From an uncultured Pseudomonadota bacterium (GTDB lineage: Bacteria > Pseudomonadota > Gammaproteobacteria > Steroidobacterales > Steroidobacteraceae), in the NCBI GenBank assembly GCA_903838705.1, contig CAILZL010000003.1:1-64000 (forward strand): DNA of 64,000 nt, given 5' to 3'. Under the pieces are notes generated by a model that did no database searches, was not told the origin of the DNA, and saw only the letters and a program-made list of their open reading frames with translations. The translations under genes were made by a program, and so were the position numbers. The first letter of the stretch is position 1, and the number at the start of each line of letters is the position of its first letter. This document shows, piece by piece, positions 1-64,000 of the stretch.

Positions 1-75
1 AGCAATGCTACTGGCAGTGTTGGCAGCTACCCCAATGGTGCGAATATCACCAATGTCAGTGTCAGCTGTAACTAG
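1..75 (+). CDS. C-terminal end of a secreted repeat protein (partial)
   Basis: Frame 1 is open from the first base to a TAG at 73-75 and gives 24 residues ending in NITNVSVSCN. This is the same closing motif (ANITNVNVSC, TGVSVSC) found in the repeats of the protein that begins at 62785, so this is the last repeat of a related exported protein whose body lies outside the window. A clear terminator follows 31 bp after the stop. No catalytic domain is visible in the remaining piece, so its function cannot be called. Confidence 0.7.
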   Translation, partial: SNATGSVGSYPNGANITNVSVSCN

Positions 76-106
76 CCAACACGCACTGATCGCCTGAACT
101 GAACAG

Positions 107-138
107 GGCGGTTGACTGAAAAGTCAGCCGCCTTTTTT
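107..138 (+). terminator. Rho-independent terminator
   Basis: An 11-bp stem (GGCGGTTGACT / AGTCAGCCGCC, with one G-U pair) has a GAAA tetraloop and is followed directly by six T. It ends transcription of the repeat-protein gene that stops at 75. Confidence 0.9.
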
Positions 139-689
139 ATGAGTTCAATATTGATTCGCTCAGATGTCTGAGTCTGAGCGTATCGGGGTCACCAGTTCTA
201 TATGGAAAATATAATTGCCAAGAAAGGCAAAGAAATCATATCAGTTTGATATTCCGTTCAGCTTGAAAAAGCGTATGAACATCAGGCTGTCAGGAATACG
301 GATCGTGTCCATGTATAAGAAGCTCAGCGGGCATCAGTGGTGTGGAAATCCCCGAATTGATAAAACAGGGTCAATGCAGTAGCTTGGGCAACAACAATAT
401 TGTTCCTGTTGGAGCGGGTGCGCTTCGAGTATGCGCATCTAAGTAGTGATTGATGATATGTTTTTTCTGAGGTCGGTAGCCCGGTAAGTGGGTTTAATCG
501 GTGAGTATTCAGGAATTGCTTGGCATATCCTTGCTTGTAAAGGCTTGTGGCTGGGGGGTTGCTGATCGATAATGTACCAAGCTTAAAGATTAAAAGTATG
601 GGTCGGTGGTTGCATTGGTGCTATCGACAAACGTGCATTTCTGCACAAAGTCTGTTTCTTGTCTTCTTAATGTCTAAAGGGGAATTTGT
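139..689. other. Intergenic region, no supported gene
   Basis: About 550 bp lie between the terminator at 138 and the Sel1 gene at 690. I see no convincing gene. An inverted repeat lies at 157-180. A GGGG-type ribosome-binding site sits at 677-682, just ahead of the ATG at 690. A short open frame at 547-738 overlaps the start of the real gene and has no family resemblance. Confidence 0.6.
157..180. repeat. Perfect 8-bp inverted repeat
   Basis: CGCTCAGA and TCTGAGCG are separated by 8 bases. There is no T-run after it, so it is not a normal terminator. It could be an operator or a transcript hairpin; its role is unknown. Confidence 0.5.
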
Positions 690-1460
690 ATGGCCAATCA
701 GTTTGTTAAGCCGGTTGTTGCAGTTACGGCATTTTTAGCATTCACAACTGCCGGGCTTTTGTCCTATGCAGCGGGTGCACCGGATACAACGTCGTTAAAG
801 ACGACCAGTTTGTATATTACTTATGACGGTCGCAAAGGCCTTATTCAGGATGGCGGTAAATCAGCTGATTGGGAAGTGGCAGCAGGTAAGGGCGATATTC
901 TGGCCGCCTACAATCTGGGTGTGAAGAGTGACATTGGTGATGGTGTCCCTGCCGATAAGGCAGCTGCAGTCAAGTGGTACCGTCAAGCTGCTGATAAAGG
1001 CCATGACTATGCTCAGTACAATCTCGGCAGGCTGATTGACAAGGGAGATGGCGCTGCCAAGGATTCCGTTGAAGCTGTGAAGCTGTATCGTCTCTCAGCT
1101 GAACAGGGTGTTGCTCAGGCTCAGACTAATCTGGGGGCGCATTACGGAAATGGCGATGGTATTGAGCGCAACAATGTTCAGGCCTACATGTGGTCGAAGC
1201 TGGGGGCTGATCAGGGCAATGTTGCTGCCACACGAAATCTGGAGACTCTGGCAAAGCGGCTTACTGCTGCAGAACTCACTGAAGCACAGCGCCTGGCCAC
1301 AGAGTGGAAGCCAAAGGCTGCTGCTCCTGCTGAGGCTGCTGCCGCACCTGCGGCCGATGCCATGGGTGGTGGCGAAGGTGGTATGGGCGGTGGCATGGGC
1401 GGCGGCATGGGTGCCGGCGGTGAAGGCGGAATGGCCGCTGGTGGTATGGGCGCTGAGTAA
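690..1460 (+). CDS. Exported Sel1-repeat protein with Gly/Met-rich tail
   Basis: The 256-residue product opens with a signal peptide (hydrophobic stretch at about 10-28, likely cleaved near AAGA). Residues about 65-205 hold Sel1-like TPR-related repeats of about 36 residues (AAAVKWYRQAADKGHDYAQY is typical), the kind that serve as periplasmic protein-protein scaffolds. The last 30 or so residues are nearly all Gly, Met and Ala, a low-complexity tail that is unusual for the family. The ATG at 690 has a good AAAGGGG ribosome-binding site 8 bases upstream. A second Sel1 protein at 55946 shares the closing block with the pattern A-x-x-L-x-x-x-W-K. The partner and function are unknown. Confidence 0.8.
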   Translation: MANQFVKPVVAVTAFLAFTTAGLLSYAAGAPDTTSLKTTSLYITYDGRKGLIQDGGKSADWEVAAGKGDILAAYNLGVKSDIGDGVPADKAAAVKWYRQAADKGHDYAQYNLGRLIDKGDGAAKDSVEAVKLYRLSAEQGVAQAQTNLGAHYGNGDGIERNNVQAYMWSKLGADQGNVAATRNLETLAKRLTAAELTEAQRLATEWKPKAAAPAEAAAAPAADAMGGGEGGMGGGMGGGMGAGGEGGMAAGGMGAE

Positions 1461-1952
1461 TCGCTCTGTTCCAGCTAATTCAGAGCGCTGTGTTTATTCT
1501 TGAAGGCGCAGGATTTGAATTAGATGGTATGTCACATTGCTTTGAATAGATAAACTGGTGCCGCCTCCGCAGTTTGCGGTGGCGGTAACCAGTAAGACCC
1601 AACCAGCATGATTAGAAAGCCCGCAACAGGGCATGTTCTTGTGGTTTAAAGTCAGCCGGATGCGGGTGTCACCTTGGTAGTGTGCTCCAAGCGCAGGGAT
1701 TGTCGGAAATTGGCGGTAACGATACTCGCGTGTAAATTCAGCCCGGCACCAAATTCATACACTGATCAAACCCATTGATCGGCTCGACCCATAAAAGTGC
1801 AATTTATAAATTGCGCTGAAATCCCAGCTCCATTTCGCAAAACCGGCCGTAATATTTTTCATTTTTAACAATGTTCGGCTAGACTCACTGCCTTATTCGT
1901 TCGGCTCCGGCCCAGCTTTTTTCTCCCTAAAGTACCCAGGATTAACGCGCTG
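1461..1952. other. Intergenic region ahead of sucA
   Basis: These 492 bp have no supportable gene. They contain the strong hairpin at 1554-1593. Near the end an AT-rich stretch at about 1850-1870 is followed by TAGACT at about 1880, a plausible -10 for the suc operon, though no good -35 is evident. An AGG at 1938-1940 precedes the sucA start. Confidence 0.5.
1554..1593 (+). terminator. Long GC-rich hairpin downstream of the Sel1 gene
   Basis: The outer arms ACTGGT/ACCAGT and inner arms CCGCC-T-CCGCA/TGCGG-T-GGCGG fold around a 3-base loop, interrupted by one T-T mismatch and one bulge. No T-run follows, so it may be a transcript-stabilising or Rho-assisted 3' end, or a structured RNA element, rather than a classical intrinsic terminator. 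Confidence 0.5.
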
Positions 1953-4829
1953 ATGAGCGAGTCATTGCGAGCGTTGCTCGAAACATCTGCCCTTGGGGCG
2001 GACCAGTCTGCCTATCTTGAATCCCTGTACGAACAATTTCTTGTCGACCCCGGTTCAGTAGCTCCGCGGTGGCGGGAGTATTTCCTCGGTGTTCGTCAGG
2101 GTGGGGTAGATGAGGTGGCGCATGGCCCTGTTCTTGAGGCTCTGACGCAGCGTGCCCGGGTCACCAGGGTAAGCAGGTCGGTTACGGGTGAGGGCGTTTC
2201 CGAAGAGCTGATTGCTAAACAGGGCGCTGTATCCCGGATGGTGCAGGTCATCTGCAATCGTGGCCACCTGGTTGCAGACATTGACCCACTTGGATTGATG
2301 AAGCGGCCTGAGCCAGAAGTGATGAAGCTTGGTTTCTTCGGTTTGGCAGAGAGCGATCTGGATTCAGAGTTCCATACATTCATTAACTTTGATTTTAAAA
2401 CAAAGCCTAAGCGCATGAAATTGCGCGATATTCTCTCTCATTATCGTCAGATTTATTGCGGCAATATCGGTGCGGAATTTGCCCATGTTTCAGATACGGG
2501 TGAGCGGCTCTGGTTGCAGGAGAGGTTTCAGAGCGGGCGTCTGAATCAGCGATTTACAAGCGAAGAGCGTAAAGGCTTCCTTTGGCAGCTCACGGCTGCT
2601 GAGGGCCTTGAGCGTTATCTGGCCACCCGTTACCCCGCGCAGAAGCGTTTTTCTCTGGAAGGTGGGGACAGTCTTATCCCCCTGATGGATGACCTCATTC
2701 AGCAAGGTGGTGTCCAGGGCGTTGAAGAAATTGTCATCGGTATGGCTCATCGTGGCCGTCTGAACGTGCTGGTCAATGTGCTGGGCAAGTCACCGCAGCA
2801 GTTGTTCTCCGAATTTGAGGGCAACTACGATGTGAACCATATGCAGGGCTCGGGTGATGTGAAATATCACAAAGGCTTCTCTACAGATGTACGCACGCCG
2901 GCTGGAAATGTTCACGTTGCGCTGGCGTTTAATCCTTCACATCTGGAAGTTGTTAATCCTGTGGTCGAAGGTTCAGTGCGTGCCCGCCAGCAGCGCTGTA
3001 ATGACGAGGATGGATCCAGGGTGATGCCGATCCTGATTCATGGTGACTCAGCGTTCTCAGGGCAGGGTGTCATCATGGAAACCCTGCAGATGTCACAGGT
3101 CCGTGGCTATGCCACCGGTGGCACTGTGCATGTGATCATCAACAATCAGGTGGGGTTCACCACGCACAATCCTCGTGATACCCGTTCGACGCTGTATTGC
3201 AGCGATCCGGCCAAGATGATTGAGGCGCCGATCTTTCATGTGAACGGTGATGATCCTGAAGCTGTGATTTTTGTGGCTCGACTGGCTCTTGAATACCGTA
3301 AGAAGTTTCACAAGGACGTAGTGATTGATCTGGTGTGTTACCGGCGACTGGGGCACAACGAGGCTGATGAGCCGGCTGCCACTCAACCCGTCATGTATCA
3401 GGTCATTCGTCAGAAGCCCACTACGCGGCAGTTATACGCGGAGCGCCTAGTCGCTGAAAATGTATTGGCTATGCCGGATGCAGATGGCATGGTGGAACGC
3501 TATCGTCGTGAAATGGATGAAGGCAAATCGCAAGCCCATCAGGCGCTGGGCTTGATCGGCAATAAGCACACGGTTGACTGGAGTAAGTATCAGGGCGCGG
3601 AATGGAATGAAACCCCTGCCACGGGGGTGAAGCTGGAAACTCTGCGTGAGCTGGGCAGCAAACTGATCAAGGTGCCAGACAATTTCACGCTGCATCGCCA
3701 GATCGCACGCATTGTGCAGGATCGCGAAAAGATGACTGCCGGTCAGTTAACCCTCGATTGGGGTATGGCGGAAACGCTGGCCTATGCTTCGCTGCTGGGT
3801 GAAGGTTATGAAATTCGCATCAGTGGTCAGGACAGTGGTCGCGGTACATTCTTCCATCGTCATGCCGTGTGGCATGACCAGGCCACGGGTAGCAGCTTCA
3901 TTCCATTGCAGCATCTTTCGCCTTCACAGCCCCGCTTTACAGTGATTGATTCATTTCTCTCTGAAGAAGCGGTGATGGGTTTTGAATATGGCTTTTCTAC
4001 CACTGAGCCGAATTGTCTGACGATCTGGGAAGGTCAGTTTGGTGATTTTGCCAATGGTGCGCAGGTAATCATTGACCAGTTCATCAGTTCTGGTGAGGCC
4101 AAATGGGGGCGGTTGTGTGGTCTGACTCTGTTCCTGCCACATGGCTATGAAGGGCAGGGACCCGAACACTCATCTGCAAGACTTGAACGCTTTCTGCAGC
4201 TGGCTGCCGAGAACAATATGCAGGTCTGTGTGCCGTCCACTCCCGCGCAGATGTTCCATATGTTGCGACGTCAGATGACGCGCAAGTTGCGCAAGCCGCT
4301 GGTGGTCATGACACCGAAGAGCCTGTTGCGTCACAAGCTGTCTGTTTCTTCTTTGGAAGACCTGTCTGTAGGAACTTTCCGCAATGTCATTGACGAGGTT
4401 GATGACCTCAAGGCAGAGCAGATCAAGAGGATAGTGTTCTGTTCAGGGAAGGTCTATTTTGATCTGCTGGAATCGCGACGCGGTGACGCAATCAATGACG
4501 TTGCCATTGTACGTATCGAGCAGTTGTATCCATTCCCGACCAGTGAATATGCGGCTGTGCTCAGGAAATACAGTAATGCCCATGAGATTGTCTGGTGTCA
4601 GGAAGAACCTCAGAATCAGGGCGGCTGGTACCAGATCCGTCATCGTCTGCAGGAACCGCTCAGTTCAAAGGATCAGTTGCTTTACGCAGGACGTGCTCCG
4701 GCTGCCGCACCGGCAACAGGGATTCCTAAATTGCATAACATGCAGCTGCAGGGCTTTCTGGATGCGGCGTTACGGTCTCATGTCACTGAAGAGGGCATGC
4801 GCCAGACCACTCGTCTGAAAGCCAAGTAA
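1953..4829 (+). CDS. sucA: 2-oxoglutarate dehydrogenase E1 component
   Basis: This thiamine-diphosphate enzyme decarboxylates 2-oxoglutarate and passes the succinyl group to the lipoyl arm of SucB in the TCA cycle. At 958 residues it is close to the usual 930-950. Visible signatures: the N-terminal E1 region (YLESLYEQFL), GMAHRGRLN at about residue 264, GDSAFSGQG at about 363 (cofactor region), GHNEADEPA at about 467, ISGQDSGRGTFFHRHA at about 623 in the pyrimidine-binding domain, and the C-terminal CQEEPQNQGGW. An AGG lies 12 bases before the ATG. sucB begins 45 bp downstream, so the two are very likely co-transcribed. No sdh genes or sucCD are present in the window. Confidence 0.98.
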   Translation: MSESLRALLETSALGADQSAYLESLYEQFLVDPGSVAPRWREYFLGVRQGGVDEVAHGPVLEALTQRARVTRVSRSVTGEGVSEELIAKQGAVSRMVQVICNRGHLVADIDPLGLMKRPEPEVMKLGFFGLAESDLDSEFHTFINFDFKTKPKRMKLRDILSHYRQIYCGNIGAEFAHVSDTGERLWLQERFQSGRLNQRFTSEERKGFLWQLTAAEGLERYLATRYPAQKRFSLEGGDSLIPLMDDLIQQGGVQGVEEIVIGMAHRGRLNVLVNVLGKSPQQLFSEFEGNYDVNHMQGSGDVKYHKGFSTDVRTPAGNVHVALAFNPSHLEVVNPVVEGSVRARQQRCNDEDGSRVMPILIHGDSAFSGQGVIMETLQMSQVRGYATGGTVHVIINNQVGFTTHNPRDTRSTLYCSDPAKMIEAPIFHVNGDDPEAVIFVARLALEYRKKFHKDVVIDLVCYRRLGHNEADEPAATQPVMYQVIRQKPTTRQLYAERLVAENVLAMPDADGMVERYRREMDEGKSQAHQALGLIGNKHTVDWSKYQGAEWNETPATGVKLETLRELGSKLIKVPDNFTLHRQIARIVQDREKMTAGQLTLDWGMAETLAYASLLGEGYEIRISGQDSGRGTFFHRHAVWHDQATGSSFIPLQHLSPSQPRFTVIDSFLSEEAVMGFEYGFSTTEPNCLTIWEGQFGDFANGAQVIIDQFISSGEAKWGRLCGLTLFLPHGYEGQGPEHSSARLERFLQLAAENNMQVCVPSTPAQMFHMLRRQMTRKLRKPLVVMTPKSLLRHKLSVSSLEDLSVGTFRNVIDEVDDLKAEQIKRIVFCSGKVYFDLLESRRGDAINDVAIVRIEQLYPFPTSEYAAVLRKYSNAHEIVWCQEEPQNQGGWYQIRHRLQEPLSSKDQLLYAGRAPAAAPATGIPKLHNMQLQGFLDAALRSHVTEEGMRQTTRLKAK

Positions 4830-4874
4830 TGTATTTTCCGATTCAACTCAGTTGCTAATTACAGAGCCAGATCC

Positions 4875-6056
4875 ATGAGTATTGAAGTAAAAGTTCCGCA
4901 GTTGCCCGAATCGGTTGCAGATGCGTTGCTGGCTAAATGGCACAAGAAAGCTGGCGATGCTGTTACCCGCGATGAAAACCTTGTCGATCTGGAAACGGAC
5001 AAAGTGATGCTGGAAGTACCTGCTCCGGCCAGTGGTGTCCTCAAGGAAATCCGTATCGCGAATGGCGCGACTGTTACCAGCGGTCAGGTGCTGGCAATTG
5101 TGGAAGCAGGTGCGACTGCCACTAGCGCTGCGGCTGTGCCAGCTGCGCCCGCCAGAGTGGCTGCTGAGCCGGAGATTGCGAACAGACAGGCTGCGGAGAG
5201 ATCAGGTCCTGCCGCACGCCGCATCATGGAAGAGAACAAGGTTTCACCTGCAGACATTACCGCCTCCGGTAAGGATGGCCGTGTCACCAAGGCGGATGTG
5301 ATTCAGCATCTGAACAAGCCATCTGTTCAGGATGCGCTGCCTGCTGTTAAAGGTGAGCGCTCTGAACAGCGCGTCACGATGACACGGTTGCGCGCCCGAA
5401 TCGCTGAGCGTCTGGTCCAGGCGCAATCAACGGCGGCCATGCTGACGACATTCAATGAAGTAGATATGTCCGCAGTCAACGAGTTGCGTAATCGCTACAA
5501 GGACAAGTTTGAGAAAGTGCACGGGGTCAAGCTGGGCTTTTCTTCCTTCTTCATCAAGGCTGCCATCGAAGCGCTGCGCAAGTTCCCGGCAGTGAATGCT
5601 TCCATTGACGGCAACGACATTGTGTATCACGAGTTCTATGACATGGGCGTGGCGGTATCCACTGAGCGCGGTCTGATGGTGCCGGTAATCCGCAATGCAG
5701 AAAATATGAGCATGGCTGAGCTCGAAGCAGCCGTGAGTAATTACGCGAGGAAAGCTCGCGAAGGATCAATAGCGCTGGAAGATCTGACGGGTGGTACATT
5801 CACGATTACCAATGGTGGTGTGTTCGGCTCACTGCTTTCGACGCCGATTCTCAATATGCCGCAGGTGGCTATTCTGGGTATGCACAAGATTCAGGATCGT
5901 CCGGTAGTGGTCGATGGTCAGATCGTGATCCGTCCGATGATGTATCTTGCTCTGACTTATGATCATCGTATTGTTGATGGTCGTGAGTCCGTGCAGTTCC
6001 TGGTTGCCATCAAGGAAGCTCTCGAAGATCCGGCGCGACTGCTGTTGCAGCTCTAG
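4875..6056 (+). CDS. sucB: Dihydrolipoyllysine succinyltransferase (E2) of the 2-oxoglutarate dehydrogenase complex
   Basis: This core subunit of the complex transfers succinyl from lipoate to CoA. Domain order: one N-terminal lipoyl domain (residues 1-77) with the lipoylated lysine at K43 in ETDKVML, an Ala/Pro-rich linker, a peripheral-subunit-binding domain (about 111-147, [12 protein letters not shown]) that docks E3, and a catalytic acyltransferase domain ending in the YDHRIVDG motif, with His364 and Asp368 as the expected catalytic pair. Its 393 residues are typical for a single-lipoyl SucB. It is followed by lpd after an intercistronic hairpin. Confidence 0.98.
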
Positions 6057-6077
6057 TCGAATTTTGACCATACGTGC

Positions 6078-6112
6078 GGGCAGCCTTTGATATGTGTTCT
6101 GGCTGCCCTTTC
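6078..6112 (+). terminator. Intercistronic hairpin between sucB and lpd
   Basis: Perfect arms GGGCAGCC/GGCTGCCC surround a 15-base loop and are followed by TTTCT. The short T-run makes it a weak terminator or attenuator that could lower lpd expression relative to sucAB. Readthrough is expected because lpd begins 22 bp later. Confidence 0.5.
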
Positions 6113-6133
6113 TATTCGTATAGTGGGGTTCTC

Positions 6134-7573
6134 ATGTCTGAACAATATGATGTGATTGTTATCGGTGCCGGTCCTGCTGGTTATCCCGCGGCTATCCGTG
6201 CGGGCCAGAACAAGCTGAAAGTGGCCTGCATAGATGGCTGGAAGAATCATGATGGCAGTTACTCATTCGGCGGTACCTGCCTGAATGCAGGCTGCATTCC
6301 CTCCAAGGCACTGCTTGAATCCTCCGAGCTTTATCATCGTGCGCAGCATGAATTTGCACTGCATGGCATCAAGCTTAATGGTGTTGAGTTTGATGTCGCT
6401 ACCATGCAGGCGCGCAAGAACAAGATTGTCAAAACCTCCACGCTGGGTATCGCTGGTTTGCTGAAAGGCGCTGGAGTGACTGCGCTGGTCGGTCATGGCA
6501 AGTTGCTCAAGCCGGAAGGTGAAGTTAACAAGGTGGAATTCACTGACAAGGAAGGCAAAGTACAGGTGCTCAGTGCGCGGCATGTCGTGCTGGCATCAGG
6601 ATCCGTTCCGACTGAACTGAAAAGCCTGCCGTTTGATGGCAATGACATCATTGATTCATGGGGCGCACTGGAATTAAGTGCAGTGCCGAAGCGTCTTGGT
6701 GTGATTGGTGCGGGTGTGATTGGTCTGGAACTTGGAAGTGTCTGGAACCGCCTCGGCGCACAGGTGACAGTGCTTGAGGCGCTCGACAGCTTTCTGCCCA
6801 TGGCGGATCAGGCTGTCTCCGCAGAAGCGCTGAAGCAATTCAGGAAGCAGGGGCTGGATGTAAAACTGAGTGCGAAAGTTTCTGCTGCAAGCAAGAGTCA
6901 GGATGGCGTGACTCTGAAATACACTGATGCTGCGGGCGAGCAGAGCATCGTCGTGGACAAGGTGGTGGTCGCCATCGGGCGCCGTCCGTTTACAAAAAAT
7001 CTTCTGGCCGAGGGAACTGGTGTTGAGCTTGATGATCGAGGCTTTGTCAAAGTGGATCATGAATGCCGGACCGGTGTGGCCAATGTCTGGGCTGTGGGCG
7101 ATCTGGTGCGAGGCCCCATGCTGGCGCACAAGGGCAAGGAAGAGGGCGTGGTTGTGGCTGACCTCATTGCCGGCAAGCATGCCGAAGTGAATTACAACAT
7201 CATCCCTTCAGTAATCTATACCGCACCGGAAATTGCCTGGGTGGGTCAGACTGAGCAGCAGGTCAAAGCCAGTGGCCGTCCATACAAGCTTGGATCTTTC
7301 CCATTCATGGCCAGTGGTCGTGCCCGTGCAATGGAAGCAGCAGTAGGCTTCTGCAAAATGATATCCGCCACTGATACCGATGAGGTGCTGGGCGTACATA
7401 TCATCGGCCCGATGGCCGGTGAATTGATTGCGGAAGCGGTACTTGCCATGGAATATTCGGCCAGCACTGAAGACTTCCAGCGCACGATTCATGCTCATCC
7501 AACTTTATCAGAAGCGCTCCACGAAGCAGCGCTGGCGGCCGACAAGATCGCGATTGATTTTCCGAATCGTTGA
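6134..7573 (+). CDS. lpdA: Dihydrolipoyl dehydrogenase (E3)
   Basis: This FAD enzyme reoxidises dihydrolipoamide of SucB with NAD+. The product is 479 residues. FAD-binding GAGPAG lies near the N-terminus, the redox disulfide is C49/C54 in GGTCLNAGCIPSK, a second NAD-binding glycine motif (GVIGAGVIGLELGS) is mid-protein, and HAHPTLSEALHE near the C-terminus holds the catalytic His-Glu pair. The frame is open upstream to 6074, but the start at 6134 gives the canonical N-terminus (SEQYDVIVIG) and has GGGG at 6125-6128 as a ribosome-binding site. It is the third gene of the suc block. Confidence 0.97.
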   Translation: MSEQYDVIVIGAGPAGYPAAIRAGQNKLKVACIDGWKNHDGSYSFGGTCLNAGCIPSKALLESSELYHRAQHEFALHGIKLNGVEFDVATMQARKNKIVKTSTLGIAGLLKGAGVTALVGHGKLLKPEGEVNKVEFTDKEGKVQVLSARHVVLASGSVPTELKSLPFDGNDIIDSWGALELSAVPKRLGVIGAGVIGLELGSVWNRLGAQVTVLEALDSFLPMADQAVSAEALKQFRKQGLDVKLSAKVSAASKSQDGVTLKYTDAAGEQSIVVDKVVVAIGRRPFTKNLLAEGTGVELDDRGFVKVDHECRTGVANVWAVGDLVRGPMLAHKGKEEGVVVADLIAGKHAEVNYNIIPSVIYTAPEIAWVGQTEQQVKASGRPYKLGSFPFMASGRARAMEAAVGFCKMISATDTDEVLGVHIIGPMAGELIAEAVLAMEYSASTEDFQRTIHAHPTLSEALHEAALAADKIAIDFPNR

Positions 7574-7682
7574 GCCGGTTTAGCCGAACACTTGTTGCTG
7601 GGTATGCTTTGATGCCAAGTATAGAGGTTTCGGCAAGATATGATGCCTGACTAGAAAAAGGCGTAGACAGCCACTTCCGGGG

Positions 7683-8960
7683 ATGAAAACAGAGTTGGAA
7701 AAGAAACACCGAATACCTTCGTTCCTACGTCATGTCGGGCCGGGCATTATAACAGGTGCCGCAGATGACGACCCATCAGGGATTGCAACCTATACCCAGG
7801 CGGGTGCCCAATTCGGATCCGGTGTGCTATGGACTGTTTTCTTGTCGTTGCCGTTCATGATTGCAATTCAGCTGGTAAGTGCGCGAATTGGGCGTCAATC
7901 AGGGAAGGGCATTGCTGCTAATTTGCGTGAGCACTCCTCAACCCGTCTTCTCGTGGTTGTAGTTTCATTGCTGGTGGTTGCCAATACCATCAACATTGCG
8001 GCTGATATTTCTGCAATGGGTGAGGCGCTTCAGCTGATAGTTGGTGGAGGGGAGCATTTTCACTCGGTGATATTTGGCGTTATTACTGTTCTGTTGCAGG
8101 TTTTTATTCCCTACCGGAAACTGGCACCTATTTTGAAATGGCTGACGCTGAGTCTATTGGTGTATGTCGCCCTTGCTTTCACTGTCAATATACCTTGGGC
8201 ATCAGTTGCTCATGATTTAGCGTTTCCCAGGATTGAAAATGGCTCAGCATTTGCAATGACTGTCGTTGCTGTTCTCGGTACAACTATTTCACCATATTTA
8301 TTTTTCTGGCAGGCCTCACAAGAGGTGGAAGAAATGCGGCTCCATGGCATCAGGCCGGGGCGCGAGCAAATTTATTCAGCAAGAAAAGACATGCGCAGGC
8401 TGCGCTTTGACACCATTATTGGTATGACATTTTCTAATGTAATAGCCTTCTTTATCATGTTGGCTGGTGCTTTTGTGCTTCATGCTTCTGGCATGCTTGA
8501 TATCAAGACGGCAAAAGACGCTGCTACAGCACTGCGTCCACTCGCTGGTGATACGGCATTCATACTTTTTTCGATAGGTATCATCACTACCGGCATGCTT
8601 GCAGTACCGGTGCTTGCTTCATCATCAGCCTATGCGGTTGCTGAATGTTTCGGTTGGCCGGATGGATTGCAAAGACGCTGGAATGAAGCGAAAGGGTTCT
8701 ACGCAATCATAACTCTGGCCACTATTGTAGGAACACTTCTTGACTTCACGCCAATCGATCCGATGAAAGCTCTTTATTTCAGCGCGGTAATTAATGGCGC
8801 TGTCGCTGTACCAATTATGGCGGCAATGATGATATTGTCGAGTAAAGTTGAAGTTATGGGGTCTTTGGTTGTGAAAAGAAAGACTCTTGTGTTTGGTTGG
8901 GGAGCTGTAAGTTTGATGCTGATGGCAGTTTTTATTATGTTGGTGGATATGATTAAGTAA
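7683..8960 (+). CDS. NRAMP-related divalent-metal transporter, divergent clade
   Basis: This 425-residue inner-membrane protein has about 11 hydrophobic segments and the NRAMP/SLC11 opening (RHVGPGIITGAADDDPSGIA). Classical Mn/Fe transporters (MntH) have DPGN in TM1 and an MPH motif in TM6. Here TM1 has DPSG and the TM6 region reads GTTISPYLFFWQAS, with no Met-Pro-His, so the metal site differs and the substrate should not be assumed to be manganese. Related NRAMP-like proteins have been linked to other ions such as magnesium; that extension to this protein is inference. A GGGG lies directly against the ATG, so translation initiation may be weak. The gene appears monocistronic. Confidence 0.85.
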   Translation: MKTELEKKHRIPSFLRHVGPGIITGAADDDPSGIATYTQAGAQFGSGVLWTVFLSLPFMIAIQLVSARIGRQSGKGIAANLREHSSTRLLVVVVSLLVVANTINIAADISAMGEALQLIVGGGEHFHSVIFGVITVLLQVFIPYRKLAPILKWLTLSLLVYVALAFTVNIPWASVAHDLAFPRIENGSAFAMTVVAVLGTTISPYLFFWQASQEVEEMRLHGIRPGREQIYSARKDMRRLRFDTIIGMTFSNVIAFFIMLAGAFVLHASGMLDIKTAKDAATALRPLAGDTAFILFSIGIITTGMLAVPVLASSSAYAVAECFGWPDGLQRRWNEAKGFYAIITLATIVGTLLDFTPIDPMKALYFSAVINGAVAVPIMAAMMILSSKVEVMGSLVVKRKTLVFGWGAVSLMLMAVFIMLVDMIK

Positions 8961-9247
8961 TGACTTCATTATTATGATGGGAATGCGTGTCGGCATTCAT
9001 TCAATTGCGGCGCTATGAATTGGGATGGACAGGCGCTGACTGAAACATTGGTATTTTCAGTTGATATGACTTCCCCAAAACGAATATGTGTTTCCTTGTC
9101 AATAGGATGCCGGAGACTGAAAAGACGGCTTACAGTCTGCCTCCGGCCCACAAGCAGCTACAACTGGAGATATCGCCATATGTGAGACCAAGATCTGAAA
9201 ACCAAGTGGTAAAGAAAACAATGTTTGTCTCCCCATGCTTCTTGTCA

Positions 9248-9694
9248 TCAGCTGCTCTTGGTCTGGAGCCTGCGAATTGCGTCTAAATACCCCTGTTCAT
9301 CGGGTGGCAAGCCACTTCGCTGCGCATTCCACAATGCTGTAGCAAGACATTCGATCATTCGATGTTCTGCTTCATGAGGTTCGCCAATACGTTGTGTAAG
9401 TGCCTGGTGTGCTGTGCGGATTCCAGCAGGACGATCGGTGGCTACCTGGTCTCGCACAGCCAGATGCAGCCCCATGTGCAGAAAAGGATTAGTACTGCCA
9501 TCTTCCGGTTTCCAGTCTTTATTCAGTACCCGATCCGGGTCATTGAAGAGTGAGTGATATTCAGGGTGTATAGCAATCACATTGGCAATTTGCGCTTCCA
9601 GCGGTTGCATCGGTAGACGGCTGCAATGCTTTTGCCATGCTTCAAAATACTTGAGGCGTAGCTGGTCACGATTCTGGTTAGTGAAGAAGGGCAT
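9248..9694 (-). CDS. DUF1841 family protein
   Basis: The 148-residue soluble protein matches the DUF1841 pattern throughout: an N-terminal FEAW block, PLEAQIANVIAIHPEYH, the NPFLHMGLHLAVRDQ core, RPAGIR, and HEAEHRMIECLATALW at the C-terminal side. The molecular function of the family is not known. It is the last gene of the minus-strand metG-rnf-nth block, 15 bp after the preceding gene, a neighbourhood often seen for DUF1841 next to nth in proteobacteria. Confidence 0.88.
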   Translation of the reverse strand: MPFFTNQNRDQLRLKYFEAWQKHCSRLPMQPLEAQIANVIAIHPEYHSLFNDPDRVLNKDWKPEDGSTNPFLHMGLHLAVRDQVATDRPAGIRTAHQALTQRIGEPHEAEHRMIECLATALWNAQRSGLPPDEQGYLDAIRRLQTKSS

Positions 9695-9709
9695 TGTCGT
9701 GTTACGAAT

Positions 9710-10252
9710 TCAGGTGCGGAAGTAGCTTGCAGGGAACTTTTCAGTGATCATACCAAGTGGTTTATGCTGACGAAAAATAAGGTAACTGCGGGACAGAAAG
9801 TCTTCGCTGTCCGCAACAGAAAAATGCTGTGATAGATTCCTGTCAGGCTGCCGCGTATAAGAGATGACTTCCCGGTAGGTTTCCATGCGTTCAGCCCGCC
9901 ATAACAGGCCAATGGGCTGGTCACTCTCCAGCAGCTGGCGATGCATGGTATCGGGCAGCCGGTCTATGACGAAGTATGACTCCGCATAAAGCAGATTCTG
10001 AGTGCTGCTGCGCAGCAGGATGGCGCGCTTGAGCACTTTATCATCGGCATTGGTGTTGAGGATGTCAGAGTGGTCAGAGTGGATGAGTTCCTGTGCCAGC
10101 TTGTGAACCTTAACAGGCTGGCCGGTATACAGTTCCAGCAATTGGGTCACAGTGCCATCGGTTGCCAGCAGCACTTTCTGGAACAGACTCAGCGATGGAT
10201 CACGCATCAGGGTGGAAGCGTCGAGAGAGTCAGGAATTGCGGCGTTATCCAT
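9710..10252 (-). CDS. Chorismate-lyase-like (DUF98/UbiC-fold) protein
   Basis: The product is 180 residues. The segments FQKVLLATDGTVTQLLELYT (about 25-44), the ILLRSSTQNLLYAESYFVI core and the closing KFPASYF are typical of the DUF98 branch of the chorismate pyruvate-lyase fold. Members release pyruvate from chorismate to give 4-hydroxybenzoate or act as ligand-binding relatives (the fold is shared with UTRA domains). Whether this one is an active lyase for ubiquinone synthesis is unproven. It overlaps the end of nth by 8 bp, so the two are translationally linked. Confidence 0.75.
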   Translation of the reverse strand: MDNAAIPDSLDASTLMRDPSLSLFQKVLLATDGTVTQLLELYTGQPVKVHKLAQELIHSDHSDILNTNADDKVLKRAILLRSSTQNLLYAESYFVIDRLPDTMHRQLLESDQPIGLLWRAERMETYREVISYTRQPDRNLSQHFSVADSEDFLSRSYLIFRQHKPLGMITEKFPASYFRT

Positions 10253-10967
10253 TGTGCTGACCTGATTTTCTTACGGATGGTTTTCGTCTGGTAGCTGTCT
10301 GACTGGCTGGAAACAAGGCTGGCGGTGCTTCATGACTGCTGGTCTTGTGTCTGTAGTCACACAAGTCATTCAGTACACAGTGTCCGCAATCAGGTTTGCG
10401 CGCCTTGCATACATATCGGCCATGCAGGATCAGCCAGTGGTGTGCATCGAGTTTATATTCTTCCGGAACCAGTTTCAGCAGCTTGTTCTCGACCTGCAAT
10501 ACATTCTTTCCGGGTGCCAGACCGGTGCGGTTGGAGATCCGGAAGATGTGTGTGTCCACCGCAATAGTGGCCTCACCAAAGGCCGTGTTGAGAATCACAT
10601 TGGCGGTTTTGCGACCCACACCGGGCAAGGCTTCGAGTGCTTCACGAGTGCGGGGAACCTGACCATGATGCTGTTCCAGCAGCATAGTGCAGGTCGCAAT
10701 GATGTTCTTTGCTTTGGCGTTGTACAGTCCAATGGTTTTGATAAAGGCCGACAGGCCGGTTACACCAAGTGCCTGAATCTGTGCAGGCGTGCTGGCAACT
10801 TTGTATAGCTTGCGTGTGGCCTGATTAACGCTTTTATCAGTGGCCTGTGCAGACAGGATGACTGCAATCAGCAGTTCGAACGGCGTTCGGTACTCAAGCT
10901 CAGTGACAGGTTTCGGATTCAGGGATTTCAGTCGTGCGAACAGCTCGCGGCGTTGATTCTGGTTCAT
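10245..10967 (-). CDS. nth: Endonuclease III, base-excision repair glycosylase/AP lyase
   Basis: It removes oxidised pyrimidines and cleaves at the abasic site. The helix-hairpin-helix LPGVGRKTANVIL contains the catalytic lysine, AVDTHIFRI contains the catalytic aspartate, and the C-terminal C-x6-C-x2-C-x5-C motif binds a 4Fe-4S cluster. The length is 240 residues, with a basic C-terminal extension of about 30 residues beyond the usual 211. The frame is open upstream, but the ATG at 10967 gives the canonical N-terminus and overlaps the rnfE stop by 4 bp (ATGA), which fits coupled translation. Confidence 0.96.
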   Translation of the reverse strand: MNQNQRRELFARLKSLNPKPVTELEYRTPFELLIAVILSAQATDKSVNQATRKLYKVASTPAQIQALGVTGLSAFIKTIGLYNAKAKNIIATCTMLLEQHHGQVPRTREALEALPGVGRKTANVILNTAFGEATIAVDTHIFRISNRTGLAPGKNVLQVENKLLKLVPEEYKLDAHHWLILHGRYVCKARKPDCGHCVLNDLCDYRHKTSSHEAPPALFPASQTATRRKPSVRKSGQHNG

Positions 10968-11620
10968 GGCGAAACTGTCTTGCCCCGTTTGTGCAGTTTC
11001 AGCTCCAGCCAGTTGTACAGTGCCACACCCAGACCGAGTGCGATGAATGCACCCGGGGCCAGCTTGGCCAGCAGAAATCCCATATCCGGCTGGAAGAACT
11101 GTAGTTCCAGAGCCCTCGCCCAATTTCCCCAGAGATCGCTTGCCTGCGTGAAGAGTGAGCCATGACCAACCAGTTCACGACTCGCACCCAGCACAACGGC
11201 AGCCAGGGCGTATCCAGCGCTCATCAATAATGCACGTGAAATGGCCAGGTGCAGGGATGTCAGATGTTGCTGCATTTCCTGTCGAACCAGTAGCAGAGTG
11301 CTGACCATGATCATGGGCAGAAATAAACCCATCTGCTTAAAGAATGTGTAGAACCACGCGTGCAGCAGCATTTCCTGTATTGCCGTAAAAGTGCCGGCAA
11401 AGATCAGCCACACCATCATATTGGGAGTCGGCCCCGTCAGTCTTGTTAACAGGAGCAGCAGTGCACTACTGTACACACTGACAACCAGCATCAGCAATGC
11501 AACGCTGATGGCCATTGCCAGTGACTCGGTACTTGCCAGCAGTACACACAGATTAAATAGTGGCAGCAGGAATGTTGGCTGCTGCCAGGTCACGTTCAGA
11601 GATTCACTGCTGCGCATCAT
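10964..11620 (-). CDS. rnfE: RnfE-type membrane subunit of the RNF electron-transport complex
   Basis: This 218-residue protein has six hydrophobic segments and the RnfE C-terminal signature (ASRELVGHGSLF, PGAFIALGLGVALYN). In classical RnfE two cysteines, one in TM1 (GLCPLL) and one in TM4 (TNC), help bind an intramembrane 2Fe-2S cluster shared with RnfA. Here the first is present (Cys25 in FNLCVLLAS), but the second position is Thr108 (VST in place of TNC), by my alignment to E. coli RsxE from memory. It overlaps rnfG by 17 bp and nth by 4 bp. The family assignment is firm; the redox competence of the subunit is in doubt. Confidence 0.9.
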   Translation of the reverse strand: MMRSSESLNVTWQQPTFLLPLFNLCVLLASTESLAMAISVALLMLVVSVYSSALLLLLTRLTGPTPNMMVWLIFAGTFTAIQEMLLHAWFYTFFKQMGLFLPMIMVSTLLLVRQEMQQHLTSLHLAISRALLMSAGYALAAVVLGASRELVGHGSLFTQASDLWGNWARALELQFFQPDMGFLLAKLAPGAFIALGLGVALYNWLELKLHKRGKTVSP

Positions 11621-12251
11621 TTCTATACTCGCTTTTCACCTGAAACAGGGTATCGCGATTCCGTTGGTAATAGTCGAGAGTGTGTTGTACTGCATGAATG
11701 ATGGCGCGGGGAGTGATAGTGGCACTGGTGAATTGTTCAAACTCCCCGCCGTCCTTGCGCACATTCCAGCCGCGTGTATCGGGATCGGTCAGTGAATGAC
11801 CCTTGAATTTATCCAGCCAGCCGGAACCCGGTTGTGCAAATGCATCGCCCATTCCGGGGGTTTCATGATGACTGAGTATCCGTACTCCAAGAATTTTACC
11901 TGCATAGTCCACGGCTACCAGCAATTCTATTGGGCCATTGTAACCATCGGCTGCGATGCAATGGATAACCGCGGCAGATGGAGTTCCATGCAGGCGTGCG
12001 CGATACACTGCCACCCGCTGACTTGAGGTTAACTCCGCAGGAGCCTGAATCAAAGCGTGATCATTCAGCAGGTCATTGTCATGTAATTCTGCGGGTACAA
12101 GCACATTGAGCTGAGCTTCGAACCAGGCGCGGTCATTACGAATGATGCGTGCTTCAGTAAATTGCCTGGTCAGTGACAAAATCACCAGGCATAGCAATCC
12201 GGTCACGAAGATCAGCAGCCACTGCTTCTGGTTCAGTCCGGGATTGATCAT
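11604..12251 (-). CDS. rnfG: RnfG, periplasmic FMN-binding subunit of the RNF complex
   Basis: The 215-residue protein has one N-terminal membrane anchor (about 11-28) and a periplasmic FMN-binding domain. The HETPGMGD and GWNVRKDGGEFEQFTSATIT segments are characteristic. FMN is normally attached to a Thr in an S/T-G-A-T motif; here the motif reads TSAT, so the acceptor Thr is kept but Gly is replaced by Ser. It overlaps rnfD by 4 bp. In the usual complex it accepts electrons within the membrane module; in this cluster the RnfB entry subunit is missing. Confidence 0.93.
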   Translation of the reverse strand: MINPGLNQKQWLLIFVTGLLCLVILSLTRQFTEARIIRNDRAWFEAQLNVLVPAELHDNDLLNDHALIQAPAELTSSQRVAVYRARLHGTPSAAVIHCIAADGYNGPIELLVAVDYAGKILGVRILSHHETPGMGDAFAQPGSGWLDKFKGHSLTDPDTRGWNVRKDGGEFEQFTSATITPRAIIHAVQHTLDYYQRNRDTLFQVKSEYRNDAQQ

Positions 12252-13279
12252 GCGGATTCACCATAGATGCGTGGGATGGTGAATTTGTCGATCAGAGGTA
12301 CCGCCAGATTCATCAGCAGGACGGCAAAGGCAACGCCATCGTGGTAATTGCCGAAGTCACGAATCACATAACTCAGTACACCAATGCCGACACCGTACAC
12401 GAGTCTGCCACGCGGACTGGTTGCGGCAGTAACTGGATCTGTGGCAATGAAAAATGCACACAGCATGGTAGCGCCTGAGAACAAATGGAAGAGTGTGCCG
12501 GCGTGTCTGCCCGGATCAATGATATTCATGATCCATGCACATCCACCAAGTCCCAGCAGAACACCCGAGGGAATTTGCCAGCGAATGATTTTCATCGCCA
12601 GCATCAATAGTCCTCCCAGCAATAAAGCAACGGAAACCCACTGCCACCCTTGGCCTGCGAAGCTTCCAAAAGCTGGTTGATTGAAAATTTCTTCCATGGT
12701 CTGACGCTGTGAAAGCCCTGACTTCAGGGCGGCCAGAGGTGAGGCGCCTGACAGCATGTCCACAGAATATATCTCGGGTAGCTTGCCTGAGAAGATTGCC
12801 TGTGCGGTCTGATTTAAGCTCAGCTTGGTCTGTAATGCCCCATCGGCGGGTAACCAGGAAGTCATCTGACGCGGAAATGAAACAAGTAACACCGCATAGC
12901 CCAGCATTGCCGGATTAAACGGGTTGAATCCCAGTCCGCCAAAAGCATGCTTACCCAGCAGAACAGCAAAGGCCATGGCGCTGACGATCAGCCACCAGGG
13001 GGCCAGTGGCGGCATCGACATGGCAAGCAGCGCGGCGGTAACCAGCACGCTGCCATCAGTCAATGGTTGTGCAAGAGGTTTGTGGCGCATCTGCAATGCC
13101 AGTGCTTCACACAATAAACCGGTGCTGACTGCCAGTCCTGTCTGAAGTAACAGACCGGAGCCAAAATATACTGTCTGGACGCACATTGCCGGTAGCAGCG
13201 ACAGTAGCACCATGCACATGATGAAGCGTACAGATGGCGCGCGATGCAGATGCGGTGCGGGTGGTGTGTTCAGTTTCAT
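12248..13279 (-). CDS. rnfD: RnfD, membrane FMN-binding subunit of the RNF complex
   Basis: The protein has 343 residues and about nine or ten hydrophobic segments, homologous to RsxD/NqrB. The covalent FMN site is expected in DMLSGASPLAAL, where Ser replaces the more common Thr, a change the flavinylation consensus allows. The GFNPFNPAMLGYAV and ATDPVTAATSPRGRLVYG segments are standard RnfD signatures. It sits 6 bp after rnfC and overlaps rnfG by 4 bp. Confidence 0.95.
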   Translation of the reverse strand: MKLNTPPAPHLHRAPSVRFIMCMVLLSLLPAMCVQTVYFGSGLLLQTGLAVSTGLLCEALALQMRHKPLAQPLTDGSVLVTAALLAMSMPPLAPWWLIVSAMAFAVLLGKHAFGGLGFNPFNPAMLGYAVLLVSFPRQMTSWLPADGALQTKLSLNQTAQAIFSGKLPEIYSVDMLSGASPLAALKSGLSQRQTMEEIFNQPAFGSFAGQGWQWVSVALLLGGLLMLAMKIIRWQIPSGVLLGLGGCAWIMNIIDPGRHAGTLFHLFSGATMLCAFFIATDPVTAATSPRGRLVYGVGIGVLSYVIRDFGNYHDGVAFAVLLMNLAVPLIDKFTIPRIYGESA

Positions 13280-13285
13280 GATGAT

Positions 13286-14611
13286 TCAGACCATCACTTT
13301 CGCATCGCGGAAGCGCGTCGCCAGCCTGATATGGCTGGGACATGCATAGTCACAGCTGCCACACTCGATACAATCATGCAGCTCCAGCTCCCTGAGTGCG
13401 GTTGTATTGCCAAGTCTGGCATGTACAAGTAATAGCTGCGGCAGCAGATGTACCGGACACACTTCTGCACATTTGCCGCAGCGTATGCAGGCATGCTCTG
13501 GAGGGGCAGGCTTGAACTCATGTTCATCAGCAAGAATCAGGCAATTGCTGGCTTTGATCACCGGGTAATCAGGATGCATGAGCGAGAGCCCCATCATGGC
13601 GCCGCCCATCACGAGCCTCTGATTGATACTGTAAGTAGCACCACAGTGGTCAAGCAGATCACGTATGGGCGTGCCGATACGTGTCAGGTAGTTGCCGGGT
13701 TTGCTTACGCCGTTCCCGCAGACAGTCACAACGCGTCGGGTAAGCGGTTCGCCATGTAATATCCAGCGAGCACAGGCGTAAACTGTTGCGACATTGCTGA
13801 CGATGATGCCGATTTCAGCGGGTAACTTGCCGCGAGGGATTTCTTTGCCGGTCAGCTGCCTGATTAACTGGGCTTCGTCACCACTGGGGTAAGTGCTGGC
13901 GAGGATGCGAATTTCAATTCGCTTGTCATTCAGGCTATCGAGACTGCTTCGAATAGCAGCGACGGCTTCCGGCTTGTCAGCTTCAATGGCAATTGTGGCC
14001 TGTTCTGCCTGGGTTGCATGCAGCATGATCTGTATGCCCATCAGGATGGTCACTGCCTGTTCGCGCATGAGTCGATCATCGCAGCTGATAAAGGGCTCAC
14101 ATTCGACACCGTTAATGATTAGCTGGCTTATGGTGTGGTGTGGCTGTACGGCCAGCTTGGTTGCAATGGGAAATGCAGCGCCACCCAGCCCGACAATTCC
14201 TCCCTTTGCAAGATGCTCGCAAAGTGCGCTGCGCGGCATGCTTGGCCACTCCTGTATGGCTTGCAGATTGGTATCAGGCGTGTCCAGATAATCGTTGCTG
14301 AGCACAATACTCATCGTGAATTCGTTACATGGTTTGGCGCTGGGGCGTGGTTCGACTGTCAGGACAGTTCCTGACACGGGGGCATGCAAACAGGCGCCCA
14401 GCGAGGTATCAGGTCTTGCAATGATCTGACCGAGCCGAATCTTGTCGCCCGCAGATACGCAGGGGATAAGTTTTGTATCGCCATGCTGATTCAACGTCAG
14501 AACCAGTTGCTGTGGTGCGGGCGCGTGACTTATTGCCTGCTCGCGCGTTCGCTCTTTGTGGTGCGGTATGACTAATCCCTGATAGTGTGCTGAAGGCATA
14601 GGATCGGGCAC
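13286..14611 (-). CDS. rnfC: RnfC, NADH/FMN and iron-sulfur subunit of the RNF complex
   Basis: The 441-residue peripheral subunit is homologous to RsxC. The N-terminal barrel-sandwich region (HAPVSGTV), the FMN/NADH domain (GIVGLGGAAFPIATKL, INGVECEPFISCDDRLM) and the SLBB-like part (TVCGNGVSKPGN) are followed by two ferredoxin motifs, CIRCGKCAEVCP and CIECGSCDYACP, which should hold two 4Fe-4S clusters. It lacks the long Ala/Lys-rich tail of E. coli RsxC. rnfA ends 8 bp upstream, leaving no space for rnfB, which lies between A and C in the usual operon. Confidence 0.95.
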   Translation of the reverse strand: MPDPMPSAHYQGLVIPHHKERTREQAISHAPAPQQLVLTLNQHGDTKLIPCVSAGDKIRLGQIIARPDTSLGACLHAPVSGTVLTVEPRPSAKPCNEFTMSIVLSNDYLDTPDTNLQAIQEWPSMPRSALCEHLAKGGIVGLGGAAFPIATKLAVQPHHTISQLIINGVECEPFISCDDRLMREQAVTILMGIQIMLHATQAEQATIAIEADKPEAVAAIRSSLDSLNDKRIEIRILASTYPSGDEAQLIRQLTGKEIPRGKLPAEIGIIVSNVATVYACARWILHGEPLTRRVVTVCGNGVSKPGNYLTRIGTPIRDLLDHCGATYSINQRLVMGGAMMGLSLMHPDYPVIKASNCLILADEHEFKPAPPEHACIRCGKCAEVCPVHLLPQLLLVHARLGNTTALRELELHDCIECGSCDYACPSHIRLATRFRDAKVMV

Positions 14612-14619
14612 TCCTGTGA

Positions 14620-15189
14620 CTAGTTACGCACCATGCCGGCAAATCCAAGCAGGCCTAAAGCCATGAAGCCCGCAGTAATCAATGCGATTGGTATGCCGCG
14701 AAATGCGAGCGGGACATCCGCACAATCAATTCGCTGGCGCAGGGCATTGAAGCAGGCATTCAATATGGCCAGCAATACCGATGCGCCGAGACCGTAACCG
14801 AGCGCTTCCGCCGGCGTTTCAAGGTAATCGGCGCTGTAAATAGCCATGCCAAGCATGGCGGATTGATTAGTCAGATGAACGATGAAGTCCGGCCAGCGCA
14901 CGGCACCTGGCACTCTTGTCAGTGCCATGCGGCAGATCATGAAAATGCATGACAGGCCTGTTAATAAAACGGGTGTGTACAGGTGATTGAGTTGCAGGAC
15001 GCCCGATGCTTTGCTCAAGCCGTACCCCAGCAATGCTGACAGTGTCAATGTCAGCAGGGTGAAAGCAGCAGTACGGAACTCATCATTGAATATTCCGCGC
15101 GCTCCTGAGTCAGTTATGACCTTGCCCGCTGCAATTGCTGAGCTTTGTATGAGCACCGTGCCAAGCAGAATGATCAGCAGGCTGTTCAT
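14620..15189 (-). CDS. rnfA: RnfA-type membrane subunit lacking the cluster cysteines
   Basis: The 189-residue protein has six hydrophobic segments. The family match is clear: LLGTVLIQ at the N-terminus, LTNQSAMLGMAIY in the middle, CADVPLAFRGIPIALITAGFMALGLLGF at the C-terminal side (split here only as description). In E. coli RsxA the cysteines of LGLCPF and TNCAVLG bind the intramembrane 2Fe-2S cluster with RnfE. A gap-free alignment from memory puts Thr26 and Ser110 at these positions, so both ligands are lost. The cysteines present (81, 86, 146, 156) lie elsewhere. It starts 8 bp after metG and belongs to the same transcript. Confidence 0.88.
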   Translation of the reverse strand: MNSLLIILLGTVLIQSSAIAAGKVITDSGARGIFNDEFRTAAFTLLTLTLSALLGYGLSKASGVLQLNHLYTPVLLTGLSCIFMICRMALTRVPGAVRWPDFIVHLTNQSAMLGMAIYSADYLETPAEALGYGLGASVLLAILNACFNALRQRIDCADVPLAFRGIPIALITAGFMALGLLGFAGMVRN

Positions 15190-15197
15190 AGTGACAG

Positions 15198-17273
15198 TTA
15201 TTTCACTTTCATGCCGGGCAGGGCGCCGCTATCCGGTGACAGAATGAATATCTGTTTGTCCTTGGCATTCCCGCCATCAGTTGCATCGGAACCTGCCGCC
15301 AGCACCATGCCTTCGGACATACCGAAGCGCATCTTGCGTGGTTTAAGGTTGGCAAATACCAGAGTAAGGCGATTGATCAATTGTGCAGGCTCATATGCTG
15401 AACGTATCCCGGCGAAAATTGTACGGGTACCGAGTTCAGTACCCAGATCGACAGTCAGTTTCAGCAGCTTGTCAGCTCCATCCACCAGTTCTGCATTGAT
15501 GATTCTGGCAATGCGCAGATCCAGTTTGGTGAAGTCATCAATGGTGGCCTCACCATCGGTAGCCTGTGCAGATGGATTTGGGGCTGTTTTCGAGCCTGTG
15601 ATTGCAGGTGCCTTTGTACTTGAAGGTTCAGCCTGTTGATTGGCGGCTACCAGTGCTTTGACCGCAGCTGCATCAATGCGGGTGGCAAGTGGTTCATAGG
15701 TGTTGATCTTGCTGCCCATTAATGGCCGTTGCACATCATCCCATGCCAGTTCGTTGCCCCCAAGGAATGCTTCAGCTCTGGTTGCCAGTTCAGGCAAAAC
15801 GGGTTTCAGCATCAGTATCAGTACCCGGAACAGATTGATGGCCTGAGTACATACCCCATGAACTTCAGCAGCGCGATCCGGATTCTTGGCCAGCAGCCAG
15901 GGTTTGTGCTGATCAATATACAGATTTGCCTTGTCAGCCAGCGCCATGATGTCGCGCATGGCGGCCGCATATTCGCGGGCTTCATAAGCCTCTGCAATGC
16001 CGGATAGCTTGTGCAGGAATTCATCATACAGTTCAGGTTCTGGAAGTTTGATCGCCAGTCGGTTATCAAAGCTGCGTGCCAGAAAGCCGGCGCAGCGGCT
16101 GGCGATGTTTACCAGCTTGCCCACAATGTCGGAATTGATTTTGTTGACGAAATCATCCAGACCCAGATCCAGATCATCCAGTCCTGACCCGAGCCGTGAA
16201 GCAAAGAAGTATCGTAGTGGTTCAGTTGGCAGGTGTTCACGCCAGCTGCTGGCGGTAATGAATGTGCCGCGTGACTTGGACATTTTTTCACCATTGATGG
16301 TGAGGAAGCCATGCACAAAGATGCCGTCAGGGGTGCGGAATCCGGCACCATGCAGAACTGCAGGCCAGAATAATGAATGGAAGTAGAGAATATCCTTGCC
16401 AATGAAGTGATAAAGCTCGGTTGGACTGCCGGGCTTCCACCATGCTTCAAAGCCCCAGCCATGCTGCCGGCACAGGTTGAGGAAGCTGGCCATGTAACCG
16501 ACAGGCGCATCCAGCCAGACATAGAAATATTTGCCCGGTGCGCCGGGGATCTCAAATCCGAAATAAGGCGCGTCACGGGAAATGTCCCAATCCTTCAAAC
16601 CTGCTGCGAACCATTCGTCCAGCTTATTGGTGACGGACTGTTGCAGCGTGCCAGAGCGGGTCCAGTCGCGCAGCATGGTTTCAAAATTGGCCAGCTTGAA
16701 AAACAGATGTTCTGATTCTCTTTCAACTGGCGTAGTGCCGCTGACTACCGATACCGGGTCAATCAGATCGCTGGTCGAATAGGTTGCGCCGCAGCTTTCA
16801 CAGCTGTCACCATTTTGATTGGCTGCGTTGCAACGCGGGCAGGTGCCTTTGACAAAGCGATCCGGCAAAAACATCTGGGCCTGTTCGTCATATGCCTGAC
16901 GAACCATGCGGCGCTCGATATGCCCGCCTCGTTCCAGTGCTTCATAGGCACGGTAGGTCAGTTCACGATTTTCTTCCGAATGTGTGCTGTGATAATTATC
17001 GAAATCGATATGAAAGGCATCCAGATCGGCCTTGTGTTCCAGTGCAACGCGCGCAATCAATGCTTCAGGTGTTATGCCCTCTGATTGGGCGCGCAGCATG
17101 ATCGGTGTGCCGTGAGTATCATCTGCGCAAACATAGATGCACTCGTGGCCGCGAAGTTTCTGGAAGCGAACCCAGATATCAGTCTGGATGGTTTCAACCA
17201 TGTGACCAAGGTGCAAGGGTCCATTAGCATAGGGCAGGGCGCTGGTAACGAGGATGCGGCGTTTGGCAGTCAT
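15198..17273 (-). CDS. metG: Methionyl-tRNA synthetase
   Basis: It charges tRNA-Met with methionine. The 691 residues show a HIGH-type motif (HLGH) at about 22, a zinc-knuckle insertion with CPRC and CESC pairs at about 145-162, KMSKS at about 335, and a C-terminal tRNA-binding OB-fold domain ([12 protein letters not shown] to the end), which is the long dimeric form of the enzyme. It is first in the minus-strand block that continues into rnfA with an 8-bp gap. Its promoter must lie within 17274-17383. Confidence 0.98.
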
Positions 17274-17383
17274 TCTTGGTAATACGATCAGAAGAGAAAT
17301 AATCGTGCAATTATGCCATGTCGCCCGTTGTCAGGGCGGTATGGTTGAGATTCTGTCTGACTGATGCCGGATCGGCAGGAAAT

Positions 17384-18523
17384 TCAGGTCTGATCCTTGA
17401 CCGCTTCGAATTTGGCTTTGTTAATTGCCTTCAGATAGGCATTCCGGCCGCTGATAAGGGCTTTGTCCAGCAATTCCTGGATGGCGCTGTCCATGGTCCG
17501 CATGCCCATCGCTGCACCACTCTGGATGGTGTTTTCCAGTTGATCCATTTTTCCCTGACGGATGAGGTTGGCAATAGCCGGTGTATTGACCATGATTTCC
17601 ATGGCGGCAATGCGTCCCGCCTTGCCCTTGGCAGGAATAAGTTGCTGCGAGATCACACCTCGCAATGAGGTTGACAGCATCGAGCGTACCTGCGGCTGCT
17701 TGTCGGCAGGAAAGGAATTGATAATACGATCCACTGTCGGTGCGGCACCATTGGTATGTAGGGTGCCCATCACCAGAATACCCATTTCTGCCGCAGTCAC
17801 TGCAATACTGATGGTTTCGTAATCGCGCATTTCACCCACCAGCACCACATCCGGATCTTCGCGCAGGGTTGAATGCAGCGCATCTGAGAAAGACTGCGTG
17901 TGCAAGCCGACTTCACGCTGGCTGATCAGGCTGCTCTTGCGGGTGTGCACAAATTCGATGGGGTCTTCAATGGTGATGATATGTCCCTTCATGCGTGAAT
18001 TGATGTCATCAATCATTGCCGCCAGCGTCGTGGATTTACCCGATCCGGTCTTGCCCGTGACCAGTATCAAACCTGAATTAAGCTTGCACAGGTTGCGTAC
18101 TGCATCAGGCAGCTTGAGTTCGTCCATGGTTTTTGCCTTGGATGGGATCGCGCGAAAGACCGCACCCAGGCCATTGATTTGCCGCATGATATTGACGCGA
18201 AAACGTGAGATGCCCGGAATGATGTGCGCAAAGTCAGCACCATTTTTTTCTTCCAGACGCTGCTGCGCGGTAGCTGGCATGATTTCACGCAACAGTTCTT
18301 CCACGTAGGCCGGTTCAAGAGTTTCATTGCGTAGCGTATGCAGCTCACCATACAGACGGATGCGTGGTGGATCGCCGGCGATAAAATGCAGGTCTGAACC
18401 ACCCTTGCTGAGAACTTCTTTCAGGAATTCATCAATGCGCTTGCCGGTTTGCATCGTGCCCGAGGTTGCTGCCAGTGAGCGGTGTGAGGCGGAGGCACTG
18501 GTTGAATTGTTTTCGTCGTTCAT
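17384..18523 (-). CDS. PilT/PilU-type retraction ATPase
   Basis: This 379-residue cytoplasmic hexameric ATPase powers or modulates retraction of type IV pili. After a Ser/Thr-rich N-terminus of about 28 residues comes the PAS-like domain (GGSDLHFIAGDPPRIR), then Walker A (GKTGSGKST) at about 165, the Asp box (ITIEDPIEFVH), Walker B (DPDVVLVGEMRD) and the His box (GTLHTNGA). The AIRNLIR-like C-terminal helix that marks PilT reads TPAIANLIRQGK. It lies 6 bp after a paralogous ATPase gene, and both follow a HEAT-kinase gene. No pilin or assembly genes are present here, so the pilus genes are elsewhere. Confidence 0.93.
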   Translation of the reverse strand: MNDENNSTSASASHRSLAATSGTMQTGKRIDEFLKEVLSKGGSDLHFIAGDPPRIRLYGELHTLRNETLEPAYVEELLREIMPATAQQRLEEKNGADFAHIIPGISRFRVNIMRQINGLGAVFRAIPSKAKTMDELKLPDAVRNLCKLNSGLILVTGKTGSGKSTTLAAMIDDINSRMKGHIITIEDPIEFVHTRKSSLISQREVGLHTQSFSDALHSTLREDPDVVLVGEMRDYETISIAVTAAEMGILVMGTLHTNGAAPTVDRIINSFPADKQPQVRSMLSTSLRGVISQQLIPAKGKAGRIAAMEIMVNTPAIANLIRQGKMDQLENTIQSGAAMGMRTMDSAIQELLDKALISGRNAYLKAINKAKFEAVKDQT

Positions 18524-18529
18524 GTTGCT

Positions 18530-19624
18530 TCAACCCGGAGCCATGTCCATTTTGGGCAGGATGCTGGTGTCCGTGACAAAGCGGGAGAATGCGCGTTTGT
18601 CATTTGCATAAACATAGGCATCATCCGCATCGATCAGTTTGGCCTGAATGGCGTCCAGCAGGGCCTGATCCATACTCTGCATGCCGAGGTCCTTGCTGGT
18701 TTGCAGCTGGGAGGGAATCTGGTGCGATTGGTCTGTCATGATCAGCTTGCCGATGGCACGGGTAATCAGCATGATTTCGCAGATGGCCTTACGGCTGCGA
18801 AGGTCGGCACTTTTCACGAGAACCTGAGTGATGACTGCCAGCAGGCTCTGTGCAAGAAAACTCTTGGTTTGTTCACGTTCATCTGCCGGCAGGGCATCAA
18901 TCACGCGATCTATGGTTTTGACTGCGCCGGTCGTATGCAGAGTGCCAAGCACAAGGTGACCGGTTTCAGCGGCAGTCATGGCCCAGCGGATGGTGTCTGC
19001 ATCGCGTAATTCACCTACCAGAATCACATCAGGGTCTTCACGCAGAGAGGCGCGCACGCCTTCCGCAAAACTTGGCAGGTGAGTGTGCAGCTCGCGCTGG
19101 ATGACCTGACTCTTCTTGCTTCTATGTACGAATTCAATGGGATCTTCAAGGCTGATGATGTTGAGCTTCCGGGTGGAGTTCAGATAGTCGATCATCGCCG
19201 CCAGCGTGGTGGATTTTCCGGTGCCGGTGGAGCCTGTGACCAGAATCATTCCTTGATGGTTATCGCAGAGCTTCTGGATGATCGGAGGAAGCTGTAATGA
19301 TTCCAGCGAAGGTACAACGGTAGGAATGGCGCGGAAAGTTGCGCCCACTCCGGTGTCCTTGCGGAAGATATTGGCACGGAAGCGGCCCCCGTTGCTGGCG
19401 ACATAGGAGAAATCCAGATCCTCACCCCGTCGCAGATGAGCTTGGTGCGTCTTGGTCGTAACCTCTGCGATGTAACCATCAAGCTCGGCATGGGACAGTT
19501 CGCGGAATTTGACCGGGATCAGGTCGCCATGCATACGCAGCATGGGTGGTACGCCCACCGCAAAGTGAATATCGGAGCAACCCTGATCGGTGCCAAGTTT
19601 CAAGAATGCATCAATGCGTGCCAT
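18530..19624 (-). CDS. PilT-like ATPase, second paralogue
   Basis: The 364-residue paralogue of the preceding entry has GCSDIHFAVGVPPMLR at the N-terminus, Walker A GSTGTGKST at about 140, LEDPIEFVH, Walker B DPDVILVGELRD and GTLHTTGA. Its C-terminal helix (TRAIGKLIMTDQ) departs from the AIRNLIR consensus more than that of its neighbour, suggesting the two act as a non-redundant pair, as PilT and PilU do. The start codon gives an N-terminus (ARIDAFL) beginning directly with the ATPase N-domain. The HEAT-repeat kinase gene lies 100 bp upstream. Confidence 0.9.
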   Translation of the reverse strand: MARIDAFLKLGTDQGCSDIHFAVGVPPMLRMHGDLIPVKFRELSHAELDGYIAEVTTKTHQAHLRRGEDLDFSYVASNGGRFRANIFRKDTGVGATFRAIPTVVPSLESLQLPPIIQKLCDNHQGMILVTGSTGTGKSTTLAAMIDYLNSTRKLNIISLEDPIEFVHRSKKSQVIQRELHTHLPSFAEGVRASLREDPDVILVGELRDADTIRWAMTAAETGHLVLGTLHTTGAVKTIDRVIDALPADEREQTKSFLAQSLLAVITQVLVKSADLRSRKAICEIMLITRAIGKLIMTDQSHQIPSQLQTSKDLGMQSMDQALLDAIQAKLIDADDAYVYANDKRAFSRFVTDTSILPKMDMAPG

Positions 19625-19724
19625 GCGCCGAATTATGTCTGTTTATGCTCTGCCGGGGCATGGTTTTTCAAAAAAGGGTAGCGTTGTTGTGAGTTATCTC
19701 ACAGGCTGAGCCGGTTAGCAGAGT

Positions 19725-22121
19725 CTAAAGGAAGGCTTCCAGGGCAAGGCGCAGTTCATCCATGGACTGGAAGCGTTTGGTCTTGTCGACCATCATGGCT
19801 TTCATGACCAGATCCGACAGGCTCTTTGGCAAAGCCGGATTGGCATCAACAGGTGCCTTGGCCTTGCCCTGAACGTGCTGGTACATCACGGCCATATGGT
19901 CGCCGCGTGAATAGGGTGGCGTACCGGTCAGCATTTCATAAAGGATGACGCCCAGGCTGTAGATGTCGGCACGTTCATCCACTTTCTTGCCAAGAATCTG
20001 TTCAGGCGCCATGTACTTGGGGCTGCCAATGACGAAGCCTGTTTTGGTCAGCTGTGTATCGCCTTCCTTATGCGCAGCGGCGACACCGAAATCCACGATT
20101 TTCAGGAATCGTTCCTCATTTACCAGGATGTTTGCCGGTTTGAGGTCGCGATGCACAATGCCAGCCAGATGCGCTGCAGCCATGCCGGTGGCAATGTCGC
20201 AGCCATACCGCACAGCCTGTTGTACCGGCATGGGTTTGTCGCTGGTCACTTCGGCACCCAGCGGGTGGGATGGGAAATATTCCATTGAGATCGCATACAG
20301 ACCGCGCATGTACACGAAATCATAGATACGGATGACGTTCTTGTGAGTGATCTTGCGTGAGTAACGCAGTTCATGGACGAAGCGCTTCATCATCTCTTCG
20401 TCCTGAGCCACATTGGCATTCAGGAATTTCAGTATCAGACGTTCTTCCACAACCGAGTCTTCTACCAGTAACACGGTGCCGAAGGCGCCTTTGCCGATTT
20501 TCTCAATGAACTTGTAACGACCTTCAATGATGTCGCCGGGCTTGAGGGTATTGATATCAAGTTTCTGGGCTTCGGCCACGCTTTCAGCAGCCTTGACGAT
20601 GCCTTTCAGATCGGCCTTTTCCATCAGCAGAGTCTTGGCTGTCTCAACCAGCCGGTCGGCTTTCTGATTTATTGACCGGGCGGCAGTAGAGAACCGGCTG
20701 TCTATTTCTTCCAGCGCATGTTCTGCGGCGTTAATCAAAGTTTCATCCGTGCTGGATTGAATGGCAGATTGAATCTGGCTGCGGATGTTGTCAGCCAGTC
20801 GCTCATCCGTCATGCGACCCAGCGCCGTAACGGCTTCAATTTTTGCAGCACGTTCGCCCTGATTGAGCAGGGTGGTCAGTACATCCAGACCACGCGGGTC
20901 ACCAATTTTGCCCAACGCGCGAGCGACGGCAGGGAAGGTCTGCAGGTTGCTGCCGTTGGCCAGATCAATCAGCGCCGGTACTGCCTTCTTGCTGCCGATC
21001 TCTGCCAGAGCATCCACAGCCCGTTCTACCACCCACCAGTCCTTGTCCCGGGTTGCATTGATAAGGGAATCGACTGCGCGCTCATCCTTGGTCTGGTTGA
21101 GAATCTCGATGGCAGCTCGCCTTACTTCTGCGTCCTGATCGCGGACCAGTTCCAGCACTGCGTCAACAACACGAGGGCCGCCTATTTTGCCCAGCGCGTC
21201 GCCGGCGCGGCTGCGAACCCACCAGTCATCGTCGCGGATGACCTGCAGTAATTGCTTGATGTCCTTTGTGGTGCCCAGCGCATTCAGCACCTCAACGGCT
21301 GCCCGGCGGGCATACTCGTTTTCATCCTTGAGGGCAGGAATCAGGAAGCGCATGGTGTTGGGGTCGCGGGCGCGAATCACCAGTTCCACTGCCTTGTTCT
21401 GTACTTCAAGGTCGGGATCACGCAACAGCTCGCAGACCGGCTCAATATCAACAGAGATATTGACCCGCAACAGACCGTTCAGCGCTGACTGGCGGATCTG
21501 CTTGTTGGGATCCTTGAGCAGTTTTTGTAGTGCCTGGGCGACTTCTGGCCGTTCAAACCGGGACAGAATGGCAACGATGTGGGTGCGGGCGATAATGTCC
21601 TTGCCTTCGATACGACTGATCAGCTCAGGAATGGACTGCTCGGTTGCAATTTCGGCAATGATCTTGAACAGGATGGCCTTGTCGCCAGACTCCTGGTTAT
21701 AGGCCTGAGTCAGCAGTTCGCGTATTCCAAACCGTTGCCTGTGTGCACTGATCACTTCCAGAATCACGGGTTTGGGCATGCCGGGTCGATTGAGCTGTTC
21801 GAGCAGCAATTGGGGAGGGAAATTCCGGCTGCTGGACAATGCCCATGAGATGGCGGTGTTGGTGCGTACATCGCCATTGATCAATGCATTGGTAAGGATG
21901 GGGAAGGTCCTGGAGTCCAGTACCTGAGTCAGAATCTCTACGAATGCCAGAGTTTCCTGTTTATTGGTGGCAGGCAGAACTTCCAGAATTTTAGGGATAC
22001 CGCCCGCTCCGAGGCGAGCCAGCTTGCCCAGAGCTTTCTGTACATCCGGGTGTTGCACGTCGCCTTTGCTGCGTATCTCCTCGATCAATCGATCGGCTTT
22101 TAGATCGTCAAAAAACTTCAT
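19725..22121 (-). CDS. HEAT-repeat Ser/Thr protein kinase
   Basis: The product is 798 residues. Residues about 1-470 are a solenoid of HEAT/PBS-type repeats (for example DDDWWVRSRAGDALGKIGGP and DKDWWVVERAVDALAEIGS), which normally bind protein partners. Residues about 530-798 are a complete Hanks-type kinase: glycine loop GKGAFGTV, ATP lysine in LILKF, HRDLKPAN catalytic loop, DFG, APE (MAPEQ) and the invariant Asp of DIYSLGV. No membrane segment is seen, so it should be cytoplasmic. It is upstream of, and in line with, two PilT-type ATPase genes, which makes pilus retraction or twitching a plausible output; this is inference from context. Confidence 0.9.
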   Translation of the reverse strand: MKFFDDLKADRLIEEIRSKGDVQHPDVQKALGKLARLGAGGIPKILEVLPATNKQETLAFVEILTQVLDSRTFPILTNALINGDVRTNTAISWALSSSRNFPPQLLLEQLNRPGMPKPVILEVISAHRQRFGIRELLTQAYNQESGDKAILFKIIAEIATEQSIPELISRIEGKDIIARTHIVAILSRFERPEVAQALQKLLKDPNKQIRQSALNGLLRVNISVDIEPVCELLRDPDLEVQNKAVELVIRARDPNTMRFLIPALKDENEYARRAAVEVLNALGTTKDIKQLLQVIRDDDWWVRSRAGDALGKIGGPRVVDAVLELVRDQDAEVRRAAIEILNQTKDERAVDSLINATRDKDWWVVERAVDALAEIGSKKAVPALIDLANGSNLQTFPAVARALGKIGDPRGLDVLTTLLNQGERAAKIEAVTALGRMTDERLADNIRSQIQSAIQSSTDETLINAAEHALEEIDSRFSTAARSINQKADRLVETAKTLLMEKADLKGIVKAAESVAEAQKLDINTLKPGDIIEGRYKFIEKIGKGAFGTVLLVEDSVVEERLILKFLNANVAQDEEMMKRFVHELRYSRKITHKNVIRIYDFVYMRGLYAISMEYFPSHPLGAEVTSDKPMPVQQAVRYGCDIATGMAAAHLAGIVHRDLKPANILVNEERFLKIVDFGVAAAHKEGDTQLTKTGFVIGSPKYMAPEQILGKKVDERADIYSLGVILYEMLTGTPPYSRGDHMAVMYQHVQGKAKAPVDANPALPKSLSDLVMKAMMVDKTKRFQSMDELRLALEAFL

Positions 22122-22353
22122 CGACCGGTCTCGTTATCCATCTGATTTTATCTGGTGAAGTTGTCTGTTGGCTGTATTCGATCTTGAGGGGTGCCAAGGT
22201 CAGCGATAATTCTGCGCCCATGAATTACCCGATTACCGTGACAGGGGTAGCAGCTGCGGGATTATGCCATGTCAGGAGTATTCATCTGTAAAGATTGCAG
22301 CCTGCTGTATCCGTTACAATGTGGGGTTCTACTTGTAGCCAAGCCGGATTTCC
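22122..22353. promoter_or_regulatory. Divergent promoter region between the HEAT kinase and mrp
   Basis: These 232 bp separate two divergent genes and should hold promoters for both. A TACAAT at 22315-22320 is a good -10 for mrp on the plus strand, with no strong -35 at the right spacing. I see no clear operator. Confidence 0.4.
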
Positions 22354-23457
22354 ATGAGCGCGACAGAGCAGTTTGCTGACCCCCAGGCCATTTTGGCGGC
22401 CGTTGCCGAGTTTATTGAACCTAACGCCGGTCTATCTCTGGGTGATACAGCAGCAAAAATTCAATGGCTGAGCCAGTCGCCCGGACAGAGTCCGGTTCTG
22501 AATGTGCAACTTGCCTATCCGCTCGGTGCTGCGGGCACCGCAGTAGCTGGTCAGATTCGCGACGCCCTGACTCAGTTTGGTGGGATTGAGGTGCAGCTGC
22601 ACAGTGAAATTCCATCCAGTGCCGTTCAGCAGAACCTTAAGCCTGTTCAGGGCATCCGGAACATACTGGTGGTGGCATCCGGCAAGGGCGGAGTGGGTAA
22701 ATCCACCACGGCAGCTAATCTGGCGCTCTCTCTGGCACGCGATGGTGTCCGGGTGGGTTTGCTGGATGCGGATATATACGGGCCCAGCCAGGCTCGGATG
22801 ATGGGACTGACTGGGCAGCGACCCGCCAGCCGTGATGGCAAGACTTTTCAACCACTGGATGCCTATGGGGTGAAAGTCATGTCAATTGGTCTGCTGGTGG
22901 ATGAAGAGCAGCCGATGGTCTGGCGTGGCCCCATGGTGACGCAGGCATTGACACAGCTGCTGAATGATTGTGTCTGGGGCGAGCTGGATTATCTGGTCGT
23001 GGACATGCCTCCGGGTACGGGCGACATTCAATTGACCCTGTCGCAAAGGGTGCCGATCAGCGGCGCGCTGATTGTGACTACCCCTCAGGACATCGCTTTG
23101 CTGGATGCGCGCAAGGGACTCAAGATGTTTGAGAAGGTCGGTGTACCGGTGCTGGGTATCGTTGAGAACATGAGTACCCACATTTGTTCCAGGTGTGGTC
23201 ATGAGGAACATGTATTCGGGTCCGGAGGCGGTGCCCGCATGGCAGCTCAGTACGGTGTGGACCTGCTGGCCGAATTGCCGCTGGACATTCGTATCCGTGA
23301 ACAGTCAGATACGGGCGCGCCCACTGTGGTGGCTGATCCCGATGGCGAACTCGCTGCATCCTATCTGCGGCTGGCCCGGCGCACCAGTGCGCGGCTGGCC
23401 CGGCATGCGTCACATGCAGTAAGAGCCATGCCGAGCATTAATATTGAAGCCAGCTAA
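22354..23457 (+). CDS. apbC: Mrp/ApbC iron-sulfur cluster carrier ATPase
   Basis: This P-loop protein carries and delivers 4Fe-4S clusters. The 367 residues comprise an N-terminal DUF59-like domain (about 1-95) and a deviant Walker A, GKGGVGKST, at about 111. Downstream are LLDADIYGPS (switch I), VDMPPGTGD, and a C-x2-C pair in CSRCGH at about 277 that binds the bridging cluster. Order with dcd directly downstream (43 bp) is widespread in gammaproteobacteria. Confidence 0.96.
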   Translation: MSATEQFADPQAILAAVAEFIEPNAGLSLGDTAAKIQWLSQSPGQSPVLNVQLAYPLGAAGTAVAGQIRDALTQFGGIEVQLHSEIPSSAVQQNLKPVQGIRNILVVASGKGGVGKSTTAANLALSLARDGVRVGLLDADIYGPSQARMMGLTGQRPASRDGKTFQPLDAYGVKVMSIGLLVDEEQPMVWRGPMVTQALTQLLNDCVWGELDYLVVDMPPGTGDIQLTLSQRVPISGALIVTTPQDIALLDARKGLKMFEKVGVPVLGIVENMSTHICSRCGHEEHVFGSGGGARMAAQYGVDLLAELPLDIRIREQSDTGAPTVVADPDGELAASYLRLARRTSARLARHASHAVRAMPSINIEAS

Positions 23458-23499
23458 GAGCAGCTGCGGTACATAAGTTATCAGATACGAGAGAACATC

Positions 23500-24066
23500 A
23501 TGAGCATCAAGTCAGATCACTGGATTCGTCGCATGGCTGAGAGTCAGGGAATGATCGAACCGTTTGCGCCGCGACAGGTGCGAGTCGCCAATGAACAGAA
23601 GATCATTTCCTACGGCACATCCAGCTATGGCTATGACGTGCGGTGTGCTAACGAATTCAAGATATTTACCAACATCAATTCCACAATTGTGGATCCAAAG
23701 AGTTTTGATCCCGCCAGTTTTGTGGATGTGAAAGCAGATGTCTGCATCATTCCTCCCAACTCGTTTGCACTGGCCCGTACAGTGGAATATTTCCGTATCC
23801 CGCGTAGTGTGCTGACGGTCTGCCTCGGCAAGTCAACCTATGCACGCTGCGGCATCATCGTGAATGTCACTCCACTTGAACCGGAGTGGGAAGGACATGT
23901 GACGCTGGAGTTTTCCAACACCACCACTTTGCCTGCAAAGATTTACGCCAATGAAGGCGTCGCGCAAATGCTGTTCTTTGAGTCAGATGAAGTCTGCGAT
24001 ACCTCCTACAAGGATCGTGGTGGCAAGTATCAGGGACAGACCGGCGTAACCCTGCCCAAAGCTTGA
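23500..24066 (+). CDS. dcd: dCTP deaminase
   Basis: It deaminates dCTP to dUTP for thymidylate synthesis. The 188-residue length is typical. Signatures: [11 protein letters not shown] at about 37, [10 protein letters not shown], the catalytic glutamate region [16 protein letters not shown], and the C-terminal [12 protein letters not shown] lid. Sits between mrp and an FAH-family gene, all on the same strand with short gaps. Confidence 0.97.
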
Positions 24067-24087
24067 AATAACTTAAGGAAATGCAAT

Positions 24088-24996
24088 ATGCGTCTGGTCA
24101 CTTTCGTAGATAAAACGACCAAAGAGCAAACGGGATTATTGCTGGGTGAGCACATTCTGCCTCTGGCAGCAGCGGTGCAGGCGGCTGGCATAGATGTGGA
24201 TGTGTCTTCAGTTCTGGCCATCGTGCGCGGTGGTGCAGAAAGTATCAGGCTGCTGGCTGGACTGGTTGCGCGTGCTGGTGAGTTCAGGCCGATCTGCGTG
24301 GCTGTGAATACAGTCAGGTTGCTGGCGCCGATTCCCGATCCGCTACGTAACATTTTTTGTGTTGGCCGCAACTATGTGGATCACATCAAGGAAGGCATGC
24401 CCGGCAAGCCCAGCGAGGTAACCTTGCCTGAAGTACCGCAGTTTTTCACCAAGGCGACGCATACAGTCAATGCGCCACATGGTGATGTCAGGCTGGATAC
24501 AGCCATCACCAGCAGGCTGGATTACGAGGTGGAGCTGGCGGTAGTGATCGGCAAGGGCGGGCGCGATATCGAAAGAGCACAGGCATTCGAGCATGTGTTC
24601 GGCTATTGCGTGGCGAATGACATCACTGCACGCGATCTGCAACGGCGGCATGAGCAGTGGTTCAAGGGTAAGTCGCTGGATTCCACCTTCCCGATGGGGC
24701 CATCGCTGGTCACAAAGGATGAAGTGCCTGATGTCCGCGAACTGGGGCTTAGTCTGCATGTGAATGGAGAGCTGCGCCAGCAGGCAAAAGTAGCGCAGAT
24801 GATTTTTGATATCCCGGCGATCATTGCTTCGTTATCAGCCGGGTTGACGCTGGAAGCGGGCGACATCATTTCAACCGGCACACCTTCAGGTGTTGGCTAT
24901 GCCATGACTCCTCCGCACTACCTGAAACACGGTGATGAGGTGCTGGCGCGCATTGATGGTTTGGGTGAGTTGCGAAACCGGGTCGTGGCGGTTTGA
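24088..24996 (+). CDS. Fumarylacetoacetate hydrolase family protein
   Basis: The 302-residue protein has the FAH fold: a variable N-terminal region (about 1-90), then IFCVGRNYVDHIKE, the metal-ligand glutamates in LDYEVELAVVIGKGG, the VANDITARDLQ helix, and the closing ISTGTPSGVGYAM. Members hydrolyse or decarboxylate C-C bonds in aromatic breakdown products or oxaloacetate-like acids using a divalent metal. The exact substrate cannot be read from sequence, and no catabolic neighbours help. It starts 21 bp after dcd. Confidence 0.9.
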   Translation: MRLVTFVDKTTKEQTGLLLGEHILPLAAAVQAAGIDVDVSSVLAIVRGGAESIRLLAGLVARAGEFRPICVAVNTVRLLAPIPDPLRNIFCVGRNYVDHIKEGMPGKPSEVTLPEVPQFFTKATHTVNAPHGDVRLDTAITSRLDYEVELAVVIGKGGRDIERAQAFEHVFGYCVANDITARDLQRRHEQWFKGKSLDSTFPMGPSLVTKDEVPDVRELGLSLHVNGELRQQAKVAQMIFDIPAIIASLSAGLTLEAGDIISTGTPSGVGYAMTPPHYLKHGDEVLARIDGLGELRNRVVAV

Positions 24997-25115
24997 GCGG
25001 AGCTACATCCGGAACACTATCAACCTGATCAAATTGCTGATTCAGCCGCAGTCCGAGGCAGGCATTCCTGTAGAATGGAACCCAATTTTTTAGCCAAAAC
25101 TTTCCTGGAGACCTC

Positions 25116-26369
25116 ATGTTCGCAGCAGATCTGAAAATAGGTGATTTTGACCCGCAGTTGCAGCTGGCGCTGGATGCAGAGCGCACCCGTCAGGAACAGC
25201 ATATTGAGCTGATTGCCTCTGAAAACTACACCAGCCCGCGGGTGATGCAGGCGCAGGGTACCGTGCTGACTAACAAGTATGCGGAAGGCTATCCGGGTAA
25301 GCGTTACTATGGTGGCTGCGAGCATGTGGACGTGGTCGAGCAACTGGCGATCGACCGTGCCAAGCAACTGTTCGGTGCGGACTATGCCAATGTGCAGCCA
25401 CATTCCGGTTCCCAGGCCAATGCCGCAACCTTTCTGGCGCTGATCAATCCCGGCGACACTATTCTGGGAATGAGCCTTGATCATGGTGGTCACCTGACGC
25501 ATGGTGCCAAGATCAATTTCTCCGGACGCATTTTCAATGCGGTGCAGTATGGAGTGAAGCCGGACAATGGTTTGATTGATTATGATCAGGTTGAGCGGCT
25601 GGCTCATGAGCACAAACCACGCATGATTATTGCCGGCTTTTCGGCGTACTCACGTGTGCTGGATTTTGCGAGATTCCGGGCGATTGCCGATGCGGTTGGT
25701 GCCTATCTGGTCGTGGATATGGCGCATGTGGCCGGTCTGGTGGCGGTAGGGCTGTATCCGAATCCGGTGCCAATTGCGGATGTGGTGACCTCAACCACCC
25801 ACAAGACCTTGCGCGGTCCGCGTGGCGGGCTGATTCTTGCGCGTCACAACGAAGAAATCGCCAAGAAATTGAACACACTGGTTTTCCCGGGTACCCAGGG
25901 TGGCCCGTTGATGCATGTCATTGCAGCCAAGGCGGTGGCATTCAAAGAAGCGCTGGAACCCGGGTTTACGGATTATCAGAAACAGGTGCTGGCGAATGCC
26001 CGTGCCATGGCGGCGACAATAGTCAGTCGTGGTTACAAGGTGGTTTCAGGAGGCACGGATAATCACCTGTTCCTGCTGGATCTGATCGGTCGCGAATATT
26101 CAGGTAAGGATGCCGATGCCGCGCTTGGCAGAGCCAACATCACCGTGAACAAGAACACCGTGCCGAATGACCCTCGTTCACCCTTTGTGACCAGTGGTTT
26201 GCGAATTGGCTCACCTGCCATCACTACACGTGGGTTCAAGGAAGCCGAGGCAACCCGTCTGGCAGGACTGATTGCTGATGTGCTGGACAATACCAATGAT
26301 GAAGCCGTCATCGCCCGCGTAAAAGCTGAGGTACTGGCAATCTGCAAGCAATTTCCGGTATACGGCTGA
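25116..26369 (+). CDS. glyA: Serine hydroxymethyltransferase
   Basis: This PLP enzyme interconverts serine and glycine with transfer of the one-carbon unit to tetrahydrofolate. The 417 residues are standard. It shows the N-terminal [12 protein letters not shown], the [17 protein letters not shown]-type substrate loop (here [17 protein letters not shown]), DMAHVAGLV and the PLP lysine in [22 protein letters not shown] ribosome-binding site precedes the ATG. TAGAAT at about 25070 could be its -10. A perfect inverted repeat follows the gene. Confidence 0.98.
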
Positions 26370-26381
26370 GGTACTGATTGA

Positions 26382-26407
26382 TTACGGCACCGTAATGGGT
26401 GCCGTAA
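26382..26407. repeat. Perfect 10-bp inverted repeat between glyA and nrdR
   Basis: TTACGGCACC and GGTGCCGTAA surround a 6-base loop. No T-run follows, so it is a weak terminator at best; it may be an operator or an mRNA-stabilising stem at the 3' end of glyA. It ends 19 bp before the nrdR start. Confidence 0.6.
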
Positions 26408-26426
26408 CAAATTCAGTGAGCGACCC

Positions 26427-26951
26427 ATGTACTGCCCCTTCTGCTCTCACGAAGAAACCAAGGTCATTGATTCACGCCTGGCGGGCGAGGGTCAGCAGAT
26501 ACGCCGTCGGCGTGAGTGCCTCAAGTGTGGTGAACGCTTTACTACATTTGAGACCGCTGAGCTGGTCATGCCGCGTGTGGTGAAAAGCGATGCAAGGCGT
26601 GAGCCGTTTGATGAGCAGAAATTGAAAAGCAGCATGCTCAAGGCACTTGAGAAGCGGCCGGTTGCGATAGAAGCAGTGGATGCTGCGGTGCTGCATATCT
26701 GTAACAAATTGCGTGCGCTGGGTGAAAGGGAAGTGCCTGCACGCATGGTCGGTGAACTGGTAATGGATGAGCTGCGGCATCTGGACGAAGTCGCTTATGT
26801 GCGGTTCGCATCTGTGTATCACAGCTTTCAGGATGTGGATGCATTTCGAGATGAAATTGACCAGTTGCGTCGGCATCAGCGGAAGGTGGCTGTGGAAGGG
26901 TCGCAGTTACCGCTCTGGGATGGCGTCAGTTCGACCAAGCCAAAGCGTTGA
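26427..26951 (+). CDS. nrdR: Transcriptional repressor of ribonucleotide reductase genes
   Basis: The 174-residue protein has an N-terminal zinc ribbon (CPFC at residue 3, CLKCGERF at about 31) followed by an ATP-cone domain ([16 protein letters not shown] onward) that senses ATP/dATP. It represses nrd operons by binding NrdR boxes. It is followed by ribD after 10 bp, a gene order common across proteobacteria. Confidence 0.97.
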
Positions 26952-26961
26952 CTGAGTACTG

Positions 26962-28044
26962 ATGTTTACTTCAATAGATGCGGTCTGGATGGCGCGGGCG
27001 CTGGAGCTGGCGCAACATGGGCTTTACACCACACATCCAAATCCCAGAGTTGGTTGTGTGATGGTGCAGGATGGTGATGTGGTAGGCGAAGGCTGGCACC
27101 GCAAGGCTGGTGAGCCACACGCTGAAGTGCTGGCACTTGAGCAGGCAGGTGACCGTGCGCGTGGTGCTACGGCCTATGTAACGCTCGAACCTTGCAGTCA
27201 TCACGGGCGCACACCACCCTGTGCCGAAGCCTTGATTGCTGCTCAGATTAAACGTGTTGTGATTGCTGCATCAGATCCTAATCCGCTGGTGAACGGTCAG
27301 GGAATTGACAGGCTGCGTGCTACCGGAATTCAGGTTGACCTTGGCTTGATGCAGGCAGAGGCTGAAGCACTGAATGCCGGGTTCGTCAAACGCATGAAAC
27401 TGGGGCTGCCTCTGGTGCGCGTAAAGCTGGCGGCCAGTCTGGATGGACGTACCGCACTGGTAAACGGTATCAGTAAATGGATCAGTGGTGATGAGGCACG
27501 AGCCGATGTGCAGTATTGGCGTGCACGCAGTTCTGCGATACTGACGGGCGTGGGTACGGTGCTGGCGGATGATCCTCAGCTTACAGTTCGAGCCAGTGAT
27601 ATTGATATGTACGGCAGGCAGCCGATGAGAGTTGTCTGCGATTCACGGCTGCGCACACCGGAAAATGCGCAGGTTGTGGCGGGGCCGGGCGCAATAATTT
27701 ATACAGCCCTGAGATCACAGATGCGTGGCAAGGCGGAAGTGATTCAGGTTCCTGCCGATAAAAATGAAGGTGTGGATATCCCGTCGGTTCTCAGAGACCT
27801 TGCCGCGCGCGGCTGTAACGAAGTGCTGGTTGAAGCAGGCGCTACTTTGAGTGGTCGATTATTCGAATCGGGCCTGGTGGATGAATTGATACTGTATGTT
27901 GCTCCGGTTTTACTCGGGCCTGATGCGCGTGCGTTGCTGAAGTTGCCATTGATCAACGAAATGAAGAATCGCATCGAGCTTGATTTGCTTGAATCCAAGC
28001 AATTCGGACCGGACGTGCGTTTGCACTACCAAGTTAAGAGGTGA
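26962..28044 (+). CDS. ribD: Bifunctional riboflavin deaminase/reductase
   Basis: It catalyses the second and third steps of riboflavin synthesis. The 360 residues split into an N-terminal zinc deaminase (HAEVLAL at about 51, PCSHHGRTPPC at about 77-87) and a C-terminal NADPH reductase (VKLAASLDGRTAL, GVGTVLADDPQLTVR, VEAGATLSGRLFESGLVDEL). It runs into the riboflavin synthase gene with almost no gap. Confidence 0.97.
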   Translation: MFTSIDAVWMARALELAQHGLYTTHPNPRVGCVMVQDGDVVGEGWHRKAGEPHAEVLALEQAGDRARGATAYVTLEPCSHHGRTPPCAEALIAAQIKRVVIAASDPNPLVNGQGIDRLRATGIQVDLGLMQAEAEALNAGFVKRMKLGLPLVRVKLAASLDGRTALVNGISKWISGDEARADVQYWRARSSAILTGVGTVLADDPQLTVRASDIDMYGRQPMRVVCDSRLRTPENAQVVAGPGAIIYTALRSQMRGKAEVIQVPADKNEGVDIPSVLRDLAARGCNEVLVEAGATLSGRLFESGLVDELILYVAPVLLGPDARALLKLPLINEMKNRIELDLLESKQFGPDVRLHYQVKR

Positions 28045-28046
28045 AT

Positions 28047-28661
28047 TTGTTTACAGGCATCATTCAACAGGTGGGGAAAATACAGGGCGTCAACCATGTC
28101 AGTGGTGATGCGCAGATGGTTTTTGCAACAAGCGAAGATTTTCTGAAGCATACCAGCCTGGGCGACAGCATTGCTGTAAACGGGTGTTGCCTGACTGTGA
28201 CGCAACTCTGGCCAGCAGCATTTGCTGCAGATGTTTCGCGTGAAACTCTGAATGTAACTACCCTTAAGCACTGGCAGTCCGGGCAACAGGTCAATCTGGA
28301 AAGAGCATTGTGCGCGGGCGATTCACTGGGTGGTCATTATGTGTCAGGTCATGTTGATGGAATTGCTTCGGTTCAGGCGCGCCATGATGATGCCCGTTCC
28401 GTGCGTATGCGATTTTCTGCACCTGTTTCACTGGGGCGCTACATCGCAAAGAAAGGATCAGTTGCAGTGGATGGGGTCAGTCTGACCGTGAATAAAGTGG
28501 GTGATGAATCAGGGTATACCTGGTTTGAAGTGAATCTGGTGCCCCATACGCTGGCAATGACCATTCTGGGTGGTTATACAGCTGGTCTGGAGGTCAATCT
28601 TGAAATCGACATCATCGCGCGTTACTTCGAGCGAATGCAGCAGGTAGAAACAGTCAAATGA
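28047..28661 (+). CDS. ribE: Riboflavin synthase alpha chain
   Basis: It dismutates two 6,7-dimethyl-8-ribityllumazine molecules to riboflavin. The protein has two similar lumazine-binding halves. The family N-terminus is MFTGII, which here corresponds to a TTG at 28047 with GAGG at 28037-28040 at ideal spacing. A GTG at 28041 would add two residues, but the ribosome-binding site would then abut the start. I therefore prefer the TTG start (204 residues). It overlaps ribB downstream by 4 bp. Confidence 0.95.
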   Translation: MFTGIIQQVGKIQGVNHVSGDAQMVFATSEDFLKHTSLGDSIAVNGCCLTVTQLWPAAFAADVSRETLNVTTLKHWQSGQQVNLERALCAGDSLGGHYVSGHVDGIASVQARHDDARSVRMRFSAPVSLGRYIAKKGSVAVDGVSLTVNKVGDESGYTWFEVNLVPHTLAMTILGGYTAGLEVNLEIDIIARYFERMQQVETVK

Positions 28662-29761
28662 ATACATCAGGAAATCTTAACAGCATCGATGAGATTCTTG
28701 CCGATCTGGCGGCAGGCAAGATGGTTGTGATCATGGATGATGAAGATCGAGAGAATGAAGGCGATCTTCTGATGGCAGCCGAGCTGGTCCGGCCTGAGGA
28801 TATCAATTTCATGGCGCGGTATGGTCGAGGGCTGATCTGTCTTACCCTGACCCGTGAGCGTTGCAGGCAACTTCGACTTCCTCTGATGGTGTCTGATACT
28901 GATTCCGATCACCGTACCAATTTCACACTGTCAATCGAAGCTGCGGAGGGAGTAACCACCGGTATTTCTGCGCATGATCGTGCACACACGGTACGAACAG
29001 CTGTGAACATGGATTCAAAACCGGAAGATCTGCGTCAACCCGGCCACATCTTTCCTTTGATGGCTCAGCCGGGGGGCGTATTGACCCGTGCCGGGCATAC
29101 CGAAGCCGGTTGCGATCTGGTCAGGCTGGCGGGCCTGTCTCCTGCATCGGTAATCGTCGAAATTCTCAATGATGACGGCACAATGGCGCGTCGTCCCGAT
29201 CTGGAAAAGTTTGCTGCACAGCATGGCTTGAAGATTGGCACCATTGCCGATCTGATCCGCTACCGCATCGACAAGGAGCGGTCTGTGGAGCGCATCGCGG
29301 AGCAGCAGGTCGAAACCGACTTTGGTCCATTCCGCATCATGTGTTTTGAAGATCACGTCAACAGGACTGTGCATATCGCATTGGTCCGGGGCGATCCTGC
29401 CAGTGTTGATGCGCCATTAGTGCGTGTGCATCTTCAGGATACCTTGCGTGATCTGGTCGGCGTGCATGAAGCAAAGCGCAGCTGGACATTGCGGGCGGCA
29501 ATGCAGCGTGTGGCGGCTGAGGGCACGGGCGTCATTGTGCTGCTGCAACCCCGGGAGGAACCACGTGATCTGATGGATGCAGTGATCAGCTTGCAGGGGA
29601 ATCCGGTGCGCCCGCCCGCTGCGGGCGTATTGCGAACCTACGGTATTGGTGCACAAATTCTGCGTGATCTGGGCATTCATCGCATGCGCGTACTTTCCGC
29701 GCCCCGGCAATTGCAGGGGTTGTCAGGATTTGACCTGGAAGTAGTGGGTTACGTGGAATAG
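28658..29761 (+). CDS. ribB: 3,4-dihydroxy-2-butanone 4-phosphate synthase with degenerate GTP cyclohydrolase II domain
   Basis: The N-terminal half (about 1-205) is a complete DHBP synthase: [11 protein letters not shown] acid loop, [11 protein letters not shown] and [13 protein letters not shown]. The C-terminal half resembles GTP cyclohydrolase II in fold only. The zinc-binding C-x10-C-x-C motif of active RibA is missing ([18 protein letters not shown] where CLTGDVFGSLRCDC would be). This matches the RibBX-type hybrids of proteobacteria, so a separate active ribA is expected elsewhere. It overlaps ribE by 4 bp; ribH follows after 105 bp. Confidence 0.94.
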
Positions 29762-29866
29762 TGAGCTGCGACAAGCGGGCGGCATTGCTGCCGGCTATAC
29801 TACGCCGCATGCTGGCCAGCTTGCTGGTGTCCGGCGCTGGCATATGAATTAACTTGCGGGGTCCAT

Positions 29867-30343
29867 ATGGACGCGATTAAGAAAATTGAAGGTGACTTGT
29901 TGGCGCGCGATCTCAAATTTGTGATCGTGGCAGCCCGGTTTAACGATTTCATCGTTGATTCTCTGGTGCGTGGTGCACTGGATGCACTCAAGCGGCATGG
30001 TGCCAGCGAACAGAATATTGCAGTGGTTCGAGTGCCGGGTGCGTTCGAGTTGGCGCTGGCTGCCCGCAAGCTGGCGCAGTCAAAACGTTACCAGGCAATC
30101 ATCGCACTGGGAGCGGTTATCAAAGGGGCGACGCCACACTTCGATTACGTTTGTGGTGAATGTGCCAGTGGCCTGTCAAAAGTGGGGCAGGAGACAGGTA
30201 TACCCGTGTCATTTGGTGTGTTGACTACTGACACGATCGAACAGGCAATTGAACGTGCCGGTACCAAAGTAGGCAACAAGGGCGCTGATGCGGCACTGGT
30301 TGCACTGGAGATGGCGAATTTGCTGATCAAGCTGGAACAATAA
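29867..30343 (+). CDS. ribH: 6,7-dimethyl-8-ribityllumazine synthase
   Basis: It condenses the RibD/RibB products to lumazine. The 158 residues show [42 protein letters not shown] and [11 protein letters not shown], all standard. Its TAA overlaps the nusB ATG by one base. No FMN riboswitch was recognised upstream of it or of the other rib genes. Confidence 0.97.
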
Positions 30344-30858
30344 TGGCTGATCGTGATGCAAACTCCACTCTGATACAGACAGAAGCGCAACCTGTCGAAT
30401 CCAAAAAGTCCAGATCCAGAGCGGGGTCCATTCGGGCCAGAAGTCAGGCTAGGCGTTGTGTCATGCAGGCGCTGTATCAGTGGCAGCTGACTCAACAGAC
30501 GTTTTCCGAAATTCTTGCGCAATTCATCGAAAGAAATGAATACAAGACAGCTGACGCGAGCTATTTTCACGCGTTATTGTCAGGGTCAATCGAGCACCAG
30601 CTGGAACTGTCGGCTCGAATAGGTGAGTTTGCTGATCGTCCCTGGTCACAGCTGGATCCCATTGAGCGAGCGATTTTGTTGATAGGCATGTACGAGTTAT
30701 TGCATTGTCCCGAAGTGCCATACAGAGTGGTCGTAAACGAAGCGGTTGAATTAACCAAGCAATTCGGTGCGACTGATGGCTACAAGTATATTAATGCCCT
30801 GCTTGATCGCGTCGCACGTGTTGTTCGTGCAGGCGAAAGAAAACATTCACGCCATTGA
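30343..30858 (+). CDS. nusB: Transcription antitermination factor NusB
   Basis: NusB binds boxA RNA with NusE (S10) for rRNA antitermination. The 171 residues carry an N-terminal polar extension of about 30 residues before the conserved RSQARRCVMQALYQWQ. The LDPIERAILLIGMYEL and VVNEAVELTKQFG segments are typical. Coupling to ribH and position before thiL are common in gammaproteobacteria. Confidence 0.95.
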   Translation: MADRDANSTLIQTEAQPVESKKSRSRAGSIRARSQARRCVMQALYQWQLTQQTFSEILAQFIERNEYKTADASYFHALLSGSIEHQLELSARIGEFADRPWSQLDPIERAILLIGMYELLHCPEVPYRVVVNEAVELTKQFGATDGYKYINALLDRVARVVRAGERKHSRH

Positions 30859-30934
30859 ATCACCTGAAATACAAAATATTGCAGTAGGGATGAAAGACCC
30901 GGTGCGGCATCCAGCAGCAGACAGGTAGTGCATC

Positions 30935-31900
30935 ATGGGTGAATTTGATCTCATCAAGCGATACTTCACACCGGCCAGCTATTCTGCTGATGTGCTGCTG
31001 GGTGTGGGGGATGATGCTGCCGTACTGGCTGTGCCGCCTGGTTATCGGCTGGTGATGGCAGTAGATACTATCGTTGAAGGCGTGCACTTTCCTGTCGGAA
31101 CCAGCGCTGCCGATATTGCGTACCGGGCATTGGCGGTGAATTTGAGCGACATGGCTGCCATGGGTGCACAGCCACGCTGGTTTACACTTTCTCTGTGTTT
31201 GCCGGATTCCAACGAGCAATGGCTGTCGGAATTTGCACGGAGTCTTAACCAGCTGGCAATACGATATGGTGTGCAGCTGGTCGGTGGTGATACGGTAAAA
31301 GGTCCGTTGAATATCTCCATACAGATATCGGGACTGGTTGGTGATGATGGATGGTTGACACGATCCGGCGCCAGACTGGGAGATATGGTTTTCGTATCAG
31401 GTGTGCCAGGTGAGGCTGCCGGTGGATTGCAACTTATTCTGAATCCACAGCAACAGGCAGAAGAAAAATATCGCCAGCATTTGCTGGAGAGGTTTTATCG
31501 GCCTACGCCTCGTGTTGAACTGGGAGTGTCATTGCGGAAGCTGGCCAGTGCTGCCATGGATGTGTCCGATGGTTTGCTGACAGATTTGCGCAAGTTGTGT
31601 GCCTCAAGCCGCTGTGGCGCAACAATGCAGCTCGAATCCCTGCCAGCTTCCGAAGCGTTGTCAAATGTTTTTGGTGAATCCAGGGCAGAGGAACTCGCCT
31701 TGCAGGGCGGAGATGACTACGAACTGCTGTTTACAGTGTCGGATAAAAACCTGGAGCAACTGGATTCAGTAATTGCTGCTACGGGCGTTGCTTGTACCCG
31801 CATCGGACAGATTACAGACACACTGACTGTTCAGTGCTACCGCAATGGTATGCCGATCGAAGTGAAGGATGCTGGCTTCGATCATTTCAATGCTGGGTAG
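30935..31900 (+). CDS. thiL: Thiamine-monophosphate kinase
   Basis: It phosphorylates thiamine phosphate to thiamine diphosphate, the cofactor of SucA upstream in this window. At 321 residues it has the standard GEFDLIKRYF start, the GVGDDAAVL metal loop, DTIVEGVHF, NLSDMAAMGAQP, GGDTVKGP, and the C-terminal AMDVSDGLLTDL. Between nusB and pgpA, with short gaps on both sides. Confidence 0.97.
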   Translation: MGEFDLIKRYFTPASYSADVLLGVGDDAAVLAVPPGYRLVMAVDTIVEGVHFPVGTSAADIAYRALAVNLSDMAAMGAQPRWFTLSLCLPDSNEQWLSEFARSLNQLAIRYGVQLVGGDTVKGPLNISIQISGLVGDDGWLTRSGARLGDMVFVSGVPGEAAGGLQLILNPQQQAEEKYRQHLLERFYRPTPRVELGVSLRKLASAAMDVSDGLLTDLRKLCASSRCGATMQLESLPASEALSNVFGESRAEELALQGGDDYELLFTVSDKNLEQLDSVIAATGVACTRIGQITDTLTVQCYRNGMPIEVKDAGFDHFNAG

Positions 31901-31925
31901 AGACAAATAACAGGCCATTACCCTC

Positions 31926-32405
31926 ATGCGATTCAGTGCTGAACCAAAAATAATTCTGCGTGATCCGGTGCATTTTCTGGCCTTTGGCTTTGGCTCAGGA
32001 TTGAGTCCTAAAGCGCCGGGTACCATGGGAACGCTGGTTGCCTTGCCATTTGTATTCCTGCTGTTGCACATGTCATTGTGGGCTTACTTATGTAGTGTTC
32101 TTATGTTGAGTACACTCGGGATTTATATTTGCGGTGAGAGTGCACGGCGCCTGAATTCGCATGATCATCCCGGAATTGTCTGGGATGAGTTTGCAGGTAT
32201 GGCAATTACCATGATCGCAGTGACACCCTCATGGTTGAATCTGCTGATGGGGTTCATTCTGTTTCGCTGCTTCGATATTTTCAAACCATGGCCGATACGC
32301 GAGGTTGATCACAGACTGTCTGGCGGGCTGGGAATTATGCTGGATGACATGCTGGCAGGGATGGCTTCATGTTTTCTTTTGCATGGATTGATCCGGTTTG
32401 TTTGA
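31926..32405 (+). CDS. pgpA: Phosphatidylglycerophosphatase A
   Basis: This inner-membrane phosphatase converts phosphatidylglycerophosphate to phosphatidylglycerol. The 159 residues show the GSGLSPKAPGTMGTLVALP signature, DEFAGMAI and FRCFDIFKPWPIR, plus several hydrophobic segments. Last gene of the nrdR-rib-nusB-thiL-pgpA run; the kinase gene begins 14 bp later and may be read through. Confidence 0.95.
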   Translation: MRFSAEPKIILRDPVHFLAFGFGSGLSPKAPGTMGTLVALPFVFLLLHMSLWAYLCSVLMLSTLGIYICGESARRLNSHDHPGIVWDEFAGMAITMIAVTPSWLNLLMGFILFRCFDIFKPWPIREVDHRLSGGLGIMLDDMLAGMASCFLLHGLIRFV

Positions 32406-32419
32406 CATAGTTATGTTGG

Positions 32420-33775
32420 ATGCTCGTGAACGCAACCCCCTTACTACATGCTGTACGCGAAGCTGCAGATCATTCATTAAATGGTCATGCAAATGCACAC
32501 TCATCTGACCCTGTACTGGGCAAGATTGGTAAATATCTGATCATCAATGAGGTTGGCAAGGGCAGTACCGGGGTTGTCTATCTATCTCACGATCCCTACT
32601 ACCGTCGTGATGTAGCCATCAAGGTTTATAACATTGAGGCCAGCAATCCGGAAAAAGCCCGTGTGGCACGCAAGATGTTCCTGTCTGAAGCGCACATGGT
32701 GGGTATGTTGCAGCATCCCAACATTCTTCCTATCTACGATGCCGGTGAGGAAAATGAACGCTGCTATATCGTTACCGAGCATATTCACGGCGCACGGACC
32801 CTTGCAGCCTACTGCAAGCCGGACAACTTGCTGCCTGTTGAAGATGTAGTCGAGATCATCTACAAGTGCGCCAAAGCGCTGCACTACGCACATGGCCGCG
32901 GTGTGATTCATCGCGATATCAAGCCTTCCAATCTGATGCTTACTCAGGCCAATGATGTCCGCATCATCGACTTTGGCATTGCTCTGGTTGCTGATTCAGA
33001 CATATCCAGAATTGAAGGCATCGCGGGCAGTCCATCCTATATGTCGCCAGAGCAGGTTCAGTCAGAGGAACTGACCAATCGTTCGGACATCTACTCACTG
33101 GGTGCGGTGATGTATGAGTTGCTGACCGGGTATCGTCCATTTCGAGGCAGTAACCTCACCAAGCTATTGCATCAGATCGTCTTTGCTACGCCCCCACCGA
33201 TTCATACCCTGCGCTCTGATATACCGGAGCTGATAGAGGAGGTGGTTGCCAAGGCCCTGCAGAAGGAGCCGGACAAGCGGTACAGGAATGGACTGGAGCT
33301 GGCAGCTGATCTGACCAGAGTGCATCAACGGTTGCGAGAAGGCTCTTCAAAGCTGGACAGGCAGGAACAGTTTTCAATTCTGCGGAAGCTGAAATTTTTC
33401 CACGAGTTTTCACATGCCGAAATCATGGAAGTGCTGCGAGCCAGTCAATGGCAGGATTATCAGCCCGGTGATGAAATCGTGCGTGAAGGCGAGATGGATG
33501 ACCGTTTTTATGTGATCGTATCGGGTACGGCTGCGGTCATGCGCAATGGTGGCAGTGTCGGTCAGCTTGAGGCAGGGGACTGTTTTGGTGAAACCAGCTA
33601 TCTTCGTGGTGCCAGGCGGCTGGCAACCATACAGGCCAGCACAGATCTTACCTTGATGAAAGTCAGCTCTACTCTCATTGAGCAGGCATCAGCAGCCTGC
33701 CAGTTGCGTTTCAACAAAGTATTTCTACGAAACCTGATTGGCCGATTGCAGAATCCGGACGAAAGACGCTTCTGA
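32420..33775 (+). CDS. Ser/Thr protein kinase with C-terminal cyclic-nucleotide-binding domain
   Basis: The product is 451 residues. The kinase domain spans about 37-300: GKGSTGVVY loop, ATP lysine in VAIKVY, HRDIKPSN, DFGIAL, SPEQ in the APE position and SDIYSLG. A CNB domain follows at about 315-430 (YQPGDEIVREGEMDDRFYVI; phosphate-binding cassette GDCFGETSYLRGARRLATIQ, which keeps the Glu and Arg expected to hold a cyclic nucleotide). No membrane segment is seen. This is a plausible bacterial kinase gated by cAMP or cGMP; the ligand is inference. It lies 14 bp after pgpA, but its role is not suggested by that neighbour. Confidence 0.92.
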   Translation: MLVNATPLLHAVREAADHSLNGHANAHSSDPVLGKIGKYLIINEVGKGSTGVVYLSHDPYYRRDVAIKVYNIEASNPEKARVARKMFLSEAHMVGMLQHPNILPIYDAGEENERCYIVTEHIHGARTLAAYCKPDNLLPVEDVVEIIYKCAKALHYAHGRGVIHRDIKPSNLMLTQANDVRIIDFGIALVADSDISRIEGIAGSPSYMSPEQVQSEELTNRSDIYSLGAVMYELLTGYRPFRGSNLTKLLHQIVFATPPPIHTLRSDIPELIEEVVAKALQKEPDKRYRNGLELAADLTRVHQRLREGSSKLDRQEQFSILRKLKFFHEFSHAEIMEVLRASQWQDYQPGDEIVREGEMDDRFYVIVSGTAAVMRNGGSVGQLEAGDCFGETSYLRGARRLATIQASTDLTLMKVSSTLIEQASAACQLRFNKVFLRNLIGRLQNPDERRF

Positions 33776-33809
33776 TACTGGTCCGGCCCTATCAGAATCA
33801 ATCAAGGTT

Positions 33810-34085
33810 CTATTTTTCGATCTTCTCGAAATCAAGGCTGGGCTTGTCTCCGGGCCGGAAGTACACGTATTTCTCACTCATGCTGCGCAACGCGGCATCA
33901 CGCTCTGTGGCGCTGGGATACCAGTGTTCACGCTGCCAGTCATTGCCGACCAGATTGCGAAACGGATCTGAACTGCGTACCTTAACTCTGATGCCGAAGT
34001 TCATTTCGCTGGCGATTGGAGTGACGAGGTTGTGCGGCTGACAGATGGAAGACATGATGATTGCCAAGGACTTATTAAACGACAT
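33810..34085 (-). CDS. Small conserved protein of unknown function
   Basis: The 91-residue soluble protein has a composition and codon use that look like a real gene, and it faces msrA with only 29 bp between starts. The N-terminal stretch includes SSICQPHNLVTPIAS, and the C-terminus is charged (FRPGDKPSLDFEKIEK). I vaguely recognise it as conserved in related gammaproteobacteria but know no domain. The start at 34085 is uncertain; an internal Met at residue 11 is an alternative. Function unknown. Confidence 0.6.
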   Translation of the reverse strand: MSFNKSLAIIMSSICQPHNLVTPIASEMNFGIRVKVRSSDPFRNLVGNDWQREHWYPSATERDAALRSMSEKYVYFRPGDKPSLDFEKIEK

Positions 34086-34114
34086 GCCATTCTAACCTGT
34101 CGGGAGCCTGAATC

Positions 34115-34771
34115 GTGTTTCTGAAGTCAAGAAAACCGGATATGCCAACAAAAGAGCAGGCTTTGCCTGGGCGTACTCAGGCCATGACCGTGCCAGCCAC
34201 TCACTTTGTGAATGGTAATTCATTGTCACCTCCCTACCCGGCAGATATGCAGCTGGCGATGTTTGGTATGGGATGCTTCTGGGGTGCTGAACGTAAATTC
34301 TGGCAGCAGAAGGGTGTTTTCAGTACGGCAGCAGGCTATGCCGCAGGATTCACGCCCAATCCTAGGTACGACGAAGTCTGTACCGGTATGACGGGCCACA
34401 ACGAAGTGGTACAGGTGGTATTCGATCCGCGAGTTATTTCATATCCGCAATTACTGCAAATTTTCTGGGAGTCCCATGATCCTACTCAGGGCATGCGTCA
34501 GGGGAATGATCAAGGTACACAATATCGCTCAGGAATATATGTCTTCAGTCCGGAGCAGCGCCTAATGGCAGAGCAGAGCCGGGATGGGTATGGACAGGTA
34601 CTGTCGAGGGCAGGGTATGGTGCAATTACGACGGAAATACTTGAAGCACCCGTTTTTTACTTCGCTGAAGCTGATCACCAGCAATATCTGGCCAAACATC
34701 CTGATGGCTATTGCGGCCTGGGTGGCACAGGTCTCAGCTGTCCGGCTGGTTTAAATCAGCCAGTCAGCTGA
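34115..34771 (+). CDS. msrA: Peptide methionine (S)-S-oxide reductase
   Basis: It repairs methionine-S-sulfoxide in proteins. The catalytic cysteine is in [46 protein letters not shown] and the C-terminal [11 protein letters not shown] region are typical. The product is 218 residues, similar to E. coli MsrA (212). It begins at a GTG with GGGAG 8 bases upstream; an ATG at 34142 is an alternative. No signal peptide is seen. Confidence 0.95.
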
Positions 34772-34789
34772 GCAGGTAAACAGCGGCGC

Positions 34790-35614
34790 TTATTTTGGTG
34801 GTTCGGCGCCCGGATTTCTGTCTTCCATGGGATAAGTGACCAGGCCGTTCGCCTGATTTGCAGGCTCTGGAGCAGCGGTAACAGGAGCGGGTGCTGCCAC
34901 AGGTGTCGGGCTTGGTGTTGCCGGTTTAGCTGGGGTTCCAGTCAGCATCGCGATAAACGATTCTGCCGATGCGTGTGAATGCAACGCCGTGGGTGCCGTG
35001 ATTTCGCTGGCCAGAATGCCGGGCTTGTTGTAATAGCTGGCATTCGCGCTGTTATCGATAGTCAATGCCGAACCATCAAATGACAATCCTATAAACAGCC
35101 CTTTGTTGCGTGAATAGGCATAGATCTGAGCTGTCATGCCGATATCGGTTGCAACCGCTGTCTGGCGTCCTACCGGACCGGCAGCTACCGACGCATCTCC
35201 ACCCAGAGTGACCTTGCCGCCCACCAAGCCCTCAAGGCTGGCTTTTGAAGTGAAGACCAGCATCAGGTCTGTCGATTGCACTCCCCATTGAAGTCCGAAG
35301 CTGCCACCGGTGATATTGATGAATACTGGGTTGCTCCAGTTGCCATCTGGCTGACGCAGAACCATAACCCCGGAACCGCGCCGTCCTCCAAATATCAAAC
35401 TGGCTTTGACGACTTCAGGCAGAACGGCGACCGCATAGGCGCGCTCCAGCAGCCAGTTGGGCACATTCTGATCTGGTGCGACCAGTAATTCCCCAAGAAC
35501 CTGAGTTGATTTAAGAAGAGTCGCTTCCTGTCTCAGTGCGGCTGCATTGCCGGGGCTTGCTCCCAGCATCAGGATTAAAAACGAGGTAAATAAACTTGAA
35601 CGGAAGGAGGGCAT
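34790..35614 (-). CDS. SYLF (Ysc84/DUF500) lipid-binding domain protein, exported
   Basis: An N-terminal signal peptide (SFRSSLFTSFLILMLGASPG) precedes a SYLF domain at about 50-215: AVAVLPEVVKASLIFGGRRGSGV, WGVQSTDLMLVF, GGKVTLGGDASVAAGPVGR, AYSRNKGLFIGLSFDGSAL. Eukaryotic SYLF domains bind phosphoinositides; bacterial ones are periplasmic with unknown role. A Pro/Ala-rich C-terminal tail follows. I place the start at 35614, where AGGA lies about 7 bases upstream and a clean signal peptide results; the frame is open to 35647. It converges with msrA. Confidence 0.87.
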   Translation of the reverse strand: MPSFRSSLFTSFLILMLGASPGNAAALRQEATLLKSTQVLGELLVAPDQNVPNWLLERAYAVAVLPEVVKASLIFGGRRGSGVMVLRQPDGNWSNPVFINITGGSFGLQWGVQSTDLMLVFTSKASLEGLVGGKVTLGGDASVAAGPVGRQTAVATDIGMTAQIYAYSRNKGLFIGLSFDGSALTIDNSANASYYNKPGILASEITAPTALHSHASAESFIAMLTGTPAKPATPSPTPVAAPAPVTAAPEPANQANGLVTYPMEDRNPGAEPPK

Positions 35615-35711
35615 TGCGGTTCCTGATCTGACTTTACATAGATACAACTGTAACAGACGTTGTGACCGACTTATAAGTTCCCTGATTGCGACAGATCAAC
35701 GTCCAGCCAAT

Positions 35712-38426
35712 CTACTGAAGCAAGCCTGCCTGAACTAGCCGCATTCTGGCATCGGCAATGATTTGGGGAGACACGCCACTGTTTTTCGTTTGCAGGGTGC
35801 GGTAGGAGCTTTGTAGCAAAGCTTTACCTTCCGACTCGCGGTTCAATTTCAACAATACCGAACCGAGAAGATTTTCAGAGCGGGCGGCGCGCCATGCCGG
35901 AGCCTTGTTCTGCTGCCAGCGTTCAATGTTCTTGCGTAATAGAGGCTCAGCCTGCTGACTGCGGCCACTTGAGTAAAGTACATCCGCCAGAATGTACTCA
36001 GCTGAAGCCATATATTGATGATCAGTCGATTTGGTGCTGACGAGAATTGACATGGCAGTTCGAACGTGTTGTTCGGCGTCGGAATAATTCTTTCCCTTGA
36101 GCAGCAGGTCTGCCAAAGCAGAATGGTAATAGACCGTATTGATATTATCGCTGCCCAGTGCTTTCTCGGTAATGCTGAGTGCTTTGCGGGAGCTTTGTTC
36201 TGCTGCGGCCATTTTCCCCTGTCCTTGCTGGATTAAAGCTAAAGTATCAATCGTACTCGCCAGTACAGGATTGCCTTCACCGTATAACAGAGTCTGGGTA
36301 ATGAGCGACTGATTAACCAGGGGCTCTGCTTCTTCAAACTTTCCTTGCCTGAACAGCAGGTCACCCAGTATGTAGTCAGCCATAGCGCGGTCTGGATGTG
36401 TTTCTGGCAGGATGGCGTGACTGATGGCCACGGCTTCACGTGCAGAAACGATTGCATCCTCAAGTCTGTTCTGCCAGAGCAGACTTTGCGAAAGATTGAT
36501 CAGAATTTCCGCAGTTTCCGGATGGGTATTGCCATAAAGCTGTTGTGCCAGAGACAGCGCCGATTCCAGAGCCTGCTGGGCCTTGATTGGATTGCTGCGA
36601 TTGAGTTCCAGCGAGCCGATATTTGCCAATACATCTATGTAATTGGAAGTTGCCGTCTGATTGTTTCTTTCGAACAGAGCCTTGGCTTCATTCAGAATCG
36701 ATTCTGCCGCTGGATAGTTACCACTCTGGACTTGTGCATCGCCAAGATAATTCAGGGTTTTGGCTAATGAATCCCGATATTTATCGGGAGTCTTGCGTTG
36801 TATCTGCAATGCGCTACCAAGGTATTTGATAGCCTGTTCCGGCTCATTCTGTCGCTGGTAAGCTCGACCTATTGACTCAAGCAGTTTTGCTTTTACTTCT
36901 GGCTGCTGCTGCAGATCATTATCGTCTGAAATGCGGCTGCCGGCTTTTTCCAGCAATTGTTTGGCGGTGATTTCCTTTCCCTGATTAACGAATGGATCAG
37001 CATTGCTGAATACTTCCAGCATAAAGTCAGAGACGTGTTCCGCACGGGCGGTTTGCTGTGTGGCAAGATCCCGCTGTTCCCTGATGACCGTGTTCTGCAT
37101 CGAAACAAAAATTGCAAAGCCAATCAGCGCGAATATGGCGGCGGCACTGGATACGACGCCTAACATGTGGCGACGCACAAAACGCTTGCTGTAATAGAGC
37201 CAGTTGCCCTGACGGGCTTCGACAGGTTGTTGATTCAGGTGGCGGGTGATGTCGTCGACAAATTGTTCCACCGAGCTATAGCGCTGTGCCGGTTCCTTCC
37301 TGAGGGCGCGCAGGATAATGGCGTCCAGATCACCCGTCAGTGACTGTTTGAGTCGCTTCGGATTGGTCAGACGTGCGTTAGCGACTGCCAGCACATCCAG
37401 TGGCGGCGCGTCAGGTTGGGTGCGAACCGTCTGCTCAAGTATCTGGCTGGGACGGGCTGGATCAATAACGCAGATGATGCGTTCCAGTTCCAGCTGGCTG
37501 AGTGCGTGGACCTGGTAGGGGCGCGTGCCTGTCAGCAGCTCGTACAGGACGATGCCCAGTGCGTATACATCACTGGCGGTTGTTACATTCTGTCCGAGAA
37601 TCTGCTCGGGGCTGGCATATTCGGGTGTAAGTACCCGGTCGTTGACACGGGTCAGTCCGGGTTCGGCGGCCGCTGCGGCTGCTTTGGCGCTGGCATCCAT
37701 GAGTTTGGCGATACCGAAGTCGAGCAGCTTCGGCGTGCCGTCGGGAGTGACAAGGATGTTTCCCGGCTTCAGGTCACGATGTACGATCAGATTCTGATGG
37801 GCGTATTGAACAGCCGAACATACCTTGATGAATAATTGCAGGCGTTGTTTCAGGGTAAGTGTGCGACTGTCGCAATACCGGTCAATTGTTTCTCCGTGCA
37901 CATATTCCATTACCAGAAAGGGTTGCCCGGTCCGCGCTTCGCCTGCATCAAGAAGTCGGGCGATGTTGGGGTGGTTCAGGCTGGCCAGAATTTGTCTTTC
38001 AGCCGTAAACCGTTTGGAGACCTCATCGTGGAGTAACGAGTTCTCCACAATTTTTACTGCAACCTGAGCTGAGTATTGCCGGTCAGCGCGTTCTCCCAGA
38101 TATACCGTGCCAGCTCCTCCGTGACCAAGCACGGCAGTCAGGCGATAGGCGCCAATGATGCTGCCTATCATTTCATTGCGACGATCCCGGGTGACCCGAT
38201 CAAGAGCATGGCTGACGGATCGGGAAAGAGGGCTGTTTTTGTTTCTGGTATGAATTTCCGCAGGCGGACCCGCGTCCGCTGCAAGCAGGGCATCAAGCTC
38301 CTTACGCAATGGAGCATCCCCTGTGCATTCTCGATCGAGGAATAGACTCCGTTCGGCCAGCGTCATGTCAGCTGCCTGATTAAACAGCTCTTGAATGCGC
38401 GCCCAGCGAGGGTTAACAGTTTTCAT
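35712..38426 (-). CDS. Membrane Ser/Thr protein kinase with periplasmic TPR domain
   Basis: The product is 904 residues. The N-terminal ~85 residues (LFNQAADMTLAERSLFLDREC) are the short helical region seen in this kinase class. The Hanks kinase lies at about 92-385 (GHGGAGTVY, VAVKIV, HRDLKPGN, DFGIAKL, SPEQI, SDVYALG). One transmembrane helix lies at about 418-442 (VVSSAAAIFALIGFAIFVSM), followed by a long array of TPRs to about 880 that should lie in the periplasm. This is a receptor-like layout: outside TPRs, inside kinase. It is divergent from the VTKLPRV peptide gene, about 820 bp away; a link is possible but unproven. Confidence 0.92.
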   Translation of the reverse strand: MKTVNPRWARIQELFNQAADMTLAERSLFLDRECTGDAPLRKELDALLAADAGPPAEIHTRNKNSPLSRSVSHALDRVTRDRRNEMIGSIIGAYRLTAVLGHGGAGTVYLGERADRQYSAQVAVKIVENSLLHDEVSKRFTAERQILASLNHPNIARLLDAGEARTGQPFLVMEYVHGETIDRYCDSRTLTLKQRLQLFIKVCSAVQYAHQNLIVHRDLKPGNILVTPDGTPKLLDFGIAKLMDASAKAAAAAAEPGLTRVNDRVLTPEYASPEQILGQNVTTASDVYALGIVLYELLTGTRPYQVHALSQLELERIICVIDPARPSQILEQTVRTQPDAPPLDVLAVANARLTNPKRLKQSLTGDLDAIILRALRKEPAQRYSSVEQFVDDITRHLNQQPVEARQGNWLYYSKRFVRRHMLGVVSSAAAIFALIGFAIFVSMQNTVIREQRDLATQQTARAEHVSDFMLEVFSNADPFVNQGKEITAKQLLEKAGSRISDDNDLQQQPEVKAKLLESIGRAYQRQNEPEQAIKYLGSALQIQRKTPDKYRDSLAKTLNYLGDAQVQSGNYPAAESILNEAKALFERNNQTATSNYIDVLANIGSLELNRSNPIKAQQALESALSLAQQLYGNTHPETAEILINLSQSLLWQNRLEDAIVSAREAVAISHAILPETHPDRAMADYILGDLLFRQGKFEEAEPLVNQSLITQTLLYGEGNPVLASTIDTLALIQQGQGKMAAAEQSSRKALSITEKALGSDNINTVYYHSALADLLLKGKNYSDAEQHVRTAMSILVSTKSTDHQYMASAEYILADVLYSSGRSQQAEPLLRKNIERWQQNKAPAWRAARSENLLGSVLLKLNRESEGKALLQSSYRTLQTKNSGVSPQIIADARMRLVQAGLLQ

Positions 38427-39136
38427 TCTTAAGCTGCGGCATTTGGTGTGCTGGGCATCGTTTTGCTGGGGCTAACTGGCTTCGGGCTTTTGCTGATCGC
38501 AGTTATCTGTTCACTGTAGCTTATTGCGATGATTTGATGGAATAAGGTCGTCCAGGCGGAGAGCGGTAAATCAGTGTAGCTCGAAATCATGTGAATTTTT
38601 GTCGTCAATTATCCGTGGTTGTTTCAGCTTCGCGTTGGTCAGGCAAGCCTGTATCGATGGGTGCTTGTTAGCTCCGAGAATTATCGCTCAGCCTTTGTTT
38701 CACGAACTGTGCGTTGTCTCCATATTTGGTGCGCGGGTTGCGTGAGGACCGCCAAGTCAGCATGTGTCGCATCGCCATTGCGCGACCTGGATTGGCGAAG
38801 CCATCTTTGTCATTCCTTCGCAAAGTTGGTCAATCAAGTCGAGATATGTTTTTTCACAGTTGCCGCGATCGGTGTGATTTTCTGTTTTGGATGATAGCCG
38901 TGGGTGCTCATTCGTCGCGAAACCGGTGGCATTCCTTTCATTTGCTGAAAGTGAAGTGGAGCAAGGGTGGTAATTCAAAAAAAACCAAATACAAGGCATT
39001 ATGGGCAGTAAAATTAATAAAAACATATATATAATAAACAAACATAATAATATTAATATAACTTATAAATAAGTACTTGAATATAATGGCGATAGAATGG
39101 TTTATCTGCTCTTTGAAATCATGGCCAGTCAATCAT

Positions 39137-39154
39137 TGTGAGTGGGAATTCACA
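39137..39154. promoter_or_regulatory. Palindrome TGTGA-N8-TCACA upstream of the repeat-peptide gene
   Basis: The two 5-bp arms are perfect complements 92 bp before the start at 39246. The arms equal those of a CRP site but the spacer is 8, not 6, so a CRP assignment is not justified. It may be an operator for another dimeric regulator. Confidence 0.35.
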
Positions 39155-39166
39155 TTTTTCAGTAGC

Positions 39167-39195
39167 TTATGACAAAAATTGGTCTATTATGACAA
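39167..39195. promoter_or_regulatory. Direct repeat TTATGACAA at 20-bp spacing
   Basis: Two identical 9-mers begin at 39167 and 39187, two helical turns apart on one DNA face, 50-80 bp before the VTKLPRV gene. Such spacing suits a pair of activator sites next to the promoter. The regulator is unknown. Confidence 0.4.
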
Positions 39196-39245
39196 GCGAA
39201 TGGCTTGTTTTTAATGCCATTAATCAAATAACAATTGGAGTAGTT

Positions 39246-39485
39246 ATGCGTAAGTTAATGATTGGTATGGTCTCAGTTGCTGCTGTTCTGGCCGCTGGAG
39301 TCGTTGGTGTTACCAAGCTGCCTCGCGTTGATATGCAAGTAGCGGGAATCAGTGAAGTAACCAAATTGCCACGTGTGAATGGCGTTACCAAGCTGCCTCG
39401 CGTTGATGTGCAAGTGGCCGGTATCAGTGAAGTAACCAAGCTGCCGCGTGTCAGCGGTGTTACCAAGCTGCCTCGCGTAGCTTGA
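39246..39485 (+). CDS. Small exported peptide built from five VTKLPRV repeats
   Basis: The 79-residue product has a short signal or anchor sequence (about 1-20, RKLMIGMVSVAAVLAAGVVG) followed only by repeats. Copies of VTKLPRV lie at 22-28, 38-44, 47-53, 63-69 and 72-78, separated alternately by a 9-residue spacer D(M/V)QVAGISE and a 2-residue spacer (N/S)G, so the higher-order unit is 25 residues. Synonymous differences between copies (AAATTGCCACGT against AAGCTGCCTCGC) show selection on the peptide. GGAG at 37-40 of this line of sequence (39237-39240) sets the start at 39246. No family is recognised. Regular Lys and Arg sites could allow processing into several peptides, or it may be a fibrous or binding module. 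Confidence 0.8.
   Translation: MRKLMIGMVSVAAVLAAGVVGVTKLPRVDMQVAGISEVTKLPRVNGVTKLPRVDVQVAGISEVTKLPRVSGVTKLPRVA
39309..39479 (+). repeat. Coding tandem repeat (five VTKLPRV units)
   Basis: The DNA repeat underlies the peptide repeats, with a period of 75 bp for the higher-order unit (two full units plus one extra heptapeptide). Confidence 0.85.
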
Positions 39486-39522
39486 TACGGGCTAAATTGT
39501 TGATTGTGGATAGGAGCAATTT

Positions 39523-39750
39523 ATGAAAAGAAGATTTTCAGTTGCTGCTGGCCTGCTCTTGGTCGTAACTGCATCTGCTATCGGCAGATTGGAGATATCC
39601 GACCAGAGGGTGGAGCTTTCTAGTCCTCAGGCTGCAGAATTTGGTCGGTTGTCTCCTGGTTCCCTGACAGCAAGTCAGCGTCAGGCGCTTCAGGCCAAGT
39701 TCAAGTATTGGGGTTCTTCCGGGATCATTGCTCACAAGGCACCGATCTAG
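39523..39750 (+). CDS. Small exported protein following the repeat peptide
   Basis: The 75-residue protein has an N-terminal signal peptide (KRRFSVAAGLLLVVTASAIG) and a mature part of about 50 residues (LSPGSLTASQRQALQAKFKYWGSSG) with no cysteine and no known domain. An AGGAG ribosome-binding site lies 7 bases before the ATG. It starts 37 bp after the repeat-peptide gene and before a perfect terminator, so the two form a bicistronic unit. Function unknown; partner or processing helper of the repeat peptide is a guess. Confidence 0.7.
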   Translation: MKRRFSVAAGLLLVVTASAIGRLEISDQRVELSSPQAAEFGRLSPGSLTASQRQALQAKFKYWGSSGIIAHKAPI

Positions 39751-40079
39751 GCAGGATCGAAAGTAACTTCCTCGACCTGAGGTCAGTCGATGGCCGAGCT
39801 GGGCGGTGACTTAATTGTCACCGCCCTTTTTCTTGATCATGCCGTGAATGGCGCTTGCTCAGCCTGGATTATGTGCTGGCTATCACATCCAATCGTATAG
39901 TTGAGGCTGCACACTACCGCATGTCAGGCGGGTTGCCGGTATTTCACGACATTTTGCAATGTAAGTTGAATCGAGCCACGCTTGCTCCACGGTCAGGGTG
40001 ATGCTGCAACCACCTGCTTGTATATAGGCAGCAACGAATTGCCCTGCAAAATGTGAGGAATTTGATTTATGGCAATCGC
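39751..40079. other. Intergenic region between the peptide unit and the envelope operon
   Basis: It holds the terminator at 39801-39831 and then about 250 bp that should contain the promoter of the operon starting at 40080. TATATA at about 40020 and an AGGAA at 40056-40060 are visible. No gene is supported here. Confidence 0.5.
39801..39831 (+). terminator. Strong Rho-independent terminator
   Basis: A perfect 10-bp stem, GGGCGGTGAC/GTCACCGCCC, has a 6-base loop and is followed by five T. It closes the two-gene peptide unit and separates it from the TlpA-TPR-ExbBD operon. Confidence 0.95.
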
Positions 40080-40595
40080 ATGAGAAATCCGGTCTGCAGC
40101 CTGTCAGCGGCAAGCGTGTTGATTTATGCGTTTTGTTTGCTCTACGGGGCGAGCATCAATGCTTCGGAAATGGTTCGAGCTTCGCGCCCAGAATTTTCGA
40201 TGCGCTCCCTGTCGGGGGAAGTGATCCGCCTTTCGGAGCATCGTGGCAGTGTGATCATGCTGGGATTCTGGGCTCGATGGTGTGGTGATTGCCGGCTTGC
40301 CATGCAGGCGCTGGAAAGCATAGATGAAAAATATCAGCGTGCCGGATTGATCACATTGGGAATTAATGTTGGCGATAGCGCAGAACAAACTGCAATCATG
40401 ACCAAGAGTCTGGGATTACGCTTCCCGATTTTGCTGGATACAAGTAGTTCGGCCGGAAAAGCGTTTAATCTTGAAAGCATGCCATTAATTGTGTTGCTGG
40501 ATCGTGATGGTGAGCTGCGTTACTCCCATCAGGGATTTCAGTCTGGCGATGAAGTCGAATTTGCGGCTCAGCTGCACAAGCTGCTGAATGAATGA
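40080..40595 (+). CDS. TlpA-like exported thioredoxin-fold protein
   Basis: After a signal peptide (about 1-30) comes a redoxin/TlpA domain: FSMRSLSGEVIRLSEHRGSV, the active site WCGDC in FWARWCGDCRLAM, and the cis-proline region ESMPLIVLLDRDG. It probably reduces or oxidises disulfides in the periplasm. WCGDC is rarer than WCxPC: Asp replaces the usual Pro before the second Cys, which should shift the redox potential. The ATG at 40080 gives a clean signal peptide; an in-frame GTG at 40053 is possible. It is first in the envelope operon. Confidence 0.87.
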   Translation: MRNPVCSLSAASVLIYAFCLLYGASINASEMVRASRPEFSMRSLSGEVIRLSEHRGSVIMLGFWARWCGDCRLAMQALESIDEKYQRAGLITLGINVGDSAEQTAIMTKSLGLRFPILLDTSSSAGKAFNLESMPLIVLLDRDGELRYSHQGFQSGDEVEFAAQLHKLLNE

Positions 40596-40620
40596 TCAAC
40601 CAGAAACAGGGCCTTGGCAA

Positions 40621-41178
40621 ATGAATGCGATATTTAAAAATGCCATTTTTTTCTCTCTGCTATTGACTGGTTTGCAGTCATTTCCTGCTTACTCACAGGA
40701 TGTCGCGGCGGGAGCGGTGTCGGAGCCTGAATTCAAGACTATTGATCAGGATATGCAGACCTTGAAAAAGGATGTTCTGGATCTCAATCGGGAGCTGTTT
40801 GTTCTTGAAGAGGAATTGCTTTATCCGGCTGATACTCAGGTTGCAGTCTTTGTTTCGATGGATGTGGGCGCCTTTTTCGGACTTGATACGGTGACTTTGA
40901 GACTGGATAACAAGGAGGTTTCAAGCTACCTGTATACCAGCCGTGAAGCAGGGGCCTTGCTCAAGGGTGGGGTGCAAAGATTGTATGTCGGAAATCTGAA
41001 GGTCGGCGACCATGAACTGGTGGCGTTTTTTTCCGGGAAAGGCCCGAACCAGCGTGACTATAAACGCGGTGCTTCAATAAAGTTCAGTAAAGGAGTGGGG
41101 GCAAAATATCTGGAATTGAAAATATCCGATAAGCAGGTCAAAGAGCAGCCGGAGTTTATCGTGAAGGACTGGGAATAA
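40621..41178 (+). CDS. Secreted coiled-coil/beta protein of the TPR-ExbBD operon
   Basis: The 185-residue protein has a signal peptide (NAIFKNAIFFSLLLTGLQSF, cleavage near AYSQ), a short coiled-coil segment (about 40-65, DQDMQTLKKDVLDLNRELFV) and a C-terminal beta-rich part with VAVFVSMDVGAFFGLDTV and GDHELVAFFSGKGPN. I know no named domain. An in-frame ATG at 40588 overlaps the previous stop but has no ribosome-binding site and would spoil the signal peptide, so I prefer 40621. The operon position suggests a periplasmic part of the ExbBD-driven system. Confidence 0.75.
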   Translation: MNAIFKNAIFFSLLLTGLQSFPAYSQDVAAGAVSEPEFKTIDQDMQTLKKDVLDLNRELFVLEEELLYPADTQVAVFVSMDVGAFFGLDTVTLRLDNKEVSSYLYTSREAGALLKGGVQRLYVGNLKVGDHELVAFFSGKGPNQRDYKRGASIKFSKGVGAKYLELKISDKQVKEQPEFIVKDWE

Positions 41179-41215
41179 CGGCGGTCAAGATACTGTTGTA
41201 TTTCCACAGAATAAA

Positions 41216-43147
41216 ATGAAGTGCTTCTGTTTCAATACTTCTATTCTTCGCGCGCTGGTGATTCTGGTGTGCGGGATAGTGGTATGTCCAGTGAGGGCGG
41301 AGGTGCCAGCCAGTGGGCCATTGATGAGCGTTCCCATGTCTGTGCGCGATTTGTATTACGGCGACACCCTGTTTTATTTTTTTCAGGACGACTATTTTCA
41401 ATCGCTCATTCACCTGGATGCGGCAATCAGCCTTGGGCGTGTGGCAAACCATCAGGCAGAAGCTGAATTACTGAAAGGGGCGTTGTATTTGTCGCTTGGT
41501 CAGCATGTTGAGGCGGGACGGATTTTTCAGTCTCTGTTGAATAACAACGTTGATGAGTCTGTAAGTGATCGCGCCTGGTTTTATCTGGCCAAGATATGGT
41601 ATCAGCGGGGTTACTGGAGCGAATCAGAGCATGCATTGCGATCTATAAGAGCAGAAAATATCGGTGATATGGAGGCTGAGCGGCAATCACTTCTGGCGCA
41701 GGTTTTGATGCAGCAGGAGCGATATGAAGAGGCATCCAGCTTATTGCAGAGGCTGGAGCTAAAGAAGAAGGATTCAAGTTGGCTGGCTTATGCCCAATAT
41801 AATCTCGGCGTAGCCTTGATGCGTCAGGGAAAGACAGATTCAGCTGTGCTGATATTGAACAAGTTGGGAACTATTTTATCTGATAGTGAAGAGTTGCTGG
41901 CATTGCGCGATAAGGCAAATCTTGCTGTGGGATTGGTCTGGATCAAGTCGGGCCGGATCGATGAGGCAGAGCAGGCCCTGCAAAGAGTCAGGTTGAACGG
42001 CCCGTTTTCGAGCAAGGCGTTATTGGGGTTGGGTTGGGCGCAGTCCATTGCGGGTAAATACAATGAGGCACTGGTTCCGCTGGAGGAACTCAGGCAGCGA
42101 AGTTTGCTGGATTCAGCAGTTCAGGAGTCCTATCTGGCGATTCCATCTGCCTATGCACATCTTGGGGCTGAAAAAGAGGCGTCGGATTTCTACAAAACGG
42201 CAATTGATTCATTTCAGCTGGAAATTAAAAACGTAGACGAATCTATTGAATCCATCCGAAATGGAACCTTTCTGAAAGCGGTGCTTGAAGGTGCTCACAG
42301 TGATCAGAGCGGCTGGGGCTGGCAATTGAGTACGGTGCCTGATGCGCCAGAATCACGATATCTGTATGACCTGATGGCTTCCAATTCATTCAAGGAGGCA
42401 TTGCGGAATTATCAGGATTTGCAGCTGATGCGACGAAATTTGCTGAACTGGACGCAAAGCGTTGAGGCATTTCAGGATATGGTTGATGCAAGGAAGTTGG
42501 CATTTGATCAGCGTACGGAAAAGGTTAATAAATATATTGATGGTGTTGATCTCGCTGCGATTGAAGAAAAAACAATTGATCTGGAAACCAGGGTTAATGC
42601 CATCGCCCGTGTTGAGGATGTTGTCAGTCTGGGTACAACTGATGAGCAGAGTGCATGGCGTCGTGTGAATCAGCTTGATACGGTATTGAACTCAGCTGAT
42701 TCTGGTGATGCGGCAGTCATGGAAATGAAGAACAAGGTTAATCTGCTCCGGGGCGTGCTGTACTGGAATATGAGCAGCAGCTTCAAGGCGCGTTTGTGGG
42801 CTGAGCAGAAGCAGGTCCGTGAGCTGACGGTGGCTACCAAGGAAGCGCGACGACGACATACCTTGCTTGATCGCGCCATGGAGCAGGTACCGCAGCGCAC
42901 GGAGAGATACTCAGAAAGAGTTGAAGAAATGGCTCCCAGGTTGCAGGCAATGCTTGCCCGTTGCAAGGAAAGTGATGAGGCGCAGCGGAATCTTCTGGAG
43001 CGTCTGGCAATTGCACAATTGGAAGAACAAAAGTTACGCCTAAGTCAGTATGCTCTACAGGCGCAGTTCGCGCTCGCTTCCATCTATGATCACGCTGCGG
43101 TTACTGATGGTGAGTTGTCTGCTCAACCTGAAGGAGCAGGGCAATGA
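41216..43147 (+). CDS. Exported TPR protein, 643 residues
   Basis: The signal peptide is at about 1-28 (SILRALVILVCGIVVCPVRA). Residues about 55-350 hold degenerate TPRs (HVEAGRIFQSLLNNNVDESV, RYEEASSLLQRLELKKK, KYNEALVPLEELRQRSLL); residues about 390-620 are long charged helices, likely coiled coil. No catalytic motif is seen. It should form a periplasmic scaffold. It overlaps the next TPR gene by 4 bp (ATGA), so the two are coupled. Confidence 0.85.
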   Translation: MKCFCFNTSILRALVILVCGIVVCPVRAEVPASGPLMSVPMSVRDLYYGDTLFYFFQDDYFQSLIHLDAAISLGRVANHQAEAELLKGALYLSLGQHVEAGRIFQSLLNNNVDESVSDRAWFYLAKIWYQRGYWSESEHALRSIRAENIGDMEAERQSLLAQVLMQQERYEEASSLLQRLELKKKDSSWLAYAQYNLGVALMRQGKTDSAVLILNKLGTILSDSEELLALRDKANLAVGLVWIKSGRIDEAEQALQRVRLNGPFSSKALLGLGWAQSIAGKYNEALVPLEELRQRSLLDSAVQESYLAIPSAYAHLGAEKEASDFYKTAIDSFQLEIKNVDESIESIRNGTFLKAVLEGAHSDQSGWGWQLSTVPDAPESRYLYDLMASNSFKEALRNYQDLQLMRRNLLNWTQSVEAFQDMVDARKLAFDQRTEKVNKYIDGVDLAAIEEKTIDLETRVNAIARVEDVVSLGTTDEQSAWRRVNQLDTVLNSADSGDAAVMEMKNKVNLLRGVLYWNMSSSFKARLWAEQKQVRELTVATKEARRRHTLLDRAMEQVPQRTERYSERVEEMAPRLQAMLARCKESDEAQRNLLERLAIAQLEEQKLRLSQYALQAQFALASIYDHAAVTDGELSAQPEGAGQ

Positions 43148-45978
43148 TCTATCAGCATGGACGGAAGGCTTTGCTTGTTGCGGTAGTGCTGGTTGGCTTT
43201 CTGCATCAGGTGTACGCGGCTGAAAAGAAAAGAAATGAGCCCACCTTGCAGTCGCTTTCTGGCAAGCGTATTGAGGTGGCGCCCAATTCAGTAAGCGGGA
43301 TAGATCGTGAACAGGCAGCACAGGCCTACCGCCACTTTCTTGAATTACAGAGCGCCGATCCGGGTTTGCGTGTTGAAGCGATGCGTCGTCTGGCTGACTT
43401 GAATATTGAAACAACAGAAGAAAGTCAGATTGACTCACAGGCTGAAGGCATACCAGTTAGTGGATTGAATGAGTCGATTGCTCTGTATGAAAAACTGCTG
43501 GCGGTTTACCCGGATTACAGTCATGCAGATATCGTGCTTTATCAGTTGTCGCGCGCATATGAGTCCGCCGGAAAGCCAGCCAAGGCGCTGAATGCACTGG
43601 ATAAGCTGGTAAAGCAGTTTCCCAGTTCCCGGTGGTACGGTGAATCCCAGTTTCGCCGTGGTGAAATACTGTTTAGCACTAAGCGCTATTCAGAGGCGAG
43701 CGATGCCTACGCAGCAGTCGTCAGGCTTGCCGCTGCTACTTCTTTCCATGATCAGGCCTTGTACAAGCAGGGGTGGTCATTGTTCAAGCAAGGCAAGGTT
43801 GATGACAGCGCCGTCAGTTTCATGGCTGAACTGGATCGTCTGTTATTGAGCCAGAATCGACTGCGCGATGATTCTTCGCTGTCACGTGCCGAGCATGAGA
43901 TGAAAGACGATATTCTTCATGTTCTCGCGGTGATGGCCACAGATGAAAACGGGGCGGACAGTATTACAGCCATGTTGGCTGCGCATGGTGATACACCCTA
44001 TGCTTACCAGCTCTACACAGGGTTGGGTGACTTTTACATGGAGAAGGAGCGCTATCAGGATGCGGCGCAGGCCTTTTCTGCTTATGCGCGTCTGAATCCT
44101 GATGCGCTGCAGGCGCCTGCCTTGCTGCTGCGTGCAATTGATGCTTATCAGAAGGGTGGTTTCCCGTCCAAAGTGCTTGAAGCAAAACAGGCTTTTGTTG
44201 AGGGATATGCATTTGATAAGTCGTTCTGGTCTGGCCGCAAGCCATCAGAAGCGCCTGATGTGGCAGCGCAATTACAGCAAAACCTTCTTGATCTGGCTCA
44301 GTATTACCATGCACAGTCCGGCAAGACGAAGAAGGAAACAGATTATTCTGCTGCTACACACTGGTATCGCACTCTGCTTGAATCATTTCCAGATGACGTA
44401 CAGGCACCGGAGCACCGATTCCTGCTGGCGGAATTGCTGTTTGATTCCGGACGATACGCAGAGGCCGTGCGTGAGTACCTGCATACTGCGTATGACTACC
44501 CTGTTCATGCCAGGTCAGCAGTGGCCGGCTATGCGGCGCTGGTTGCCTACAAGAAGCAAGAATTGAAATTGAGTGGCGATGATAGAGACAGGTCGCATCA
44601 CGAATTCATAGATAGTGAGATCAGGTTTGCTACCACTTATCCGGATGATATTCAGTCTGTTCCCGTATTGACCAAGGCGGCAGAAGATCTGTTTGCATTG
44701 AATGAATTTGATCGAACAGTGGCTCTAGCTCAACAGTTGCTTTCGTATCAACCGGCGATTGATTCGAAGCAGCGGCGTACTGCTGCTACATTGCTCGCGC
44801 ATTCACTGTTTGATCTCGGGCGTTATCAGGAAGCGGAGGTGGCTTATATACAAGTCAGGCAACTGCTGGCCAGTAATGATGCTGATATGCCAGCGATCAG
44901 TGAGCGCATCGCAGCTTCGATCTACCGTCAGGCAGAGGCGAAACAGAAAGATGGCGACAATCTCGCTGCTGTTGATGATTATCTCAGGGTTGCGGTGCTG
45001 GCTCCTGCCTCAAAAATCAGTGCAAATGCTGAATTTGATGCGGCGACCATCCTGATCAATCTCGATCAATGGCCCAGAGCAGTGGCGGTTCTGGAGCAGT
45101 TCAGGCGTGAACATCCGGGGCATGAGCTTGAGGCGGAAGCAGGTAAGAAGCTCGCGGTCGGGTATCATCAAATTGGCAAAAACATGGATGCCGCGGCTGA
45201 ATATGAACGTATTGCTTCTCGTGGTACCGAGACAGTGGAGGTTCGCAGGGTCGCTCAGTTGCAGGCGGCGGATATCTACTTTCAGGCGGCAGGTAAGGGA
45301 GATCAGACAGCAGGGGCGCACGCAACAAGTGTCTATACTGGTTACGTCACGCACTATCCTCGGCCATTCAGCGATTCGATCGAAGCCCGCCAGCATCTGG
45401 CAGAGCTGGCAGTTATGAATAAGGACTCTGAGAATCAGGCGCGCTGGTTGAGGGAGCTTGTGAAAGCAGATCGCCAGGCCGGGTCTGAGCGGACTGATCG
45501 CAGCAGATATCTCGCTGCGCATGCCTCACTTGAATTGTTGCAGCCAGTGGTGGATAAGTTCAGTGCCATCAGGCTTGCCGCACCATTGTCAAAATCTTTG
45601 AAATTGAAGCGAGCGGCCATGGAAGCAGCATTAACAGCCTATGGACAGGCACTCGATTATCAGATCGCTGATGTCACCACCGAAGCGACCTACGGTATGG
45701 CGGAGATGTATCGACAGATGGGTGCGGATTTGCTGGCTTCTGAGCGTCCGAAACAGCTGGATGCGGATGCACTCGAACAATACGAGGTTTTACTGGAAGA
45801 GCAGGCATTTCCATTTGAAGAAAAGGCTATAGCTCTGCATGAGACTAACCTTCATCATGCCAGTGCAGGTATTTATGATGGCTGGATCCAGAAGAGCTAT
45901 GCAGCTCTAGTCAAACTGGTTCCGGCACGCTATGCACGAGCCGAATTGAGTGGCGAGTATGTTAATGCACTTCAATGA
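43144..45978 (+). CDS. Large exported TPR protein, 944 residues
   Basis: After a signal peptide (ALLVAVVLVGFLHQVYAA) the protein is a long array of TPR/TolA-binding-protein-like (YbgF/BamD-type) repeats, such as YDYPVHARSAVAGYAALVAY and LYEKLLAVYPDYSHADIVLY, extending nearly to the C-terminus. It is the largest member of the operon and probably the main periplasmic scaffold. The upstream overlap is 4 bp, and the end overlaps the next gene by about 20 bp. No enzymatic motif is visible. Confidence 0.87.
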   Translation: MIYQHGRKALLVAVVLVGFLHQVYAAEKKRNEPTLQSLSGKRIEVAPNSVSGIDREQAAQAYRHFLELQSADPGLRVEAMRRLADLNIETTEESQIDSQAEGIPVSGLNESIALYEKLLAVYPDYSHADIVLYQLSRAYESAGKPAKALNALDKLVKQFPSSRWYGESQFRRGEILFSTKRYSEASDAYAAVVRLAAATSFHDQALYKQGWSLFKQGKVDDSAVSFMAELDRLLLSQNRLRDDSSLSRAEHEMKDDILHVLAVMATDENGADSITAMLAAHGDTPYAYQLYTGLGDFYMEKERYQDAAQAFSAYARLNPDALQAPALLLRAIDAYQKGGFPSKVLEAKQAFVEGYAFDKSFWSGRKPSEAPDVAAQLQQNLLDLAQYYHAQSGKTKKETDYSAATHWYRTLLESFPDDVQAPEHRFLLAELLFDSGRYAEAVREYLHTAYDYPVHARSAVAGYAALVAYKKQELKLSGDDRDRSHHEFIDSEIRFATTYPDDIQSVPVLTKAAEDLFALNEFDRTVALAQQLLSYQPAIDSKQRRTAATLLAHSLFDLGRYQEAEVAYIQVRQLLASNDADMPAISERIAASIYRQAEAKQKDGDNLAAVDDYLRVAVLAPASKISANAEFDAATILINLDQWPRAVAVLEQFRREHPGHELEAEAGKKLAVGYHQIGKNMDAAAEYERIASRGTETVEVRRVAQLQAADIYFQAAGKGDQTAGAHATSVYTGYVTHYPRPFSDSIEARQHLAELAVMNKDSENQARWLRELVKADRQAGSERTDRSRYLAAHASLELLQPVVDKFSAIRLAAPLSKSLKLKRAAMEAALTAYGQALDYQIADVTTEATYGMAEMYRQMGADLLASERPKQLDADALEQYEVLLEEQAFPFEEKAIALHETNLHHASAGIYDGWIQKSYAALVKLVPARYARAELSGEYVNALQ

Positions 45979-46600
45979 TAATCAACCATTCATGTGGTGT
46001 AGTCGCATGTTGTGTACAGCAATGTTGGTTTATTCATTAGCCACCACTGGAAACGCTGCTGCTGTTTCAGAATCGGCACCAGCGTCTGTGCCATCCGCCG
46101 GGCAAGCCCAGTTTGATGAAGCCATGCGGGCCTTGCGGGCAGGGGAAATGGATCAGGCCAGTCTGACATTTCAGGAGCTCGCTCTTCGCTATCCCACCTT
46201 GGTCAGCCCCTTGATCAATCTCGGATTGATGGAGCAGAAGCAGAATCGCCATGAATCTGCGGTTTCATATTTTGTGCGTGCGCTGGAGCGGGCACCGGAT
46301 TCGCCAGCTGTGTATACAAATCTGGGTGTCAGTTATCGCAATCTAGGCAAGCTGAAGGATGCGGAAACAGCATATCTCGCAGCGATCGCCGCAGATTCAA
46401 ATTACCCGCAGGCACACTTTAATCTGGCCATTCTGCAGGACGTATATTTGCAGAACCCTGAGAAAGCGATTCACGAATATGAAACTTATCAGAGCTTGCT
46501 GACGGTGCCTGATACCAAGGTGACAGCCTGGATCAAGGATATTAAAGGCAGAATTGGTGAATTGAATGGTAAAGCTGCTTCTACTGGAGCTCAGCCATGA
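45959..46600 (+). CDS. Small exported TPR protein
   Basis: The 213-residue product has a hydrophobic export segment at about 12-32 (RMLCTAMLVYSLATTGNAAA) and at least three canonical TPRs (PTLVSPLINLGLMEQKQNRH, SPAVYTNLGVSYRNLGKLKD, NYPQAHFNLAILQDVYLQNP). The start could be ATG 45959, ATG 45965 or GTG 45950; 45959 is chosen for spacing from GAGTGG. It overlaps both neighbours, so expression is coupled. Confidence 0.82.
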   Translation: MLMHFNDNQPFMWCSRMLCTAMLVYSLATTGNAAAVSESAPASVPSAGQAQFDEAMRALRAGEMDQASLTFQELALRYPTLVSPLINLGLMEQKQNRHESAVSYFVRALERAPDSPAVYTNLGVSYRNLGKLKDAETAYLAAIAADSNYPQAHFNLAILQDVYLQNPEKAIHEYETYQSLLTVPDTKVTAWIKDIKGRIGELNGKAASTGAQP

Positions 46601-47031
46601 AGTTGAGAAAGCTGTTTTTTATTCTGATGCTTGCTTCAGGGATTGCCAGAGGAGCAGACATCCAGCCGCCTGTTGTTCCTGTTAATAGCAAAAGTGCGCT
46701 ATCTCAGCAGAGTGAATCCGGATCAGGAAAGGGGCATTCCATCACCAGAACCAATGACCCCAAATCAGAGGACAGGTTGGTGCTGGATCCGACCCTGGTC
46801 ACCGGTAACCGTGAATTGCCCAAGGTTATGTATATTGTGCCGTGGAAGGCCGCTTCGCCGGGTGATCTGCCGGGACAGCCATTCAATTCCCTGCTGGACG
46901 AGGCACTGAAGCCACTTGATCGTGAGGTTTTCCAGCGTGAACTCAAGTATTACCGGGCCGTTGCCGAGAAAGATGTGCCGGTTGCCGATATACAAAGACG
47001 ACCTTCGTCTACCACTGGTGATAAAAAGTGA
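46597..47031 (+). CDS. Small secreted protein of the envelope operon
   Basis: The 144-residue protein has a signal peptide (KLRKLFFILMLASGIARGA), a low-complexity Ser/Gly linker, and a conserved-looking block LVTGNRELPKVMYIVPWK followed by a charged helix near LLDEALKPLDREVF. I recall this block from similar operons but know no named function. It overlaps the TPR gene by 4 bp; 97 bp separate it from exbB. Confidence 0.72.
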   Translation: MKLRKLFFILMLASGIARGADIQPPVVPVNSKSALSQQSESGSGKGHSITRTNDPKSEDRLVLDPTLVTGNRELPKVMYIVPWKAASPGDLPGQPFNSLLDEALKPLDREVFQRELKYYRAVAEKDVPVADIQRRPSSTTGDKK

Positions 47032-47128
47032 TGATAAAAATCCGGCAGGATGAGAGCTGGATCGCGGACTGAAAATTTAAATTGGTCAGAATCTGTGGTC
47101 GCGAACAGCGGCTGACGAGGTACAAACT

Positions 47129-47833
47129 GTGGGCGAGCTATATACGTTTATTGTGAATTTCTTCAAGGGCGGCGGATTCTTTCTTTATCCGCTGGCTTTT
47201 ATATTTGTAGTCGGTGTGGCTATCGCCATCGAGCGCTTTGTGTACCTGACCAAGGAAACACAGAAGAACAGTGCGCTATGGTCACAGATTGTGCCGTATT
47301 TGAGCGTGGGCAATTTCAAGCAGGTGCTTAGCCTGACTTCCGATTCCAAAGCCAGTATTGCTACGGTATTGAATTATGGTATTGCCAGACTGGCTCATGC
47401 CCGACGTCGTGATGATGTTGAGCGGGCAATGGATGAGAGCATGCTGGAAATTATTCCACGCATTGAAAATCGTACCCACTATCTGGCAACCATGGCCAAC
47501 ATCGGTATGTTGACCGGCTTGCTCGGCACCATCATTGGTCTTATCTCGGCCTTTGCGGCCATCGCTACAGCCAATCCCGCAGAAAAAGCCAATCTGCTCG
47601 CTGCCAGCATATCCGTTGCCATGAACAACACTGCTTCCGGTCTGGTATGTGCGATCACTTTGCTGCTAAGTCACATGTTCCTTGAAACCAAAGCGACACG
47701 CCTGATTGACAGTCTTGAAATTGCTTCGGTCAAGTTTCTCAATTCGGTTGTGGAGCTGCGTGGTGACTCCAGCAGCGGTGAATCGGCTGTTGCAGCGAAT
47801 CGGCCAGCCACTCCTGCGCGTGGGACGGCCTGA
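47129..47833 (+). CDS. ExbB/TolQ/MotA family proton-channel subunit
   Basis: The 234-residue inner-membrane protein has three TM helices: about 18-38 (FFLYPLAFIFVVGVAIAIER), about 118-140 (ANIGMLTGLLGTIIGLISAF) and about 160-180 (AASISVAMNNTASGLVCAIT). The GLLGTIIGL and NNTASGL motifs are typical. With ExbD it converts proton-motive force into movement of a periplasmic partner. It begins at a GTG with GAGG 8 bases upstream. The two exbD-like genes and the AgmX-like gene follow almost without gaps. Confidence 0.93.
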   Translation: MGELYTFIVNFFKGGGFFLYPLAFIFVVGVAIAIERFVYLTKETQKNSALWSQIVPYLSVGNFKQVLSLTSDSKASIATVLNYGIARLAHARRRDDVERAMDESMLEIIPRIENRTHYLATMANIGMLTGLLGTIIGLISAFAAIATANPAEKANLLAASISVAMNNTASGLVCAITLLLSHMFLETKATRLIDSLEIASVKFLNSVVELRGDSSSGESAVAANRPATPARGTA

Positions 47834-47836
47834 TTC

Positions 47837-48340
47837 ATGTCCAGCAAGTCTGCCGGTCGCGTCAAGCGCAATCACATGCGCTATCGTGGGCGACATGAAC
47901 TGAACGTTGTGCCGATGATCGACATGATGGTCATCCTGGTTTTCTTCCTGATTTTTTCTGCGGTATTTACCCGCACAAGCATTCTTGAGCTGAATTTTCC
48001 GGCTGCCAATGCTGCTGTGCCCGACCTGCCCAAGGGATTGCAGCTTGAAGTGGTGGTACGGCAGGCTGTCATTGATGTTACGGACAGAAATCAGGGTGTA
48101 CTGAAAAGTCTTCCCAATACGCCGGCCGGCTACGATGTGCGCGGCCTTTCAGAATATCTGCTGCTGGTAAAGTCCAAGTATCAGGACAGGCAGGATGCCA
48201 GCGTGTTACTGGAACCTGATGTCAGTTATGACACGCTGGTGCATGTGATGGACGCTGTGCGTGTCTATGTGCCCAAGGAAAAGGCCGGTACTCAGACAGA
48301 GCTGTTTCCCGAAGTTTCAGTCGGAGATGCGCCTACATGA
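47837..48340 (+). CDS. ExbD/TolR family protein, first copy
   Basis: The 167-residue protein has a basic cytoplasmic N-terminus, one TM helix (about 27-47) carrying the proton-accepting aspartate in VVPMIDMMVILVFFL, and a periplasmic domain. It is 3 bp after exbB and overlaps the second exbD-like gene by 4 bp. Confidence 0.93.
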   Translation: MSSKSAGRVKRNHMRYRGRHELNVVPMIDMMVILVFFLIFSAVFTRTSILELNFPAANAAVPDLPKGLQLEVVVRQAVIDVTDRNQGVLKSLPNTPAGYDVRGLSEYLLLVKSKYQDRQDASVLLEPDVSYDTLVHVMDAVRVYVPKEKAGTQTELFPEVSVGDAPT

Positions 48341-48831
48341 TTCCGTATCGACTGAAACGTCATCGCAAGCGCCAGCATACGGGCGACAGCCATATGGCGC
48401 TGGTGCCCTTTATTGACATGCTGACAATACTGGTGGTGTTTCTGCTGGTTCATACGGCGGATGTCGATATCCTGCCCAATACCAGAAACATTTCAATCCC
48501 TCAGTCCATTTCTTCAATCAAACCACATGAAACCATTGTGGTCATGATTACCAAGGATGAAGTGCTGGTAGATGGGAAGTCAGTGGTCACGATGGCAGAT
48601 GTGCTTGCCAGCACTGACAATATTGTGGAGCCATTAAAACGCTCGCTGAGTGACCAGGCAGCCCGGGTACTTGCCACCGCAGATCAGGATACTGTGGCTG
48701 AGCGTGAAGTGACTATTCTGGGCGATAAGAATTTGCCCTATACCGTTCTCAAGAAAATCATGCAGTCCTGTACTGAAGCAAAATACGGAAAGGTATCGCT
48801 TGCTGTGCTGGAACGTGACACAGCGGCATAA
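48337..48831 (+). CDS. ExbD/TolR family protein, second copy
   Basis: The 164-residue protein is like the preceding one: basic N-terminus, a TM helix with aspartate in LVPFIDMLTILVVFLL, and a periplasmic domain. The two copies are clearly diverged, suggesting a heteromeric ExbD unit. The next gene starts 9 bp later. Confidence 0.92.
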   Translation: MIPYRLKRHRKRQHTGDSHMALVPFIDMLTILVVFLLVHTADVDILPNTRNISIPQSISSIKPHETIVVMITKDEVLVDGKSVVTMADVLASTDNIVEPLKRSLSDQAARVLATADQDTVAEREVTILGDKNLPYTVLKKIMQSCTEAKYGKVSLAVLERDTAA

Positions 48832-48840
48832 GGTATCAGA

Positions 48841-49764
48841 ATGTCATTGGCTCCTTGCTACCGTCAGTATGATCTACCCTGGTCCCCGAGTGCCGAAGTA
48901 GAGCAGCGCTTCCGCAAGATCATTCGTAATTGTTTGATCGTGTTCGCTGTATTTGCGCTGGTGATTCCATTGCTGCCGCTTCCGGAAAAAGCAAAGTCCA
49001 CAAAGCCGATATTGCCCGAGCGTGTGGTCAAGCTGGTAATCGAGCAGAAAATTACACCTCCGCCTCCAAAACCAGTCGAGCCTGAAAAAGAAAAGGAAAT
49101 TCCACGGCCCGTAGATAAACAGGTAAATGTTGAGCCGAAACCAGCACCGGATCGCACCGAGCAGGCACGCAAACAAGCTAAAGCTGCGTTCAAGGCTTTC
49201 GATGTCCTGAATGACCTGCATGACAACACGGCTGTAACCAAGGCTCAGCAGAACCAGAATCTGAGCAGCGCGGTAGCAGAAACCCGCTCTGAACGGAATA
49301 TGGTGACTTCGAATGTGGGCAAAGGTAGCGGCGGTATCAACTCCGCAGCCCTCAGCAGAGGATATGGCGGTAGCAGTGGTGAGCTGGCTAATCACACCAC
49401 GACGCAGGTCACCAGCGCCATAGGAGCGGCTAACCAGCCTGAGATACAGCGTGGAACTTCAAACAAGAAGGGCTCGCGCAATGTGAGCGATGTGCTGCAG
49501 ATTCTGGACAGCAACAAGGGGGCTGTTTTCGCTTTGTATACCAGAGCATTGCGCACTAACCCTGACCTGATGGGCAAGGTTGTGCTCAAACTGGTGATTG
49601 CTCCAGGTGGAGAGGTTACCAGCTGCCAGATCGTGTCCAGCGAGTTGGCAAATCCTGAGCTGGAAGGGAAGCTGGTTGTGCGTATCAAGTCAATCCATTT
49701 CCCGGCTCAGGATGTGGGGGTTGCAGAAGTGACCTATCCAATCGAGTTTTTCCCTGCCGGCTGA
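48841..49764 (+). CDS. TonB-like protein with AgmX/PglI-type C-terminal domain
   Basis: The 307-residue protein has a cytoplasmic N-terminus, one TM helix at about 30-48 (CLIVFAVFALVIPLLPL), a Pro/Lys/Glu-rich periplasm-spanning stretch (KITPPPPKPVEPEKEKEIPR), a polar linker with Gly-rich GKGSGGIN, and a C-terminal domain (about 215-305, DSNKGAVFALYTRALRTNPD, GKVVLKLVIAPGGEVTSCQI, VTYPIEFFP) of the type named from the Myxococcus gliding proteins AgmX/PglI. It should carry the ExbBD stroke to the TPR scaffold or outer membrane. It is last in the operon. Confidence 0.88.
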   Translation: MSLAPCYRQYDLPWSPSAEVEQRFRKIIRNCLIVFAVFALVIPLLPLPEKAKSTKPILPERVVKLVIEQKITPPPPKPVEPEKEKEIPRPVDKQVNVEPKPAPDRTEQARKQAKAAFKAFDVLNDLHDNTAVTKAQQNQNLSSAVAETRSERNMVTSNVGKGSGGINSAALSRGYGGSSGELANHTTTQVTSAIGAANQPEIQRGTSNKKGSRNVSDVLQILDSNKGAVFALYTRALRTNPDLMGKVVLKLVIAPGGEVTSCQIVSSELANPELEGKLVVRIKSIHFPAQDVGVAEVTYPIEFFPAG

Positions 49765-49900
49765 TGCCCGCTGATTCCATCACAGCGATGGATTAGATCG
49801 CTGTCAGCCTCTAAACTTGCTGCCTTGATGGCTGCGTCAGGTTACATGATCCAATGACTCTGATTGCAGCCGCTGCAATTGCATATAACAGCGAACTATC

Positions 49901-52621
49901 ATGGCACGCCAAACAGTCAAGTTTCCCCTTAAAGATGTCGCACTCCGGGATGACGTTCACTCTCTGGGTGAGCTGGTTGGAGAAGTTCTGCTGGAGCAGG
50001 GTGATAGCGCCCTGTTTGATGCCGTTGAAGGAGATCGGCAGGCGGCACTGAACCGGCGTGATGGCGATGCAGAGGCGGGTGTTGAACTGTCTTTACGAAC
50101 CCGCGGACGTGAGGCGAGTGTGGCCCGGGATCTGGTGCGGGCCTTTTCAACCTGGTTTCAGATGGTCAACATGGCTGAAAAGGTGCACCGCATCCGTCGC
50201 CGCCGCCAGTATATAAATGAAAGCAGCAGTGGCCAGCCCGGTGGTATCGATGAAGCGCTGCTTAAACTGAAAAACAGAGGACTTCAGCTTGAAGATGTAA
50301 AGAAGCTACTGCAGGAAATCTGGATTGAGCCGGTGATGACGGCACACCCGACTGAATCCAAGCGTCGAACTATCCTGCGCAAGCAGAAATTGATTGCAGA
50401 ACTATTGTTGAGCCGGCTTGATCTGCCGGTTAGCTCAAATGAAGCGCGCGTTAACTGGGAACGTGTGCGTGCTGAGGTGACGACCGGCTGGCAGACTGCT
50501 GATAACTCCCGGCAAAGGCTTACGGTTGCCGATGAGCGTGAGCATGTGCTGTTTTTCGTTGTGGAAGTTATCTACAAGATCATCCCGGTTTTTTATGAGG
50601 AAATAGAAGCGGCGGCGCTTCGGGTATATGGCGATCAGGCCATCGGTTTTGAAGCACCAGAGATCATCCGCTTCGGTTCGTGGGTGGGTGGTGACATGGA
50701 TAACAATCCGGACGTCAATGCAAAAAGCATTCGTGAAACCATCGCACGGCATCATCAGTTAATCATCAACAGCTACTTTCTTGAATGTCAGCAGCTTTCG
50801 GAATTGTTATCGCAGAGCACCAGTCGCATTGGTATTTCGTCCGAGTTGCAGGCCCGCATCAATTCATACTCCGTCATGCTGGCATCAACTCACACCCTTA
50901 ATTCCATACGACAGGATTTCATGCCCTATCGTGTGTTTCTCGGTCAGGTGACTGAGCGTCTGCGTGCCAGCTATGAGGGCAGGCATAATCATTACGAATC
51001 TGCCGGTGAATTCCTGCGTGATATTCAGTTAATTGCCAACAGCCTGATTCAGAACAGAGGGCAGCATGCTGGGTTGTTTCACGTAAAGCGGTTGATCCGG
51101 CGAATTCGTACATTTGGTTTTCATCTGGCAACACTGGATCTTCGCCAGCACTCGGATGTGCATCGTCAGGTGATTGCTAACGGACTGGCTGATGACACAT
51201 GGCAAGAATTGAGTTCCAGTCAGCGCATCTCCCGTCTGAGTGCGGCTATAAGTAACGATGAAGGGCCTTCCAGAGCGCTGGATCCCTCTGGTAAGCGCAC
51301 TCTGTGGGTGTTTGAAAGTATTTCGCAATGTCGCCACCGGCATGGCGCAGATGCGATCGGCCCGTTTGTAATCAGTGCGCCAGCTGGTGCGGATGATGTC
51401 CTCTCTGTGCTGTTGCTTGCGCGCTGGGCAGACAGTGTGGATCGGGGTACAGGTGATGTGCCTATAGATGTGACACCGCTGTTTGAAACAGAAGCTGAGT
51501 TGCAGCAGTGCGGCGAGATCATGTCCGAGTTGTTCCGGACCAGGGTGTATCAGCAGCATCTGATTGGCAGGCGAAATCATCAGTTTGTCATGCTGGGGTA
51601 TTCTGCCAGCAGTAAGGAATCCGGCACAGTTACGTCTCAGTGGTCTTTACGAAGGGCGCAGGAGGCTCTGCTGGCCGCAGCACAGGCCGCAAAAGTGGAT
51701 CTGACCATATTTCACGGCAGAGGAAATACCTCCAGTCGCAATGCCGGACTGGTTGAGACGCTGACGCGTACCATGCCGGATGGCATGGTACGCGGACGTG
51801 TTCGTATGACCGAACAGGGTGAATTACTGCATGACAAGTACAGTTTGCGGCCCATTGCGCTGCGGGTATTCGAGCAGGCATTCAATGCACTGAGTCTGTC
51901 GCGAGCCGGAGTACATGCAGCCGAACAGGTGGCGCCTGAATGGCGTTCAGCTATGGACTTGATGTCTCGTGTGAGTGGTGAACAGTACCGTGGCCTGGTG
52001 TACGGTAATCCGAAATTTTATGAGTTCTTCCGGCTGGCAACGCCGGTAGATGTAATTGAGCGTATGCAGATCGGATCACAAGGATTATTCCGCGAAACGC
52101 CTACAGGTATTGCCAGCACCCGTCCTATTCCCTGGGCGTATGCGTGGGCACAGTGCCGTTACATGCTGCCCAGCTGGTTTGGTGCCGGTACAGCACTGGC
52201 GGCTGCCAGTCAGCAGTTTGGTGATGAATTACTGTCGCAGATGTTCGCTCGCTGGTATTTCTTCGAGCAGCTCGTCAATCAGGTTGAAATGGGGCTGGCG
52301 CGTGCCGATCTGGGCATTGCGGCATTTTATGATCAGCTGGCAGGCAGCGAGTTCAGCCCGGTAGTGCAGCTGATTCGCGAGGAATATGAGCAGGCCAGGC
52401 AGCAGGTTTTACGTCTGAAGGGTTGTGCGTTTCTGCTGGATGCAGAGCAGACTATGCAGCGTGCCATTCGTCTCAGAAATCCATATCTTGATCCAATGCA
52501 TCTGATGCAGGTGGATCTGCTGGCTCGCTGGCGTGCTACTGGCAGGCAGGATCAGGAGTTGCTGCAGGCGTTGCTGGCATCAGTCAACGGTATTGGTCAG
52601 GGCTTGCAAGGATCAACCTGA
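49901..52621 (+). CDS. ppc: Phosphoenolpyruvate carboxylase, divergent
   Basis: The 906-residue length and whole-protein pattern are those of PEPC, which carboxylates PEP to oxaloacetate. Kept: TAHPTE with its His at about 148, Lys572, His605 and Arg607 in FHGRG, the Arg of the SSR loop, and RPIPWAYAW with its Arg. Changed compared with E. coli (from memory): GYSDSAK reads GYSASSK, so the metal-ligand Asp is Ala569; the glycine loop GRGGSIGRGG reads GRGNTSSRNA; GSRPAKR has Gln727 for the Arg; the C-terminal RNTG is QGST. It may be catalytically altered. It stands alone between the envelope operon and a terminator. Confidence 0.9.
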   Translation: MARQTVKFPLKDVALRDDVHSLGELVGEVLLEQGDSALFDAVEGDRQAALNRRDGDAEAGVELSLRTRGREASVARDLVRAFSTWFQMVNMAEKVHRIRRRRQYINESSSGQPGGIDEALLKLKNRGLQLEDVKKLLQEIWIEPVMTAHPTESKRRTILRKQKLIAELLLSRLDLPVSSNEARVNWERVRAEVTTGWQTADNSRQRLTVADEREHVLFFVVEVIYKIIPVFYEEIEAAALRVYGDQAIGFEAPEIIRFGSWVGGDMDNNPDVNAKSIRETIARHHQLIINSYFLECQQLSELLSQSTSRIGISSELQARINSYSVMLASTHTLNSIRQDFMPYRVFLGQVTERLRASYEGRHNHYESAGEFLRDIQLIANSLIQNRGQHAGLFHVKRLIRRIRTFGFHLATLDLRQHSDVHRQVIANGLADDTWQELSSSQRISRLSAAISNDEGPSRALDPSGKRTLWVFESISQCRHRHGADAIGPFVISAPAGADDVLSVLLLARWADSVDRGTGDVPIDVTPLFETEAELQQCGEIMSELFRTRVYQQHLIGRRNHQFVMLGYSASSKESGTVTSQWSLRRAQEALLAAAQAAKVDLTIFHGRGNTSSRNAGLVETLTRTMPDGMVRGRVRMTEQGELLHDKYSLRPIALRVFEQAFNALSLSRAGVHAAEQVAPEWRSAMDLMSRVSGEQYRGLVYGNPKFYEFFRLATPVDVIERMQIGSQGLFRETPTGIASTRPIPWAYAWAQCRYMLPSWFGAGTALAAASQQFGDELLSQMFARWYFFEQLVNQVEMGLARADLGIAAFYDQLAGSEFSPVVQLIREEYEQARQQVLRLKGCAFLLDAEQTMQRAIRLRNPYLDPMHLMQVDLLARWRATGRQDQELLQALLASVNGIGQGLQGST

Positions 52622-52635
52622 CAACAGAATTAAAA

Positions 52636-52666
52636 TCGGGCGGCAGCAGTACCGCCCGACTCGTTT
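52636..52666. terminator. Bidirectional terminator between convergent genes
   Basis: Perfect arms TCGGGCGG/CCGCCCGA enclose an 8-base loop. On the plus strand CTCGTTT follows; on the minus strand the complement of TTAAAA gives a T-rich tail. It serves ppc and the converging beta-barrel gene. Confidence 0.75.
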
Positions 52667-52677
52667 AGCCCATCTGA

Positions 52678-53361
52678 TCAGAATCGAACTGCAAGTCCCA
52701 GATTGAACACGGGATACCATTCATATTTCTTCGCTTTCTTTTCCAGGTCAGCCTTTTCAGCTGCAATATCCTGACTGAATGTTGAGCAGGTTCCGGGTAT
52801 TACAGAAGTGCAGGTGAAATTCAGGTCAACTTTTGGTGATCCAGTATGAATAGCGCCCAGGTCAAGCAGAAAAGTAATACGATCTTCTTTGTCTACCGTG
52901 TTTCCCCAGCCGATACCAACATAGGGAGCCGTTGAGTCACCCATTTTGATGGTGCCGTTGGCTGAACCAATATCAGATGCCTGGTATGTGTTGCCGTTAA
53001 ATTCAAAAGTACCGCTCGCTGCAGGTTTGCCAACTACATCCACCTTCGGTCCCTTTTGCACCGCGCCCGCAGAGAGGCGAAAACCACCATTGAATATATG
53101 CCAGTCTAAAATAGCAGAAGCCGCACCGATCTTGAATTTGCCATCGTAGGTAACGTCAGTGTCATTGATGGTTCTGCTCAGGCTGAAGGTGTTGTAGCCG
53201 AGCCGGACATTGACTGATTTGGTAAGTCCCACATCAAAGTCAGCGCCATAACCGAATGAGCCAACGCGCATGGCAGTTGCAAAGTTCACATCCGCCATGG
53301 CTGGACTAGATATCATGCCGCACAGCACAAGCGCTCCGAGTATTTTCAATTTAAAGTTCAT
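52678..53361 (-). CDS. Putative outer-membrane beta-barrel protein
   Basis: The 227-residue protein has a signal peptide (KLKILGALVLCGMISSPAMA), alternating amphipathic strands (VNVRLGYNTFSLSRT, GGFRLSAGAVQKG, APYVGIGWGNTV, RITFLLDLGAIHTG) and a C-terminal aromatic Phe (FNLGLAVRF), which marks BAM substrates. One cysteine pair (CTSVIPGTC) lies in a predicted loop. A specific function cannot be given; a helical charged stretch (EKADLEKKAKKYE) precedes the last strand. Confidence 0.8.
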   Translation of the reverse strand: MNFKLKILGALVLCGMISSPAMADVNFATAMRVGSFGYGADFDVGLTKSVNVRLGYNTFSLSRTINDTDVTYDGKFKIGAASAILDWHIFNGGFRLSAGAVQKGPKVDVVGKPAASGTFEFNGNTYQASDIGSANGTIKMGDSTAPYVGIGWGNTVDKEDRITFLLDLGAIHTGSPKVDLNFTCTSVIPGTCSTFSQDIAAEKADLEKKAKKYEWYPVFNLGLAVRF

Positions 53362-53512
53362 TTCCGCAGATCCTCGCAGTCAGTTAATTGGATTTACTAA
53401 ATAGCCTGTGGGCGTAACAATAGGCCCTTGATTGCTTGTCCTGAATTACGGCCTGTCTGGTTATAAGTTGAGAGAGGCAGGGGTGATTTTTTCCAATTAC
53501 CGGGTTTTGTCA

Positions 53513-54223
53513 ATGTCATTGAAGATAACTGTCGATCGGGTCACATGCATCCTCCGGGCTGGTCTTTTCCCGGTCCTGATCGTGCTGGCATGTGGCGCGT
53601 GCAGCATGCCGCTGCGGCCGGCCCCAGAAAATCCAACAGATCTGAATGGTCAATGGCAGTTACCAGCGGCACAGCGCGATGCCATCATGGTTTCTCTGCA
53701 CGAAGAGCTGGATCAGGCTCATACCAGACTGATCCAGAAAGAATTGAAAAGCAGAAGTCGTTATTGTGGCCCGGATAGGAGTATCGCTTCTGCTGGAGAT
53801 AATGCTTCGTCATCCGTATCTGCACAGTCCTGTCCATCTACTGCAATCAATAACTGGCAGGAACGCGACCAGCAGCGGCAGCAGGAGGAATTGCTAAATG
53901 CCGTAGTGCCCGTTATGAAGTTGAGAATTGTGCACACTTCTAACCGCATTGAACTGTTACCAGATTCATCAGCACCCAGACGCTTCGAAACTGGTATGAG
54001 CAGTTTGCTGGTGACCAGCTACGCCACCATGAAAGTGGAATCCGGATGGCAGGGCAATGTGTTTGTGGTTCATTCAGAAGATTCGGCTCAAGGCTTGAAT
54101 ATCATTGAAAGATACCAGCGTGAAGCGCCTGATAGATTATCAGTGCAAGTGCAGCTTGATATACCCGACATGAAACATAGGGTGTTATCTGTTACGTATG
54201 AAATATCCAGGGATTTGCCATGA
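53513..54223 (+). CDS. Putative lipoprotein of unknown function
   Basis: The start at 53513 gives a lipoprotein signal (CILRAGLFPVLIVLACGACS) with a lipobox at LACG. The upstream frame extension to 53432 would bury it. The 236-residue product has a Gln/Arg-rich helical middle (NNWQERDQQRQQEELLNAVV) and a beta-like C-terminal half (VESGWQGNVFVVHSEDSA). No named domain is recognised. The 3' end overlaps the MOSC gene by 4 bp, so they are probably co-translated. Confidence 0.75.
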   Translation: MSLKITVDRVTCILRAGLFPVLIVLACGACSMPLRPAPENPTDLNGQWQLPAAQRDAIMVSLHEELDQAHTRLIQKELKSRSRYCGPDRSIASAGDNASSSVSAQSCPSTAINNWQERDQQRQQEELLNAVVPVMKLRIVHTSNRIELLPDSSAPRRFETGMSSLLVTSYATMKVESGWQGNVFVVHSEDSAQGLNIIERYQREAPDRLSVQVQLDIPDMKHRVLSVTYEISRDLP

Positions 54224-55041
54224 ACTCAGCAAAAGTCAGCAGTCTGTATATCTATCCGATCAAATCCTGCCGTGGAATCGCAGTTGACAGTGTTGCGGTG
54301 CTGAATACCGGTTTGGCCAATGACCGCCGCTGGATGGTGGTGAATGAACAGGGTCGTTTTGTCACGCAACGAGAGATTGCCAGAATGGCGCTCATTGAGC
54401 CGGTCATTGATGGGTCGGGTCTGGTGATTCGGGCGCCGGGGATGCCGGAGCTGACAGTATCAGGTGCATCCGTTACGCATGGATTAACGGTTACTGTCTG
54501 GAAAGATACCTGCAGTGCATTTGATGAGGGTGATCAGGCAGCCGCATGGTTTTCTGAGTTTCTGGGGGCGACGGTACGTCTGGCGCGATTCGATGACAGT
54601 CAATCACGGCTGAGTAGTCATGACTGGACCGGTGAGCTGGATGCTCCCAATCAGTTCTCTGATGGATTTCCGATTCTGGCCATCAGTGAGGCTTCACTGA
54701 CTGATCTAAACTCTCGAATGGTCAATCCATTGCCGATGAATCGCTTTCGTCCCAATCTTGTTCTTGATGGCCTGGATGCTTATGAAGAAGATCGTCTTCA
54801 TGAATTAAGTGGCGCTGAGTTGTCACTGCGTGTTGTGAAGCCGTGTACGCGTTGCAAGATTACGACTATTGATCAGATGACCGGTCAGATCCCAGGTACC
54901 GAACCGTTTGCGACATTGATGAAATATCGCCGCAATCCAGCGCTCCGGGGCGTTACCTTTGGTCAGAATATGATTATCAGAAGCGGGGCGGGGTCCAGTC
55001 TGCATGTGGGGCAAATCTTGAAGGTGACTTATCAGCCTTGA
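54220..55041 (+). CDS. MOSC-domain protein (YcbX/mARC-like)
   Basis: The 273-residue protein has an N-terminal MOSC beta-barrel domain (SLYIYPIKSCRGIAVDSV, GLANDRRWMVVNEQGRFVTQR) and the C-terminal MOSC domain, with NRFRPNLVLDGLDAYEED and the cofactor cysteine in VKPCTRCKITTID. Relatives bind molybdenum cofactor and reduce N-hydroxylated compounds. It lacks the C-terminal 2Fe-2S ferredoxin domain of YcbX, so an outside electron donor would be needed. Confidence 0.92.
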   Translation: MNSAKVSSLYIYPIKSCRGIAVDSVAVLNTGLANDRRWMVVNEQGRFVTQREIARMALIEPVIDGSGLVIRAPGMPELTVSGASVTHGLTVTVWKDTCSAFDEGDQAAAWFSEFLGATVRLARFDDSQSRLSSHDWTGELDAPNQFSDGFPILAISEASLTDLNSRMVNPLPMNRFRPNLVLDGLDAYEEDRLHELSGAELSLRVVKPCTRCKITTIDQMTGQIPGTEPFATLMKYRRNPALRGVTFGQNMIIRSGAGSSLHVGQILKVTYQP

Positions 55042-55137
55042 TAGGGCTGTTGTTGAATGGGTCGCTTGCTTTGCTGGACTTCATTACAATCCACAGGCGT
55101 GGCGGGTGCCAAATTTTTCCTTTGAGGTTCAGAACCC

Positions 55138-55797
55138 ATGTCCCATGATAACCATTCACCTGCTCAGGACGAACTGGATCGTTTGCTGCAACAGAACCGT
55201 CATTGGGCCAGAGTGACGGCCGAAGCCCAGCCGGATTTTTTTACCAAGCTGGAAAGCCAGCAATTTCCAAGATTTCTGTGGATTGGCTGTTCTGACAGCC
55301 GCGTACCTGCCAATCAGATTCTGGGTCTGCTACCCGGTGAAATTTTTGTCCATCGCAATGTGGCCAATGTTGTAGTGCATAGTGATCTTAACTGTCTGTC
55401 TGTTATTCAGTACGCGGTGGAGGTGCTGAAAGTAGAACATATTATCGTCTGTGGTCACTATGGTTGTGGTGGTGTGAATGCTGCATTGCGTGGTCAGAAG
55501 CTGGGGCTGATCGACAACTGGCTGCGCCATGTACAGGATGTATATCAACGCAATCAGACCGGCATGTTTGCCTTGCAGGATGATCGTTCACGGCTGAACA
55601 GATTGTGCGAACTGAATGCGCTGGAGCAGGCTATCAATGTTGCTGAAACCACCATCTTGCAGGATGCTTGGGGGTGTGGTCAGCAAATTGCCGTCCATGC
55701 GCTGGTGTACGACCTTCATGACGGTATTTTACGGCGGCTGGGTAATGGTATTACACAACCTGCTGAGATCGAGACGCATCGCCTGATGCTGGCGTAG
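55138..55797 (+). CDS. can: Beta-class carbonic anhydrase
   Basis: This zinc enzyme interconverts CO2 and bicarbonate. The zinc ligands are in IGCSDSRVPANQI (Cys, Asp) and CGHYGCGGV (His-x2-Cys). The 219 residues are typical of the Can type. It would supply bicarbonate to carboxylases such as the PEPC 2.5 kb upstream, though they are not co-transcribed. Confidence 0.96.
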   Translation: MSHDNHSPAQDELDRLLQQNRHWARVTAEAQPDFFTKLESQQFPRFLWIGCSDSRVPANQILGLLPGEIFVHRNVANVVVHSDLNCLSVIQYAVEVLKVEHIIVCGHYGCGGVNAALRGQKLGLIDNWLRHVQDVYQRNQTGMFALQDDRSRLNRLCELNALEQAINVAETTILQDAWGCGQQIAVHALVYDLHDGILRRLGNGITQPAEIETHRLMLA

Positions 55798-55945
55798 GAT
55801 AGGCGCGGGGTGTGTTCAGTTTGATGGTTCCAAGGTTGATCGGTGGATTGGTCATGCCTGATTTGAATCTGGGCGCCCAGCTGGTCAAAGTGGCTGAGTC
55901 ACTCGATATCCGCATATTGTGAATTTCTGAACAGTGAGCGTCATC

Positions 55946-56896
55946 ATGATTAAAAGTATCTATGTGCTGCTTATGGTATTTCTCTCATCAATATCTTTTG
56001 CCGCCACAATGGACGATGCTCGTGCAGCGCTGGGAAAGCGCGACTTCGCTCAGGCAATGCCCATCCTGCTGCAGCTGGCCAATCAGGGAGATGCCGAAGC
56101 GCAATATCAGTTGGGTGTGATCTATGGCCGGGGTAATGCTGCGGCGCCCGAAGACGATGTGGAAGCGGCAAAATGGTATCGAAAGGCTGCCGAGCAAGGG
56201 CATGAGGCTGCACAGGCCAGAACCGCCCTGATGTATGCCTATGCCTGTGGTGTTGCTCGGGATGATGCTGAAGCCGCGAGATGGTTCAAGCGAAATGCAG
56301 ATCAGGGAGTGCCGGGATCCATGTTCCATCTGGGTAGACTGTATCTTGCCGGTCGGGGTGTCCCGAAGGATGTTGCCGAAGCCACCAGGTTGTGGAAGCG
56401 TTCGTCAGAGCTGGGCTATGCACGTGCACAGTATTTTTATGCCTTGATTTCCCAGCCGGATGGCGTTAAGAAGGCAGAAGCCGCCGAAGCAGAAATCAAC
56501 AAGTGGTTCGATGGATATGTGAATAATGACTTTGCCAAGTCGTTGGCAGTGGTCAGACCGCTGGCCGTCAAGGGCGATGCATGGGCGCAGGCATTCCTCG
56601 GCTCAATGCTGGAAAAGGGGGAGGGTACTGCCCGTGATGACACAGAAGGTCTGAAGTGGAATATGCTGGCTGCAGATCAGGGTTATTCACTCTCCCAGTC
56701 AGGTCTGGCAACCAGATATGCTAATGGCCAAGGGGTTCCTCAGAGCAATGTACAGGCGTATAAATGGGCTAAGCTGGCTGCTGAACAGAATGATGAAAGT
56801 GCGAAGAAACTTGAGGCAGGCTTGGTGGCAAAGATGACTCCCGAGCAGTTAGATGAAGCCCGAAAATTGATTTCACAGTGGAAGAGCACACATTGA
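55946..56896 (+). CDS. Exported Sel1-repeat protein
   Basis: The ATG at 55946 gives a 316-residue product with a clean signal peptide (IKSIYVLLMVFLSSISFA); a GTG at 55934 is possible. At least six Sel1 repeats follow (DDVEAAKWYRKAAEQGHEAA, DDAEAARWFKRNADQGVPGS, DVAEATRLWKRSSELGYARA, SNVQAYKWAKLAAEQNDESA). The C-terminal block DEARKLISQWK resembles that of the Sel1 protein at 690. DUF6152 gene follows 31 bp later. Confidence 0.88.
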   Translation: MIKSIYVLLMVFLSSISFAATMDDARAALGKRDFAQAMPILLQLANQGDAEAQYQLGVIYGRGNAAAPEDDVEAAKWYRKAAEQGHEAAQARTALMYAYACGVARDDAEAARWFKRNADQGVPGSMFHLGRLYLAGRGVPKDVAEATRLWKRSSELGYARAQYFYALISQPDGVKKAEAAEAEINKWFDGYVNNDFAKSLAVVRPLAVKGDAWAQAFLGSMLEKGEGTARDDTEGLKWNMLAADQGYSLSQSGLATRYANGQGVPQSNVQAYKWAKLAAEQNDESAKKLEAGLVAKMTPEQLDEARKLISQWKSTH

Positions 56897-56927
56897 ACCT
56901 GCTTTCAGTACCGAGGACATAATTTTT

Positions 56928-57953
56928 ATGAATATAAAGTCAACTACGCTAACCGTACTCGCAGCTGTGGTCTTGGGATCAACCGTAAGCGCACATCATA
57001 GTGATGCGGGTGTGGACATGACTTCGATTGTCGCGTTCGAAGGAACAGTAAAGCAATTTGTATGGACAAACCCACATGCCTACTTCGTCGTCGAGTCGCA
57101 GCAGGGCGGAAAGGTGGTGCAGTGGGAAGTGCAGATGGGGGCTACCAATATTCTCTCCCGACGTGGCTGGTCGCGTACCACGTTATTGCCCGGTGACAAG
57201 GTGACAGTGCGTGCTCATCCCGCACAGGATGGCAGGCATTACAGCATTCTGGAGTCCGTCGATAAGGCGGGTGGATTGCAACTCGCTGCTGTTGAAGGAG
57301 TGCCTGCCACCACACCTCCCGCCACCAGTCTTGCTGGCAGATGGCTCACGGATCGTTCTACAGTTAAGAACTACCCAGGCGGTTTTGACGGTTTCTTCCG
57401 TGCCTTGCTCACTTTGAATGATAAAGGCAAAGCCGCCCAAGCAGCCTTTAACCCATTGTCTGCTGATAATCCGGAGGCGACTTGCGTCGGCAGGCCGACA
57501 CCATCTGCGCTGCTTTCTTCGGGTTCTTATCTGCTGGAGTTCGAAATCAAGCCGGATGAAAAAATCATTACAATGAGAAGTGAATGGTTTAACGAATTAC
57601 GCACTATCTATATGGATGGTCGCAAACATCCTGACCCCAGTGTGCGGTTTGCAACAGGTCATTCTATTGGTCACTGGGAAGGAGATACGCTGGTGGTGGA
57701 TACAGCTAATTTCGCTGATCACCGATCGCCTTATCAGATTGGTGTGCCTTCTGGTGGGCAGAAGCATGTCGTGGAAAAGTACAAGTTGACAAAGGATGGC
57801 ACGCATATCGATGTCGATTTTATGCTTGAGGATCCGGAATACCTGGCAAAACCGCTTTTGCATCACAGGCAATTGATTCACTCACCTCAAATGAAGATGT
57901 ATCCAAGCGACTGTGATGCAGACTCCACTAAAAGATTCCTGCCTAAAAAGTAG
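56928..57953 (+). CDS. DUF6152 family exported protein
   Basis: After a signal peptide (1-22, cleavage before HHSD) comes the DUF6152 region: VAFEGTVKQFVWTNPHAYFV, WEVQMGATNILSRRGW, LLPGDKVTVRAHPAQDG, an OB-like beta domain. The C-terminal 200 residues, with GHWEGDTLVVDTANFADHR and a Lys-rich end, match a region often linked to it in proteins of gammaproteobacteria and Acidobacteria. Function unknown. The His pair after the signal could bind metal. Confidence 0.83.
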   Translation: MNIKSTTLTVLAAVVLGSTVSAHHSDAGVDMTSIVAFEGTVKQFVWTNPHAYFVVESQQGGKVVQWEVQMGATNILSRRGWSRTTLLPGDKVTVRAHPAQDGRHYSILESVDKAGGLQLAAVEGVPATTPPATSLAGRWLTDRSTVKNYPGGFDGFFRALLTLNDKGKAAQAAFNPLSADNPEATCVGRPTPSALLSSGSYLLEFEIKPDEKIITMRSEWFNELRTIYMDGRKHPDPSVRFATGHSIGHWEGDTLVVDTANFADHRSPYQIGVPSGGQKHVVEKYKLTKDGTHIDVDFMLEDPEYLAKPLLHHRQLIHSPQMKMYPSDCDADSTKRFLPKK

Positions 57954-57997
57954 GGCAGAACTATCGTCTTAACCAGTTGCTCAACGTGCTGCGCAGT

Positions 57998-58036
57998 ACA
58001 TGGGTAACGGTTGCATTATTCAACCGTTACTCATGT
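57998..58036. repeat. Long inverted repeat between convergent genes
   Basis: Arms of 16 bp (CATGGGTAACGGTTG against CAACCGTTACTCATG, one G-T mismatch, plus a flanking A-T pair) enclose a 7-base loop. It lies between the 3' ends of the DUF6152 gene and ahpF. There is no T-run; it may act as a bidirectional 3'-end stem or be a small repetitive element. Confidence 0.65.
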
Positions 58037-58043
58037 GAGCTTA

Positions 58044-59627
58044 CTAGGCGGCACTGGCCTTTTCAGATGGGCTGGAGCTTCGGATCAGGTAATCAAAAGC
58101 TCCGAGTGCGGCTTTTGAACCTTCACCCATCGCGATGATGATCTGTTTGTAAGGCGTGGTGGTCGCATCACCGGCAGCAAATACGCCGGGCAACGATGTC
58201 TGACCTCTGGTGTCGATCTCAATTTCCCCTCGCGGACTCAGGGCAACTGAGCCCTTCAGCCAGTCTGTGTTAGGCAGCAAACCGATCTGCACGAATATCC
58301 CTTCCAGTCCAATGCGGTGTATTTCGTTACTGCCCCGGTCACGGTAGCTGAGAGCGTTAACTTTGCCGTCAGTACCATGTACGTCAGTAGTCTGTGCCGA
58401 AACAATGACGCGCACATTGGCGAGACTACGTAATTTGCGCTGCAGTACTTCATCGGCACGCAGACGACTGTCGAATTCAATCAGTGTGACCTGGCTGACA
58501 ATACCCGCCAGATCAATCGCAGCTTCAACACCGGAATTGCCGCCACCAATGACTGCAACCCGTTTGCCTTTGAACAGCGGGCCATCGCAGTGAGGGCAAT
58601 AGGCGACACCACGACCCCGGTACTCGCGTTCGCCCGGCACATTCATTTCACGCCAGCGTGCGCCGGTGGCGATTACCACTGATCGGCTGCGCAGACTGGC
58701 ACCACTGGCCAGTTTGACGGTCAGCAGACCCTCTGAATCTGCCGGTAATAATGCCTCTGCACGCTGCAAGTTCATGATATCGACTTCATAGCTTTTCACA
58801 TGTTCTTCAAGTGCTGCGGCCAGCTTCGGTCCTTCGGTTTCCTTAACCGAGATGAAATTCTCGATACCCATGGTGTCCAGTACCTGACCGCCAAAGCGTT
58901 CGACGACCACGCCGGTACGAATTCCCTTTCGGGCAGCGTAGATGGCTGCTGATGCACCGGCAGGCCCGCCACCTACAACCAGTACATCGAAAGCAGCTTT
59001 GGCGTTGATATGCTCGATCTGCCTCTGTCCTGTATTGCTGTCCAATTTGGCCAGAATTTCTTCCACCGTCATCCGGCCTTGACCGAATACTTCACCATTC
59101 AGGTATATCGTTGGAACCGACATGATCTGTCTGGACTCAACTTCGGGCTGGAAAAGTGCACCATCAATCATGGTGTGGCTGATGCCGGTATTCAGCACCG
59201 ACATCAGGTTCAATGCCTGAACTACGTCCGGACAATTCTGGCAGGTTAATGAAACGTAGGTCTCGAACCTGAACTCTCCACGCAGTGATTTGATCTGCTC
59301 GATTACCTCAGCATCTACTTTGGGCGGGTGACCGCCTGCCTGAAGCAATGCCAGCACCAGTGAAGTGAATTCGTGTCCCATCGGAATGCCAGCAAACCGG
59401 ATTTTCATGTCGGAGCCGGCACGGGCGATGCTGAATGAGGGCTTGCGGACTGAGGAATCATCACTTTCTGTAAGGGTGATGAGGTTCGACATGGCTGCAA
59501 TATCCTGCAGCAGCAGCTGCATTTCTTTAGATGCATCACTGTCATCGAGTGTTGCCACTAATTCAATCGGCTGAGTGACGCGTTGCAGATAAGTCTGTAA
59601 CTGCTGTCTGATATTTTCGTCGAGCAT
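58044..59627 (-). CDS. ahpF: Alkyl hydroperoxide reductase subunit F
   Basis: This flavoprotein reduces AhpC with NADH/NADPH. The 527 residues comprise an N-terminal double thioredoxin-fold domain with CQNC at about 130 and a thioredoxin-reductase-like domain with [17 protein letters not shown], the redox CPHC in AYCPHCDGP at about 347, and [15 protein letters not shown]. It lies downstream of ahpC in the same direction, separated by a hairpin. Confidence 0.97.
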
Positions 59628-59649
59628 GTAGAATCCTCTTGTCTGAAGC

Positions 59650-59669
59650 GGGCGTGAAGATTCACGCCC
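59650..59669. repeat. Intercistronic hairpin between ahpC and ahpF
   Basis: A perfect 8-bp stem GGGCGTGA/TCACGCCC has a 4-base loop. No T-run lies on the minus strand, so it probably stabilises the ahpC end of the transcript and lowers ahpF relative to ahpC. Confidence 0.55.
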
Positions 59670-59689
59670 TTTCCGGATTACAAGTCAGG

Positions 59690-60256
59690 TCAGATTTTGC
59701 CAACCAGATCTATCGATGGTGTCAGTGTCTTCGCGCCATCGTTCCACTTGGCGGGGCAGACTTCACCGGGGTGGCTGGCCACATACTGGGCAGCCTTCAG
59801 CTTGCGAACAGTTTCCTTCACGTCACGAGCGATGGCATTGTCATGTACTTCCATGGTCTTGATTACGCCATCCGGATTAATCACGAAAGTGCCACGCAGT
59901 GCCAGACCTGCTGCCTGAATATGAACACCGAAGGCATTGGTCAGCGTATGGGTCGGATCACCCACTAGCGGGAACTGTGCTTTTTTGACAGCGGGCGAAG
60001 TTTCATGCCACACCTTGTGCGAGAAATGAGTATCGGTGGTGACAATGTAGACTTCGGCACCGGCCTTCTGAAATTCGGCATAGTGATCTGCAGCATCTTC
60101 GATCTCGGTCGGGCAGTTGAAGGTGAAGGCGGCCGGCATGAAAATCACCACGGACCACTTGCCTTTCAGGCTGGCTTCGGTGACTTCAATGAATTTTCCG
60201 TTATGGAAGGCTTGGGCCTTGAAGGGCAGTACTTGTGTGTTGATCAGTGAGCTCAT
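59690..60256 (-). CDS. ahpC: Alkyl hydroperoxide reductase subunit C (peroxiredoxin)
   Basis: This two-Cys peroxiredoxin reduces hydrogen and organic peroxides. The 188 residues start MSSLINTQ, the usual beginning; a GGAG lies 8 bases before the ATG at 60256, and the frame is open to 60313. The peroxidatic cysteine is in FTFNCPTE at about 47, and the resolving one in GEVCPAKW at about 166. An OxyR-like motif lies 99 bp upstream. Confidence 0.97.
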   Translation of the reverse strand: MSSLINTQVLPFKAQAFHNGKFIEVTEASLKGKWSVVIFMPAAFTFNCPTEIEDAADHYAEFQKAGAEVYIVTTDTHFSHKVWHETSPAVKKAQFPLVGDPTHTLTNAFGVHIQAAGLALRGTFVINPDGVIKTMEVHDNAIARDVKETVRKLKAAQYVASHPGEVCPAKWNDGAKTLTPSIDLVGKI

Positions 60257-60354
60257 TCGAGAATCTCCAGAGTTAGGATGAAGGACACATATTGTGTGGG
60301 CGAACAGTAGCAATTCTCAGCTGGTTCGGCTAATTGATAGATAATTGGTTTTCC

Positions 60355-60369
60355 ATAGGTTGCGTCTAT
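60355..60369. promoter_or_regulatory. OxyR-like half-site ATAG-N7-CTAT upstream of ahpC
   Basis: ATAG and CTAT with 7 bases between them form one dimer unit of the OxyR consensus (ATAG-N7-CTAT-N7-ATAG-N7-CTAT). The expected second unit toward ahpC is poor (ATTG and ATTG). It lies between divergent ahpC and the amine oxidase gene, so could act on either. Chance occurrence cannot be excluded. Confidence 0.4.
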
Positions 60370-60508
60370 TGGGCAGGGCGGCGCAGGGGTGGTCAGGACC
60401 GATAGCTAGGAACTTCATGGTATCGCCTTGGTTTGTCGGCTGATTGGGTCTAGTCTTCGGTGGCGTGGCGGACACAAAATTGTTGTCCATCTGAGTAAAT
60501 CTAAGCCG

Positions 60509-61939
60509 ATGGCACAGAAGACAGAAAAAACGTCATTCACGCGCAGCGCAAATCCTGTTAATCAGCAGCGCCGTCAATTATTAGCCGGGGCATTGGCCGG
60601 CGGAGTTATGGCTGCAGGAGGGCAGTTACGTGCTGCAGAAGCTGAGCGATATGACTGTATCGTGATTGGTGCGGGAGTTGCCGGACTGGCGGCTGCCAGA
60701 AAATTACAGCAGGCAGGCCGTACGGTTCTGGTTCTGGAAGCTCGTGACCGTATTGGTGGCAGAGTCTGGACGGATTCATCCTGGTCTGGGGCTCCGGTTG
60801 ATCTGGGTGCACAGTGGATTCATGGTGTAAACGGTAATCCGGTTGCTGCCCTGACACGGCTGAATGGCATCAGAACGGTCGAGACCGATTATGATTCCCG
60901 CATCATCTATGGATCAAACGGAGTCCAGTGGACTGCGCAGGCATCAGCGCAGGCTGAGCAGCTGTTTAATCGCCTGCGGGATTCAGTTCATCAGTCACGC
61001 AAGTCGCGTCGTGACAATCACTTGCCGGATCAGTCTTTCGCCACGGCATGGAACGCCACACTGGCAGCGCAGTCGCTTGACACAATGCAGCGTGCGCAGC
61101 TGGATTTCGAGGCAAATTACGAAATTGAGCATGAGTATGCCGCTGATCTCGACCAGCTCTCTTTATTCAACTATGACCAGGGTGCGGATGATCTGGGTGG
61201 CGACGTGGTACTTCCCGGCGGATATGGACAGATACCGCAGTGGCTTGCACGTGGCATGGATGTGAGGATGAAGGAGGTTGTACGGTCGATTACCACGGAC
61301 AGCTCTGGAGTGATCCTTCGTACAGTCAATCAGGTTTTCCGTGCGCGACAGGTGATTGTTACCTTGCCACTGGGTGTGCTCAAGGCCCGGTCGGTGCAAT
61401 TTGACCCGCCTCTGCCTTCTGCAAAATTGGCCGCCATAGACCGGCTGGGTTTTGGTTTGATGAACAAGATCTGTCTGCGATTTGCATCGACCATGTGGCC
61501 GGATCGCCAGTTGTTCAATTATGCCGATCCACAAAGCCGTCAATTTTCTGAATGGGTAAATGCAGGCTCATTCCTGAATGCTCCGGTGCTGGCCGGTTAC
61601 AATGTGGGTCGTGTCGCGGCTGAGAATGAAAAAAAATCAAACAGCGAAGTGACGGAACTTGCAATGAAGGTATTACGAACGATGTTTGGTAATAAGCTTT
61701 CGGCGCCTGTCGATGTCAGGATAACGCGCTGGGGCTCTGATCCATATGCACTTGGTTCTTACAGTTATCTACCTACCGGTGCCACTGGTCGCGACAACGA
61801 TGTACTGGCTGAACCCGTAGGTGACGTACTGTTCTTTGCAGGAGAGGCGACTTATCGCAAGCATACTTCAACTGTGCGGGGTGCCTTCGAATCAGGCGAG
61901 CGCGAAGCAGATCGGATTTTGAGTGCGCACTACGCCTGA
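60509..61939 (+). CDS. Tat-exported FAD-dependent amine oxidase
   Basis: The 476-residue product opens with a twin-arginine signal ([20 protein letters not shown]). The FAD-binding [16 protein letters not shown] and [12 protein letters not shown] motifs follow, then the mid-domain [23 protein letters not shown] and the C-terminal [22 protein letters not shown]. It belongs to the flavin monoamine/polyamine oxidase (LSD1-like) family, which oxidises amines with release of hydrogen peroxide. The start at 60509 gives the right Tat signal; the frame extends to 60428. The substrate is unknown. Confidence 0.9.
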
Positions 61940-62046
61940 CAGGTATGACTGTCGTTTGCGTATCGAGATCACGTTGGAAGCTGGCATATTTCGTTTGGGC
62001 TGCTTATGCTTCCTGAATTGCTTTCAGTCTAATTGTGGGTATTGCA

Positions 62047-62598
62047 ATGTTATTCAAACATCGGTTTATTGTGTTTTCGGGAATGCTCGGCCTGACGGTT
62101 TTTAATGCTGTCAGTCACGCGGATGTTCTTGATCTGGGGTTGAGCAACGATCTGGCAGTGCTCTCCTATGAGATGGATAACAGGAAAGATTTCAGCACTC
62201 AGGTTTCAATTCTGCATGCGGATGTGGATGACCATCGTAGCAACTATGCAGCATTCGGGTTTGCTACCCGTCAGGACAGTGGAAAATTCCGTCCTCGTTT
62301 AGGCGCAAGAATCTTCGGACTGGATGGGGAGGGTAGCAACTCTGCCTACGGCATCGCACTGACCGCAGGTGCCAACGTGATCATCAAGCCCAAGCTGTCA
62401 ATCAATTTTGACGTGGCTTATGCACCCAATATTCTGACGGGTGGTGACTTCGATCACTATTATGAGCTGGCAGCAGATTGTTCCTATCAATTGATAAAAA
62501 ATGGCGCCCTTTATCTGGGCTTCAGAAAAAATCAGGCAGTCTCTCCGGGTTACGAGGTATATCAGGGGTCTGTGTTAGGGGTGAGGTTTACGCTCTGA
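62047..62598 (+). CDS. YfaZ-family outer-membrane protein
   Basis: The 183-residue protein has a signal peptide (FIVFSGMLGLTVFNAVSHA), then DLGLSNDLAVLSYE, GKFRPRLGARIFGLDG, YGIALTAGANVIIKPKLSI and FDVAYAPNILTGGDFDHYYE, which match YfaZ proteins, and ends in the barrel-like VLGVRFTL. The family is of unknown function. ATG at 62047 is preferred over an in-frame GTG at 62035. Confidence 0.88.
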   Translation: MLFKHRFIVFSGMLGLTVFNAVSHADVLDLGLSNDLAVLSYEMDNRKDFSTQVSILHADVDDHRSNYAAFGFATRQDSGKFRPRLGARIFGLDGEGSNSAYGIALTAGANVIIKPKLSINFDVAYAPNILTGGDFDHYYELAADCSYQLIKNGALYLGFRKNQAVSPGYEVYQGSVLGVRFTL

Positions 62599-62784
62599 TT
62601 CAGATTGCCGTGATTGTTTGAGGCGTATCCGACTGGTGGCGCTTTTTTATTCTGTAAGCCGGAGTTATCCAATGAACGCCAGGGTCGAGGGCGGGATATG
62701 CAATTTTACAGAATCATGGAGTCGGTCGGATTGCAGTTGATACTTATTGTCAGCACTCACTTTTATAGAGTACAAGGACGCATC

Positions 62785-64000
62785 ATGAAAAGATTAATCC
62801 GAAACTTGCTGGTCGGTGTCGTTGGCGCTGCGTTGCTGGGTATCTATACAGCGGGGGCGCAGGCGACTTATACCATTGGCGGCAATGTTAGCGGCCTTGC
62901 TTCGGGCAAGAGCGTCACTTTGCTTAATAATGGAACAAGTCCGTTCACAGTCTCCGTCAATGGGGGATTTACCTTTCCCGTGGCTGTGGCATCCGGGCCT
63001 TACTCAGTAACTGTCGCCATTCAGCCTGTTGGCCAGACATGTTCAGTATCCGGCGGCGCCGGCACGGTCATTAACGCTAATATCACCAATGTCAATGTAT
63101 CCTGCAGTGATACCTATACTGTTGGTGGATCAGTTACTGGCCTCACTGCATCAGGGCTTGTACTCAGGATGAATAGTACAAATCTTATCGTTGCCAGTGG
63201 TGCTACCGCATTCAAATTTGCGACTGCTCTTGTATCTGGCGCCAACTATGCAGTGTCAGTAGGCATTCAACCTGTTGGGGAAACCTGTACTGTAAACAAT
63301 GGAATCGGTACTGTCGGAATCACCAATGTAACCGGTGTCAGCGTTTCGTGCGCAAGTACCTATACTGTTGGGGGCACAGTGACCGGTCTGAGTGCATCGG
63401 GTCTGGTTCTCCGGTTGAATAATTCATCAAGTCTCATCGTTCCGAATGGTGCTGCATCCTTCAAATTCTCGACAGGTCTGGTTACCGGTGCCAGTTATGC
63501 AGTAACAGTTTCAAATCAGCCCACTGGGCAGACGTGTTTGCTGACAAATTCCAATGGCATTATCGGTAGTGCCAATGTGGTAAGTGTAGGCGTCAGCTGT
63601 TCAACCAATCCCGTGATGACACTGACCAGTTCAGTCGGCGTGAATGGAGGTACCTTGCCTTCCGCCTATACCTGTGATGGCTTTGGTGCGACGATTGACC
63701 TGGCATGGAGCAATGTACCGGCTGGTACTCAGGAATTCGCATTGATGATGACAACGTTGCCGGGCGATGGCTCTACCCGATGGAACTGGGTTTTGTATCA
63801 CATCCCGGTGGGTATCACTTCCCTGGTCAAAGATTCGTTCGGTGTGGGTACATTGGGACAGGGCAGTGATGGACCAATTGTCAGATATCAGCCGCCCTGC
63901 TCGCTAGGTCCTGATGCCAAACTTTATACCTATACACTCTATGCTCTGTCAGCCATACCAGATCTGTCCGCATTCAGTGGCCCTGTGACGGGTGAGCAGC
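62785..64000 (+). CDS. Secreted repeat protein with PEBP (YbhB/YbcL) domain, 5' part
   Basis: The frame is open from ATG 62785 to the window edge (405 residues seen). A signal peptide (KRLIRNLLVGVVGAALLGIY, cleavage near AQA) precedes three repeats of about 85 residues, each beginning TYT(I/V)GG-V-GL and ending V-(S/N)VSC, with a conserved G-(Q/E)-TC (about 26-110, 110-193, 193-277). From about 278 a PEBP-like domain begins (LPSAYTCDG, LAWSNVPAGTQEFALMM, NWVLYHIPVGI, YTYTLYALS). AAGGAC lies 7 bases before the start. The 24-residue end at 1-75 belongs to a protein of the same repeat type. Confidence 0.85.
   Translation, partial: MKRLIRNLLVGVVGAALLGIYTAGAQATYTIGGNVSGLASGKSVTLLNNGTSPFTVSVNGGFTFPVAVASGPYSVTVAIQPVGQTCSVSGGAGTVINANITNVNVSCSDTYTVGGSVTGLTASGLVLRMNSTNLIVASGATAFKFATALVSGANYAVSVGIQPVGETCTVNNGIGTVGITNVTGVSVSCASTYTVGGTVTGLSASGLVLRLNNSSSLIVPNGAASFKFSTGLVTGASYAVTVSNQPTGQTCLLTNSNGIIGSANVVSVGVSCSTNPVMTLTSSVGVNGGTLPSAYTCDGFGATIDLAWSNVPAGTQEFALMMTTLPGDGSTRWNWVLYHIPVGITSLVKDSFGVGTLGQGSDGPIVRYQPPCSLGPDAKLYTYTLYALSAIPDLSAFSGPVTGEQ

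Follow-up and report, generated by a model that had tools for sequence, protein, structure and literature searches.

RNF and NQR complexes send electrons across the membrane twice along one fixed chain. Within RNF, the first half of the path runs from ferredoxin through RnfB and RnfA/RnfE to RnfG, and RnfC, RnfD and RnfG make up the ordinary second half. According to passages in PMC4014512 and PMC12174285, NQR is thought to have been derived from a copy of rnf after the loss of rnfB, and the passage in PMC12174285 describes NqrA as having no redox cofactor. Partial systems resembling NQR and RNF, as outlined in sections of PMC8238504 and PMC10979944, consist of the RnfD-RnfG branch only, with two apparent subunits and the RnfD part fused to an NqrF-type NAD domain; one-way flow from NAD(P)H to the periplasm is the mechanism proposed for them in the section of PMC8238504. 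As described there, the survey of partial systems scored RNF by the presence of RnfB in the cluster, which places the locus analysed here outside RNF by that rule. Among the matches listed in a search of the PMC open subset, with subscription papers outside its scope, RNF without RnfB appeared only as the origin of NQR.

We analysed a stretch of 64,000 nucleotides (the window) from a Steroidobacteraceae genome (2.74 Mb, 43 contigs, completeness listed as 100%), and its rnf locus was compared with the RNF structures of Azotobacter vinelandii (8ahx), Acetobacterium woodii (9eri) and Clostridium tetanomorphum (7zc6). Like RNF, the locus encodes homologous A, C, D, G and E subunits in the usual order, with the FeS and NuoF-like parts of RnfC, the riboflavin ligands of RnfD, the FMN threonine of RnfG and the folds of the modelled RnfA and RnfE. 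Unlike RNF, it has no RnfB, a single cysteine (in the window genome) out of the four at the A/E cluster, no RnfE Arg67, serine for threonine in RnfD and a stub in place of the RnfC tail, which is long in gammaproteobacterial RnfC but not in 9eri or 7zc6. Five homologous subunits and the absence of RnfB are shared with Na+-NQR (NqrABCDEF); however, no NqrF was found, a redox RnfC stands in place of NqrA and the A/E cluster that NQR keeps is eroded. The locus also differs from the partial systems in that a full RnfC takes the NAD role and RnfA/RnfE are still present. Solitary RsxB/RnfB, which occurs without A, C, D, G and E, is its complement.

Locus structure and absence of rnfB

Re-reading of the window upheld the order rnfA, C, D, G, E, nth given in a first-pass annotation (Table 1), together with the missing rnfB and the 8 bp gap between rnfA and rnfC. 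The span proposed there, 9248-15189, ends correctly with rnfA, but its start falls in a DUF1841 gene that does not belong to rnf.

Table 1. Features of the rnf locus and its neighbours in the window.
Feature	Position	Strand	Remarks
metG	15198..17273	-	conserved upstream neighbour; marker of the orthologous locus in relatives
rnfA	14620..15189	-	189 aa, divergent
rnfA-rnfC junction	14612..14619	-	8 bp; site of rnfB in relatives (metG-A-B-C-D-G-E-nth)
rnfC	13286..14611	-	441 aa, GTG start; TIGR01945 473.5 bits, over cut-off
rnfD	12248..13279	-	343 aa; TIGR01946 383.2 bits, over cut-off
rnfG	11604..12251	-	215 aa; TIGR01947 166.1 bits, over cut-off
rnfE	10964..11620	-	218 aa, divergent; TIGR01948 98.8 bits vs cut-off 213.4
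nth (endonuclease III)	10245..10967	-	TIGR01083; downstream neighbour conserved by synteny
chorismate-lyase-like gene	9710-10252		after nth
DUF1841 gene	9248..9694	-	PF08897; often downstream of nth in relatives

The annotation had proposed a check for rnfB or a second rnf operon elsewhere, and neither was found in the whole genome. The rnfB model gave no match over its cut-off (best 36 bits vs 68.7, covering the ferredoxin part only), although weak ferredoxin-type matches of this kind do exist in the genome. The best nqrF match in the whole genome reached 34.7 bits against a cut-off of 295, so that NqrF was not found. PF02508 matched RnfA and RnfE of this locus only and PF03116 gave a single match. 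Local decay or an assembly gap was rejected, since the locus runs uninterrupted in the window and recurs in identical form in three further genomes. A search of a plasmid collection with RnfA gave no match.

Across the class, rnfC was detected at E up to 1e-50 in 220 of 370 sampled genomes (at least 90% complete). Eighty of these were tested for rnfB, comprising all genomes with rnfC weaker than 1e-150 plus further hand-picked weak ones (70 for both groups together) and the ten strongest, and 75 had rnfB over the cut-off, counted over the whole genome and not by operon position. The five under the cut-off were the window genome and G408, G537, G428 and G581; the operon runs into a contig end in G408 and G537, and rnfD has no match in G428 and G581. 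Both A and C could be seen in 72 of the 80 named loci, and among these 72 B was absent only in the three belonging to the window's genus.

Conserved and eroded subunits

RnfC, RnfD and RnfG all score over the curated RNF cut-offs and keep 78–86%, 91–93% and 82–93% of invariant columns, respectively, within the genus. RnfC has both ferredoxin motifs, as had been claimed (CxxCxxCxxxCP at Cys375-385 and Cys414-424), as well as all 9 invariant cysteines and GLGGAAFP at 141-148. Just 16 residues follow its last 4Fe-4S motif, a length below 30 being seen in none of 84 other readable RnfC sequences, and the long C-terminal tail is absent in all four genomes of the genus. RnfD keeps the riboflavin ligands N122 and D281 (alignment to 9eri_D N123/D249), matches PF03116 without a fused PF00175 NAD domain, and scores 133.0 bits with the nqrB model, under the cut-off of 349.9. 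Its FMN motif does read SGAS as annotated, with Ser180 (DMLSGAS) replacing the attachment threonine. This fits the ApbE motif D-x-x-[S/T]-G-A-[S/T] given in a section of PMC12052999 and was counted in favour of the conduit proposed below; by analogy with the 10–55% decrease in flavinylation upon Thr to Ser change in tests reviewed in that section, flavinylation of RnfD may be lowered. In RnfG the TSAT threonine was likewise recovered at Thr178 and Tyr104 is kept, with a Gly to Ser change within its flavin-attachment-type motif. The window genome has three ApbE genes, and among 36 family genomes ApbE occurred in 8 of 8 with an RNF-type rnfD vs 18 of 28 without.

RnfA and RnfE fall under the curated RNF cut-offs, yet both are homologous to RNF subunits by PDB match, fold and synteny. 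RnfA scored 51.4 bits with NCBIfam rnfA (cut-off 229.3) and 23.4 with Pfam (cut-off 23.8), and matched the PDB RnfA 9eri_A at E 1.7e-10. Its AF2 model (mean pLDDT 72.4) was closest to 9eri_A (Z 10.4, rmsd 3.6, 140 aligned) and its top ten structural matches were all RnfA, NqrE or NqrD, with a Z within the chance range of helical bundles. The RnfE model (mean pLDDT 79.8) was closest to 8ahx_E (Z 19.4, rmsd 3.4, 202 aligned). Invariant columns kept in the genus amount to 34–42% for RnfA and 48–55% for RnfE.

The cysteines of the [2Fe-2S] cluster between these subunits had been annotated as replaced or kept at RnfA Thr26 and Ser110 and RnfE Cys25 and Thr108. Three of these positions hold, and the first RnfA site is ambiguous, being Ile25 or Thr26 according to the placement of a one-residue gap, neither of them a cysteine; realignment of RnfA and RnfE did not restore the lost residues. 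Loss of three of four together is true of the window genome but not of its genus, as the other three members keep two, two and, in G002, three cysteines. A-Cys1 is lost in all four genomes, E-Cys2 in three, A-Cys2 in the window genome only and E-Cys1 in none. Substitutes at the first RnfA site (Ile, Ala, Asn, Arg) differ, with no residue shared. The Na+-gate residue Arg67 of RnfE (A. woodii naming) is Asn67 here and Ser, Thr or Gln in the other three genomes, while its partner Glu115 is kept in the window genome. Loci with gaps resembling cut or shifted frames (L110, L113, L155, L158, L162, L177) were left out of the cysteine calls, as was the RnfE of G019, found by PF02508.

The same rnf gene set, without rnfB and with all five frames open, occurs in each of the four genomes of the genus, between which MetG identity falls as low as 76%. 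Within the genus pN/pS was 0.21–0.49 for the five rnf genes and below 1 for all genes compared, values that serve as a rough bound in most pairs, where dS is saturated. This indicated that all five genes are likely under purifying selection, and the earlier suggestion of a reduced complex is supported in this respect, the locus being maintained rather than decaying locally.

Relatives and solitary RnfB in the family

The asymmetry between A/E and C/D/G recurs in genera g4 and g17 and in family f9 (for g4 and g17, RnfE was readable in 5 of 9 loci; the RnfE of L041 is cut by a contig end). In g4, the genus of Steroidobacter, rnfB and rnfD are each present in 14 of 14 listed genomes. The second RnfE cysteine is lost in all 14, with L086, which is the same gene, standing in for the misaligned row of L038, and neither RnfA cysteine is left in any of the 8 read. 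A tight correlation of RnfB loss with cysteine loss, as first proposed, is consequently not one to one: g4 keeps rnfB with eroded RnfA/RnfE and G002 keeps three of four cysteines without it, so that uncoupling can begin at either end. Genomes of the window's genus agree in the loss of A-Cys1 (4/4), whereas the other losses differ between them. G004, G008, G023 and G028 have neither rnfB nor rnfA/rnfE.

In the MetG tree the window's genus stands beside g19 (98/97), which has a canonical six-gene RNF, and g4 and g17 are placed elsewhere. In the RnfC+RnfD tree the genus instead groups with g4 and g17 (94/93, under the starred level), and g19 stands apart from it. Family f9 lies far off in the latter tree and keeps rnfB, and this argues that cysteine loss likely had at least two origins. 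Two f9 genomes have a second set in the order D-E-A with no adjoining nth, which may be nqr. A blast match between L202 and residues 1–128 of the RnfC frame from g17 was discarded, since it arises from an upstream out-of-frame extension.

The reverse arrangement is common in the family: in 162 of 217 genomes, incomplete ones included, rnfB was detected but an RNF-type rnfD was not. Among 114 genomes with completeness of 90% or more and contamination of 5% or less, rnfB was present in 101 and a PF03116 match in 17; by hand count, 88 of them carry rnfB without an RNF-type rnfD. Solitary rnfB occupies the same metG-nth locus in sister genera. Of 20 such loci fetched, 14 were read and encode RnfB with no anchor (by eye) and with an RnfC-like C-terminal tail; the other six (L184, L186, L192, L196, L198, L200), where a longer overlapping frame hides the separate B, were left out of the tail comparison. 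In the family-wide scan a few rnfB matches begin early in the model. For two solitary RnfB proteins tested, NF005415 (PRK06991 type) was the best NCBIfam match; the scores of 221.8 and 242.4 bits fall short of its cut-off (281), and both proteins exceeded the rnfB cut-off. The matches listed for the PMC open subset, subscription papers being outside its scope, included none on rnfB between metG and nth or on an RnfC tail attached to RnfB. Linkage of the tail to RnfB points to a putative RnfB docking element on RnfC, and the anchor-less RnfB of sister genera suggests an independent role for this subunit.

Proposed electron path and alternative explanations

Our preferred reading, held tentatively and slightly more open to doubt than to belief, is that this RNF has shed its ferredoxin branch and that RnfC-D-G would act as a one-way conduit from NADH to the periplasm on an A/E scaffold. 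RnfC would oxidise NADH and pass electrons to the riboflavin and covalent FMN of RnfD, then to the covalent FMN of RnfG on the periplasmic side, where a putative partner would take them up. What is left of RnfA and RnfE would serve chiefly as a scaffold in the membrane or as a gate for RnfG, and ions would not be pumped by the known redox-driven mechanism. The same uncoupling may have freed RnfB in sister genera, where it is left by itself as a ferredoxin lacking an anchor and bearing an RnfC-like tail; the 162 family genomes above show that RnfB and the remaining subunits are separable. The alternative route from RnfC to RnfD/RnfG invoked in the first-pass annotation is not needed, since C-D-G is the normal second half with the first half missing, and the loss of RnfE Arg67, a residue studied through an R67A mutant, argues against the ion pump working with other partners that was suggested there. 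According to passages of PMC11889175, A. woodii mutants in AE1 or B8 cysteines lack Fd:NAD+ activity, and a direct transfer between RnfB and RnfC, over more than 30 Å, is judged unlikely, which indicates that the first half cannot run as known. Against the preferred path, the analysis turned up neither an acceptor nor a donor in the periplasm, and none of the operon's genes points to one. The serine in RnfD and the Gly to Ser change in RnfG also count against it. Some function of RnfA/RnfE may remain, given their open frames and the retention of about half of the invariant RnfE columns, and G002 keeps three of the four cysteines.

Degradation in progress, with RnfB lost first, RnfA/RnfE next and C/D/G slower to erode, is an unlikely alternative. 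In its favour, most genomes of the family have lost the membrane part, as the 162 genomes above attest, four genomes lack both rnfB and rnfA/rnfE, and the RnfD attachment threonine is gone. RnfA and RnfE retain the fewest invariant columns, in the pairs with a readable RnfE its pN was the highest of the rnf genes or close to the highest, and pN/pS in the Steroidobacter-group pair L205/L206 was 0.61 (A) and 0.73 (E). Against this stand the open frames and pN/pS of the genus despite its divergence, the conservation of RnfD, the presence of rnfD throughout g4 despite A/E cysteine loss, and the close pair L203/L207, where RnfA had dN 0.069 vs dS 0.50. The faster change of RnfA/RnfE could be drift towards loss of the entire complex, as has happened in most sister genera. 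With complex I in the same genome, loss of this RNF complex need not be costly.

An NQR-like re-invention as NADH:quinone reductase, in which RnfC oxidises NADH and RnfD feeds quinone, would follow the proposed origin of NQR and the homology of RnfD to NqrB seen by profile comparison. It appears improbable, however, as NQR depends on NqrF and has retained the cluster of NqrD/E, RnfC retains the FeS cysteines that NqrA would not need, and RnfD is matched far better by the RnfD than the NqrB model. We consider about as improbable a changed metal site, with ferredoxin docking without RnfB onto A/E iron held by fewer or other ligands: RnfE Cys25 in all four genomes, A-Cys2 in three, the three cysteines of G002 and the weak ferredoxin-type matches are in line with it, but a single ligand is left in the window genome, the first RnfA site has no shared substitute, and RnfE Cys25 is also kept in g4 and may be structural. 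Least probable of all is inward flow from a periplasmic reductant through RnfG, RnfD and RnfC to NAD+, which would use the same retained cofactor sites and the ability of RNF to run in both directions (a passage in PMC12174285), but needs a low-potential periplasmic donor, of which none was noticed. The direction of electron flow is not readable from the sequence.

In a wider sense, we put forward as possible, and more doubtful than the conduit itself, that RNF consists of two separable machines whose halves have parted in the Steroidobacteraceae, a C-D-G half on A/E in the window's genus and a freed RnfB with an RnfC tail elsewhere. For annotation, an RNF rule based on RnfB misses the window locus, and in this family the presence of rnfB by itself does not indicate an RNF complex. 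If the separation is true, the locus would represent a naturally occurring RNF with half of its circuit and a present-day equivalent of the loss of rnfB with which NQR is proposed to have begun. It would also offer a natural dissection of the chain, bearing on whether RnfC-D-G works alone, what role RnfA/RnfE have without their cluster, and whether that cluster is needed for pumping.

An rnf cluster without rnfB

The coordinates of all features are collected in the table below. In the window, 8 bp separate the end of rnfA from the GTG start of rnfC. RnfC (473.5 bits), RnfD (383.2 bits) and RnfG (166.1 bits) all scored over their curated NCBIfam cut-offs, whereas RnfA (51.4 bits against a cut-off of 229.3) and RnfE (98.8 against 213.4) both scored under theirs. 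Across the whole window genome (2,736,365 bases in 43 contigs, listed as 100% complete and 0.2% contaminated) neither rnfB (best 36 against 68.7 bits) nor nqrF (best 34.7 against 295 bits) was found over cut-off, and a profile search found no PF02508 (RnfA/RnfE family) protein besides this RnfA and RnfE, and a single PF03116 (RnfD/NqrB family) protein. The genome also encodes complex I and three ApbE genes.

Coordinates of the gene clusters and single genes discussed in the text
Feature	Sequence	Position	Strand
metG, rnfA, rnfC, rnfD, rnfG, rnfE, nth, chorismate-lyase-like gene, DUF1841	window	17273 to 9248	-
Chorismate-lyase-like gene (PF01947), between nth and DUF1841	window	9710-10252	
ApbE gene with neighbours	L221 (window genome, G000, contig C4)	4554-8449	
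metG-linked RNF with rnfB and strongly divergent RnfA/RnfE	L040 (family f9)	6626-11593	
metG-linked RNF with rnfB and strongly divergent RnfA/RnfE	L041 (family f9)	6-4800	
Six-gene rnf locus	L039 (G019, genus g17)	7679-9674	
rnfB only	L202 (G163, genus g17)	6117-6731	
nqr operon	L211 (G195, genus g24)	282-4910	

The order metG-rnfA-rnfC-rnfD-rnfG-rnfE-nth, with open frames and without rnfB, was found in all four genomes of the window's genus. Both rnfA and rnfC were in view at 72 of 80 named loci, where rnfB was present at 69 and absent at three, all from this genus. From 220 rnfC-bearing genomes of the class, 80 chosen mostly for a weak rnfC match were tested for rnfB, which scored over cut-off in 75; the remaining five comprised two cut by contig ends, two without an rnfD match and the window genome itself. 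The first-pass annotation of an rnf cluster lacking rnfB was correct, and the absence is more than chance.

Two side observations concern gene neighbourhoods in this genus. The chorismate-lyase-like gene also follows nth in G001 and G003, two further genomes of the genus, while the contig of the third, G002, ends in nth; no PF01947 match was seen in the examined loci of genera g4 and g17 and of the distant family f9. One ApbE gene, identified by profile at L221, is surrounded by frames that on inspection resemble a PepSY-type membrane protein, a DUF2271-like protein and a flavodoxin-reductase, and perhaps belongs to a second flavinylation system.

Cluster cysteines and the conserved half of the complex

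The four cysteine sites of the [2Fe-2S] cluster between RnfA and RnfE (two in each, in order) read I-S-C-T in the window, N-C-C-P in G001, A-C-C-P in G003 and R-C-C-C in G002, so that the first RnfA cysteine is lost in 4/4 genomes, the second RnfE cysteine in 3/4, the second RnfA cysteine in 1/4 and the first RnfE cysteine in none. In the same alignment 54 loci with rnfB read C-C-C-C; the other rnfB loci with all four sites shown were five gapped ones (apparently cut or shifted frames) and three of genus g4. Because RnfB and the four cluster cysteines, which are defining features of RNF, were both looked for, and RnfB was absent and the cysteines incomplete, the window locus is filed as a new variant of RNF and not as a working ferredoxin:NAD+ RNF.

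It had been proposed that loss of RnfB and loss of these cysteines were coupled. A loose coupling agrees with our data, but a strict one does not, as the two come apart by two routes: g4 keeps rnfB while cysteines are lost, a state also seen for RnfA of G019 (g17), and rnfB is gone with the cysteines at differing stages of loss in the window's genus. The MetG tree and the RnfC plus RnfD tree disagree, and within the family Steroidobacteraceae the first RnfA cysteine may have disappeared in a single event or in two.

Separately, two f9 loci pair metG-linked RNF and rnfB with strongly divergent RnfA and RnfE, and at L040 all four cysteine sites are altered. The same two f9 genomes also carry a second, ordinary-scoring PF02508 pair elsewhere, which from its D-E-A order may be nqr.

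Conservation was compared over invariant columns (at least 95% identical in canonical named loci; columns/rows: RnfA 80/66, RnfC 94/71, RnfD 70/74, RnfG 40/72, RnfE 62/65). The window's genus keeps 34–42% of these in RnfA and 48–55% in RnfE, against 78–86% in RnfC, 91–93% in RnfD and 82–93% in RnfG. With rnfB still present, g4 and g17 keep 34–50% in RnfA, 52–66% in RnfE (from the 5/9 loci that were readable), 83–94% in RnfC, 93–99% in RnfD and 85–97% in RnfG. The f9 values were 26% for RnfA, 34% for RnfE (L040 only, RnfE of L041 being cut), 80–81% for RnfC, 87% for RnfD and 62–65% for RnfG.

RnfC retains nine of nine invariant cysteines, and the RnfD riboflavin ligands N122 and D281 in the window align to A. 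woodii N123 and D249. The FMN-bearing threonine of RnfD is serine in 4/4 genomes of the genus; RnfG keeps its threonine, as TSAT, and RnfE Arg67 is replaced by Asn in the window. The RnfE model (pLDDT 79.8) matched an RnfE structure with Z 19.4 and rmsd 3.4 over 202 aligned residues. The RnfA model was the weaker of the two (pLDDT 72.4). RnfA, NqrE and NqrD structures made up all ten of its best matches, the top one at Z 10.4 with rmsd 3.6 over 140 aligned residues, but unrelated helical proteins reached Z 8; the RnfA sequence matched A. woodii RnfA at E 1.7e-10.

Within the window's genus pN/pS ranged from 0.21 to 0.49 for the five rnf genes, with synonymous sites mostly saturated. The cysteine-poor RnfA of the close g4 pair L203/L207 gave dN 0.069 and dS 0.50; RnfA and RnfE of another g4 pair (L205/L206) were looser, with pN/pS of 0.61 and 0.73.

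Solitary RnfB and the RnfC tail

The mirror image of the window locus occurs across the family. Among 217 genomes surveyed, rnfB was found in 185 and PF03116 in 32, of which 27 were RNF-type (23 with rnfB and the four of the window's genus without); the others were three g24 genomes with nqr-like gene sets (one an nqr operon by profile, L211, the other two assigned from their gene architecture) and two g21 genomes with weak partial matches. In 162/217 genomes, many of them incomplete and one (G184) cut by a contig end, rnfB was found without an RNF-type rnfD, as it was in 88/114 of the best genomes (at least 90% complete, at most 5% contaminated). Reading one locus per genus gave metG-rnfB-nth, with DUF1841 next in most cases. 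Twenty such loci were fetched and RnfB was isolable by script in 14; all 14 kept the 12 invariant cysteines, and inspection by eye showed no membrane anchor ahead of the core in any of them. Beyond their final cluster motif these solitary RnfB carry 51–81 residues, against 12–28 in g4/g17 RnfB.

Three observations stand beside this survey. The genome with the L211 operon, in which NqrB, NqrE and NqrF score over cut-off, also has rnfB. Neither rnfB nor rnfA/rnfE was found in G023 (98% complete) or in G004, G008 and G028 (each below 90%). MetG of L037–L039 and L182–L208 (genera g4, g17, g5, g8, g18, g2, g12 and g22) forms a branch separate from the other MetG of the family, a possible sign that metG was replaced by transfer.

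The tail of solitary RnfB matched a profile of the RnfC C-terminal tail in 14/14 proteins (E between 6.6e-7 and 0.019 at Z 1000; best of 280 shuffles, E 0.12), and no RnfB from six-gene loci matched it at E up to 1. In g17, where G019 has the six-gene locus and G163 rnfB only, the solitary RnfB core aligns to RnfB of the other genome and its end resembles that genome's RnfC tail with a score of 115, against 54 for the best of 1000 shuffles. The pair has the appearance of a recent in-frame fusion in which the remaining rnf genes were lost. The RnfB tree groups the two g17 proteins (100/99) away from the 13 other solitary RnfB (95/90; bootstrap not settled), and the fusion therefore probably arose twice. 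In the window's genus RnfC has only 16–18 residues after its last cluster motif, and 0/84 other readable RnfC had fewer than 30; as the genus is one lineage, this loss counts as a single event. In structure 8ahx chain C has 496 residues, and its match to the window's RnfC stops at 433. The tail thus sits on RnfC where RnfB is a separate subunit, on RnfB itself where that protein is solitary, and is missing where RnfB is missing, and from this tracking we infer that it would serve RnfB.

Electron path and relation to NQR

As described in PMC12174285, electrons in RNF pass from ferredoxin through RnfB, the RnfA/RnfE cluster, RnfG, RnfD and RnfC to NAD+, or in reverse. PMC11889175 reports that A. 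woodii mutants in the RnfA/RnfE or B8 cysteines showed no growth on H2 + CO2 and no Fd:NAD+ activity, and judges direct RnfB-RnfC transfer unlikely. NQR is regarded as derived from a copy of rnf in which rnfB was lost and NqrF gained (as set out in PMC4014512 and PMC12174285). Loss of rnfB is common to NQR and the window locus, but NqrF was gained only in NQR, and NQR keeps an A/E-type cluster whereas the window locus has let it go.

With RnfB and the cluster gone, the remaining path would comprise NADH, RnfC, RnfD and RnfG, along which electrons would run in that order, one-way toward the periplasm; the acceptor, electron direction and role of RnfA/RnfE are inferred. PMC8238504 proposed one-way flow from NAD(P)H to the periplasm for other partial RnfD/RnfG systems, and the conservation pattern and the presence of ApbE fit a one-way role from NADH to the periplasm.
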